From Argopecten irradians (Eukaryota > Mollusca > Bivalvia > Pectinida > Pectinidae), in NCBI RefSeq assembly GCF_041381155.1, contig NC_091134.1:40197338-40261337 (forward strand): a DNA stretch of 64,000 bases, in the 5' to 3' direction. The position numbers and the translations under genes were made by a program. Positions within the stretch are counted from its first letter, which is position 1; every line of letters starts with the position of its first letter. Of the stretch, positions 1 to 64,000 are shown piece after piece. Below the pieces are notes generated by a model. That model made no database searches, was not told the DNA's origin, and saw only the letters and a program-made list of their open reading frames with translations.

Positions 1-17
1 CCAGCCTTAATACCAAT

Positions 18-1375
18 ATGGAGTGTGAACAGGAAAAAAAGGATAGGAAAATTATCATCCGCAGGAGGAGGCGGATACTTTGGTTGAGGTTGCTAGGACT
101 TTTTTCTCAAATGACATATGGTTTATGGTCTAGGTTATTTCCCAATGATGATGATATCAACTTTTCTAAGAATGAGCTTCAGTTCTTTAATGACAAAGCT
201 AACCAATATAACACTTTGACGAAGGGAAATCGTTCGAAAAATGATCATGAATGTCTTGACCATTATTTTCAAGCACATTTTTGCATCTTACATGGAGATG
301 TGGAAGCGGGAGAAAAGCATGTGCAGTACGGACGCAGAGCTGCAAACCTATCGAATAAACCTGATTTATTCTTTCTGCTATTTGCTTTAACAGAAGCACG
401 AATACTTTTCATGAAAGATAATATTAACGAACTTCAAAATTTGTTAGAGGAATGTTTCCAGATGATAGATAGATTAGGAAGGTCATTTCCAACTTTTATC
501 CTCGGCTGGTTTTTCTACAATAAAGCGAGGATACAAACTGATGCTAAAGACGCTATTTTGTATTATAAGTGCGCGATTGACAAGTTTAATAAAAGTGGAA
601 CATTAGACAAGATATTTGGAATGGGTCATGCACTTTGCCAACTAAATATTACTATTCTTCGTTGCGGCGACAGAGCTCATACCATACACAGGACTGATCT
701 ACCGGTACCTTCTGATATGGAAGAAGCTGAAGAAAACTTCAGGAGTTTAAAAAAAATGGCGATTCTCGGACACTGTATAGTCATCAGAATTCAATTTTTG
801 ATAGCAAAGTCTGACCACAGATTTCGCACTGGTGAACTGGAGGATGCATTGAGATCAGCTGAGGAGGCTCATGACCTGGCGTTGAAATATAATTGTATGG
901 AATATAAAGAAATGGCAGAGAAACGAATAGAAGTCTACGACCCTGGACATAGAGGTAATCACTATAACGACATGTCATATATACTTCGCATTGTAATAAA
1001 TGTAATTCAAGTGTCTATTCAAATGATCATGTATGTTTTGAATTCCATGACATGAAGATGCATTCGTATTTATTCGCCTGACATCCTTCTAACCTTTCGA
1101 TATTACTGTTATACCGTATATCCGAGAGAATTATATTTTTACGATTTCGCAGGACATTGCTATGATTGCGAAAATTTGAAAATCGTCAACATTTACAATA
1201 ATTTTTTAGATTTATCGCGTAAATACCAGCTATACGTTATGAAATATAACAAAATACAATAAGTTCAGTATTTTACATTACAGGAAACATGCACCTGAGA
1301 AATCAGCAAAAGATTGTCATCAAACATGCTGAAAAGGTACACACTGGTGATGTTTACCAAAATCAAACATGCTGA
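18..1375 (+). CDS. TPR-like helical protein, paralogue 1, with vestigial RHIM-like tail
   Basis: Two exons are inferred: 18-954 and 1284-1375, joined in phase 1 (donor AG|GTAATC, acceptor ttttacattacag). The product is 342 aa. Residues 7-24 form a very basic stretch (KKDRK, RRRRR) followed by hydrophobic residues. The rest is helical with TPR-like spacing, including the family signatures LGWFFYNKA, GHALCQLNI and IAKSDHRFRTGELEDAL. Exon 2 starts MHLRNQQ, like paralogue 3, gives one degenerate repeat (HAEKVHTGDVYQNQ) and stops at 1373. The frame is open to the window edge, so the true start may lie upstream; ATG 18 is only the first visible one. If the intron is retained the frame closes at 1055. 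The intron is clearly homologous to that of paralogue 3, so the two genes share a recent duplication. The molecular function is not recognised; a scaffold or adaptor role is inferred from the TPR-like fold only. Confidence 0.65.
955..1283 (+). other. intron of paralogue 1
   Basis: This 329-bp phase-1 intron matches intron 12504-12851 of paralogue 3 along most of its length. Shared blocks include ttatatttttacgatttcgc and the acceptor ttttacattacag. The shared intron supports the two-exon model for both genes. Confidence 0.6.
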
Positions 1376-1480
1376 AAATGTACACACTGGTACACGTGAC
1401 GTTAATAACCAAATCACACAGCAACATTTTTCCGATCCAGGCGGATTATCAGTTATTTGCCTATACACAGTGAGAGGATA
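1324..1480 (+). pseudogene. decayed RHIM-like repeat exon of paralogue 1
   Basis: Two copies of the 45-bp repeat seen in paralogue 3 are present but in different frames. The first (from 1325) reads HAEKVHTGDVYQ. About two bases are missing relative to the consensus after it, which causes the stop at 1373. The second (from 1364, another frame) reads KHAENVHTGTRDVNNQIT and carries a six-base insertion after HTG. In both copies the core is VHTG, so both the Gln and the third hydrophobic position of an RHIM core are lost. The sequence after it (ggatattttcggaga near 1475) matches the flank of paralogue 3. Confidence 0.6.
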
Positions 1481-2030
1481 TTTTCGGAGAACCAGATATT
1501 TCTTCTTGTTTTTTTTTCAGTTTGTGTATCCTTAGTGTCGATGTTCAATATCAAAATTTTAAAATATAATACTGATTGATATAACACCATAGATGTCTTA
1601 ACATCTCGTACAAAAATGAAAATGATAAAGACGGGCAAGATCATAATCACTGCGAAAAAGTATCTGATGTTTAATTAAAATCAATTTTGAATTGAAAAAA
1701 TGAATATACATGCATATAAATATATATTATTTACTCCCTATATACGTGCATGTTGCATGTAATTATGTGCTGAGGGCGTATATAGGCCCTGCCTGCTGCC
1801 CAATTCAAATTGTGATTTACTAAAATATCCGATGATGGCTACTTTACAATGGTACATCTTGGTTAATGCAGGAACATAGGAAATTGCTTACCAGACCATC
1901 GCGCTTTACTGCAGATCTGTGTGACGTATATAAAGTTAATGCGTGTTATGTCGTGTATATGTAAGGAATTTCTTGTGAATAAATAGTATTGATATCATTC
2001 TCAGTCTACTTGATTTAATTCCAATACACT
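1481..2030. other. gene-free stretch
   Basis: AT-rich sequence 3' of paralogue 1. No supported gene, RNA or clear repeat was seen. Confidence 0.5.
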
Positions 2031-2034
2031 TAGT

Positions 2035-2900
2035 GATGCACACCTCTGAGAGGTCAAAATTTTCTTGTATCAAACTTTTTTGAGCTACATGTATTATCAC
2101 TCAAAGATTCCTAATTAACAAAATATTGGATTTTATGGGAATTTTGTCGTTTTGACCATATACACTCGATGTTAAATCCATAATTTCCTAATGAGGTGTT
2201 TGATATGCATGAATGTTTGCAGAATTAATTTTCCAGTAGTGGTTTTTAAAAATATAGCAGTTATGTTCAATAAGACTCCTCTTTGTACTCAGAATAAAAA
2301 CATATGCTACCCCAACCCCTTAATTTTGGGCTTCAAAATGCACCATTTTCAGCCATTTTTGCCAGATTTAACCCTTTAAAGAAAAAGTTCTGGTATTAAA
2401 ATTTTGGAAATATTTTGCGTATCAATAGGGAAAAGGTTAACTTTTCCAAACAAGGCAGAAAAATGGGGGGTCCGTGTGCTTACTTTTTTGCCCCACTTTA
2501 ATATTTGTGATTTTTTTTAATATAACTAAGATTAAAAAATAAAAGTGCTAAAATTACCATTAAATATAAAGTATAGTGACAAAAACGTATGATGTCACAC
2601 ATTAATTCTTAATATTTTAATTACCACGAAGCTAGTAAAGAATTACTGCAAATTAGCTCGATGCAGCTAAAAAATTCAGACGCATTGATGATTTAAGTAA
2701 AAACAATTTAAGCCAAAAATGGTAATACTTTGGCTCTACTCAAAGCGAAAAAAGACACACTTTCAAAATGGCCGCCAAATGGGTCTTTTCTTTAAATCCC
2801 CTTAAAAAAATTTTCGATAAACTTTGCACCTGGCAACTTGCTACAGATATTAATGGTATCATATAATTCATATGTTGAAATACCCATTAAGGAACAAAAA
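2035..2900 (+). repeat. dispersed repeat family A, copy 1
   Basis: This stretch is homologous to the reverse complement of about 28,950-29,490. Shared blocks include gttttgaccata, tttttgagcta, tactcagaat and ctaccccaacccc, in the same order and at similar spacing. It contains no transposase-like frame, so it is an interspersed non-coding repeat of unknown class. Confidence 0.6.
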
Positions 2901-3832
2901 CAACACTGCCGTTTGTAAGGTCGATTCTGGTTGAAACAATGGCGTAATGCATTAATAGATAACAAGTATGAAATTAAAATGGGAAATGAAGCAATTGTCT
3001 ATGTAAGATTAAATTTAAAGGATTTATTTGCTTTCATCTTATGAACACAAAACACTGGGTAAAACACTCTCATCATAATCCGAAATTCGTTTATCTCCAT
3101 ACCACAAAATAGGCCTTCAAGTTAATCCTTAGGAAATTTCTATTGTATTTTTCTTGATTACGTTATCCACGAGCTCGAATATTGGCATCAAATGGAAAAT
3201 TACCATTGAAGGATCTGACTCATGTTTGTTTACTTAATAACAGTTACGGTATTACACGTTGCATTTCGTCTGAAAATAGCACACCATTTTTAGTCATATT
3301 TGGCCAATCGCTAAACGTTATATATCCATGCCTTATCTTCGTGATTTGAATAATGTAATGGCATAGCATTTAAAAAAACGATATTCCTTTGTTTGGTTTA
3401 AATCCTAATAGGTACTTTTTATTTATTTATCAATCTACATAACTTATCGGCTTTTCATACATGTATTAACGATGTAAAACTAGCTTACAGAGATTTAGAA
3501 GCTAAATTCTGATGCATTTTGAAAACTTGTCAATTTTAGTCGATTTAATGAATCAAGGATATACTTTATATTTAACAGACTTATGAAGGGGTTTTTTCGT
3601 TTGATTCTACATGTACTTTGGTATTTAAAATTTGTCCACATCATATTTCAAAAAATATTAGAAAATGTTAAATAAAAACCAGGTTTGTAAACAAAGTCAT
3701 ATACAATCGAAACGTAAAAATGAGTTTAAATCAAATCAAAACACATGCAATATATGGCGTTTACATCTAGAACACTATGATTTTTATCTTGGTTACCTCG
3801 AACGCTCAGCATAACGAAAAATTAAGTACATG

Positions 3833-3859
3833 TAAATAAAATAAATAAATAAATAAATA
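3833..3859. repeat. (AAAT)n microsatellite
   Basis: Tandem aaat units with no interruption over about 27 bp. Confidence 0.85.
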
Positions 3860-4204
3860 GCTTGTCAAGATTGGTGGTTATTTTTCTGAACAGCGAAGAA
3901 TTTTCGTTAAATTGTTATAATTTATCTTATCTTCACAGGGAAATAATTTCGAATACTTAAAGTGTACCAATAAGTACATTTTCACTCTATATTCTTAATT
4001 TTGATAATTTAAAGGATATGTGTTAAATACATTGACTCTATGCAGAAGTAAGATAATACATATCCATTATACTTGTGGAAATTTCCACGGTACCGCATGT
4101 CTCCATTCCTGTCTTTTTATGCTGATCAATATCTAATTACGTCATTGTTAATTTGTTTATTGAAATTAAGCACCATATGTACATTGTAACCATGTAAATA
4201 GTTT

Positions 4205-4275
4205 CAATCTGAACCAGGATTTGAACCCGCTATTGTGTCATGCATAACCATGACTGATTTGTAGTGTGGATTTAC
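4205..4275 (-). repeat. tRNA-like/SINE-head remnant
   Basis: The minus strand at 4229-4218 reads GGGTTCAAATCC, a good RNA polymerase III B box and T-loop. Only about four of five T-stem pairs form and no full cloverleaf is seen, so a decayed tRNA-derived SINE head is more likely than a tRNA gene. Confidence 0.35.
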
Positions 4276-4559
4276 CAATCGGATGTGGAGCAGGGCCAAA
4301 TTTGTCGGTTTATAATTATAGTTTACATAATGGACTGTAAATTTACAGTGTAGGTAACGTCTTATATATTAACTAATGTCTATATATATTTCTTTTCGTT
4401 ATCCCACGCCATACATGAACAGTCGACGGATAGTTCTAAAAATAGTCATAGGAGTAAATTGACTTTTTTGTAAAATTTTCGAAAATTTACGAAGAAAATG
4501 GAAATTTTACGAATTTGTGAATACATAATAAATTGTGCGAAATAAAAACGTTGGTTTGA

Positions 4560-4645
4560 ATACCGAAATCTAATCGGTGACGTTGAATATCAAGAAAAGA
4601 TATATCCCTGTGGTCTGGATTATTTCCATAGACATCCTGGTGAAG
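4560..4645 (+). other. candidate 5' exon of paralogue 2
   Basis: The stretch ends in a near-perfect donor (GAAG|GTAAGTG, GT at 4646). The next good acceptor (ctttttatcag, ending 6127) lies 42 bp before the start codon of paralogue 2. This would be a mostly untranslated first exon with a ~1.48-kb intron. The 5' boundary is not visible. It rests on splice-site quality alone. Confidence 0.3.
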
Positions 4646-5393
4646 GTAAGTGTTAACGTTGATTGTTTACCGGGTGTATTTCATCTGCCTTATTAGGGTA
4701 AATTGGATTCCGCGTAATGAATAGATTTATACATTGTATCATCAGTGTATTTGACAATGTCTTATCTCAAACTGTCATTATGGCCAAGCGCTTTTATATA
4801 TTCTCACAAATTGTTTCTTTTAGTCGCTTGAAATATAAATGTAATGAGATAATATGTCAAATACATTAATCGTTTGTTAGTGTTCCGTAAGGAAATTATC
4901 TTACTGGGAAAAGTGAGCATCCTTGAAAGAAGTTAGATAATAGCCACTCTATACAGATACTGCAAACCAACTTTCTTTCCCGTGCGATTTACTTACGAGT
5001 GTAAAGCTAAAATCAGCTATAAAGTATAGCAGACGTTATTAGAATATTAGCTTACTGTAAACCACCTATTTCCACGGTGACTTAATTTACGATGTTTTCA
5101 AGACAATTTCATTGTGCTATTTACAGACAAAACACCCAATTTTAGTTGAAGTTTTGTATCCTTTTCGCGGTGATGTATTCTCGCGAATTCCTATCGAAAA
5201 AATAAATCTCCCTCGAAAATAACATGGATTACAATAATTACAGTGCATTCACAAAAAGGGGCAGGTGCTTAGTGGTATTTGGTCGTTTGTATACGTCGAT
5301 ATACTAATGCTATATAGGCAAACTCACTTCATAGAAACAATATGTTATCCAATAACGACATTAATAAACAAAAACAACTACAGTAAAACAAAG

Positions 5394-6003
5394 AAACAAA
5401 AGGTCTCTGGGCCTTAACGGTCATCTGACTATTGGCACAATACAACACCTCAAAGAATATAGTAGTGGCAAATAATAAGGCAATACAAATAACTATTTTG
5501 ATAGAAGTTCAGGTTCTCATATATTTGATGAATTATACAATAAATGAAGGTCCCTTGATCCCCAACATGCTACAAGTCCAATATCTGGTTTCTAGGACTC
5601 TTAGTTATTTACAGATTTAAAGATTTTAGCCTATTTGATCCCGGTGACCTTGAATGAGGTCAAGGTTATACACTTGAACAAGCTTGGTAGCCATTCGTCC
5701 AAGCATGTCACAGGCTTAATATCAGGTCTCTAGGCCTCTTAGTTATTCATAAGACGTCGTTGAAGTCGTTTAAAGATTTGAGCCTATTTGACTCCTGTGG
5801 CATTGAATAAAGGTCAAGGTCATTCATTTGAACAAACGTGGTAGCTCTTTATCCCTGCATGCTACAGGCCAAATATCAGTACCTTTGGCCTTTAAGTTAT
5901 TGAGAAGAAGTCGTTTAAATGAAAAGTTTACGCAAGGCTCACGACGACGGACAGTGCATGATGACAAGAGGTCATACTGACCCTTGGGGCAAATGACCTA
6001 AAC
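5394..6003 (+). mobile_element. non-autonomous dispersed element (AACAAAAGG..GGCC termini)
   Basis: The left end reads aacaaaaggtctctgggcc then ttaacggtcatctgac. The right end reads ggtcatactgacccttgg then aaatgacctaa, an imperfect inverted match. Internally there are about three degenerate ~145-bp units (each with cttagttatt and a ggtcaaggt block). It has no coding capacity. The same termini recur at 39,977, 55,639 and 62,745. It lies in the inferred first intron of paralogue 2. Confidence 0.65.
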
Positions 6004-6168
6004 ACTAACTCTGTAACCAGTACGTAGATTAGGAATAAAATTCTATAAGACAGATAAACTTCTATTAGCTATAGAGAAAATAAACTTTCTCGAAAGAACT
6101 GAAAAATGTATTTTCACTTTTTATCAGATTCCAACATTTGAGGACCTGAACGCCCTGTCAATAGCAAG

Positions 6169-7302
6169 ATGACGACAATATCTCTTTTGAAGTCGGACAC
6201 GAGTGAAACCGACAATACGGTTGGAGATTTAAGAAAAGTCTTCATCGAACAATCTAAACGAGGATATGAAAATCGCTGTCGAATAGTCTTGAAATGGCTG
6301 TGTTATCAAAGCGGACTTCGAATGCTCACGTTTGACCGGTCTCTATATTCTTTGTCCGAACGAGAGAAATTTTTCTTCAACCAGGCAGCTAATTTGTACA
6401 ATCTAGCTCAGAGCGATAAACTGTCAGCACTGTGCTGCATTCTGGAATGTAAAGAAGACATCAGCTTAGTATGTTTAGCCCTGTATTTCCAGGCCAATCA
6501 AGCTATCTTGAGACGTGACTTAGAACAGGCAAAGGACTGTATAGCCAAGGGATTGCATAGGGCGAAGGAGTCCAACAAGTATGAACTGCTTACCATGATG
6601 TTAGCCTCACCATTGGCTAGAGTGTACAGGATGGAAGGTCAGAGGGAAGAGCTTCAGAACTTTCTTAGTGAATGTTTCATGATGTTGGAACTGAAAGGAA
6701 AGGTGGTTTCGGGTCGTTTCCTAGGATGGTTGTTCTACAGCCAGGCACAAGAACGACTCATGCGTGGTAACGCGTTGGATCTATCTAATCCAACCTCCAT
6801 GTCCGAGTATATAAAATATTCCAATAAGGCAGTAGCATGTCTGGAATATGCCCTTGACGTTTTCAATGAGGATGAAACCGAAGATAAACATTTCGGACAG
6901 GCCTACTGTCTTTGCCGACTCGTCATTTGCCTGCTGGGGTGCGGTGAAGATGGATCTACTATAGACCTTGTTGATACACCGTACCCGGGTGAATTCCGAT
7001 CTGCTCGTAAATACCTGAACCAGTTAGACAAGTCTCCAACACGGCATTGCACAGTGATAAAAATTATGCACGAGATGGCTAAATCGGACTATCTTTATAG
7101 GACTAGGAATTTTCAGGGAGCATCAGAATCTGCAGTGAAAGCTGCTGAATTATCCGAATGGTATGGGTGTAGTGAGTTCACAGAGATTACCAGAAAACGG
7201 AGAGAGTTATACATGATGAAATCGGAAAAAATAACATTAAATTACTTTTATGTTGTGTATCATAAAATAAAAATAAACAAAAGGGACCAATGTCTCAAAT
7301 AA
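6169..7302 (+). CDS. TPR-like helical protein, paralogue 2 (no RHIM-like tail)
   Basis: One 377-aa coding exon. ATG 6169 is the first start after an in-frame TGA upstream, within an exon whose acceptor ends at 6127. It shares the family layout: a basic/hydrophobic N-terminal region (CRIVLKWLCYQ, residues ~37-47), then ANLYNLAQ, LGWLFYSQA, AYCLCRLVICLLGCGED, and AKSDYLYRTRNFQGA, which fits a TPR helix pair. It carries extra residues between the LGW and LCRL blocks compared with its siblings. The conserved phase-1 donor used by paralogues 1 and 3 is absent, and the frame continues into a lysine-rich tail (HKIKINKR) before the stop. No RHIM-like repeat follows in the next 1 kb. An AATAAA-like signal lies just after the stop. 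Function unrecognised; adaptor or regulator is an inference. Confidence 0.75.
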   Translation: MTTISLLKSDTSETDNTVGDLRKVFIEQSKRGYENRCRIVLKWLCYQSGLRMLTFDRSLYSLSEREKFFFNQAANLYNLAQSDKLSALCCILECKEDISLVCLALYFQANQAILRRDLEQAKDCIAKGLHRAKESNKYELLTMMLASPLARVYRMEGQREELQNFLSECFMMLELKGKVVSGRFLGWLFYSQAQERLMRGNALDLSNPTSMSEYIKYSNKAVACLEYALDVFNEDETEDKHFGQAYCLCRLVICLLGCGEDGSTIDLVDTPYPGEFRSARKYLNQLDKSPTRHCTVIKIMHEMAKSDYLYRTRNFQGASESAVKAAELSEWYGCSEFTEITRKRRELYMMKSEKITLNYFYVVYHKIKINKRDQCLK

Positions 7303-8300
7303 CGATAAAATAAACAGAGATAATTCTGATTTGTATATAATTATATATTATTATAATATTATTTAAATATATGCATCTCTGAAATTTACTTAGATACACA
7401 TGGATGTTATCTTTTGCCTGTTGGAATATAATTTGTATTAAATATTGATATTTAATTCAAATTTTGTTTCTTGTGGTTTCTAATATACAAGGATGCGCTA
7501 TATTTTAAGTAATGCCCAATACAATGCACGCAACTCTATTCAGCAATATCAAAATAACTTTAAAACTTCATTTAATTGTTACACAGCGTCAATCTTATGC
7601 GTGGTTTTAATCATGATAAACGTAAACTTTTGTAACACTTTACTAATATTTCCTTGTATGAATAGTCTAGACACTTAAGGATACTGCCTCCTGTGGTCAT
7701 TCTCGAGAAAAGTGTGTGCTTGTTTAGTAAAGAAAACCTTTCAACGGTTCCATCTTTAAAGAGTAAGTAGTTTTATCAATTTGGCTTGCCTCGCTCCTCG
7801 GGCTTTTGACCGCAGCCTGATTTAATGCTGAAAACTCTTACAACAAAACGTGGCTTAATTATTTTTTTAATTTATGCTCAAACCCGCTTTAATAGACTAT
7901 TGATATCTTGACCACTCCCGATTTGAAAAGCTGAGACCCTAAGGTTATGAATGAAAATCACATGAAAGAACCACAAGATATGACAATGTTTGAATTTTTT
8001 CTGTCATATCTTGGAATTGAGGGTCAAAATGTTGTAAACAAATTATTTATTTAGTTCAACTCAGACTCGCTGTAGTGTACCCGATCTGGAGTGGACACTT
8101 CGAGATGGCGGCCGGTTCAGAACGGGTACACCACAGTGAAACTGCCGATAACGATGTTTACAATATGGGTAATAGGTATTCGTATTTTTTTTTGAAGTCC
8201 TAATGCATTTGTACAGACATTTTAAGGCTATATCTCACATGACAAGTAAAGTATTTAAGGTTTGTTTTGGTTAGTTAAACATCCCACCAACAACCGGGAT
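7303..8300. other. gene-free stretch with dispersed-repeat terminus
   Basis: No coding exon is supported. At 7676 the sequence ttaaggatactgcctcc resembles repeat ends at 59,248 (ttaaggatactccaccgcc) and, inverted, at 29,487 (ttaaggatgtgctccg), suggesting a family starting with TTAAGGAT. Confidence 0.4.
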
Positions 8301-8384
8301 CATTTAAGAATGTGCTATGTTTCTATTGCGGAGAAAAACGGAGTAGCTGCCATTATGCTGTATCGCATTTGGTTATAATAAAAC

Positions 8385-8523
8385 TTGAAACTTGGAGGGA
8401 AACCATCGACCATCGGAAAATTACATGATAACTGTCCCACATGGGGTTCGAATTCGCAACTCGGAGATGGAGGGCTTGTGGTTATATGTTGCGACACTCG
8501 ACCACTCGACCATCGCGGTCCCA
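8385..8523 (-). repeat. tRNA-derived SINE
   Basis: Read on the minus strand it begins gggaccgcgatggtcgagtgg (A-box-like) and has a B box gcgaattcgaacccc near 8455-8441, followed by tgtgggacagt. The B-box segment and the string ccacaagccctcca also occur in the element at 28.1-28.4 kb on the same strand. It is a typical pol III-driven short element with no protein. Confidence 0.6.
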
Positions 8524-8741
8524 TATATTTTAGGTTGATCATAACGCTTTTAATATGTGATATTGTGAATGAATGGCAATTGTATACATGTAGGATTGGG
8601 GTTATCAAAATTGAATGCTTCTATGACTGACAGTAGTTTATTTACAAACTTACAACATCAAATATCAACGTTCACGTCAATGTTCGTCATATCTTATTCA
8701 CTGGCGATCGATGAAAATACCTATACAGCCACAATTTCCTA

Positions 8742-8840
8742 ACCTGAAATTGACCAGAAATAGACCAAAAGCTCAGGTCAAGAAATTTTGACCTAACATC
8801 GACCTAAAATTGACCAGATTTCTTGTCTGAAGTTCAGGTT
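8742..8840. repeat. short inverted-repeat element
   Basis: The ends pair (aacctgaa at about 8742 and ttcaggtt at about 8832-8839), and the inside repeats ttgacc/gacctaa blocks in both orientations. A MITE or chance foldback is possible. Confidence 0.3.
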
Positions 8841-9369
8841 ATGATATATTGCCTGTGTATAAGTTTTGTATAAAATGTCATTATAATTTACATAACATAA
8901 TAAATGTCCCAATAGAAATCCATAGTCTGTTGACTTATGGACAGAATGAAATATATACTAAGTGTAAGATTTGGGTTTATTTCAATGATCGAACCCCAAA
9001 ACAAAAAGTGTTAGGTTTAAGGTGGTATGATGATCCTCAACTAAATGTATCCTTAACGCAAGTTCCTTTTTAAAATGTCAAGTTGTGTTACACCATTAAG
9101 GAATAGTTAAAAGAATGGTAATTGATTCTCTCTAACAACATGGCTAATGCATATTTAATCCAACAACATTATCGAATCATCCTATCACACTATATCTAGT
9201 GAGAACATACCATGCCTTATGTATGTTAAGATGGAAACGTACATGCAGAATTCACTTTACATTTACTAATAACACTGTCGAGATGTGAAATGAAATTGTA
9301 GAACACAATTTGACTTCATGGTCTCACCTTATGTACTTATTTCAATGCACTATAGATGTAAATATATCG

Positions 9370-9545
9370 AGTTTGGCAGTACTGCCAAAAATCATTTTCA
9401 GCTTTTATTTCTACTTGTAAATTTAAAACCTATGCATTGTAAGCATTGTAAGTGTCAAAATGTTGGTAAATTTTGATGGTGAATAAAATTTTAAAATTTC
9501 TTCTTGATTTGTGAGTATGAAAATTACGGCACATATAACTTAAAA
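9370..9545 (+). repeat. duplicated non-coding block, copy 1
   Basis: Homologous to about 11,050-11,230: both contain gtactgcca..aaatcatttt, acttgta, ggtaaattttg, and gagtat..aaattac. Weaker similarity extends upstream of both copies. It probably marks an old tandem duplication of the sequence before paralogue 3. Confidence 0.5.
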
Positions 9546-9947
9546 TAAAAAGCTTGATAGATCATTTTCATAAAGTTGAAGATATCAATAAGGTTTTCTG
9601 ACGAATCAACGATACAACAATTTATATTTCTAAGCTTTATTTTCATTCTTTTAAAATATATTTTATCATACAATAGTGTTAATTTATCAAGAAATATTGA
9701 AAGAGGCTCTTGTAATCGTTCCAATTTTGTAAAATAATCAAAGCGATCTGGTTACATAAGCACATTAGTGACGATAATGTTATTTTTAATCGCATTGGAT
9801 ATACAGGTACATGTATTACATTTTTTTACAGGTATGTTCAGTTTATTATAGACAAAGCTAATTTGAGTTATGTGTATGTATTAATAGAGCAGTTCTGGAA
9901 AACCCAAATTTACAACAACAAAAAATTGATACTAAGCAACATACAAT

Positions 9948-10005
9948 CACTGAGATTCGATCCAGCACTTGAACACAGTCCTGTAACCTATCAAAACCTC
10001 CACCA
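9948..10005 (-). repeat. tRNA-like SINE-head remnant
   Basis: On the minus strand an A-box-like gttttgataggtt is followed about 20 bp on by a B-box-like ggatcgaatctca. No complete cloverleaf was found. Confidence 0.3.
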
Positions 10006-10035
10006 TGCTTCGAAAAAAGTTTGTTCGATAATGAG
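9990..10035 (+). other. candidate 5' exon end of paralogue 3
   Basis: An AATGAG|GTAAGTAC donor (GT at 10036) is the best candidate upstream. The next acceptor (ctcgtttcag, ending 11475) precedes the coding exon of paralogue 3. The implied ~1.44-kb intron is close to the 1.48-kb one proposed for paralogue 2. The 5' limit of the exon is not visible. Confidence 0.25.
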
Positions 10036-11049
10036 GTAAGTACGAATGTATTTCGGATTTGAAATTAAATAATAGGAACATACTTTGATGTGAAGAAAAT
10101 CAAATTGGGAATAGTCAAATTAATAATATGGGTATTAATAAATTTAAAATTAAATAATTCAAATAAATTGTTCCTCAATTGATTCATGGCTTCTTCCATC
10201 TTCATAATTTATCATATTACAGATAGTCCCAATACAAGATATTCATTTAGATAGTTTTGCAATTAAATTGGGTGTGAATATGGAGAAAGCAAATAGACAT
10301 ACTTGATTATTATTATTCTTGTAAAATAACCAGAATCAATTTTTAATTTGTTGAAATTAAATTGATAGAAATATTGATGAGATATATAAAACAAACACAT
10401 TCTCGTGCGCGCACATTTAAGATCTTTGCTTTCTGACAAATTGATTTTACATGAAAAATGAAAAGATCGTACTCTTGATTTGAAAATAGATAAGAAAGAT
10501 TGAAATTGTTTTATAAAACAAATGGGAATACCGCTTTAGTTATTCGAATGGAAATTTTGAAACATAGTATATGATGAGTTTTATAAGAATTTTTCACAAA
10601 AAAAGTAAAAAGCAGAATATTGTTTCATCATCATGGATTAAAACTTTTTCAATCTTATAGATTTTTTTCGTGAAACTTAATTTCTCCGAAATAGTATTTT
10701 GTTGAGTCGATTTGAAGTTTTGGTGTGGGCAACCACCATTTACCAAACACTTGTCACATAAATTCATTGAGTGTACGGTATGGTTTCGGAATGTTCTTTT
10801 TTTTTTTGTCTTTTGTATTTTCTAATGTATCCACTGTAATGTCCACACTGTTATGCTATCTCCAGTAATCTATTTGAAACCATACGACTTGGTGAATTAA
10901 TGCCTTATTAACATTATAATTACATCACAGAATTTATGCAGTGTAAGATTCTTGTTTAATGTATGTTTAGCAGAAGTTACTTTACAATTACAACAACACT
11001 ATGAAAATGTATAACGAAACTTTAGACCACAACTTGGCTTTATGACCGT

Positions 11050-11230
11050 ATGTAAGTACTGCCAGAAATCATTTTAGGCTCTTACTTGTACTTGTAACAT
11101 TAAATCCTGTGCATCGGAAGTAATGTAATTTTCAAAACGGTGGTAAATTTTGGTTGTGAATATAATATTTAAAAAAAAAAACGCTTTTTGATCGATGAGT
11201 ATAAATATTACAGCACATACAACTTTAATG
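11050..11230 (+). repeat. duplicated non-coding block, copy 2
   Basis: Partner of 9370-9545, in the same orientation. A poly-A run near 11,170 separates the two conserved halves. Confidence 0.5.
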
Positions 11231-11560
11231 TAAATGAACTTTCATTCGCATGCAATTTACTTTGGCTTATTTCCCGACCTTAATGAATTCATGAAAGTTT
11301 ATTTCTGCGAATAAATAATTACCAAATATATATATTTAACAGAAATTTTCATTCTGCGAACATTACTCTCCACGAACTATAATTGCGAAATTTAATAACC
11401 GCAAAAGAAAGTTTGGTTACAGTTACTGTGATGAATATTAAAATATATTATAAATATTTCATTTTCTCGTTTCAGCATTGGTGATAGAAAACTAGATTAA
11501 TTACATCCTAAATTGAGATGTGTATATTGTGACCATATCATAGCTAGCACAGAAGAAAGC

Positions 11561-13291
11561 ATGCCATTATTACGATCAAGAGGGAGTGTCGTCACACGGT
11601 CTAGGCGGAGAATGCGGACGCATTCAGATACCAGACAACAGATAACATTGTTTTGTTCTTGGCTGAAATGCTGCTTTTTGATAATGCCCAACCTAGACGA
11701 TATTACTTTTTGCGAAAGGCAGATTAATTACTTCAACCGTAAGGCTAACCAGTACAATACGTTGACAAATAGATATGTTCCTATCCACGAAGACGACATG
11801 TGCATTGAATTTTACTTTGATGCTAACTGCAAAATGTTGGAAGGTCAAATCGATTTGTGCGAAAAAAGTGTACAAGAAGGATTAAGAGTTGCAAGATTGT
11901 CGAGAAAGCCTGATTTATTCAGACTATTATTAGCTATACCTCAAGCGCGAGTACTCTATGCGAGAGGGCAAATCGAGGACCTTCGAGATTTTCTTGTAGA
12001 GTGTTTTCAGAGGATAGATTCTTTAGGAAGAATGATGCAAGGAAGTGTAGTCGGGTGGCTCTTATACATGCGCGCAAGGTCACAAAATGATAAGGACGAC
12101 GCCATTAACGATTATATACACGCTATAGATGCATTCAACAAATGCGAAACAGTAGACAAAGAGTTTGGGATAGGCCATACGTTATGCAGATTAAACATTG
12201 CTATACTTGGTTGTGGCGAAGAGGTCGATAGAGTCGATCAGGTTGAAATTCCGTTTCCCTCCCAACTTACCAAAGCAAAGAACAATTTCAAACATTTACA
12301 AGGAATATGCAATCTTGAGCAATGCGTTGTCATCAAAATATTATATTTGATGGCAAAATCGGACTATTACTATCGCACAAGAAACCCAGCCGCTGCACTT
12401 CGAGGAGCCATAGAAGCACACAATCTCGCGGTAGATTCCGGATGCCAAGAGTTTGTTGAAATTACAAAGAAGCGGAAAGAAGTCTACACCGCCAAATGCA
12501 CGGGTAATTACTATAATGTCATTATAACTGCACTGCAATACATGTATATGTAACCAAAGTGTTTTGACCACTGATCATGCATGTTTTGAACTCCATGGCA
12601 TGAAGCTATACAGGTATTCGCATTTATATTTCCATGACATCCTTTTAACTTTTCGATATTTATATATTACTGTTATACCATATAACTGGTTATCCGAGTG
12701 AATTATATTTTTACGATTTCGCATGACATTGCTATGATTACGAAAATTTGAAAATCTTCAAAATTTAGTATAAGCGTTTTTAGATTTATAGCGGAGATAA
12801 CACCTATACGGTATAACATGTAAACAAATACAACAATATTTTACATTACAGGGAACATGCACCTGAGAAATCAGCACAACATGGTCGTCAATAATACTGG
12901 AAATGCTCACATCAGTGAAATCACAAATGCTGAAAATGTACAAATTGGTGACGTAAATAACAAAATCACAAATGCTGAAAATGTACAAATTGGTGACGTA
13001 AATAACAAAATCACAAATGCTGAAAATGTACAAATTGGTGACGGAAGTAGCCAAATCACGCATGCTGAAAATGTACACATTGGTGACGGAAGTAGCCAAA
13101 TCACGCATGCTGAAAATGTACACATTGGTGACGGAAGTAGCCAAATCACGCATGCTGAAAATGTACACATTGGTGACGGAAGTAGCCAAATCACGCATGC
13201 TGAAAATGTACACATTGGTGACGGAAGTAGCCAAATCACGCATGCTGAAAATGTACAAATTGGTGACGGAAATAACCAAATCACACATTAA
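11561..13291 (+). CDS. TPR-like protein with eight tandem RHIM-like repeats, paralogue 3
   Basis: Two exons, 11561-12503 and 12852-13291, are joined in phase 1 (G|GTAATTA donor, cattacag acceptor) and give 460 aa. ATG 11561 is the first after an in-frame TAA at 11498. Residues ~1-45 are Arg-rich then hydrophobic (LFCSWLKCCFLIM). Residues ~50-315 are a TPR-like helical array with the family blocks KANQYNTLT, VVGWLLYMRA, GHTLCRLNIAILGCGEE and AKSDYYYRTRNPAAAL. Residues 338-457 are eight contiguous 15-residue repeats, pattern IT(N/H)AENV(Q/H)IGD then VNN, GSS or GNN. The cores VQIGDVNNKI and VQIGDGNNQI satisfy the RHIM pattern (I/V)Q(I/V/L)Gxx N; repeats 4-7 have His for Gln and Ser for Asn. RHIMs in RIPK1, RIPK3, TRIF and ZBP1 assemble signalling amyloids. 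An amyloid or beta-solenoid signalling tail on a helical scaffold is inferred, not shown. Confidence 0.75.
12504..12851 (+). other. intron of paralogue 3
   Basis: A 348-bp phase-1 intron with GT-AG ends, homologous to intron 955-1283. If it is unspliced, the frame closes at 12553 and the repeat tail is lost. Confidence 0.65.
12920..13279 (+). repeat. 45-bp coding minisatellite (8 copies) encoding the RHIM-like motif
   Basis: Eight contiguous 45-bp units. Units 4-7 are identical at DNA level, and units 1-2 are identical over the visible unit. The period is a multiple of three, so the frame is kept. The uninterrupted frames on the opposite strand are a by-product of this repetition. Confidence 0.95.
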
Positions 13292-13472
13292 GATTTTCCC
13301 GATGACGGCCAGTCGGTTTAAGTTCTGATGTTGCACAGAGTTATTAGCTCATGCCATGTTAGAGGATATTTTCGGAGACTCAGATATTCCTTCTTGATTT
13401 CGTTTCTTCAGTATGATAGTTTTTAAACATACCTATTAATATATATTTAGGATGTTAAATGTGTGGTTATTT

Positions 13473-13554
13473 CATATGAGATTTTATGAAACGAGGCTAG
13501 GAAGGTTTTGCTTATGCGAGCCTTTACGAGACGAGTTTCATATAATCTCATATG
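13473..13554. repeat. foldback just 3' of the RHIM-like gene
   Basis: Arms 13473-13492 (catatgagattttatgaaac) and 13535-13554 are inverted copies differing at one position, with a ~42-nt spacer. It could form a stem in RNA or mark a small palindromic element. Confidence 0.7.
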
Positions 13555-13969
13555 ACATTTACACAAATTTGTTATGTTTTCATCACATAACTACATCATT
13601 CTACTTTAGAGCAATCACAAGTCAAAACACCTTGATTATCGTCCTTGTAGCATGATGGTGGCCCTCACTTCGGCTCTAAGTAAATTGTGATCAATCGGAA
13701 CACCAGGAGGACCAGGGTAGTCATTGATATGATTTCCTTCTACAACTCACTCTTTTTAACTGTTTGAAACCTTTTGTCTATGACAGATATGTACAATAAC
13801 ATGACTTCCCCATCTAACAGACATGTACATAGATTTGTGCTTGTGAACGCGAGCTTATCGTGCCAGTGTGACTATGAACTGTATTAAATCCATTTATTTA
13901 TGTACAAATGCTGATATTTCATTCGGAATTTTGAACTAACTGAATTTTCTACATGTTTTACCTGCATAC

Positions 13970-14270
13970 ATGTATGTGCACGCATACTCTACTCGTGCTG
14001 TGCTGCCCAACAAATGTGAACTGAACATAAAACATGAACGTGTATATACAAATGTGATCACTGACTATAAACGTGTACCTCTCAGTCGCATGATTCCAAA
14101 GTTCTATCAAACCATGACGGAAACGTTGGAAGAGGAAATTTATGTGTGTGCAGAATATGTACAAGAAAGTTCTATGTAAGAGGACAAAACAAAGACTTAT
14201 GAGATTTTCTAGTTGAATGTTTTTACAGGATAGTTTGGAGAGAACGACGCCCAGAGTTTAAACACCCAAC
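13970..14270 (+). pseudogene. broken fourth copy of the TPR-like gene
   Basis: Reading 13970-14179 gives CELNIKHE, KFYQTMTETLEEEIYV and CAEYVQES, aligning with CERQINYF, EFYFDANCKMLEGQID and CEKSVQEG of paralogue 3. After an internal deletion the DNA match resumes at about 14,170-14,240 (tctatgtaagaggacaaaac, then gagattttct and acaggatag), in another frame and with stops. The rest of the gene is missing or too diverged here. Confidence 0.6.
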
Positions 14271-16100
14271 AATTGTAATAATATGCCACATATAGCGACC
14301 AAAAGATCTGACAATATCAAAAGAGTTACCATTAAACGCATTTTACGCCTTATAAAATGTATTTTAGCTTCAATATCTTATATAATTTATTCTTGTTAAT
14401 CAAAAAGTTTTATTTGGTTACCATTCATATAGATAAATTAATAGTGTATAGATATTATAGTTATATTTTTTCTATTATGCAATTTGATGATCTGTCTCGC
14501 TTATTTCAGTTTCATTTTTTCAAAGTTTTGATCTTGGCCAATTTGCAGACAAGCAATTTAAATGTATAGAAGCCCTGGAACCATGCTATTATTGATATAG
14601 GCGTTATTGTCTATGTTAAACCAGGAACTCGAACTGTTCTTTCTCTTAACTGACACACACGAAAGATATATTACTTTCATACTACAATATCAATTAATTT
14701 TTGGCAACAATTTATGTTATTTTTTTAATTTGACAATAACGTTAGAACAACGTTTTCAACAAAGTTTTTTCCATGTAGATAGTTTGCATATAATGTAGTC
14801 CTAATATAATCTCCTACCGTCAATGTCTTTCATCAGCAGCACTGAAGAACTTCAATTTATGCATGATCCACAGTGAACAACATGCTGACTGTTTTAATGT
14901 ACAGGCTTGTCAGCATTTGTCACTGTGTGGCGTAATATTCTGACGAAAGGGACAATATTTTGTTATGTTTTTTTTCCTTTATTGTTCTCTATTTGAAAAA
15001 GGACTTACTGTACTGTTATCAGTGTTAATTGGTATGGTCATTTTTTGAGTCTCCAGTTACAGTGCATGTGTTGATTTAATATGGAGTCCTAATTATTATG
15101 ATGTCATGACCAGCATTCCATTATTTTGTATGTCATTATTGGATTACTTTTTTGTTATTTTTATATAGAACATGGTTTAGTCTTTAGGTCATGTTGGATT
15201 GACTTTTCATGTTATATGTATTTTCTTATACGCTATATAGAATATATGCGTCGTCCCACGGTGTAATTCTAAAGGATGATATTTTGCAGTGTCCTTTTTT
15301 ATTTATTGTTTTTTTTTTTTAACAGAGAAAATGTATCATGACCAATCCATTGATGTGTACGTCTTGTTATATGGCTATGTTTTTTTTGTCAGATTTGTCT
15401 TTGATATGTTGGAATTATGTTAAAATAAATTTTTTAATAAATCACATTGGTTTGACACCAGCTTCGTTGATTTAATACTGATCCACAGGGTTCAAAACTA
15501 AAACAAACAAACTTCAGCTATATCAACGTGTGTCAAGATCGAAAAAAAAATGTACATGGGTAAAAAGACTTGAAAAATACGCCAATCGAAAGGAGATTAA
15601 GATGAAACGGCAAGAGATCAGCGAAACTATCTCATTAAGAAATTCGGACCGACGGACAATAATCAGTAAAAATGAGCATTTTATCATTGACAGCCATTTG
15701 TCCGAATATATGTCATAATGCTAGTATGTCCTAAAAAAGGCTCTTTACATGCAAAACATTCGTATTTTCGGTCAAAGTTGAACAAAAGTCGGAGTATCAT
15801 AACCAACTAGTGTTTTTCAGAGTGATGATATCAATGTCCGTTTGTGTACACCTAAATAGGACTTTATTCAGACAGTAGAAGGCATGTTTGATTGGTGTCC
15901 AAATTGAAGCGTTTAGTAAATTTATATGACCTATATTTTTTGTGATTTTGCCATATTTAAGGTTAACCTTTACCGTTTTTTTCAGAACTGCGGTGGAAGC
16001 TTTTCTATCCTGTTGTCTGGTAATACAAATTTGTGTACTTTAGGGCTATTTGTTAGATTTATATACATATGATACACTGATTTGCAGCGAATGTTCAAAT
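14270..16100. other. gene-free stretch
   Basis: AT-rich. A 79-codon open stretch 15482-15718 follows an acceptor-like tactgatccacag, is Lys/Arg-rich, and matches nothing I recognise. An aataaa signal lies near 15,425. No supported gene. Confidence 0.4.
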
Positions 16101-16109
16101 CTATAATCT

Positions 16110-16520
16110 TTGACCACAATAAGGAACGAATTTATTAAATTTCCAGATCAGTTTGCAGTAGAATATCAATATAATTCCACTAATCACGCTTTAAAATTGT
16201 ACAGTCAAATATATCTGCAGAGATCAGTCAAACAAACAATGAGAATAACAAATGGTAAATTAGATACCGCAATATCATATCAATTGGCAAACGGTTTTGA
16301 CCAGTGCACTTTAGTGTATAGAATTATCGATGGTGTATTTATGGTAACCTATTTCATACTTCAACAGACAACAGAACACGCATTCATACATGCGTATAAA
16401 CTAGTTCTATCAAATCAAGAAAAGTTAGACATCTTTTTAAAAGTATATACTTTAACGCTGATATGTAGAACCATAATGAATTCTACATTTTAGAATGTGG
16501 TGAAGACCTATGAGACCTAA
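16110..16520 (+). pseudogene. possible relic of the TPR-like family
   Basis: An open frame of 127 codons without a usable ATG at its 5' end. Its end (KLDIFLKVYTLTLICRTIM), followed in another frame by LECGED at about 16,492-16,510, resembles the family block (L/V)DK.FG.GH.LC.LNI..L.CGE. The resemblance is weak and the rest does not align clearly. It may be a fifth, heavily decayed copy or a chance frame. Confidence 0.25.
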
Positions 16521-16584
16521 GTTTTGTGTAGAAATACAAAAAATGTGATCTTTGATTGTTTCGAAACAAGTTCAAGGATATCAA

Positions 16585-16825
16585 ACTGTGAAAAAAAGTT
16601 GAAAATCACCACATATGTTTAGATGATATTTTCAGCGCGAAGACAATAGAGCAGAAATACGTGCAATGCAATATCATAAAAAAATATTAAAGTAGATATA
16701 ATTATACTCTGTAAATAATCGACTTCTAAAAAAGTTGAATACCACCACATAATAATTGATTGGCACCTTATGTGCTAGGACAATATAACAGAAATATATT
16801 CAATGCAATTTCCTAAAAATAACCA
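16585..16825 (+). repeat. degenerate direct duplication
   Basis: Two ~100-bp blocks, each starting aaaaagttgaa and continuing caccaca, gacaata, gcagaaata or aacagaaata, and caatgcaat. Old duplication, non-coding. Confidence 0.45.
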
Positions 16826-18065
16826 GGGGTTACACTGTTTATATACTATATAAGTATGATGACTTCATATGGTAATTACGATTACGGCTTTGGGAGTCGA
16901 GAAGTTGGTCATTTACGCACAGAATATATGCAATGTGCTTGAATATATGCAATGTGCTTATGCAATCTATTATACGTTATTTTAACATTGATGATTAGTA
17001 GATTAACATAACGCGTGATGTTTCTGTTTATAGAAACTTGACCTGTGTTTTGTAAACTGAATTTAGTAGTCCATTTGTGTAGAACATAATTATTGCTAGC
17101 ACAAAATAGTAATTTTGTGAGCTGCACAAAGTATAACTAGCAAGTGATATTTTATTTCATCATAATTTTACAATACTACTGTCATGACATGTACAACTAA
17201 ACGTAACAATATTAATAATGCCCATAAATAAGAAAGGAATATTTTTTTATAAAATACACTTTTTTTTCGAATTGATAAAAATTGGGAAAGGACTTCGTGA
17301 TTAGTTAGAAGCATTTTAATTCCAATGTACATAAACATTACAATGAAATAAATTAGTCAATAAATTAATAGATTAAATGAGATAACATCACGTGGTTTTC
17401 TTATCTATCATTAGAACTATCCAAACTTAATCATGATATAGATTTTTCATTATCATAAAATTTTGGACAAAGGTATGGGCTCTAAATATTTTTAATATTA
17501 ATGAATAAAAGTATGTCCCTAAAGAAGAATGCCGGTGTATAACAATATAAAGATATTATGTAAGAGATCTCCGCTTGAAATTAAAGCACTATTAGAGTCA
17601 AAACAGCAACTACACATGTATACCCTGCAGATAGGGCGTTAGAATTGTACAGGGTGTGCTGTCCCCATTAAATAATTTTACCTGGACCTCATTAGTTTGG
17701 TCACCATTCACGTCGATCCTCATTGAAATTTTTATTTTCACTTCTTCAAAACGACTAAATCAAAAGTTATGGAATCCAAAGGCTATGCCTGTATAGGGTT
17801 CACAAGTCTTTCAATGGTGGGTGTGGGTTTTTTTTCCTTCCTTTTTTCTTTTTTGTTTATTATTTTTAGAAACAGTAAAATTAAATATATATATACATTC
17901 GTTAATGAAAAAGTTTTAGGTCGCTACACCACTGGAACACCTCCGCATTTGAGATAACATTGATTTTTTTCTGATCGTATATATGGTCATTTTGTTCACG
18001 AGTTGCTTCCCTTGTAATAGCTCTTCCTTGTAAACAGAACCACGTGTAGAGACAGCGTAGGCCAG
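16826..18065. other. gene-free stretch before UFSP1
   Basis: AT-rich with no coding exon apparent. It presumably includes the UFSP1 promoter, but I see no distinctive element. Confidence 0.4.
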
Positions 18066-21000
18066 ATGAATGTTGAATTATGGACAAATGTACACAGTGA
18101 ACTGTCCCCTCCTGGGTCAGAGGTCAAACAGGTGAAAAAGGATGTGACTTATTATCATTATGGCTGCGACGGGATTGATGATAGGGTAAGGCATTGTGGT
18201 ATCCACATCAAATAGTAGGACTGTCTGCATGGCATCAGTTGATGAATGGATGACAAGTATACTTTTATTTTACTCGTAATTTTGGTTCACGTGTGCACGT
18301 AGTATGCCTACGCACGTAGTATGCCTACATGTAAATATACAATATATAAGCTTAGCTGTTGTAAAACGATGGGCCTACCGCCATGCATCTGATAAGTACA
18401 ACCAAACCAAAATGCCGCTATCGTTGCCAATATCGATGGCCACTCAACACTGTTCAAACTGCATGATGTCTGATTGAAATATGTTGAAGACACGAATGAT
18501 TGTGTCACTTAGGTCACTAATTAAATTCAATTATACATTTAATACTTTGTGCATTGTACATATGTAGTAGGCTATATAGTAATGTCACTTCCTGGAGTGA
18601 AAACAAATATCTCCTAGGCCTAAGTCACTGATGTACATGTACATGTATGTAGTGCACACGTGTATCATGTATGTGGTGTACACATGTGTGCTGTAACTGA
18701 CACAATCAACACATTCATACATGTACGCAGACAGTCTATGGATGCATATGTGAAGCGAAGGGGAGTAACTCTTACATATTTTAGGAGTTTCAACCACAGG
18801 CTTTTGTTCTGTCCTAGTGTTACAATAGACTATGTTCAATTTTCAAAATTCATTCTCACCAGCACTTCACCAGTAAAAATAAAGTAATTAATTCTAGAAA
18901 GTGAAGAGTTAGAAGTTGTTTGCCTTACTGTTAATTTCAATATGGGGAAAATTGTAATTTGTCATCGGTTGTCAGCGATCCGGGATAGTGTCGTGATAGC
19001 CCGAGATACTCTGGCCCTGACACAAGACTTAGACATTATGACAGATAGATGTCTGATTTATCTCGGGCTAGTGTCGTGCACGTGTTTACTTACCATTCAT
19101 GTTTGCTTTAATAAGGCGAAAAAGGATTCTGTTTATACTTAGAAGTGTTTGTGATTTTAAACGGCCCTGGACTTTTATTAACTAAATATTCTTATTAAAT
19201 GCATTCAAAGTACAGAAAAAACCAAAATCCTCTTCTCAAATAACATTTACTTGCATGGGCACAGAGACTGATTTATATTTCAAGGTGGGTACTAGTCGTT
19301 ACAATCGTGCATGTTCATGTTTTGAACGTATTTCATTACAAGTATATTAAGTTTATATTTATCCTGGTTTTAATTTTGTTCAATTTAGAATATAATGTGT
19401 TTAAAAATATAATGGATACTGTATACTGGCAGAGTAGGGGGGTGCAATTGGCTCTGTTACATAATGTGCACCACGACATGTCCATAGACGTGGATACCGT
19501 TATTGACATTTTCGATGCGCAAAAAAAAACCAACAACAGCAAAACAGGAGGATGTAAATAAGTGTGCAATTGAAGAGTTCATTTTTATATTCAATTTACA
19601 TTAAGTCCCTTTTGTGCATACAATGAACTTTCTAACTCCAATGAGAGTATTAACACTTGTATGCATAAAGAAATTGACTGTCTATTAAAACTATTTCCTT
19701 ACAAAATTATCAAAATTGCTCTACCATTTAATCGCAGGAAAATCACCAAAGACACGGTCGAGTTTGGCAAAAAATACAGTTTATATTTGCATTACGACAA
19801 TTATAATTTCAAAATGTACGTAACTTTCAATCTGCAATATCAATTACATAGTAACCCCCCCCCCCCCCCCCAGATCGAGCAGGGGGTTACATTCGAAACA
19901 GCGCCTTTCAGGTTCATAGTATTGACCAACTACTGGATTTTCTCAACACTTTCAATTTGTACAATTATTCAGGATAATGAGGACTGATTTTAAGATTTAT
20001 TCTCCCTTTCAAGGGGGTTGCATAGGGCAAATAGAAGATAAATCGAAAAAGTCAAGATCGAGGGGGTGGGGGATGGGGGTTATATTAGAAAATCTTGAGG
20101 ACACCCCCCCCCCCCATTACGTTTCATCTTCCTTAGCAAGCCAATGATATTAATTATTTTTATATGTTTAGAGACCCACAACGCCAAATTCATGTGATGT
20201 CAGTAAAGTTTAAGCACCAAAATTTGTTATGTCAAAATGTCTGCAGGGATATGCAATGTGATAAATCGCATGGACCGTGACTTGTTAATACAGAGAAATA
20301 TTTACTTACACAAAACCAATGCAATAAAACTTGAGAAAGATGTTAGAGTCACGATCAGCAGGTAAGTGTTATTCAGTGCAGGCTACGTTTGGTCACCAGA
20401 CGACAATGAAACGGAGGCTCTAAATTAGAAACCAACACGAATGGATGTTCATTGGGATGTCAGAGCACGTTTGCTGTAAATTAAATAAATCAGGGAGTCT
20501 ACCCACAGGTCTTTGATTCTGGTTACACCACTTGAAATACTGGCCACAGGGATCTAGTAATTAGTTACAGTTTCTATCAAACAGTTTTAGGGGTCTAGAT
20601 CAAAAATAGGTTTCAATGTACGTTTAAACAATCTAACTTTTGGTTTATATACATTGCCACTCCAAATATTTTGGTCATTGTTCAGTGGTCTTGTGGAAAT
20701 ACGGGGGTTTGGCAGAAATGTAAACAGTCTCCCAATTTATATGTAGATATAACTGGTAGATGATTATCCAACCTAAATCCCTGAGTACAGTGTATAATAC
20801 GCCTGAACTGCTTGGTTCAATAGGATCCACGACGTTCGTTATTAAATAACAGCGCATCATGTTATAGATTTGTAAATAAAGGATGTTCATTAGCATACCG
20901 GACACAGAAACATCAACACCCAAACACTATCTCATCTGATATCGTACAGCTAGATAGATACACACGATGTTCTCATTAATTAAGCCAATTAACGAGATGA

Positions 21001-24000
21001 TGGTGAATAACAAAGTACTTTGATTTGTAAGTGCATTTCATAAAAAAAGTTCACAAAAAAAATCTTTATATATAATTGAATCAAAATTATCCATGTACAT
21101 GTATTTAATTAATTGTTGAGATATCTAAGAGAATTGGATATATATAACAAGTTCATTAGTGCATTAATATGCTAACGTTTATACGCTTTATTTCAATATA
21201 CAAAAAGTACTGTATATTTAACTGACAATTATGGCGCACGGTCAGTTCGGTTCATTCTGAAACATAATCTACCGATACAATGTACATTGCATTTTATTAA
21301 GGATTAATTTGTGTAATGAGTTCATGTAGCATCCAGCACTGGTATCCTATCATCAGTCAGATACAGGCCGTTGGTCGGAGATATTCACCTGGTACTCCCG
21401 CTTTGAGCCTGTTTGCAAAGAATGTAACGTGACGCGAGAAAAAATGGCTACCTCTGCACCACCCCTCACCCCCAACTCCCTAAAATATATCTAAAAATAG
21501 AATAAACCGATAATTGTTAGCCAAATTAACATCAATGCGTTAGCCAAAACTGTATCAGCAGTAATGCACTCGATGACCTACCATGGCCTAATGAACTCGC
21601 TGACCTTTTCTTCTTATAATGTACTTGTTGACCTTTTCTTCTTATAAAGTACAGTCCTTGACCTTTTCGGCTGTATTTGTGCAATAACGTATTGTGTTAG
21701 GCCTGTAGTTTTATCTTTCTACAATATGTCTAATGAAAATTAATTAGTTTGCACAGACAAAATACTCATTTCCTGATCATTAAGAAAAAGATACTTCCCT
21801 CAAAGTGATTAAGCATTATCGACACAATACCTCATAAAGATATATTTTGAACCTGAAACATTGTAAATCGTTCAAAGATAAGCATTTTCTCAAGTATACA
21901 TGTATAACTTAACCTATCTTCAAGACATCCCTCTTTTTAAGGCATTCAGAGAAAGGAATAAGAACAATTGTGTAATTTAAAGAAAAAGATTACTAACGGT
22001 TCAGAATCCACATATGCATTGTCTTTTAAAGACGTGTGTTTGTCATGTGCATGGACTGTAATCCTACCTAATAACTTGGTAGGACGAAATAAAAATAAAA
22101 AAATCAAAGCAGCCACTCTTATATATAAAATACGATTTTACAAGCAATTGACAGATAATTTTACAACATTTATGTGCTTCTCTCAGGGTTGGGGGTGTGG
22201 ATACAGGACGCTACAGACAATGTGCGCCTGGGTATTAAACCAGCGGTCGGGGGCCGGCGAAGGGAAATCTGTACCATCGCTGAAGGCCATACAGGAAGCT
22301 CTTGTTGCCATGGGAGACAAACCAGACTCTTTTGTGGGCTCCAGAGAATGGATAGGTAGCTTCGAAGTCTCCATATGTATGGATTATTTTGTGGAGGTAA
22401 ATTGGCGCTTTAAAATTGTTTTTAAAAACTCATTAAGCGGAAGTCAATGTACCTTCATACCTGCTACATCTACAAAGAACATCTCTGTTTGTATATTGAC
22501 TTAGGTATAAAGGATACTTGTCTTTAAAGGACAAGTCTTTTTAGTGTCCTTTATAGACGGGTAGGACTGTAATTATTAAATTAATATATATTTTGTTTTT
22601 GCTGAACATGATGAAATGTACACGTTCATGAAATCGAGAACACTTTTACATTTTTGAAAATGATATAACTTTAAGACGGTGGCCGAAACGGTCAGCGTCC
22701 ACACCTTTTTGACTAGTAACAGAGCTGTAACTTGGCAACTATAATTGACGATTCGATGAAGGACAAATTCCACACCATACTTTCAACATTCTTTGGGTAC
22801 TTCCATGCTTTTCCGTTTTTCAGGTGCCATGTAAAATAATACATGTCACATCCGGTGCGTTGCTATGTGACCACATGGAGACGCTGAAGAAACACTTTGA
22901 TGTGATTGGAGCACCAGTGATGATGGGTATGGTCACTTGGATTTATTTTTACAATGATTTAAGAAAGTGGGGCATCTAGTATTATTTATAGCCTGAGCCT
23001 GCATCTGTTGTGGCGAATGGACCAATATCACAAAACTATCAAGTATAGTTAGAATTATGGGATAATATGTGGTTATTACATAAAAAATGAAAATTACCTG
23101 TTAATTTAAGAGTTACAATAAATATGATCAAAAATTACGTCATTCCTCATCTAGGAGTTACCTCCCTTTTCATAAACCTCACTATAATTATTTGTTTGTA
23201 CCACCAATATCGGGAGAACACTAAGATAGGCTATGCCTGATGTCTAATCCAATTGACACTAACATATTTTTGTCAATAAAATATTTGGAAATTGAAATAG
23301 TATTATTTCTTTGAAAACAATGCAATTCGAATTTGTATCATTAATTACGGGATACTATTCCTTTTTACATATCCCTCAACACCAATGATAGCCTTGAGTT
23401 TCATTAGAATGTCCTTGTGAGGAAGGCTCTGAGTTCCATCTCGAAGCCTACCACATTCTGTAAAAACTCATTCACACATGACTGCATGTTATACAAAATG
23501 CAAAATTTCAGAAGGCAAACATCTTTGTAGCAAATTGGGTTTAGCATCACAAAAGATGTGTATAGGTGTATCTGGGGCGTCTTTTGAACAATTTAGAACC
23601 TCTTTTAAGTTACATATTTCTTTCGGATTGGTAGGACCAATATAAATGTCAATATAAATATAAATGATAAATCATTGTGAAATTGGACGGTTTATGTATA
23701 TAGATTGTTTTACCATGTGATCTTTTCATTATAACTTGGTTTATGATGTATACTATCCTTTATGTATACCATTAGGTGGAGATAGCGACAATGCGTCCAA
23801 GGGAATCCTAGGGGTCTGTAACGACCCAGCATCTCTTCTTATACTGGTGAGTAGCTAGGCAGAAATAGAAAATAATCTATATAATAGCCAGAATAACTAT
23901 TACAGGATTACACGTAGGTAGTTATGGAAATACAATGCAGTGGAATAGCAATGGTTCACCAGCTACATACTAAGATAAAATACTCTCAGCTGTTTCTATA

Positions 24001-24322
24001 TATATTTAACATATATTAGCAAATTATTTTTTCACCAAATCAATTACTGCGAAAACAGGAACTATTTCCTGACCATGAAAAAATATACTAGTATATAATC
24101 ACATGATTCTGAATCCATTTTGCTTCACATACTATGGTCTTTGTTAATGACATTGGTCGTAAGTAAGCAAGTGATTCCCTGTTTCAGGACCCTCATCATC
24201 ATGGTAAAATAAAGTCGCTGCCGGATTTGTACGACCGAGGTATGGTATCATGGCGCCCTCTGGACACCTTCATGGCGGATTCCTTCTACAATCTGTGTTT
24301 ACCACAGTATCGACATTCGTGA
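18066..24322 (+). CDS. UFSP1: UFM1-specific protease, UFSP1 type
   Basis: Five exons are inferred: 18066-18185, 22187-22396, 22824-22926, 23776-23846 and 24188-24322. All have GT-AG introns and a consistent frame (phases 0, 0, 1, 0), giving 212 aa. UFSPs are cysteine proteases that mature the ubiquitin-like modifier UFM1 and remove it from substrates. Exons 1-2 join to [18 protein letters not shown]: the oxyanion Tyr32 lies 12 residues before catalytic Cys44, as in active UFSP1. Exon 2 continues with [19 protein letters not shown], exons 3-4 give [14 protein letters not shown], and exon 5 opens with catalytic DPH (Asp169, His171) and ends FYNLCLPQ. The length matches the short UFSP1 form, not UFSP2 with its large N-terminal domain. 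ATG 18066 follows an in-frame TAG at 18018. Intron 1 is 4.0 kb and holds repeats. Very likely functional. Confidence 0.9.
18987..19082. repeat. family B palindromic repeat, copy in UFSP1 intron 1
   Basis: It contains tagcccgagatactctggcc, gacagatagatgtctg and an inverted end tatctcgggcta. The same blocks recur at 40.59, 41.13 and (inverted) 41.43-41.60 kb. Confidence 0.7.
19855..19871. repeat. poly-C tract
   Basis: Seventeen consecutive C residues. A second C-run lies near 20,104, and G-runs (ggggg repeated three times) at about 20,060-20,080. This is a potential quadruplex or i-motif cluster within UFSP1 intron 1. Confidence 0.8.
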
Positions 24323-26563
24323 TGTTAAACAACGTACATTTTCTCATCGTGTGGTGATGTTTAAATGGGACAATTTACTTATTGACGACAGGGAAATACA
24401 GTGCACGCTCTTCAATGGCGGATAAACCAAAATTATAGTTTCCTTTACAGTAGCCTATCGTTTACAAACCTGAAACAAATTAAAACTTTTTTTTCATTCT
24501 GGAGGAGATGCAATCAGCTGAATCATTACATTGATTTAGATCTCAAAAAAAGTATGGGACAGATCGAAATGTTCTTCCATGCCACTTTTATTGAATAGGC
24601 TTTATGTAGTGTTTTTGAAAGATCATCTCTTGTATAATAAGCCTTTTGTATATTGGATATTGGATTCAGTCTTTGAAAACTAAAATACCTATCTTGGTTC
24701 CAATTCTCCACCAAGGCTGTACCGAAAACACTAATTAGATCATGTAAGTGTTTAGTACGCTGGTAAAAATTGGAATCACACAAGACTTCTCAGCAGCTGT
24801 TGATTAGACAATTCCCTCGTGTTCACTACACGCAGCCTATAGCTAGCGGAGAGTATAAAAAAACAACGACAGACAATCAAGTCGTATTACCATGTCCACG
24901 GATGATATGTTTTGTGCAGCAGTACGGTTCGTACAAACGGTTAAGAAAAGTCACTCACGCTAATTCTTTTACATAACCAAGAAGCAAAATATGGCATAAA
25001 TGTATTGTTCTACCTTTCTTATGAAACATATAACATAAGATATTGACAAATTCCACGTCATTGTTTAGTATTTTAATTGATACCGTTGTAATTACAAATC
25101 GTTGATCAATACGATTAAGCAGGTACAATATGTACGCTGTACCAATATCCGAGCCAAAGTCACGCACGTTAAACAAATGAACTACATAACCACTGTGGAG
25201 GTGATATAATGATTTTTTAGGCAAGACAATTCACCTAATAAGGTAAACACACTTCTGTCAGAGCGATTTGAGCTGTTCTAGACAAAAGTAGCATTACTCT
25301 ACGAGCAAGGGACTGGGTTCGGCATACAAAATATTCGACCACAATGTGTAATGGCGGACAGCGAGTGAGTTTGAATATTTCACACGCATTTCACCACCAT
25401 GGGATTTTCTGACATATCACAGTAAAACCGAATGATCTAATTTGCATTAGAACTGGGGGTTTTCCGATATATATACAAATTTTAATGTTCTCGTAGAATG
25501 AATTGTCCCTTTAAGAAAAGTCAACCAAAGTGGTTTCAGGATCTACAAGTGTATTCGTAACGTGATAATTCTCGTCACTGCCTACAAAGTCTTCTCATGA
25601 AGGCAAGGCTATCTTGTTTTTGTCATCGTTAGAAGTATATACATGGATCGCGTTTATTTTCTTTTTTCTGATCCATGGTATATGAAAATAAGAATGAAAT
25701 GAACTTGAAGCTTGTACATATAATGTATTTTGCCAATCATTGTCTAGTACTGTACCCTGCTGTATAAAACATGTGGAAACACGGAAACCTGTAGAACTCC
25801 TTTGTTAGAAATAAAAACAAAGAATGCAGTCAAAATGCAATATGGAGTACGGAGTGATTACTTTCTAGTGTGTGTCTGGTGTAGACATTCATAAACATAA
25901 ATAGTAAACTATTCTACCTATTTGTAGGTGTCAGTTGTATATGTCGACATCCTCGATACTCTATAAGGGGTTATTACTTCTGACGTGATTATAACGACAG
26001 TAACCCCTGGAGTATCGAGGATGATGTGTCGATTGTGTATAAATGTATGGGGACTGAATCAAACAGAACTCCAAGTGAACATGAAAGCTACTTTGTAAAA
26101 TAATAAATATTTATTCCTGGCCACATTGATATTACAAAATAGTTAGTACTGACGAAATCAAAACATTCCATGTTCCGCATGTAAAATAGTACCCGCTTTA
26201 TGTTACACTAAGTATAGTAAAATACTATGTTCACACGATAAATATGTAAATCCTTAAAAATATACCCGTGAAGAAGACAAAGAACAGTTGCACTTCAAAA
26301 TCATTTGCGACACTGTCAATAAGAACAGATGCAAAATTCAGCGGGACAATCTGGAACCTTCAACAATTTTCATAAAAAGATTTTTTCCCATTTTCATTCT
26401 AATCACGGTTTCAGTTCTCGTTGAGGTAGTTTGTAGTAAACTGGTTAAGCACTTCCCATTTGTTTGATTTTTGTATCGTTATCATTGAGTTAAAAACATA
26501 GAAAGATTAGTATATATATATATATACACCATGCTGTGTTTCATTGTCTATAGAGATATCCCG
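24323..26563. other. intergenic region between UFSP1 and DHCR7 (tail to tail)
   Basis: Contains the 3' flanks of both genes and a palindromic repeat at 25.94-26.03 kb. A TA microsatellite lies at about 26,511-26,525. No further coding exon is supported. Confidence 0.5.
25943..26034. repeat. small foldback (MITE-like)
   Basis: Arms cgacatcctcgatactc (from 25945) with aaggggtta, and taacccct with gagtatcgaggatg (from 26001), pair across a ~25-nt centre. No coding capacity. Confidence 0.65.
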
Positions 26564-27999
26564 TTAGAATATATATGGCACTATTCTGTACGGAACCGCC
26601 CGGCAGTATTCCTCCCAGTACTGTCCGTACTTCCGTCTACACTTCCGCTCATCCCGAAAACTGCGATGGACAAGAAGTACAATGAGGAACAGGAAATACC
26701 AGTATGGCGTCACATTCGAGGTCATCGATGGTAATGTCCAAAAGAAGGCCAGCAGTAACTCCGCTAAGTAGTTGAAATGTCGAGCAACTCCCCACCATCC
26801 CGACACCAGAAGTAGAGTTTCCTTTTCTTCACCAGTGTGCATTGTATATCTGGCCTTGATAACCTTGGGTTTAGATCCCCAGATAAGACACTTTCCTTTC
26901 GTTTCCCTTGTTTGCAGTTTCTGAAGGTCGGCCCAGTAATTGACGGCTATACTAGCCAAACCACAACCCAATATAAGGAAAGCTATGATTGGTTCAAGGT
27001 GGACTGGGTATTTCACCAAGTACATGCTCACTGATGCATAAAATGATGGCACTAAACACAAACAACCCCAGCATATGTAAAATCCCGCACGATCCAATAT
27101 GATGTCGAGGGTATGCATGTAGCCACCTTCCCACCAAAAGAACTTAGTAATGTACACGAGTTGGAGCACTGATGATATGAATATGTTGTACACGAATCCA
27201 TGCATCTCATAGCTCTTTAGGTTGTAGAGGACAACCAGGATGGGCCAAACGGTCAATGCATATCTACAATTGGTGAACACTTTGATGTCGACGCCACAGA
27301 CCCGTGGGTAGAGTTCAGTGCCCCAGTAGTAGTCAAAGATAGGGTTGCCCGAGACACTATTGTCACTAGTGGACGGCCAATAGACACCTTTAATGCAGAG
27401 AAGAAGGCAAAACAAGAGGCTGAAGATGTTCAAGAAGAAAATCACTTCGTCAAACCGATCACGGTCGGTGTGAGTCCACGAAACTTCAATACTGCCGTCA
27501 GAACAACGAATGTCGCCATGGTGACAATGTAACACAGGAATCCATTGTTTTTATACACAGGGATATTTCCCTTCGGTGTCTCCGGGCCTTCAAGTCGTTT
27601 TCCTGGTAGCAGAACCATCAGCACAAGTGCGAATGCCATGTAGCCAAGCACCACACACGGTACTAAACCATCCTTTAGTCGACTTGCCCACCACATTTCC
27701 ATGGTTCCTGTCAGAAAGGACTTTCCCTCGAAGTCTTGGAACATAGCCACTATACTCCCGTCATACTTCTGTGTGGCATACCAAAACCACATTCCGAAGT
27801 TTGGCGTTATGGTTATCACCAACAGAGGCATGATGATTTGGTTGATTAATTTGTACAAAAAAGAATCGGCCGGTAACTGTGATTTGTTGTCGATATTTAG
27901 ACGTCCATTTTCAGACGTTCTGTGGGTCGTCCCATTTTGAGTCGTTGAGGTTGTGGTTTTATCCAATGGACCCTTCCTTGAACGCGTTTCTCTGTCCAT
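26564..27999 (-). CDS. DHCR7: 7-dehydrocholesterol reductase with a one-base frameshift
   Basis: This NADPH-dependent ER-membrane enzyme reduces the C7-C8 double bond of 7-dehydrocholesterol to give cholesterol. Two overlapping minus-strand frames cover it: codons 27999-27481 (173) and 27481-26567 (305), about 478 residues, close to the ~475 usual for DHCR7. Family marks include CLIWGSKPKVI, LLVSGWWGVARHFNY (ERG4/ERG24 signature region), DERKCRRKYGQYWEEY and the end VPYRIVPYIF. Many hydrophobic helices are present. The shift is near 27,481. Without a missing base the first frame ends at 27442 after AVLKFRGL. The joined protein aligns with the vertebrate enzyme without a gap there, so a one-base deletion (assembly error or null allele) is the simplest reading. 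ATG 27999 lies 10 bp inside an exon with a good acceptor (tctttatttcag), implying a 5' non-coding exon further upstream. Confidence 0.88.
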
Positions 28000-28008
28000 T
28001 TTCTTCAA

Positions 28009-28020
28009 CTGAAATAAAGA
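28009..28020 (-). other. splice acceptor before DHCR7 start
   Basis: On the minus strand tctttatttcag precedes TTGAAGAAA-ATG. The polypyrimidine-rich acceptor so close to the start suggests a leader exon upstream that is not identified here. Confidence 0.5.
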
Positions 28021-28107
28021 AGTAACAAACAGAGTTTACTTATTTAGATTTCTGAGTGTTATTTTGTCTTAATATAACGAATTGTTTTCTATATGTTAAG
28101 GAAATGT

Positions 28108-28432
28108 AGGACTGTGAGTGGTTAAAGTGTCCTAACACATTACCACTCCACCACTAGGCGGCGAGTTCGAAACCCACGAAGGGCAGCTGTTTTAGTTTTA
28201 CGCCCTATTAACAGCCAAGGGCAAATAAGGACGTGCCAGGTTTAATGGTGGAGGAAAACCGAAGGACTCGGAGAAAAACCACCGTCAGCGGTCAGTACCT
28301 GGCAACTGCCCCACATGGAATTCGAACTCACGATCCAGAGTTGGAGGGCTTGTGGGAAATGTCGGAAATTTATGTTTTGGGACATCATCACCACTTAGCT
28401 ACCGCTGTCCCACATGGGGCAGGTACTGGGTG
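28108..28432. repeat. SINE-like element with two convergent tRNA-type heads
   Basis: On the + strand gtgagtggttaaagtgtcc (A-box-like) and gcgagttcgaaaccc (B box) occupy about 28,114-28,180. On the minus strand, gacagcggtagctaagtgg and gtgagttcgaattcc occupy about 28,411-28,320. The centre has gaggaaaaccgaaggactcgg. No open frame of interest. Confidence 0.65.
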
Positions 28433-28699
28433 CAAAAAGGTACACAAAAAGTAAAAAGCAAAAATTCAACGAATCATTTTCACAATCAAGACTTCCAAAA
28501 TAACTAAAAGAGTATTGCCACATATTTCATGTACAGATATATAGTTATGTTGCCTATATGAAAAACATTATGCTGTGTTCATATACTTATAACAAAATAA
28601 ACACCTTTTTTTTCTCAGTTAAAGATTTGCTTTGGTGAGGTTTCAGTCTCGATAAAGTCTCGTTTCAATATAAATCAAAGTGTTTTTGTGATTTTCAAA

Positions 28700-29487
28700 A
28701 AATAATTGTCTCTTTTTATAGCAAATTGCCATATACGAAATATGTCAAAAAATAAGACTTCTGTTGTTTATAGAAATTCTTATACACAAATTTTAAGAAA
28801 TGATCAATATTTGGCGACAAATTTGAAACAGTACAATTTTAAACTTTGTACAGTGGTGAAATTTCGCCCTTTATTTACTTTTTTTCGCCTGTGCGACGAC
28901 ATTGTTTTAGTAATATCAATTTCATTTTTGTTGTAAATTTTTTAAGGTTCAATGGGATAAAGATTTTAAGCCTTTGAATGTGAAATTTTAAGCTAACAGT
29001 GACTTCCTATTATTATGACGGTTTTGGTAAAGAGCAATGTTTTTTCTTTTGAACTGCAAAGTTTTAGAAAAACTTAATCATCAGAACACTTTCTGTGACG
29101 CGTTAAATCTGTCAGAAATCGGAACAAACAAGTCATCTCCAAAATTAAGGGGGTTGGGGTAACATATACTGCTATTCTGAGTAGAAAAAATGGGCTGACT
29201 GTGTCATATTATCATTTTCTTAAAGAAAATATCAGTATTGACAATTTTGCGAATATTTATACTTATCAATTTGGAAAATATTACTTTAGTTTGGCATATA
29301 TGTATGGTCAAAACAGCGAAATTCCTGTAAAATCGTACTTTGCGTCAAATTGTTATCTTTGATTCATAATAGCTCAAAATCAAGCTCACCACCATATCAT
29401 TGTTAAATTTTATTTTATTTCCAAAATTCTATATAAGAAAAAAAGTTAGTTGTCAGAAAAAATGACTTTTTATCGGAGCACATCCTT
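28700..29487 (-). repeat. dispersed repeat family A, copy 2
   Basis: Inverted partner of 2035-2900. The minus strand begins ttaaggatgtgctccgat and continues with the same ordered blocks. The inner boundary near 28.7 kb is uncertain. Confidence 0.55.
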
Positions 29488-29489
29488 AA

Positions 29490-30569
29490 ATGGAAACTAT
29501 AACGATCGATACATTCTATTTTATTTCATCGCTTTCATTTGTTTCGTTCGACTTTGGTGAAGAATAGTCACATGTTTAACATTGTTTAAATTAACTAATT
29601 TAATAATGATTCGTTTAGTCTCTTGGTGTCGAATATTATATATTTATTTTCGGTGTGTTTATTATTTTCATGATTACGCAGGACTTTGGTACGTGCTAGC
29701 AATACTTTGATCCGATTAATATTTTAAGTGCAAAATACTACATGTGGTTAATTGAAAATTAATTTTCTGTTTAAATTGAAATGAAAAAATAATCGACCCA
29801 TGGAAACAACAGACTGCGATGTGCATTAAAGCTTCTTAACCTAAATCAAATGTACATGTATTATAAACCCTAACCCTTGGCGTGTATGAGGTTCAAGTCC
29901 AGATAGACGAATTAAAATGCTCCGTGAAATTGCTCAAGTGACGCGAACTGTGACATAAAAAGGTCAAATGTTATACGTAAAATCCCCTTTGTACAATTTT
30001 CAACAATTCACCCGACCCTATAACATTGTTTGAAATAAAAGGAGGGCATAAGGCGTTTGGTCATTATCATTCCACGTCGATCGTATGTCGATGCGGTATT
30101 TTTTCATATCGGCCACAGGTAAAAAAAATCAGCATGATATTCTTACACAGTTAACACCTATATTCACCCCCATAGCCCGACTGTCAGTCCCCTATAGCAA
30201 AATATGGAGTCAAATTATAATTAGTATCTAGATTTAAAGTTAAATAAAGAGAAGAACAAATACTGTAAGTCGAAGTGCCCTAACGTATTGGTCGTGTACG
30301 TGTTGGATGTATTAACTTTTGTTCAACTTTGCACTGTAGAATCCTGCACCTTTACTGGTGAACCGTATGGTTTAACGAAATAAAGAAGTAAGTAAAATAC
30401 CGAATGTGCCATATCTTCAGTAGTACGTTTCAGTGGACTTGATCTTAAACTTACCATTTTTTTTGGGGGGGAGGGAATAACAAACAGAATATATTGAATA
30501 GACTCCTCACTATTAGACCGTTATGTCATTCCTAGATTTGTTAATTATTTGGTCAGACTTCATGTATGT
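29490..30569. other. gene-free stretch before the 65-bp satellite
   Basis: AT-rich; no supported gene, RNA or repeat boundary seen. Confidence 0.45.
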
Positions 30570-33500
30570 ATACTTGTGGTTTCACAGGCCTAAACACACT
30601 TACCTCCAAACCAAAATAGTGAAGTTCAATTTATCTACTTGTGGTTTGACAGACCTAAACACACTTACCTCCAAACCAAAGTAGTGATGTTCAATGTATC
30701 TACTTGTAGTTTCACAGGCCTATACGCACTTACCTCCAAACCAAAATAGTGAAGTTCAATTTATCTACTTGTAGTTTCCCAGGCCAATTACCTCCAAACC
30801 AAAATAGTGAAGTTCAATTTATCTACTTGTAGTTTCCAGGCCATACACACTTACCTCCAAACCAAAATAGTGAAGTTAAATTTATCTTCTTGTGGTTTCA
30901 CAGGCCTATACATACTTACCTCACACCAAAACAGTGAAGTTCAATTTATCTACTTGTGGTTTCACAGGCCTATACTCACTTACCTCCAAACCAAAATAGT
31001 GAAGTTTAATTTATCTACTTGAGGTTTCACAGGCCTATACATACTTACCTCCAAAATTTACTACTATGTGGTTTACAACCTATCCTTACCTCCAAACCAA
31101 AATAGTGAAGTTCAATTTATCTACTTGTGGTTTGCCTATACATACTTACCTCCAAAATTTTCTACTTGTGGTTTACCTATACACACTTACCTCCAAACCA
31201 AAATAGTGAAGTTCAATTTATCTACTTGTGGTTTCACAGGCCTATACACACTTACCTCCAAACCAAAATAGTGAAGTTTAATTTATCTACTTGTGGTTTC
31301 ACAGGCCTATACTCACTTACCTCACACCAAAATAGTGAAGTTAATTTATACTTTTGGTTTCACAGGCCTATACACACTTACCTCCAAACCAAAATAGTGA
31401 AGTTCAATTTATCTACTTGTGGTTTCACAGGCCTATACATACTTACCTCACACCAAAACAGTGAAGTTCAATTTATCTACTTGTGGTTTCACAGGCCTAT
31501 ACACACTTACCTCCAAACCAAAATAGTGAAGTTCAATTTATCTACTTGTGGTTTCACAGGCCTATACACACTTACCTCCAAACCAAAATAGTGAAGTTTA
31601 ATTTATCTACTTTTGGTTTCACAGGCCTATACACACGTACCTCCAAACCAAAATAGTGAAGTTCAATTTATCTACTTGTGGTTTCCCAGGCCTATACATA
31701 CTTACCTCCAAACCAAAATAGTGAAGTTCAATTTATCTACTTGTGGTTTCACAGGCCTATACTCACTTACCTCCAAACCAAAATAGTGAAGTTCAATTTA
31801 TCTACTTGTGGTTTCACAGGCCTATACACACTTACCTCACACCAAAACAGTGAAGTTCAATTTATCTACTTGTGGTTTCACAGGCCTATACACACTTACC
31901 TCCAAACCAAAATAGTGAAGTTTAATTTATCTACTTGTGGTTTCACAGGCCTATACATACTTACCTCCAAACCAAAATAGTGAAGTTTAATTTATCTACT
32001 TTTGGTTTCACAGGCCTATACACACTTACCTCCAAACCAAAATAGTGAAGTTCAATTTATCTACTTGTGGTTTCACAGGCCTATACACACTTACCTCCAA
32101 ACCAAAATAGTGAAGTTCAATTTATCTACTTGTGGTTTCACAGGCCTATACACACTTACCTCCAAACCAAAATAGTGAAGTTCAATTTATCTACTTGTGG
32201 TTTCACAGGCCTATACACACTTACCTCCAAACCAAAATAGTGAAGTTCAATTTATCTACTTGTGGTTTCACAGGCCTATACATACTTACCTCCAAACCAA
32301 AATAGTGAAGTTCAATTTATCTACTTGTGGTTTCACAGGCCTATACACACTTACCTCCAAACCAAAATAGTGAAGTTCAATTTATCTACTTGTGGTTTCA
32401 CAGGCCTATACACACTTACCTCCAAACCAAAATAGTGAAGTTCAATTTATCTACTTGTGGTTTCACAGGCCTATACACACTTACCTCACACCAAAACAGT
32501 GAAGTTCAATTTATCTACTTGTGGTTTCACAGGCCTATACACACTTACCTCCAAACCAAAATAGTGAAGTTCAATTTATCTACTTGTGGTTTCACAGGCC
32601 TATACACACTTACCTCCAAACCAAAATAGTGAAGTTTAATTTATCTACTTGTGGTTTCACAGGCCTATACACACTTACCTCACACCAAAACAGTGAAGTT
32701 CAATTTATCTACTTGTGGTTTCACAGGCCTATACACACTTACCTCCAAACCAAAATAGTGAAGTTCAATTTATCTACTTGTGGTTTCACAGGCCTATACA
32801 CACTTACCTCCAAACCAAAATAGTGAAGTTCAATTTATCTACTTGTGGTTTCACAGGCCTATACACACTTACCTCAACACCAAAATAGTGAAGTTCAATT
32901 TATCTACTTGTGGTTTCACAGGCCTATACACACTTACCTCACACCAAAACAGTGAAGTTCAATTTATCTACTTGTAGTTTCACAGGCCTATACACACTTA
33001 CCTCCAAACCAAAATAGTGAAGTTCAATTTATCTACTTGTGGTTTCACAGGCCTATACACACTTACCTCCAAACCAAAATAGTGAAGTTCAATTTATCTA
33101 CTTGTGGTTTCACAGGCCTATACACACTTACCTCCAAACCAAAATAGTGAAGTTCAATTTATCTCTACTTGTGGTTTCACAGGCCTATACACACTTACCT
33201 CCAAACCAAAATAGTGAAGTTCAATTTATTACTTGTGGTTTTCACAGGCCTATACACATACTTACCTCACACCAAAATAGTGAAGTTCAATTTATCTACT
33301 TGTGGTTTCACAGGCCTATACACACTTACCTCCAAACCAAAATAGTGAAGTTTAATTTATCTACTTGTGGTTTCACAGGCCTATACATACTTACCTCCAA
33401 ACCAAAATAGTGAAGTTCAATTTATCTACTTGTGGTTTCACAGGCCTATACACACTTACCTCAAACCAAAATAGTGAAGTTTAATTTATCTACTTGTGGT

Positions 33501-34413
33501 TTCACAGGCCTATACACACTTACCTCACACCAAAATAGTGAAGTTCAATTTATCTACTTGTGGTTTCACAGGCCTATACACACTTACCTCCAAACCAAAA
33601 TAGTGAAGTTCAATTTATCTACTTGTGGTTTCACAGGCCTATACACACTTACCTCCAAACCAAAATAGTGAAGTTTCAATTTATCTACTTGTGGTTTCAC
33701 AGGCCTATACACACTTACCTCCAAACCAAAATAGTGAAGTTCAATTTATCTACTTGTGGTTTCACAGGCCTATACACACTTACCTCCAAACCAAAATAGT
33801 GAAGTTCAATTTATCTACTTGTGGTTTCACAGGCCTATACTCACTTACCTCCAAACCAAAATAGTGAAGTTTAATTTATCTACTTGTGGTTTCACAGGCC
33901 TATACTCACTTACCTCCAAACCAAAATAGTGAAGTTCAATTTATCTACTTGTGGTTTCACAGGCCTATACTCACTTACCTCACACCAAAACAGTGAAGTT
34001 CAATTTATCTACTTGTGGTTTCACAGGCCTATACTCACTTACCTCACACCAAAACAGTGAAGTTTAATTTATCTACTTGTGGTTTCACAGGCCTATACAC
34101 ACTTACCTCCAAACCAAAATAGTGAAGTTTAATTTATCTACTTGTGGTTTCACAGGCCTATACTCACTTACCTCCACACCAAAACAGTGAAGTTCAATTT
34201 ATCTACTTGTGGTTTCACAGGCCTATACTCACTTACCTCCAAACCAAAATAGTGAATTTCAATGTATCAACTTGAGGTTTCACAGGCCTCATATACACAC
34301 TTACTCCAAACCAAAATAGTGAAGTTCAATTTATCTACTTGTGGTTTCACAGGCCTATACACACTTACCTCCAAACCAAAATAGTGAAGTTCAATTTATC
34401 TACTTGTGGTTTC
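30570..34413. repeat. 65-bp satellite array
   Basis: About 58-59 head-to-tail copies of a 65-bp unit (acttgtggtttcacaggcc, tatacacacttacctcc, aaaccaaaatagtgaagttc, aatttatct). Copies in the first ~700 bp and the last ~150 bp are more diverged, and the centre is nearly identical, as expected for unequal exchange. A 64-bp variant (cacaccaaaacag) recurs at intervals. Because 65 is not a multiple of three, open frames repeat every 195 bp and are not genes. Confidence 0.97.
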
Positions 34414-36272
34414 TGAACAGAGCTGCCTCAGGATCGCAGCTTGGGTTGGCATACAGAGTTTTAAGGTGCTGGTCGTAGGTCGGTGATTTATCTCGGACTA
34501 CTTCCACCACCGAAGTCAACATTCACTCAAACGACCAAAGCCTTAAATGGGGATTTTAAAAGCACACAAAACAGATTGAACTTCAACTCATTTTCAAAAT
34601 ATGAATACAATGTTTATGTTATACCGTATATGATATTTCTTTGAATACATATAAGTTTTACTTATAAGACGTGCTTGTCTGTTCTTTAGAAATTTAAATT
34701 CAAAATCTTGTATGTTTGTGACATAAATGTCCCAATAAATATTCAATCTAAAATTAGTAATATTAACATTGACACTTCAAATTGCTCTCCGAATAGTAGA
34801 CGTTACACTCGATTATGATATTGTGATAAGGAATTCAGTAATGGTGAATGCAATGGTGCGAACCTTTCAGATAGCATTCTTAATGAACAAAACGACTTTC
34901 AATCTAGGAAAGCAAACAATAATAAATTTGTGAAAACCAGTTACTCAAAAAAAGCAGTTTTTAAACTGAAGTAGTAAAAGCCGTGATCGACATACAAAAA
35001 ATGTACGTCATCTTCATTGTCAGCAAACTATGCTGCAAACCAAACCATTCTCATGAAAATGGCGGTGATATATCTAACGCTGCAAAATATATCATTTTTC
35101 AAACAAGGCGAAACCTTTCATTTGGAAAACCAGTTTCATGGCAGTAGCTTTTAAATAATCATGGTGACGATTAATATATCAGTTTTCAATATAATTAAGG
35201 AATGCTTTTTATTGTTTGTTGTTTACTGGTGTGTAAACTGCATTTTTTGTACAGATATTTTAAATGACGCGCGTACATTTCGATTGACCATTTCATTCAA
35301 ATCAAGTGTTTAAATAAAATAAAACTCTGTTTTCCCAATGTTATACGATCGTTGGAACAGCCGGTCAATTGATGGAATCCCGGAACAGCTGGCTTCAATT
35401 TGGCGGGAAATGTTGTCAAATTTAGAGAGTACACAAAATATAGTTCCACATTGACTTTATCTTTTTTCATCCCATTTACACAATATTTATTATTTTTTTA
35501 TTTGCTGACATATAATTTAAGATTTACATAACATTCATGCATGCAATCTATTGAAGATGTTTCATACAGAAACAATAGGCCTAATCGGATGCGCATTCAC
35601 ACTACTTGCGGAAGTCAGTGTTCCGGTGTGTGTATTCTTGCGCGGCAACCACTGCGTTTACGCAAGTGTAAACGATTTCGCAGTTGGTAAGGTTATATAG
35701 CAAAGAGAAAACGGAAATGTAAATATGTGAAAATAAACTACTGCTAAAATATATTCATATGGCAGTCGCGCTGTATGCATCAATGTTTGCACTAAGGGAT
35801 GCCCGTCAGTCTGCAAATCACTCCAACTTTTCGTCGTGTAGTATTTCGAATTGAGATCATAGCAATAGTTGGAAATCCTTTGGTTAGTAATTGGTTTTAT
35901 TTCATTTTATTTTTGGGGGCATATATATATGTCCGCCATCTTGGGTTCTTCAAAGGATTCAGAGGCGGACCTCTTGGGGTTTTACGGCAAAGCAAGACAT
36001 TTTGGCGAACTGTTATATAAAATTATCATCTATGTTCATACTAATTTTCAGGCTTTAAAAATACAAAACTGAAATGTTTAGGGTTAATGCTTGTTATTTT
36101 AGGATTCCGCGACAATCATCTCCATTTTTTTACCTGGGTTTTCTTGGCGAGGGGTCCATATCTGAAATGTTTCATAGCACCATCAACTATGTTCAGACCA
36201 AGTTTCATGCTTTTACCATAAAATACAGTAATTCTCTCAAAATCGCTAATTGACTGCTGTACTTTATGTAAT
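34414..36272. other. gene-free stretch
   Basis: No supported coding exon. The part from about 35.93 to 36.25 kb has a phrase (accatcaactatgttcagaccaagtttcatg) of the kind found in dispersed non-coding repeats, with no second copy located here. Confidence 0.4.
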
Positions 36273-36382
36273 GGATAATTTCCGAAAACCTGTCCATTAT
36301 TAGAGAGTATGGATAGTACCGAGCCCGCAGGGCGAGGTACAATCCATTCTCTCTAATAATGGACAGTTTGAGGAATTTATCC
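36273..36382. repeat. foldback element
   Basis: Left arm ggataatttccgaaaacctg and tccattattagagag pairs with ctctaataatggaca and tttgaggaatttatcc. The centre is gtacc, 15 nt, then ggtac. The tgtccattat motif recurs near 37,333-37,400, so a larger element may span this region. Confidence 0.7.
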
Positions 36383-36844
36383 TACTTAAAACCCATCATA
36401 CCACTACTCACTACCTTGCGTACCCTGTTTGAGAAATGGGACATCCCATTTCAGGAATTGCACAGGTGTTCACTCACCTGTGACAAATAATGGACTAACA
36501 ATGTTGAGATGCATGCACAGTCATTTAGTTTTACACCTTTGGAGGTACAACAGTGTTTTTGAACATGTCGGATAGTGATATTTTCCTTACTCGGCCATCA
36601 TTTACATGTAGGGATGTACGCAGCTGTGATTCAGATTGTTTGCCTGTTTGAAGTGACCTATTTATTCGCACAAGGACAGGTGCATTGTCTAACTTTACAT
36701 CAAATACATACAAGCAAGGTGAGTTTTCGCTACAATTTAAACATAACTGTTTTTCCTAAAAAAAATCTACCATACGCATGTTATAGATATGATAAAAAAA
36801 AACCCATATCTGATTGCTATGATAGCATTGCACTGGAATACAAT

Positions 36845-36999
36845 GAAACCTGTCTAATCCGACACCACGTGGGTGTTTGGTCAGATTATTCAGGGTGTAG
36901 GAAAGTCAGATACTGTTGTATACTATTGTTGCTATTGTTGAATACGGAACAGTTACAGATAGGATATAGGGAAAGCAGGTGTCAGATTAGACAGGTTTC
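36845..36999. mobile_element. 155-bp TIR element (MITE)
   Basis: Terminal inverted repeats gaaacctgtctaatccgaca (36845) and tgtcagattagacaggtttc (ending 36999) are about 22 bp with one mismatch. No coding capacity. The target duplication is not clear. Confidence 0.7.
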
Positions 37000-37675
37000 G
37001 CTCTTAAGTTATATTATGTTTAACCATAATCATCAGATTATATGTTATAAGGGTTGTGAGATATCTGATCTAAAAGACTGCATATTATCCCACCTCAGTC
37101 AAGAATCTAGAGTTCCTATTCCTTGTCAATTACAAGTTTTAAAAAGATGTAACAAATAATAATGCAAGAATCTAATTAAGTTTTTTTTTTTATTTTCAGA
37201 ACAGTAACAGCTAGGAAGGGGAAGTAATAATTTCGATGGAGGAGTGAACTTAAATGTAAAATTTTGGATAGTCAAATAAACATGTTTAGTTTTCCATACA
37301 GCAGCGTTTTTTTTTCCTTTGTTCAAAATAGACTGTCCATTATTTTGGGGAATAATGGACAGGGGCCCTATAATAATGGACAGTGAGTTACATAATGGAC
37401 ACAAATAAAAATTGAGGTCACATATGCTATACTAAGTAGGTTTCCTTTGTATGCACACAATTCACCCGACAATACCCTAGCTTGAAATAAAGGATATCAT
37501 GGGCCATTAGGTCACAATTATTCCACCCCGGTTGTAAGTCGATCTAGTTTGTGGCTTTTTAACATGTATATTATATAGCCACCCCATAGCCACAAGTTGG
37601 TGCTGTAGTCGGTATCAATACGAAGATGCAGTAACCTCTCCTGAATTCAGTTGGTGTGAATATGTGCAATCAATA

Positions 37676-39236
37676 GGAGATTTCAGAAAAGATGGCGTGA
37701 CGTCACAGAAAGTTTACATCCGGGTCCTCAAAGGTACAAACACAGTATGGCGACTGATAAAAACAATAACAGATATGTACATTCCTGCTTCATAATCGAT
37801 ACTTTGACAAAAGTTTATACTTTCATACTTGCAAATTCTGATTTTGAAATGGTTTCTTATTGTTTCGCATGTTACGGATGTTAACATTTTTATATTTTCA
37901 TTTGTTTATTGCTAAATATAACAAGTGTAGATTTAGTGTCGAAGCCACCTATCGAAGCGCTGCCGGGCCATCACACGTTCCCGATTTTGTTCATACGTAT
38001 AAATTGAGGTTGTGAAAAAAGGTGTTTATGAATAAATGATTTATTTCAATGTATCATGTTTCTGTTAAACATGAAAAAGCTGTTCACAACACGATATGAT
38101 ATAAACAAAATGTGAACCACCTGACCAGACCACGGCCGCTCGTGTATGGCTTCATCGCTGGTAGATCACCGCAGGCCACAGCATTGTTGGGGAAATAAAT
38201 CATATGAATGATTACCAACACTTTTATCTAAAAAAGTACTTGTTTAAGATATATATATTTCGTTATTTAATATGTACATGTTGTTTTAATGGAATCCCCT
38301 TGTATCAACTACTGTGTTACACGTACACGTACATGTATGGCTGCCGATCTCGAAAAATAATATATGGTGAAATCGTTCAGTTTTCATGCTGCATATTTCA
38401 TTTTTAATATTTCATTTTCAGCCGCTTTTATGCCATGGACTGCTGTGTTAAGTCTCCAAATGGTATTAATTTTATATAATTTGAATACATATTAGGTAGA
38501 CTTCATTTAAATTGATATAAATTACAGATCGTAGTACTGTACGTAAATGCCGACCAGGATACATTGCGCACGGTTTCGAGAATCCTAAATACTCAAAGTT
38601 TTGTTGAAAAATATGATATAATGAACCTACAAACTGACTCATTTGTATGTTATAAACTAAATCCCAAAATTGATGACAAAAATATTAACCAGAATACGTA
38701 ATTTTATGACACTGAAAACGGACGAAATTCGGGTTCTCGGTTGTACTGTAATGGCTGCCGTGGGCTTGGGGTAATCTACGAAAGCAAATGTTTAATTTTG
38801 TACTAATCACACATCGTAAGGTGTTTTATCAAGAAACCCTTCGAAAACAGTAATTGCTTATAATTATATTTTGGGTGACTTTGAATTTAATTTGTAATTT
38901 CAAATTGATATTTGCAATATATCTGTCAATGTTTATACGTAATGGCGACCGTGTTTTCTCGTGGCGGCCGAAAATGGAGTATAAACAGAGTAAAATATAT
39001 GAATACCATATATTTAAAATTGTAAATTATTGTAAAATATTTTTATTTACACTTTTCGAAATGTAAATAACGCAATAGTTCTCGGATTGTCGTACTATTT
39101 AATACAATAACATGTAAACAAACATCGCAAGCGGCTGTGTTCCCTCAATGTTTATGTGTACAGATATAGGAGTTGTACCTTTGAGCGCCCGGATGTACCT
39201 TTGTGTGACGTCATCGCCATCTTTTCTGAAATCTCC
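37676..39236. mobile_element. 1.56-kb non-autonomous TIR element with TA target duplication
   Basis: Ends ggagatttcagaaaagatgg (37676) and its inverse (ending 39236), with further paired blocks cgt(g)atgacgtcac and catccggg..ctcaaaggtaca, giving ~65-bp inverted repeats. TA flanks both ends (37674-37675 and 39237-39238), as for Tc1/mariner-like elements. Inside there is no transposase-length frame, so it would depend on an enzyme made elsewhere. Confidence 0.75.
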
Positions 39237-39976
39237 TATTATAGACAATTGCAAGCTCACATGTTGATGCCATATTAGAAAGAGGTAAACTTATAGACTA
39301 CAATTTTAGCTAAAACTACACCCAACAAAAGTGAGTAAGCTAAGGATGCAAAGAAATTTCAGTCAACATCATATCCAACTTTGGAAAAATACAGAATATT
39401 TCGGGAAGTCTCCCCATAGTTTGGCCGTAACATCACTTCTACAGTTGTTAATTGATTAATTAATTATTAATTAATTTATTTATTTATTTATTATTATTTT
39501 TTTTAATTTGATTGGTACATGTAAATTTATAGACCTATGAAAACTAACACCCAATTGATGCCAAAAATTTAAGTACAAATCAATGAAATCATGGATGGTG
39601 ATATAAGATATCTGACCAAACCATCTAGGGGAATTTTCGTATAATCTTTATATAACATTGTGGAAATAAAGTTAAAACCACTAGCAAGGATAAAAGAAAA
39701 GCATTCAATAAATCGACAATCGTTACTAGAAGTGGCTTATGATAATAAATCGCTGATGCCTTACCTCTCGTGTACGCTGTACTCAGTCTTTCCTCTGACC
39801 TCTGATCCTAAGTTGTAGTTCATCTGAGGTTAGATAAGGGTGGCTAACTCCAGATGAACTTGATTAACAATAGAAAAAAGGTCATTGTTATCAATACAAT
39901 ATATCTGTGCCCGGGCAACTGTGTCCTACATTAATTGATCTTAGTGTCAACGGGTTATACCTGGTATTACATATAC
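39237..39976. other. gene-free stretch
   Basis: AT-rich, with an ATTA/ATTT low-complexity run at about 39,455-39,500. Nothing else supported. Confidence 0.45.
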
Positions 39977-40260
39977 AACAAGAGGCCCATGGGCCTTAAC
40001 GGTCACCTGAGTTCAGATACAGAATGGAATAAATACATAAGAACAGTTTATATTCGCCCATCTGGTCCTTAAAGTCAGTTAGTGATTTTATATATTTGAC
40101 TTTTTAAACTATGAAGAGTATTTAGTTCCATCAAATCTGTGAATTCAGAAGAAAGATTTTTGATATTTTTGCCCATTACCTCTGTAAAAATCAGAATATT
40201 TGGCAGTGGTGCCATGGGAGCAATGGAGAACGGTAGCCTTACACAATTACTGGTACATGT
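39977..40260 (+). mobile_element. 5' part of an AACAAGAGGCCC element
   Basis: Starts aacaagaggcccatgggcct then taacggtcacctga, matching the termini at 5,394, 55,639 and 62,745. The matching 3' terminus is not visible, so it is truncated or overwritten; the right boundary is approximate. Confidence 0.55.
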
Positions 40261-40342
40261 AAATATCTTGACTTTAGATCATTAGAGTATTGCAGCCTCC
40301 GTCTTAATACAAGATATGAACTTATCATTTTTGAAAAGTTAA

Positions 40343-40415
40343 ATAAGCATTAAACTATCTTCCTATGGCATCTATATAGAACATAGATACCATAGGAAGA
40401 TAGTTTAATGTTTAT
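40343..40415. repeat. near-perfect hairpin, 33-bp stem, 7-nt loop
   Basis: The 28-nt arms 40348-40375 (cattaaactatcttcctatg..) and 40383-40410 are inverted copies with one mismatch. Five more pairs (one G-T) extend the stem to 40343-40415. The loop is 40376-40382. The size matches a pre-miRNA-like hairpin, but near-perfect pairing also fits a recent palindrome. Confidence 0.8.
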
Positions 40416-40585
40416 ATTTACATTATTAACTCATTTTAAGGTTTATAATTAACATTGTTTAAGCTAGACCAGGAAAACCGTTTGTCAACGACGATTTAAT
40501 CCACGAGATGGAACAGCCATTTTGACGGTGATCTATTGATGTTACCACGTCAATAATAGTGACGTCATAATAGTCACATTTTGGG

Positions 40586-41600
40586 TGTCAGTTTAGCCCG
40601 AGATACTCTGGCCCTGACACCAGACTTGGACATTTATGACAGATAGATGTCTGGTTTAGGGCCAGAGCGCAGTAGTACACGAAAACCTGGAATAAGCCGA
40701 CACCGTTTGGTATCGGGCCAGGTACTCTCCGATTCAGTCTACTTACAAAATATTACCACCGAGAATCGCCACTTACATGTACCTTGGTCTTTTTCACAAA
40801 TGAATAATTTATCTACAGTGAACTGTAATTTTTCTTACAAGTAGGAGCCGATCGCTAAAATGTTCACCATCGCAGATAGAATCAAAATACAATCCAACTT
40901 CTATCCATTTCATCTGAATTCGCAACTTCAATTCGAAGGAACTTAGATAATTTCATTACCAAACAATTTTAAGGCCTCTCGGGGCCTTCTTTGGGCACCC
41001 TTCATAAGTTAGTACCACCCCACCAGGTACCCTCTAAAACCGTTTGTCTCATTTTGACGGTGATCGATGTTACCTTATTCTCACACGTCATAATATGCTT
41101 GTCAGCCTTGTACAGCTTTTTGGGTGTCAGTTTAGCCGAGATACTCTGGCCCTGACACCCTTAATGCGTACTATATGACATTTATGACAGATAGATGGTC
41201 TGTTTTTCCTCCGTAATTCATGATAAATGATAAGCGTACTCTACATTATGCACACGTTCTACTATTGTGTCAACACAGTAGTTTCTTTTCCGCAACTTTA
41301 AATTTCCCTCGTCGTCATCGCCATTTTCTCGTAGTATGCAAATCATCTTTAGTCTCGACGAATTGCTATATTTGGGTAGATATGATATTCATTTGTTGTA
41401 TAGACTAAGGTTAGTGGTGCTTCTCGGTGGTCAATCTGAATCGGAGAGTACCTCGCCCGATACCAAACGGTGTCGGCTTATTCCATGTTTTCGAGTACTA
41501 CTGCGCTCTGGCCCTAAACCAGACATCTATCTGTCATATTGTCTAAGTCTGGTGTCAGGGCCAGAGTATCTCGGGCTAGGTGTCAGTTATACTGTCATTT
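40586..41600. repeat. large foldback of family B repeats
   Basis: Arm 40586-40745 and inverted arm about 41428-41597 match over ~160 bp, sharing tagcccgagatactctggcc, gacagatagatgtctggttt, agggccagagcgcagtagta and gccgacaccgtttggtatcg. The ~690-bp spacer holds a third, partial direct copy (about 41,038-41,210), including the upstream block accgtttgtc..attttgacggtgatc that also precedes the left arm (40,480). Confidence 0.8.
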
Positions 41601-42718
41601 ACTTCACTTTGCCTTGGTTAGTTTATATAGTAGAAGTAACAAGTAAATGTAAATATTGAACTATATCCAGACATGTCGCACGCGTTTAAGTCTTAAGCTG
41701 TGACAGGATCGCAACTTTTGACGACATGGAAATTATTAAGGTGTAACTTGTCTTGATTGGGGAAACTCCATCCGCAGGGATCTGCACGAGAATTAGTAGC
41801 AGTTTATATAATAATGGACCTACCAGAGTCCCATAAACCATCTTTAGACGTTTTAGGGGTATAGATAAAAAACCGGTGAAAATCCTCTTCTACCTTGTAC
41901 TTTACACGTCAAGGGTGGAAAACTCCCCGAGACAAAACTTCTAACCCACATAACTTAAGCGACAAAAAAAATCACATTTCTAGCAATTAAGTCTTCATAA
42001 AATAATGTTACTATTGTTGGAAAGAGCAATAATTTTCTTTTTAAAGTCATCCTACACATCGATACGAAGTGTCGTTACTATGACGATACCAGCCCCGTTT
42101 CAACAAAAATAACACGCAAATGTCCTCGATCGCCTGTGGAAATTCATCATTCCATTTTCTCATGCATTATGCATGTATTGTTACCGAGTGCCTTTGGAGT
42201 GTGGGTTACGCCAAAGGTAAATTACGAGGTGTCCGGAAAGGAACATAAATTTTCATTTCAGTCAGCCAAATGTAATGAGATTGAAGCGGAGGTAAAACAC
42301 CTCAATTTAATCCGGTAGTTTTTATTGCGTAAGTGATTAAGGCATGTCAAAAATACAGACATCATAAATTCAGGTCTTAACATCACATTAATAGAGCACA
42401 GGAACTTTGCACGAATTTCCAACCAACGGTCAATACATATGCATTGTAAATACTGTATATTGAACGTTAGTTGAAATTCGTGACAAGTCCCTGTGTAATG
42501 GGCCATCATTATCTATGACCTAGTAGTTTGTATTTTTCAGAGCATGACGGCCATGGTCATTGCTCTGAACGTCCATGCACACGGGTGTCACGTGTACGTT
42601 GGTCATAGTTTGGCGAAACTATAAAGTTACTATGGAGTCAGAACACGTTTAAACACAGCCAGTATCATACACAGACATTTTTTTCATTGGACCCGTGTCG
42701 GCTCAATGTGTACAATTT
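41601..42718. other. gene-free stretch before the large satellite
   Basis: No supported gene. Exon-like phrases near 42.18 and 42.54 kb were examined and not accepted. Confidence 0.4.
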
Positions 42719-45700
42719 TTGATTACAAACCCTTACTCACCGTAACAACTATACTGCTCCACAATGTGTCTTTGATTATTACAACCCTTACTCACCGTAA
42801 CAACTATACTGCTCCAATGTGTCTTTGATTACAACCCTTTACTCTACAACCCTTACTCGCCGTACTCACCGTAACAACTATACTCGCTCCATTGTGTCTT
42901 TGATTACAACCCTTACTCGCCGTAACAACTATACTGCTCCATTACGTCTTTGATTATACAACCCTTACTCGCCGTAACAACTATACTGCTCCAATGTGTC
43001 TTTGATTACAACCCTTACTCACCGTAACAACTATACTGCTCCATTACGTCTTTGATTATACAACCCTTACTCGCCGTAACAACTATACTGCTCCAATGTG
43101 TCTTTGATTATACAACCCTTACTCGCCGAACAACTAACAACTATACTGCTCCAATGTGTCTTTGATTACAACCCTTACTCACCGTAACAACTATACTGCT
43201 CCAATGTGTCTTTGATTACAACCCTTACTCGCCGTAACAACTATACTGCTCCATTACGTCTTTGATTATACAACCCTTACTCGCCGTAACAACTATACTG
43301 CTCCAATGTGTCTTTGATTACAACCCTTACTCACCGTAACAACTATACTGCTCCATTACGTCTTTGATTATACAACCCTTACTCACCGTAACAACTATAC
43401 TGCTCCATTACGTCTTTGATTATACAACCCTTACTCGCCGTAACAACTATACCTCTCGAATGTGTCTTTGATTACAACCCTTACTCGCCGTAACAACTAT
43501 ACTGCTCCAATGTGTCTTTGATTACAACCCTTACTCACCGTAACAACTATACTGCTCCATTACGTCTTTGATTATACAACCCTTACTCGCCGTAACAACT
43601 ATACCTCTCTAACGTGTCTTTGATTACAACCCTTACTCACCGTAACAACTATACTGCTCCATTACGTCTTTGATTATACAACCCTTACTCACCGTAACAA
43701 CTATACTGCTCCAATGTGTCTTTGATTATACAACCCTTACTCACCGTAACAACTATACTGCTCCAATGTGTCTTTGATTATACAACCCTTACTCGCCGTA
43801 ACAACTATACTGCTCCATTACGTCTTTGATTATACAACCCTTACTCGCCGTAACAACTATACTGCTCCATTACGTCTTTGATTATACAACCCTTACTCAC
43901 CGTAACAACTATACTGCTCCATTACGTCTTTGATTATACAACCCTTACTCACCGTAACAACTATACTGCTCCATTACGTCTTTGATTATACAACCCTTAC
44001 TCACCGTAACAACTATACTGCTCCATTACGTCTTTGATTATACAACCCTTACTCACCGTAACAACTATACTGCTCCATTACGTCTTTGATTATACAACCC
44101 TTACTCGCCGTAACAACTATACTGCTCCATTACGTCTTTGATTATACAACCCTTACTCGCCGTAACAACTATACTGCTCCATTACGTCTTTGATTATACA
44201 ACCCTTACTCACCGTAACAACTATACTGCTCCATTACGTCTTTGATTATACAACCCTTACTCACCGTAACAACTATACTGCTCCATTACGTCTTTGATTA
44301 TACAACCCTTACTCGCCGTAACAACTATACTGCTCCATTACGTCTTTGATTATACAACCCTTACTCGCCGTAACAACTATACTGCTCCATTACGTCTTTG
44401 ATTATACAACCCTTACTCACCGTAACAACTATACTGCTCCATGTGTCTTTGATTACAACCCTTACTCACCGTAACAAATACTGTGTGTCTTTGATTACAA
44501 CCCTTACTCACCGTAACAACTATACTGCTCCAATGTGTCTTTGATACAACCCTTACTCACCGTAACACTATACTGCTCCAATGTGTCTTTGATACAACCC
44601 TTACTCACCGTAACAACTATACTGCTCAATGTGTCTTTGATTACAACCCTTACTCACCGTAACAACTATACTGCTCCTTTGTCTTTGATTATACAACCCT
44701 TACTCACCGTAACAACTATACTGCTCCATTACGTCTTTGATTATACAACCCTTACTCACCGTAACAACTATACTGCTCCATTACGTCTTTGATTATACAA
44801 CCCTTACTCGCCGTAACAACTATACTGCTCCATTACGTCTTTGATTATACAACCCTTACTCACCGTAACAACTATACTGCTCCATTACGTCTTTGATTAT
44901 ACAACCCTTACTCGCCGTAACAACTATACTGCTCCATTACGTCTTTGATTATACAACCCTTACTCGCCGTAACAACTATACTGCTCCAATGTGTCTTTGA
45001 TTACAACCCTTACTCACCGTAACAACTATACTGCTCCATTACGTCTTTGATTATACAACCCTTACTCACCGTAACAACTATACTGCTCCATTACGTCTTT
45101 GATTATACAACCCTTACTCGCCGTAACAACTATACTGCTCCAATGTGTCTTTGATTACAACCCTTACTCACCGTAACAACTATACTGCTCTAATGTGTCT
45201 TTGATTACAACCCTTACTCGCCGTAACAACTATACTGCTCCAATGTGTCTTTGATTACAACCCTTACTCACCGTAACAACTATACTGCTCCATTACGTCT
45301 TTGATTATACAACCCTTACTCACCGTAACAACTATACTGCTCCATTACGTCTTTGATTATACAACCCTTACTCGCCGTAACAACTATACTGCTCCAATGT
45401 GTCTTTGATTACAACCCTTACTCACCGTAACAACTATACTGCTCCATTGTGTCTTTGATTACAACCCTTACTCGCCGTAACAACTATACTGCTCCAATGT
45501 GTCTTTGATTACAACCCTTACTCACCGTAACAACTATACTGCTCCATTACGTCTTTGATTATACAACCCTTACTCACCGTAACAACTATACTGCTCCATT
45601 ACGTCTTTGATTATACAACCCTTACTCGCCGTAACAACTATACTGCTCCATTACGTCTTTGATTATACAACCCTTACTCACCGTAACAACTATACTGCTC

Positions 45701-48700
45701 CAATGTGTCTTTGATTACAACCCTTACTCACCGTAACAACTATACTGCTCCAATGTGTCTTTGATTACAACCCTTACTCACCGTAACAACTATACTGCTC
45801 CAATGTGTCTTTGATTTACAACCCTTACTCACCGTAACAACTATACTGCTCCATTACGTCTTTGATTATACAACCCTTACTCACCGTAACAACTATACTG
45901 CTCCATTACGTCTTTGATTATACAACCCTTACTCGCCGTAACAACTATACTGCTCCATTACGTCTTTGATTATACAACCCTTACTCGCCGTAACAACTAT
46001 ACTGCTCCAATGTGTCTTTGATTATAAACCCTTACTCACCGTAACAACTATACTGCTCCATTACGTCTTTGATTATACAACCCTTACTCACCGTAACAAC
46101 TATACTGCTCCATTACGTCTTTGATTATACAACCCTTACTCGCCGTAACAACTATACTGCTCCAATGTGTCTTTGATTACAACCCTTACTCACCGTAACA
46201 ACTATACTGCTCCATTACGTCTTTGATTATACAACCCTTACTCGCCGTAACAACTATACTGCTCCATTACGTCTTTGATTATACAACCCTTACTCGCCGT
46301 AACAACTATACTGCTCCAATGTGTCTTTGATTACAACCCTTACTCACCGTAACAACTATACTGCTCCATTACGTCTTTGATTATACAACCCTTACTCGCC
46401 GTAACAACTATACCTCTCCAATGTGTCTTTGATTACAACCCTTACTCACCGTAACAACTATACTGCTCCATTACGTCTTTGATTATACAACCCTTACTCA
46501 CCGTAACAACTATACTGCTCCATTACGTCTTTGATTATACAACCCTTACTCGCCGTAACAACTATACTGCTCCATTACGTCTTTGATTATACAACCCTTA
46601 CTCACCGTAACAACTATACTGCTCCATTACGTCTTTGATTATACAACCCTTACTCGCCGTAACAACTATACTGCTCCATTACGTCTTTGATTATACAACC
46701 CTTACTCGCCGTAACAACTATACTGCTCCATTACGTCTTTGATTATACAACCCTTACTCGCCGTAACAACTATACTGCTCCAATGTGTCTTTGATTACAA
46801 CCCTTACTCACCGTAACAACTATACTGCTCCATTACGTCTTTGATTATACAACCCTTACTCGCCGTAACAACTATACTGCTCCATTACGTCTTTGATTAT
46901 ACAACCCTTACTCGCCGTAACAACTATACTGCTCCAATGTGTCTTTGATTACAAACCTTACTCACCGTAACAACTATACTGCTCCATTACGTCTTTGATT
47001 ATACAACCCTTACTCACCGTAACAACTATACTGCTCCAATGTGTCTTTGATATACAACCCTTACTCACCGTAACAACTATACTGCTCCAATGTGTCTTTG
47101 ATTATACAACCCTTACTCGCCGTAACAACTATACTGCTCCATTACGTCTTTGATTATACAACCCTTACTCGCCGTAACAACTATACTGCTCCAATGTGTC
47201 TTTGATTACAACCCTTACTCACCGTAACAACTATACTGCTCCAATGTGTCTTTGATTACAACCCTTACTCACCGTAACAACTATACTGCTCCAATGTGTC
47301 TTTGATTACAACCCTTACTCACCGTAACAACTATACTGCTCCAATGTGTCTTTGATTACAACCCTACTCACCGTAACAACTATACTGCTCCAATGTGTAC
47401 AACCCTTACTCACCGTAACAACTATACTGCTCCAATGTCGTCTTTGATTATACAACCCTTACTCGCCGTAACAACTATACTGCTCCAATGTGTCTTTGAT
47501 TACAACCCTTACTCACCGTAACAACTATACTGCTCCATTACGTCTTTGATTATACAACCCTTACTCGCCGTAACAACTATACTGCTCCATTACGTCTTTG
47601 ATTATACAACCCTTACTCGCCGTAACAACTATACTGCTCCATTACGTCTTTGATTATACAACCCTTACTCGCCGTAACAACTATACTGCTCCAATGTGTC
47701 TTTGATTACAACCCTTACTCACCGTAACAACTATACTGCTCCATTACGTCTTTGATTATACAACCCTTACTCACCGTAACAACTATACTGCTCCAATGTG
47801 TCTTTGATTACAACCCTTACTCACCGTAACAACTATACTGCTCCAATGTGTCTTTGATTTACAACCCTTACTCACCGTAACAACTATACTGCTCCAATGT
47901 GTCTTTGATTACAACCCTTACTCGCCGTAACAACTATACTGCTCCATTACGTCTTTGATTATACAACCCTTACTCGCCGTAACAACTATACTGCTCCAAT
48001 GTGTCTTTGATTACAACCCTTACTCACCGTAACAACTATATACTGCTCCAATGTGTCTTTGATTACAACCCTTACTCACCGTAACAACTATACTGCTCCA
48101 ATGTGTCTTTGATTACAACCCTTACTCACCGTAACAACTATACTGCTCCAATGTGTCTTTGATTACAACCCTTACTCACCGTAACAACTATACTGCTCCA
48201 ATGTGTCTTTGATTACAACCCTTACTCACCGTAACAACTATACTGCTCCAATGTGTCTTTGATTACAACCCTTACTCACCGTAACAACTATACTGCTCCA
48301 ATGTGTCTTTGATTACAACCCTTACTCACCGTAACAACTATACTGCTCCAATGTGTCTTTGATTACAACCCTTACTCACCGTAACAACTATACTGCTCCA
48401 ATGTGTCCTTTGATATACAACCCTTACTCACCGTAACAACTATACTGCTCCAATGTGTCTTTGATTTACAACCCTTACTCACCGTAACAACTATACTGCT
48501 CCAATGTGTCTTTGATTACAACCCTTACTCACCGTAACAACTATACTGCTCCAATTGTGTCTTTGTCTTACTTGACTTATGTGTCTTTGATATACAACCC
48601 TTACTCACCGTAACAACTATACTGCTCCAATGTGTCTTTGATTACAACCCTTACTCACCGTAACAACTATACTGCTCCAATGTGTCTTTGATTACAACCC

Positions 48701-51700
48701 TTACTCACCGTAACAACTATACTGCTCCAATGTGTCTTTGATTACAACCCTTACTCACCGTAACAACTATACTGCTCCAATGTGTCTTTGATTTACAACC
48801 CCTTACTCACCGTAACAACTATATACTGCTCCAATGTGTCTTTGATTTACAACCCTTACTCACCGTAAAACTATACTGCTCCAATGTGTCTTTGATTACA
48901 ACCCTTACTCACCGTAACAACTATACTGCTCCAATGTGTCTTTGATTTACAACCCTTACTCACCGTAACAACTATACTGCTCCAATGTGTCTTTGATTAC
49001 AACCCTTACTCACCGTAACAACTATACTGCTCCAATGTGTCTTTGATTATACAACCCTTACTCACCGTAACAACTATACTGCTCCAATGTGTCTTTGATT
49101 ATACAACCCTTACTCACCGTAACAACTATACTGCTCCAATGTGTCTTTGATTATACAACCCTTACTCACCGTACACAACTATACTGCTCCAATGTGTCTT
49201 TGATTACAACCCTTACTCACCGTAACAACTATACTGCTCCAATGTGTCTTTGATTATACAACCCTTACTCACCGTAACAACTATACTGCTCCAATGTGTC
49301 TTTGATTATACAACCCTTACTCACCGTAACAACTATACTGCTCCAATGTGTCTTTGATTTACAACCCTTACTCACCGTAACAACTATACTGCTCCAATGT
49401 GTCTTTGATTACAACCCTTACTCACCGTAACAACTATACTGCTCCAATGTGTCTTTGATTTACAACCCTTACTCACCGTAACAACTATACTGCTCAATGT
49501 GTCTTTGATTATACAACCCTTACTCACCGTAACAACTATACTGCTCCAATGTGTCTTTGATTACAACCCTTACTCACCGTAACAACTATACTGCTCCAAT
49601 GTGTCTTTGATTTACAACCCTTACTCACCGTAACAACTATACTGCTCCAATGTGTCTTTGATTACAACCCTTACTCACCGTAACAACTATACTGCTCCAA
49701 TGTGTCTTTGATTACAACCCTTACTCACCGTAACAACTATACTGCTCCAATGTGTCTTTGATTATACAACCCCTTACTCACCGTAAACAACTATACTGCT
49801 CCAATGTGTCTTTGATATTACAACCCTTACTCACCGTAACAACTATACTGCTCCATGTGTCTTTGATTACAACCCTTACTCACCGTAACAACTATACTGC
49901 TCCAATGTGTCTTTGATTACAACCCTTACTCACCGTAACAACTATACTGCTCCAATGTGTCTTTGATTTACAACCCTTACTCACCGTAACAACTATACTG
50001 CTCCAATGTGTCTTTGATTACAACCCTTACTCACCGTAACAACTATACTGCTCCAATGTGTCTTTGATTACAACCCTTACTCACCGTAACAACTATACTG
50101 CTCCAATGTGTCTTTGATTACAACCCTTACTCACCGTAACAACTATACTGCTCCATTGTGTCTTTGATTACAACCCTTACTCACCGTAACAACTATACTG
50201 CTCCAATGTGTCTTTGATTACAACCCTTACTCACCGTAACAACTATACTGCTCCATTGTGTCTTTGATTACAACCCTTACTCACCGTAACAACTATACTG
50301 CTCCAATGTGTCTTTGACGTTACAACCCTTACTCACCGTAACAACCTATACTGCTCCAATGTGTCTTTGATTACAACCCTTACTCACCGTAACAACTATA
50401 CTGCTCCAATGTGTCTTTGATTACAACCCTTATTCACCGTAACAACTATACTGCTCCATTACGTCTTTGATTATACAACCCTTACTCACCGTAACAACTA
50501 TACTGCTCCATTACGTCTTTGATTATACAACCCTTACTCGCCGTAACAACTATACTGCTCCATTACGTCTTTGATTATACAACCCTTACTCGCCGTAACA
50601 ACTATACTGCTCCAATGTGTCTTTGATTACAACCCTTACTCACCGTAACAACTATACTGCTCCATTACGTCTTTGATTATACAACCCTTACTCACCGTAA
50701 CAACTATACTGCTCCAATGTGTCTTTGATTACAACCCTTACTCACCGTAACAACTATACTGCTCTCTAATGTGTCTTTGATTATACAACCCTTACTCACC
50801 GTAACAACTATACTGCTCCAATGTGTCTTTGATTACAACCCTTACTCACCGTAACAACTATACTGCTCCAATGTGTCTTTGATTTACAACCCTTACTCAC
50901 CGTAACAACTATACTGCTCCAATGTGTCTTTGATTACAACCCTTACTCACCGTAAACAACTATACCTCTCGAATGTGTCTTTGATTACAACCCTTACTCA
51001 CCGTAACAACTATACTGCTCCAATGTGTCTTTGATTACAACCCTTACTCACCGTAACAACATATACTGCTCGAATGTGTCTTTGATTACAACCCTTACTC
51101 ACCGTAACAACTATACTGCTCCAATGTGTCTTTGATTACAACCCTTACCTCACCGTAACAACTATACTGCTCCAATGTGTCTTTGATTACAACCCTTACT
51201 CACCGTAACAACTATACTGCTCCAATCGTCTTTGATTACAACCCTTACTCACCGTAACAACTATACTGCTCCAATGTGTCTTTGATTACAACCCTTACTC
51301 ACCGTAACAACTATACTGCTCCAATGTGTCTTTGATTACAACCCTTACTCACCGTAACAACTATACTGCTCCAATGTGTCTTTGATTACAACCCTTACTC
51401 ACCGTAACAACTATACTGCTCCAATGTGTCTTTGATTTACAACCCTTTACTCACCGTAACAACTATACTGCTCCATTACGTCTTTGATTATACAACCCTT
51501 ACTCGCCGTAACAACTATACCTCTCTAATGTGTCTTTGATTACAACCCTTACTCGCCGTAACAACTATACCTCTCTAATGTGTCTTTGATTACAACCCTT
51601 ACTCACCGTAACAACTATACTGCTCCAATGTGTCTTTGATTATACAACCCTTACTCACCGTAACAACTATACTGCTCCATTACGTCTTTGATTACAACCC

Positions 51701-54700
51701 TTACTCACCGTAACAACTATACTGCTCCATTGTGTCTTTGATTACAACCCTTACTCATGTAACAACTATACTGCTCCAATGTGTCTTTGATTACAACCCT
51801 TACTCACCGTAACAACTATACTGCTCCATTACGTCTTTGATTATACAACCCTTACTCACCGTAACAACTATACTGCTCCATTACGTCTTTGATTATACAA
51901 CCCTTACTCGCCGTAACAACTATACTGCTCCATTACGTCTTTGATTATACAACCCTTACTCGCCGTAACAACTATACTGCTCCAATGTGTCTTTGATTAC
52001 AACCCTTACTCACCGTAACAACTATACTGCTCCATTACGTCTTTGATTACAACCCTTACTCGCCGTAACAACTATACCTCTCTAATGTGTCTTTGATTAT
52101 ACAACCCTTACTCGCCGTAACAACTATACCTCTCTAATGTGTCTTTGATTACAACCCTTACTCGCCGTAACAACTATACTGCTCCATTGTGTCTTTGATT
52201 ACAACCCTTACTCGCCGTAACAACTATACCTCTCTAACGTGTCTTTGATTACAACCCTTACTCGCCGTAACAACTATACCTCTCTAACGTGTCTTTGATT
52301 ACAACCCTTACTCGCCGTAACAACTATACCTCTCTAATGTGTCTTTGATTATACAACCCTTACTCGCCGTAACAACTATACTGCTCAAATGTGTCTTTGA
52401 TTACAACCCTTACTCACCGTAACAACTATACTGCTCCAATGTGTCTTTGATTACAACCCTTACTCACCGTAACAACTATACTGCTCCAATGTGTCTTTGA
52501 TTACAACCCTTACTCACCGTAACAACTATACTGCTCCAATGTGTCTTTGATTACAACCCTTACTCGCCGTAACAACTATACCTCTCTAATGTGTCTTTGA
52601 TTACAACCCTTACTCGCCGTAACAACTATACTGCTCCAATGTGTCTTTGATTACAACCCTTACTCGCCGTAACAACTATACTGCTCCAATGTGTCTTTGA
52701 TTACAACCCTTACTCACCGTAACAACTATACTGCTCCATTACGTCTTTGATTATACAACCCTTACTCGCCGTAACAACTATACTGCTCCATTACGTCTTT
52801 GATTATACAACCCTTACTCGCCGTAACAACTATACCTCTCTAATGTGTCTTTGATTACAACCCTTACTCGCCGTAACAACTATACTGCTCCATTACGTCT
52901 TTGATTATACAACCCTTACTCACCGTAACAACTATACTGCTCCATTACGTCTTTGATATACAACCCTTTACTCACCGTAACAACTATACTGCTCAAATGT
53001 GTCTTTGATACTCACAACTATACCTCCAATGTGTCTTTGATTCATTACTCACCGTAACAACTATACTGCTCAAATGTGTCTTTGATTAACAACCCTTTCA
53101 ATTACTCATCGTAACAACTATACTGCTCCAATGTGTCTTTGATTACAAACCCTTCGTCACCGTAACAACTATACTGCTCGAATGTGTCTTTGGTTACAAC
53201 CCTTACTTATCGTAACAACTATACTGCTCGAATGTGTCTTTGGTTACAACCCTTCCTCACCGTAACAACTATACTGCTCGAATGTGTCTTTGATTACAAC
53301 CCTTACTTATCGTAACAACTATACTGCTCGAATGTGTCTTTGATTACAACCCTTACTCGCCGTAACAACTATACCTCTCTAATGTGTCTTTGATTACAAC
53401 CCTTTACTCGCCGTAACAACTATACTGCTCCAATGTGTCTTTGATTACAAACCCTTACTCACCGTAACAACTATACTGCTCGAATGTGTCTTTGGTTACA
53501 ACCCTTCCTCACCGTAACAACTATACTGCTCGAATGTGTCTTTGATTACAACCCTTACTTATCGTAACAACTATACTGCTCGAATGTGTCTTTGGTTACA
53601 ACCCTTCCTCACCGTAACAACTATACTGCTCGAATGTGTCTTTGATTACAACCCTTACTTATCGTAACAACTATACTGCTCCATTACGTCTTTGATTATA
53701 CAACCCTTACTCGCCGTAACAACTATACCTCTCGAATGTGTCTTTGATTACAACCCTTACTCGCCGTAACAACTATACCTCTCTAATGTGTCTTTGATTA
53801 CAACCCTTACTCGCCGTAACAACTATACTGCTCCAATGTGTCTTTGATTACAACCCTTACTCATGTAACAACTATACTGCTCCAATGTGTCTTTGGTTAC
53901 AACCCTTACCTCGCCGTAACAACTATACCTCTCTAATGTGTCTTTGATTACAACCCTTACTCGCCGTAACAACTATACTGCTCCAATGTGTCTTTGATTA
54001 CAACCCTTACTCACCGTAACAACTATACTGCTCCATTACGTCTTTGATTATACAACCCTTACTCGCCGTAACAACTATACTGCTCCAATGTGTCTTTGAT
54101 TACAACCCCTTACTCCGTAACAACTACTATACTATACTGCTCCATTGTGTCTTTGATTACAACCCTTACTCATGTAACAACTATACTGCTCCAATGTGTC
54201 TTTGATTACAACCCTTACTCACCGTAACAACTATACTGCTCCATTACGTCTTTGATTATACAACCCTTACTCGCCGTAACAACTATACTGCTCCAATGTG
54301 TCTTTGATTACAACCCTTACTCACCGTAACAACTATACTGCTCCATTGTGTCTTTGATTACAACCCTTACTCATGTAACAACTATACTGCTCCAATGTGT
54401 CTTTGATTACAACCCTTACTCACCGTAACAACTATACTGCTCCAATGTGTCTTTGATTACAACCCTTACTCGCCGTAACAACTATACTGCTCCAATGTGT
54501 CTTTGATTACAACCCTTACTCACCGTAACAACTATACTGCTCCATTACGTCTTTGATTATACAACCCTTACTCGCCGTAACAACTATACCTCTCTAATGT
54601 GTCTTTGATTACAACCCTTACTCGCCGTAACAACTATACTGCTCCAATGTGTCTTTGATTACAACCCTTACTCACCGTAACAACTATACTGCTCCATTGT

Positions 54701-55460
54701 GTCTTTGATTACAACCCTTACTCATGTAACAACTATACTGCTCCAATGTGTCTTTGATTACAACCCTTACTCGCCGTAACAACTATACCTCTCTAATGTG
54801 TCTTTGATTACAACCCTTACTCGCCGTAACAACTATACTGCTCCATTACGTCTTTGATTATACAACCCTTACTCGCCGTAACAACTATACTGCTCCATTA
54901 CGTCTTTGATTATACAACCCTTACTCGCCGTAACAACTATACTGCTCCAATGTGTCTTTGATTACAACCCTTACTCACCGTAACAACTATACCTCTCTAA
55001 CGTGTCTTTGATTACAACCCTTACTCATGTAACAACTATACTGCTCCATTACGTCTTTGATTATACAACCCTTACTCGCCGTAACAACTATACTGCTCCA
55101 ATGTGTCTTTGATTACAACCCTTACTCGCCGTAACAACTATACTGCTCCAATGTGTCTTTGATTACAACCCTTACTCACCGTAACAACTATACTGCTCCA
55201 TTACGTCTTTGATTATACAACCCTTACTCGCCGTAACAACTATACTGCTCCATTACGTCTTTGATTATACAACCCTTACTCGCCGTAACAACTATACTGC
55301 TCCAATGTGTCTTTGATTACAACCCTTACTCACCGTAACAACTATACTGCTCCAGTCTTTGATTACAATCTTTACTCATGTAACAACTATACAAGCTCCA
55401 ATGTGTCTTTGATTACAAATGTTACGTTCATAATCATTACTCATTGTAACATCAAGCGCA
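42719..55460. repeat. 50/52-bp satellite array, about 12.7 kb
   Basis: Roughly 250 head-to-tail units of the form tactgctcca..gtctttgatt..acaacccttactcaccgtaa caacta. Main classes are a 52-bp form (attacgtctttgattataca), a 50-bp form (aatgtgtctttgattacaac) and a variant with tatacctctctaatgtg. Each class may carry CACCG or CGCCG. Composition changes along the array: mixed to about 48 kb, almost pure 50-bp CACCG form to about 50.4 kb, then CTCTCT-rich and, near 53-53.7 kb, a diverged block with cttatcgtaac and tttggttac. Flanking units are the most diverged. No genes. Confidence 0.97.
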
Positions 55461-56195
55461 TGCTTCTACTTGTTTACTGCAGGCTTTTTCCCCAGTAAAT
55501 TCCGTAAAAACATAACTTGTGTTCTGTTTTTCTTCATCTAATTAATTTTGAAAGAGCTTTTGCTAAATTGGCAATACAATTTCCTTTTGCTTTCTTGTTG
55601 ATTACATCAGAATCCCTTGTGATTTTTGTGGATTTTCTAACAAAAGGCCCAAGGGGCCTTAACAGTCATCTGACAACATAAGCAACAAGTCTTATAGAAA
55701 ATAAAATAGACATGGTGTCATGGTAGCCATCTTGGATTTTGGAACAATCAAAAAAAGAACAACACTTGGTCAGGGCCATATCTAGATCGTTTCAGGCAAT
55801 TTTCAGCCAAATCGCAACAGTAAAACTTGAGAGGTTTAAAATGTGTTTTCAAGATGGCAGCTGTGGCAGCCATCTTGGATTTCGGATTGACCCAAAAAAT
55901 AACAACACTTGGTTGTGACCATGTCAGGATCATTTTAGGCAAGTTTCAGCTAAATAGCACTGTTAAAACTTGAGAAGAAGTTCAAAATGTGGTCAAGATG
56001 GCAACTGTGGCGGCCACCTTGGATTTCAGATCATCCCAGAAAATAACAACACTGGGTCGGGACCATATCAGAATAATTTGATGCAAGTTTCAGCTAAATC
56101 GCACTGGTAGAACTTGAGAAGTTCAAAATGTGTTTTCAAGATGGTGGCTATGGCGGCCATCCTGGATTTTGGTTTGACCCTAAAAATGACCTGAA

Positions 56196-56340
56196 AACAA
56201 GAGATCCCAGAGGGATCTTGTCACCAACCAAAGAATGATCTAAGTCTGACAATGGAAAAAGGGATCTTAGGAACAGACGGACGACGGACCACAGACGAAA
56301 GGTGATTTGAATTACCCACCATTTGATGATTGTGGGCTAA
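56196..56340 (+). mobile_element. nested ~145-bp element
   Basis: Starts aacaagagatcccagaggga and ends ggtgatttgaattaccc..tgtgggctaa. The host unit resumes directly with ataacaacactttg, which is how the uninterrupted units read. It includes a gacggacgacgg stretch. Confidence 0.55.
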
Positions 56341-56499
56341 ATAACAACACTTTGTTGGGACCATGTCAGGATCATTTCATGCAAGTTTCAGCTAAATTGC
56401 ATTGGTAACAAGAGGCCCAGAGGGCCTGTATCGCTCACCTGGTTTGTAATGCCAAGTAATGTTCTGAATACAGGTTCATTGTTTCTTTTCTGAAGGAAT

Positions 56500-58705
56500 T
56501 TTAATATTAACCTCTAAATCCCCTATTGGGCCCCACCCCTCCCGCCCCCAGGGGGTCAGAGCCAAAATTTATACAAGTTCTGTTCCCCTTCCCCCAAGGA
56601 TGTTTATGGCCAAATTTGGTCACAATCCAAGCAAAACTCTAGGACAAGAAGCGATTTATAGGATTTACCTCTATTTCCCCTATTGGGCCCCACCCCTCCT
56701 GCCCTCGGGGGGCCAGAGTCAAAATTTATACAAGTTCTGTTCCCCTTCCCCCAAAGGATGTTTGTGGCCAAATTTGGTTACAATCCATGCAGAACTCTAT
56801 GACTAGTAGCAATTTAAAGGATTTACCTCTATTTCCCCTATTGGGCCCCGCCCCTCCTGCCCCCGGGAAACCAGAGTCAAAATTTACACAAGTTCTGTTC
56901 CCCTTCCCCCAAGGATGTTTGTGGCCAAATTTGGTTACAATTCATGTAGAGCTCTAGGACAAGTAGAGATTTAAAGGATTTACCTCTATTTCCCCTATTG
57001 GGCCCCGCCCCTCCTGCCCCCGGGAAACCAGAGTCAAAATTTACACAAGTTCTGTTCCCCTTCCCCCAAGAATGTTTGTGGCCGAATTTGGTTACAATTC
57101 ATGTAGAACTCTATTACAAGTAGCGATATAAAGGATTTACCTCTATTTCCCCTATTGGGCCCCGCCCCTCCTGCCCCCGGGGGACCAGAGCCAAAATTTA
57201 AACAAGTTCTGTTCCCCTTCCCCCAAGGATGTTTGTGGCAAAATTTGGTTACATTCCATTCAGAACTCTAGGACAAGTAGCGATTTATAGGATTTACCTC
57301 TATTTCCCCTATTGGGCCCCGCCCCTCCTGCCCCCGGGGGGTCAGAGCCAAAATTTATACAAGTTCTGTTCCCCTTCCCCCAAGGATGTTTGTGGCCAAA
57401 TTTAGTTACATTCCATTCAGAACTCTATGACAAGTAGCGATTTAAAGGATTTACCTCTATTTCCCCTATTGGGCCCCGCACCCCTCCTGACCCCGGGGGA
57501 TCAGAGCCAAAATTTATACAAGTTCTGTTCCCCTTCCCCCAAGGATGTTTGTGGCCAAATTTAGTTACATTCCATTCAGAACTCTATGACTAGTAGCGAT
57601 TTAAAGGATTTACCTCTATTTCCCCTATTGGCCCCCGCCCCTCCTGCCCCCGGGGGACCAGAGCCAAATTTTATACAAGTTCTGTTCCCCTTCCCCCAAG
57701 GATGTTTGTGGCCAAATTTGGTTACAATTCATGTAGAACTCTATGACTAGTAGCGATTTAAAGGATTTACCTCTATTTCCCCTATTGGGCCCCGCCCCTT
57801 CTGCCCCCCGGGGGACCAGAGCCAAATTTTATAAAAATTCTGTTCCCCTTCCCCCAAGGATGTTTGTGGCCAAATTTAGTTACATTCCATTCAGAACTCT
57901 ATGACTAATAGCGATTTAAAGGATTTACCTCTATTTCCCCTATTGGGCCCCGCCCCTCCTGCCCCCGGGGGACCAGAGCCAAATTTTATACAAGTTCTGT
58001 TCCCCTTCCCCCAAGGATGTTTGTGGCCAAATTTGGTTACAATTCATGTAGAACTCTATGACTAGTAGCGATTTAAAGGATTTACCTCTATTTCCCCTAT
58101 TGGGCCCCGCCCCTTCTGCCCCCCGGGGGACCAGAGCCAAATTTTATAAAAATTCTGTTCCCCTTCCCCCAAGGATGTTTCTGGCCAAATTTGGTTACAT
58201 TCCATTCAGAACTCTATGACTAGTAGCGATTTAAAGGATTTACCTCTGTTTCCCCTATTGGGCCCATCCCCTCCTGCCCCGGGGGATCAGAGCCAAAATT
58301 TATACAAGTTCTGTTCCCCTTCCCCCAAGGATGTTTGTGGCTAATTTTGGTTACAATCCATGCAGAACTCCAGGACAAGTAGCGATTTAAAGGATTTACC
58401 TCTATTACCCCTATTGGGCCCCGCCCCTCCTGCCCCTGGGGGACCAGAGCCAAAATTTATACAAGTTCTCTTTCCCCTCCCCCAAGGATGTTTGTGGTCA
58501 AATTTGGTTACAATCCATGCAGAACTCTAGGACAAGTAGCGATTTATAGGATTTACCTCTATTTCCCCTATTGGGCCCCGCCCCTCCTGCCCCGGGGGGG
58601 ACAGAGCCAAAATTTATACAAGTTCTGTTCCCCCTCCCCCAAGGATGTTTGTGGCCAAATTTGGTTACAATCCATGCAGAACTCTATGACTAGTAGCGAT
58701 TTAAA
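56500..58705. repeat. ~157-bp tandem units
   Basis: Each unit carries ctatttcccctattgggccc, ctcctgcccccggggg, caagttctgttccccttccc and gatgtttgtggccaaatttg. It is markedly more GC-rich than the surroundings. Open frames on both strands repeat with it and are not genes. Confidence 0.95.
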
Positions 58706-58712
58706 GGAAATG

Positions 58713-58766
58713 TTGACGGACGGACGGACGGACGGACGGACGGACGGACGGACGGACGGACGACGG
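58713..58766. repeat. (GGAC)n microsatellite
   Basis: About twelve ggac/gacg units, one interrupted, at the 3' side of the nested element. Confidence 0.95.
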
Positions 58767-58922
58767 ACGCCGCACCATGACATAAGCTCACCAGCCCTTC
58801 GGGCCAGGTGAGCTAAAAATTGAGAATAAGTTCAAAATGTGAAAAGCTAATGCACGGCGGACAACAACTAATGAAACTTGACAACTAGAGGTCATCCTAA
58901 CCCTTCATTAGATGACCTAATA

Positions 58923-61900
58923 AAATTTACCCAGTTTGTGGGCCTATCCTTCATATTACAATGTAAAGGCATGACATTGATTTAATCAACAATATCAAAG
59001 ACATTATGGTGTTTAATTATATTTTAATTGGTAAATCACAATTATTTCATTTGTATACTTGAGGGGAAAATAAAAGAAATCCATTTCTACTTTATTTCAA
59101 TATTTATACGTGTAAGTCGGTATTTTAGCAAATGTCAATAAAATCATTGTACCTCAAAAGTAACTTTTCAGTTTGACCACAGTGTAAAAATACCAGGTAT
59201 TCTCATTTCCATCATCTGGCCAACCTAATTATAAAAGAGATAACATTTAAGGATACTCCACCGCCGACAGACCATAAATGATACTCATCATTTGAACAAC
59301 AATTGGTGTTTATTAATCGTGTATATGTATGTCTAATTAACACAAAAAAATATAAAATAATTTATTTTACTTTTGGTGTATGCGCAGTCAGAACTTCATT
59401 CTATATAGAACATTGTGCCACAGAATTTTTTCGGGATGCAATTAATTATTTCTAATATTTTTATCTCGAAGTAAATTTAGAAGCTTAAACTTTCCAATGG
59501 TTGTAATGGTGTAAAGAAAGTAACTTTTGTAACTGAAGAAAAATACCAATTTGTCTTATCCTGTTTTTGATAGTGAACAAAAAACCGTTTGTCAGCGGTG
59601 GAGCATCTTTAGGGAAAGATGTTAATTACAAGGAATGCACAATAGTTTTGTCTTATATACAAAACTTAGTCCTAAAATGGTTTAATAGAATCAAAAGAAG
59701 AAGCAAGATCGATTTTAACACAATGACAATAAAAATAAATACATATAGTTTTGAAATTTGCTATGAGAAGGAAATATGATTATTACAAATACTTTTATTA
59801 AAGAAAATCATACCTGGCCTTTGAGTACATTACGACAAGGGTTTTTGAAAAATCTTGTATCTGCCACTTTCTATGAAATACTTTAATATTTCTTGTACAT
59901 ATTTGCCAGTAACTTATTTGAGAACCAGGCCAACTTATAAATTAACACTCAAATTTAACTGTTTTAACTTTCAGTCAAATTTTCTTACTCTCTCAATGCC
60001 CATAACAATGATGAGCACATCATCCATTGAACAATTTATATGGTTTTGTATAACAGCCATCATATTTCACCCTTAGTCCACTCAACACGAACTAACCAGT
60101 AATTTGAGCAAGTCTTCTGTTATTCTTTATAAGAATACAGCTATCTGGATAGTTATTGTCACTTGTGTTGGTATTTACATTAACAGCTGCTAGATCATAC
60201 AGAGAGGATTGTTCACATCATCATCATCATCATCATATCTGAGAAACCCTTTAAAATGAACTTTAATACACAACTTGAATATCTTCACTTGGTTATTTCA
60301 TACATATTACAGCAGGGCATTGCAGATTATACTAATATGTACCCAAGCACCATACAACTATGATCATAAATGTGTGGTGTCTTGAAATTAAAACAAACAG
60401 ATCAGTTTAAGTAAATTTCGCAAGTATGAAGGAGTTATCTCCCTTTACAAAACAATATCAATATTCGTTAATGCTCGAAAAATTTTCACACCATTGCATA
60501 TATTCCTTAATTATTTGTTGTTGCAGTTTGAACACTCAAATTCCATGAATTATTGTGAATACAGAGCCCTATATAGGATATGACCTTTGAACTGTAAATT
60601 AGTTTCCATGCCAACAGCACCATTCACTTGGCATAGAGACAGTGATCCACAACAGGGGAGATAATCACTAACAGTAACAACAATTAAAACAAAGGTATAA
60701 TAAATAAACCATTATTTACATCATCAGCAAATATTGTAAAATAATATCATCAACAAAAATATAAATGAATAGTAATATATTCAATAACAGCACTTTTCAT
60801 AATACATCTTTGGCGAATAAACTGTCTTCATATTGACTACTTTATACATACATATGGTAGGTAATTTTTGACTGTAATAAAACAAACATTGCTTTCCAGG
60901 AAAGAATCTTAGGTATATATGCTGTACATACCAAATTTCATCAGATCCTCTTTAACATCGCAGCAACACTCGTATAATTAAAATCTGCAAAATTTATTAA
61001 ATCACACATACATTAACATTCTTACACAAAAATAGTAGCAAAATTATTAAAATTAAACTCATCTGTCAGTAAAATTATAGCAGATAGGGCCCCCACAATA
61101 TCTTTTTTGAAATGTAGGTCAGGTAGGTCAGTATGACCTACTTTTGGAATCGGCCCTGGCAAATATTTCTTTTGATGTAGGTCAAAACTGGGTCACACTA
61201 ACCTTACATTTGGAGCATACATGAATCTTTCAAAACACTTATCCCCATAACAAACACTTTTCATCAAACACACCAAGCTCCACACACACATAACAAAATC
61301 ACAGACCTTACATACGTTCCTGATCACATTCAGGAGCCTATACAGGAAGCCAGGTATGTGAACTATCATCCGACATCTCAATTATCTAGTACACTGTACA
61401 TAAATATGAACACACACTTTGAGCAACTACATACTCTTACCAAATCTATAGGAATAACTAATTCTGAACAATTATTATTGAGATCAAAAATAGTTTCAAT
61501 ACTTAAGCGTTAATTGTTTTGTTTGCATTGTAATAATTAGAAGATATTCGTACATCATTACAAAGAAGATGTGTGATGCAAATGAAATAATAAATGCGAA
61601 TTCAAATGATGTTAAATATGAACACAATATATCAACTCCTTCACCATTTCAACTATTGGGATTAATTTACCCTTTTACAAAAAAAATTATGTAACAAAAC
61701 ATTTACAAGTTTTTATTTCTATCTTGAATCACTAATTTTGTAATAAATGTGGTATCTAAAAAAACTTTCTGATGTACTGCTATTTGACCCAAATTTAAAT
61801 TTTGATGATGCAATAGGTCTTGATACATTTTAATTTCGAGCAATGGTTTTGGTTTTTAAATTCATTTGCCAAAGGCATTGTTGCTTCTTGAAAATTGAGC

Positions 61901-62138
61901 ATAACATCAACAAAAATGGCCTTATACAGATACTTTAGGTTGGATTTGGTAGAAAACACATGGCAACTGGGAAGAATTTAAAACTTGCGTCATGACCATG
62001 GTGTTTACAAACGACTAGCTGGGAAGAATTTAAAACTTGTGTGGTGACCATGGTTTAGATGACTAGCTGTCCAAACACCTTTAACCACTTGGCCGTTGTA
62101 GCCTCTTGTTGCTGTTTCCTTCCTTCTTCAATATCCTG
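58923..62138. other. gene-free stretch, possibly including a long minus-strand 3' UTR
   Basis: No coding exon is supported. It holds a TTAAGGAT-type repeat end (59,248), an ATC microsatellite (about 60,213-60,238) and mollusc-like gttatctcccttt motifs. Relative lack of repeats next to the candidate terminal exon would fit a 3' UTR, but no polyadenylation site can be assigned. Confidence 0.4.
60213..60238. repeat. (ATC)n microsatellite
   Basis: Eight or so uninterrupted atc units. Confidence 0.85.
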
Positions 62139-62261
62139 TTAAGATTTTTTCCACAATGGTGTTGCCATCTCCTGTACAACTCTTTCCACAGTAATCTGTG
62201 CGTCATAGTTGTCAGCAGCCTTGTAGTGGACCAGGAGTTCCTGTATAGCCTGCTCCTCCAT
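62139..62261 (-). CDS. candidate terminal coding exon, protein unrecognised
   Basis: On the minus strand a good acceptor (tttgtgttgtcag) is followed by a 40-codon frame: MEEQAIQELLVHY, then KAADNYDAQITVERVVQ, ending PLWKKS and TAA at 62141. It looks like a charged helix with coding-like codon use. Beyond the stop the same frame stays open for 28 more codons with helix-like residues (QDIEEGRKQQQEATTAKW), so the TAA may be a recent mutation, or the tail may simply be UTR. Upstream exons would lie to the right, where a mobile element begins at 62,745, or beyond the window. Confidence 0.4.
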   Translation of the reverse strand: MEEQAIQELLVHYKAADNYDAQITVERVVQEMATPLWKKS

Positions 62262-62264
62262 CTG

Positions 62265-62744
62265 ACAACACAAATAAATATGTGTAAGATTGTAATGTAT
62301 GCCTAATAACTTGTTCTATCGAGTATTAGTTAAGTATTCAATCCAATTATCCTCTATTCATCCTATATCATATCATGCTTTTAACGTAGACAGCTGCCAC
62401 TGATTTTTGCTATCTAGCTTGCCAAGACTACTTAAAAGCCCATTTCTCTTCATTACTAGTTCTGATGTTGCCAAATCAAAAGTAACTTAGCATAAACCAA
62501 TATTTGTTTTCAGTAAATTTTAGAGAAAGATGTTTTTCAATGGAATGATCATGCATTCTCACAGTCAGAAAACTTTTTCAAAGAATAAAACTGATGGTCT
62601 GGTAGCATCTTTTTGCCTAATTTTCCTTACAATTCATTAATAAATGCAATTTAAGAATGACAAGGACATAGTCATTCAGATCCCCCACCAATGGAGATAT
62701 CAAAACTGAAGTAAGTTTGATTGTGGAGACTTATGTGTATGAAA
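62265..62744. other. gene-free stretch
   Basis: Nothing supported; probably intron of the gene owning the candidate exon at 62139-62261. Confidence 0.35.
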
Positions 62745-64000
62745 AACAAGAGGCCCATGGGCCTTAACGGTCATCTGACTCATGGCACAAAACAACAAAG
62801 TCACCGTATAAAGTATTGGTTAACGATTAATAAAAACAATACAAGGAACTCCTTAGTTGAATATGTAAGTTTCTGAAAAAGGTAAATGTCATTTGTTGAA
62901 CAAACTTGGTAGCCCTTCATCCAAATATGGTCGAAACCCATTCAAGGATTAATATAAGGAGGAGTCAGATTTTAAAGCAAAATTTCAGCAAAGCTCCCAT
63001 TTTGGACCTCGGTCATACCATCCCCATGGGTCCTACCTCGGTCCTTTATAAAATATGATTGTCCTTACCTAAAGTTCCCCCTTCTGAATCAATTAAAACC
63101 ACTATAGACCAATTTTCATTGAATCGGAGACTGAAACCTTAAAACAGGAAGTGGGCCAACGGCCATCTTGGAATACCAAAATCTTTACTAAACTGTTTGC
63201 ATGTTGTTCGGCATCAATTAAAACCCCTATAGACAAATTTTCATTGAGATCAGAGAGTGAAACCTTAAAACAGGAAGTGGGCCATCGGCCATCTTGGAAT
63301 ATCAAAATCTTTACGAAAATGTTTGCATGTTATTCGGCATCAATTAAAACCATTATAGACCAATTTTCAATGTTTGCATAGACTGAAACCTTAAAACAGG
63401 AAGTGGGCCAGCGGCCATCTTGGAATACCAAAATCTTTACAAAAATGTTTGCATGTTGTTCGGCATCAATTAAAACCCCTACAGACCAATTTTCATTGAA
63501 ATTTTTCCTTAAAACAGGAAGTGGGCCAGAAGTGGGCCAGCTAAAATTAAGAAAATTTGCCCTTTTGGGGCCCCACCCCTCAGTTCCTAGGGTTCAGACC
63601 TGACTCATTTATAAAAAATATAATTGTGTTTCCCCAATGATGTTTCACACCAAATATGGATAAAATTCATCCAAGGATGGAGGAGGAGTAGGATTTTAAA
63701 GCTAAAATTAAGAAAATTTCCCCATTTGGGGCCCCACCCCTCAGCCCCTAGGGGTCGGACCAGGCTCATTTATAATATGATTGTCCTTCCCCAATGATGT
63801 TTCACACCAAATATGGATGAAATCCATCCAAGGATGAAGGAAGAGAAGGTTTTAAAGCTAAAATTAAGAAAATTTCCCCATTTGGAGCCCCACCTCCCAG
63901 CCCCTAGGGGTCGGACCAGGCTCATTTATATTAAATATGATTGTCCGTCCCCAATGACGTTTCACATCAAATATGGATGAAATCCATCCAAGGATGAAGG
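62745..64000 (+). mobile_element. AACAAGAGGCCC element, running off the window
   Basis: Left terminus aacaagaggcccatgggcct then taacggtcatctgac. Inside are about four ~122-bp units (aaacaggaagtgggccagcg, gccatcttggaat, ttcggcatcaattaaaacc; about 63,090-63,520) and then at least three ~158-bp units (aaaattaagaaaatttcccc, ccacccctcagcccctaggg, caccaaatatggatgaaat; 63,538 to the edge). No coding capacity; the right end is outside the window. Confidence 0.7.

Follow-up and report, generated by a model that had tools for sequence, protein, structure and literature searches.

An eight-copy repeat tail with partial RHIM resemblance on a predicted TPR-like protein of Argopecten irradians

In a window of 64,000 nucleotides from the bay scallop Argopecten irradians (the whole stretch of DNA analysed here; contig NC_091134.1, positions 40,197,338 to 40,261,337 of the forward strand) one gene, referred to as gene A, was predicted from the letters alone to join a TPR-like scaffold to eight tandem RHIM-like amyloid motifs. 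The core of a RHIM is a tetrad, [IV]-Q-[IVL]-G, followed by a downstream Asn. The locus raises the question whether such a tail is an amyloid signalling array, another kind of beta-structure or a repeat tolerated at the end of a protein. The reading preferred here, which we hold tentatively and regard as somewhat short of probable, is that of a recently expanded, beta-forming assembly tail on a TPR-superhelix protein. Gene A was found to comprise the following features:

11561..12503, + strand: exon 1 (943 nt), residues 1-314, with an N-terminal basic/hydrophobic segment and the TPR-like helical scaffold
11642..11686, + strand: hydrophobic, Cys-rich stretch ITLFCSWLKCCFLIM (residues 28-42, 15 residues; Kyte-Doolittle mean 1.94)
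12504..12851, + strand: intron (GT-AG, phase 1), conserved in paralogue B
12671..12818, no strand assigned: inverted-repeat pair in the intron (14 nt each, 93% complementary), MITE-like by appearance only
12852..13291, + strand: exon 2, the tail exon (440 nt)
12920..13279, + strand: eight contiguous tandem repeats of 45 bp or 15 residues (residues 338-457)

Spliced together, both exons encode in frame a protein of 460 residues, which is letter for letter that of an NCBI/UniRef record (P0003, Argopecten irradians, uncharacterized protein; 460 residues), so that the 12503/12852 splice is also that of the public gene model; this record supports gene A as a gene model and is not RNA evidence. With its GT-AG borders in phase 1, the public model and a paralogue B which possesses the same phase-1 intron with a GT-AG of its own, the in-frame splice of the original prediction was borne out. 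The eight contiguous 15-residue repeats at residues 338-457 were likewise recovered, in translation as well as in a 45-bp array detected by TRF (period 45, 8.2 copies, 96% matches), and a pattern check confirmed the predicted VQIGD in repeats 1, 2, 3 and 8 with the downstream Asn in repeats 1, 2 and 8. Gene model and repeats of gene A are real. The counterparts of ITLFCSWLKCCFLIM in paralogues B and C showed lower Kyte-Doolittle scores than gene A, and any role for this stretch would be a guess.

The resemblance of the repeats to RHIM was uneven. The pattern [IV]Q[IVL]G..N fits three of the eight (1, 2 and 8) and the tetrad alone four; Gln is replaced by His in four, Asn is missing in five, and repeats 4-7, identical in their DNA, read VHIGDGSSQ. 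When repeat 1 and repeat 8 were each shuffled internally (200,000 permutations of their 15 letters), the full pattern [IV]Q[IVL]G..N..[IVLM], chosen after the repeats had been seen, arose in 0.038% (repeat 1) and 0.027% (repeat 8) of the shuffles and is therefore not explained by composition alone. The strict pattern in three repeats and its rarity in shuffles favour one alternative to the preferred reading, namely a genuine multivalent RHIM array, which would seed amyloid with bivalve RHIM proteins and lead to cell death or NF-kB-type signalling. It is further favoured by the score of the real tail with the RHIM model (13.7 bits), since none of 19 column-permuted tails matched RHIM (nine at E up to 10, ten at E up to 0.1). 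Bivalve RHIM proteins moreover exist by annotation, and a cockle (bivalve) iridovirus is described as encoding a CARD-RHIM protein resembling those of bivalves (PMC12452177); PGRPs with RHIM motifs are reported not to have been found in molluscs (PMC9835746).

However, the Pfam RHIM profile search of the repeats, to which the original prediction had pointed, did not bear it out: RHIM (PF12721) reached 12.7-13.8 bits (E 0.043-0.098), under the curated cut-off of 20, and each time repeat 8 alone scored. Among six single peptides only repeat 8 matched (E 0.043, 13.8 bits), and a second set of eight, composed of three natural repeat contexts, three letter variants of repeat 8, a flagellar chimaera and an altered pre-repeat peptide, gave no RHIM match. 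As 18 of the 19 permuted tails reached E 0.1 or better with one family or another in a whole-library scan, a RHIM E-value of 0.05 is ordinary for such repeats. The best PDB match of the repeat profile was not a RHIM chain; it lay at the C-terminal end of a flagellar basal-body protein (VQIGDVMNKI, E 0.36), which shows, at the level of letters, that such a decamer can arise elsewhere, and this peptide, placed in the repeat context, did not match RHIM. The tetrad is also absent from paralogue B, the sole relative with a tail at hand, where both repeat copies read VHTG, with Thr for Ile and His for Gln. No partner with the same motif was recognised among the ORFs and paralogues inspected in the window, and Pfam found no kinase, TIR or Z-nucleic-acid domain in gene A. 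The fold-match lists held no RHIM fibril structure, which is uninformative either way. What stands of the eight tandem RHIM-like motifs is thus the strict pattern in three repeats; for the array as a whole the claim was overstated in view of repeats 4-7, the sub-threshold profile scores and the VHTG of paralogue B. As far as the letters go, the resemblance appears real but partial and insufficient for family membership, and we regard a genuine RHIM array as unlikely.

Modelled from the single sequence by AlphaFold2, the tail takes a beta-solenoid-like form, as the original prediction had offered in the alternative. This would suit a beta-solenoid with 15 residues to each coil, soluble and monomeric, which would serve as a spacer or binding surface without amyloid function. 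AlphaFold2 is, however, reported to predict solenoids too often when repeats are perfect (PMC11795689), so that the beta model is weak evidence, and single-sequence models of near-perfect repeats such as these are to be treated as unreliable. Foldseek returned no match to the model with E up to 0.001; Hexapep, with E 0.0025 on the whole tail, remained below its cut-off, and no stretch passed alone. The solenoid is what AlphaFold2 builds and also what it is prone to build. A soluble solenoid seems doubtful to us.

Other Pfam matches of the tail, Mtd_N and EAD10 among them, were discounted. Mtd_N (PF18454) gave 29.6-31.4 bits on the whole tail versus a cut-off of 26.3, with no stretch passing alone (the best comprised 9 residues); EAD10 (PF19954) gave 20.1-20.7 bits versus 24.1 in three stretches, and five of the 19 permuted tails obtained better E-values with unrelated families. 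Four permuted tails even passed some family's cut-off (BRCA2 repeat, Dicistro_VP4, FeoA, Dodecin), one of them outdoing the E-value of Mtd_N (Dodecin, 5.7e-10). Because permuted tails pass cut-offs and beat E-values, the EAD10 and Mtd_N matches were taken as summed short matches, the control being thin for Mtd_N (19 tails). PHROG gave three matches to the tail with no stretch passing alone, PADLOC none, NCBIfam only matches far under cut-off, and Rfam none at gathering score.

The scaffold of gene A models as antiparallel helix hairpins in a TPR superhelix, by predicted structure and fold comparison. The originally predicted TPR-like character is therefore upheld by modelled fold and not by sequence: no TPR family was recovered, since P0001 had no Pfam family at E up to 10 and paralogues B and C none at E up to 0.01, and the scaffold found no sequence match in the PDB. 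A putative TPR-type superhelix is nevertheless supported by the fold. In this respect the scaffold resembles peptide-binding TPR superhelices (LGN/GPSM2, Rap/NprR), from which it differs in sequence, with 7-12% identity among the matches listed. We know of no repeat tail of the kind seen in gene A in these proteins.

Judged by sequence similarity, gene A is a member of a small tandem family on the + strand, which had not been noticed before and is new here:

18..954, + strand: exon 1 of paralogue B (scaffold 47% identical over 277 columns; tblastn match 135-956), the frame open to the window edge and the true start uncertain
955..1283, + strand: intron of paralogue B, 80% identical to that of gene A (259/322 aligned bases); phase 1, GT-AG
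1284..1375, + strand: tail exon of paralogue B, with one in-frame repeat IKHAEKVHTGDVYQ (IKHAEKVHTGD), then a stop
1356..1418, + strand: second repeat copy of paralogue B (IKHAENVHTG...), in a different frame
6169..7302, + strand: paralogue C, a 377-residue scaffold ORF, 36% identical over 6349-7221
14046..14300, + strand: relic D of the scaffold, interrupted by stops (tblastn 14161-14232, blastn 14171-14236, translated frames; outer limits by eye)
12575..13415, + strand: 3' module, more alike between gene A and paralogue B than the scaffold exon (most of the intron, the tail exon and the start of the 3' flank)

The tail exons of gene A and paralogue B both start with NMHLRNQ, and no tail-like match was found near paralogue C by tblastn or blastn in the window. 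With a degenerate tail in B and no tail match in C, the scaffold is the stable part of the family, and of the three only gene A has the long tail; as the scaffold frame of B is open beside its degraded tail, and C shows none, the family seems able to do without the tail.

Between gene A and paralogue B the two parts of the gene differ in apparent age. Third codon positions of the scaffold exon are identical in 122/297 cases (41%) versus 259/322 (80%) for the intron (Fisher p 3e-24), and fourfold sites agree with this (20/45 identical, p 1e-6); NG86 yielded dN 0.47 and dS 2.65 for the exon, the silent sites being nearly saturated and dS unreliable. Measured in steps of 75 bases, identity is 47-65% within the exon and reaches 76-93% beyond about 12575, in the stretches where the copies align; in the 3' flank it depends on the alignment (70/88 or 68/108), and blastn reaches 13415. 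Since the intron is far more similar than the third positions of the exon, the 3' part was shared, exchanged or converted later than the divergence of the scaffolds. This contrast fits a modular tail, but plain gene conversion as well. Within 12480-13500 the only inverted-repeat pair found sits inside the intron and not at the edges of the module.

The array itself could also be a coding minisatellite, grown by slippage or unequal crossing-over and tolerated at the C-terminus without a specific function. Repeats 4-7 with their identical DNA, the 96% matches overall, and a tail that is degraded in B and was not detected in C point in this direction, as do the seven variable codons, six of which change the amino acid and one of which is silent, so that purifying selection on the repeat is not visible; the window is, besides, rich in other tandem arrays. 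Yet the frame is kept over all eight copies, core residues are invariant across them and two paralogues have kept the splice module, and we consider an array without function improbable. For the preferred beta-forming assembly tail, a 3' module of intron and tail exon would be shared with paralogue B, its exchange or homogenisation postdating the divergence of the scaffolds, and the 45-bp coding unit would then have expanded to eight copies in gene A. For the TPR superhelix the most likely role is to bind a partner, either a peptide or a protein. The tail would most likely form stacked beta-structure, by folding or by assembly, and make the protein oligomeric, with multivalence coming from the repeats. 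Against this reading stand the weakness of the beta model, the lack of visible purifying selection on the repeat and a family that seems able to do without the tail.

Known systems share single traits with this architecture. Repeats 1, 2 and 8 have in common with the RHIM of RIPK1, RIPK3, TRIF and ZBP1 an [IV]QIG followed by xxN and a hydrophobic residue after the Asn; unlike those proteins, gene A has eight contiguous copies, four with Q replaced by H and five without the N. The curli consensus has a Q-x-G-x-x-N spacing in a unit longer than 15 residues. This spacing occurs in three repeats of gene A, and curli (CsgA/CsgB) likewise consists of tandem amyloid repeats; in contrast, no curlin family was among the Pfam matches and gene A has a TPR scaffold. 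The fungal PP motif (HELLP, and PNT1 as PP-NB-ARC-TPR) is, as described, a RHIM-related motif in a TPR protein, as would be the case here, and so lends some support to a RHIM array (PMC12881547). Compared by description, PNT1 has an NB-ARC and, going by its name, an N-terminal motif, whereas gene A carries its array at the C-terminus and yielded no NTPase. The bacterial BASS3 amyloid motif belongs to a RHIM-related class, likened here by description and not by sequence; published reports place BASS motifs in filamentous bacteria, on NLRs and on effector proteins, unlike gene A (PMC7889193, PMC7885112).

Protein searches for relatives of gene A returned only its own record; one of them scored the best 7991 candidates by shared words. 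Paralogues B and C have six and four five-residue words, respectively, in common with gene A, which means that relatives at 35-45% identity may be missed by a word-based search, and the result is no proof that orthologues are absent. Viral contigs scanned with tail and scaffold, and prokaryotic contigs scanned with the tail, revealed no relatives. Pairs of QIGD codon blocks with a spacing of 15 residues occurred in 67 prokaryotic and four viral stretches, several of which represent one protein in related strains (Pectobacterium, Microcystis); in the frames read, [IV]Q[IVL]G..N was found in no ORF of these 71 stretches. True 15-residue QIGD tandem repeats lacking the RHIM Asn were present in Variovorax and an Acidobacteriota MAG (L037 2501-2647, L033 6871-6972). 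PDB sequence searches with the tail, two single repeats and the repeat profile gave weak unrelated matches or none. In the open-licence literature no paper was found on RHIM with mollusc and TPR, none on RHIM-like with tandem repeats and amyloid, and none linking EAD10 or an effector-associated domain with RHIM.

A more speculative scenario, which we consider very unlikely, is a bivalve innate-immune gene family in which a TPR sensor acquires its C-terminal array through the swap of a separate 3' exon module, the number of copies determining how multivalent the RHIM-type amyloid nucleation is; the end repeats (two and one) would be full RHIM and the middle His/Ser copies weakened spacers. If the tail were a RHIM array, gene A would encode an amyloid-signalling protein with a valency set by a repeat able to change its copy number, and would offer a natural test of the number of motifs needed to nucleate a signalosome, in a group in which RHIM is annotated from sequence. 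If not, it would serve as a warning of how readily near-perfect repeats produce short VQIGDxxN matches, profile scores on the whole protein and confident AlphaFold2 solenoids.

Elsewhere in the window, an ORF at 21962-22504 (+ strand) matched Peptidase C78 (E 4.4e-25); a UFSP-like gene probably has one of its exons here. At 26567-28035 (- strand) an ERG4/ERG24 (sterol reductase) coding sequence, which we take to be DHCR7-like, lies in two overlapping frames, both long and open; candidate readings are a retrocopy with a frameshift, a short intron and an error in the assembly. Large tandem arrays extend over 30571-34413 (65 bp units), 42863-55418 (50-52 bp) and 56506-58708 (157 bp), the last adjoined by a GACG tetranucleotide repeat of 14 copies at 58715-58769.
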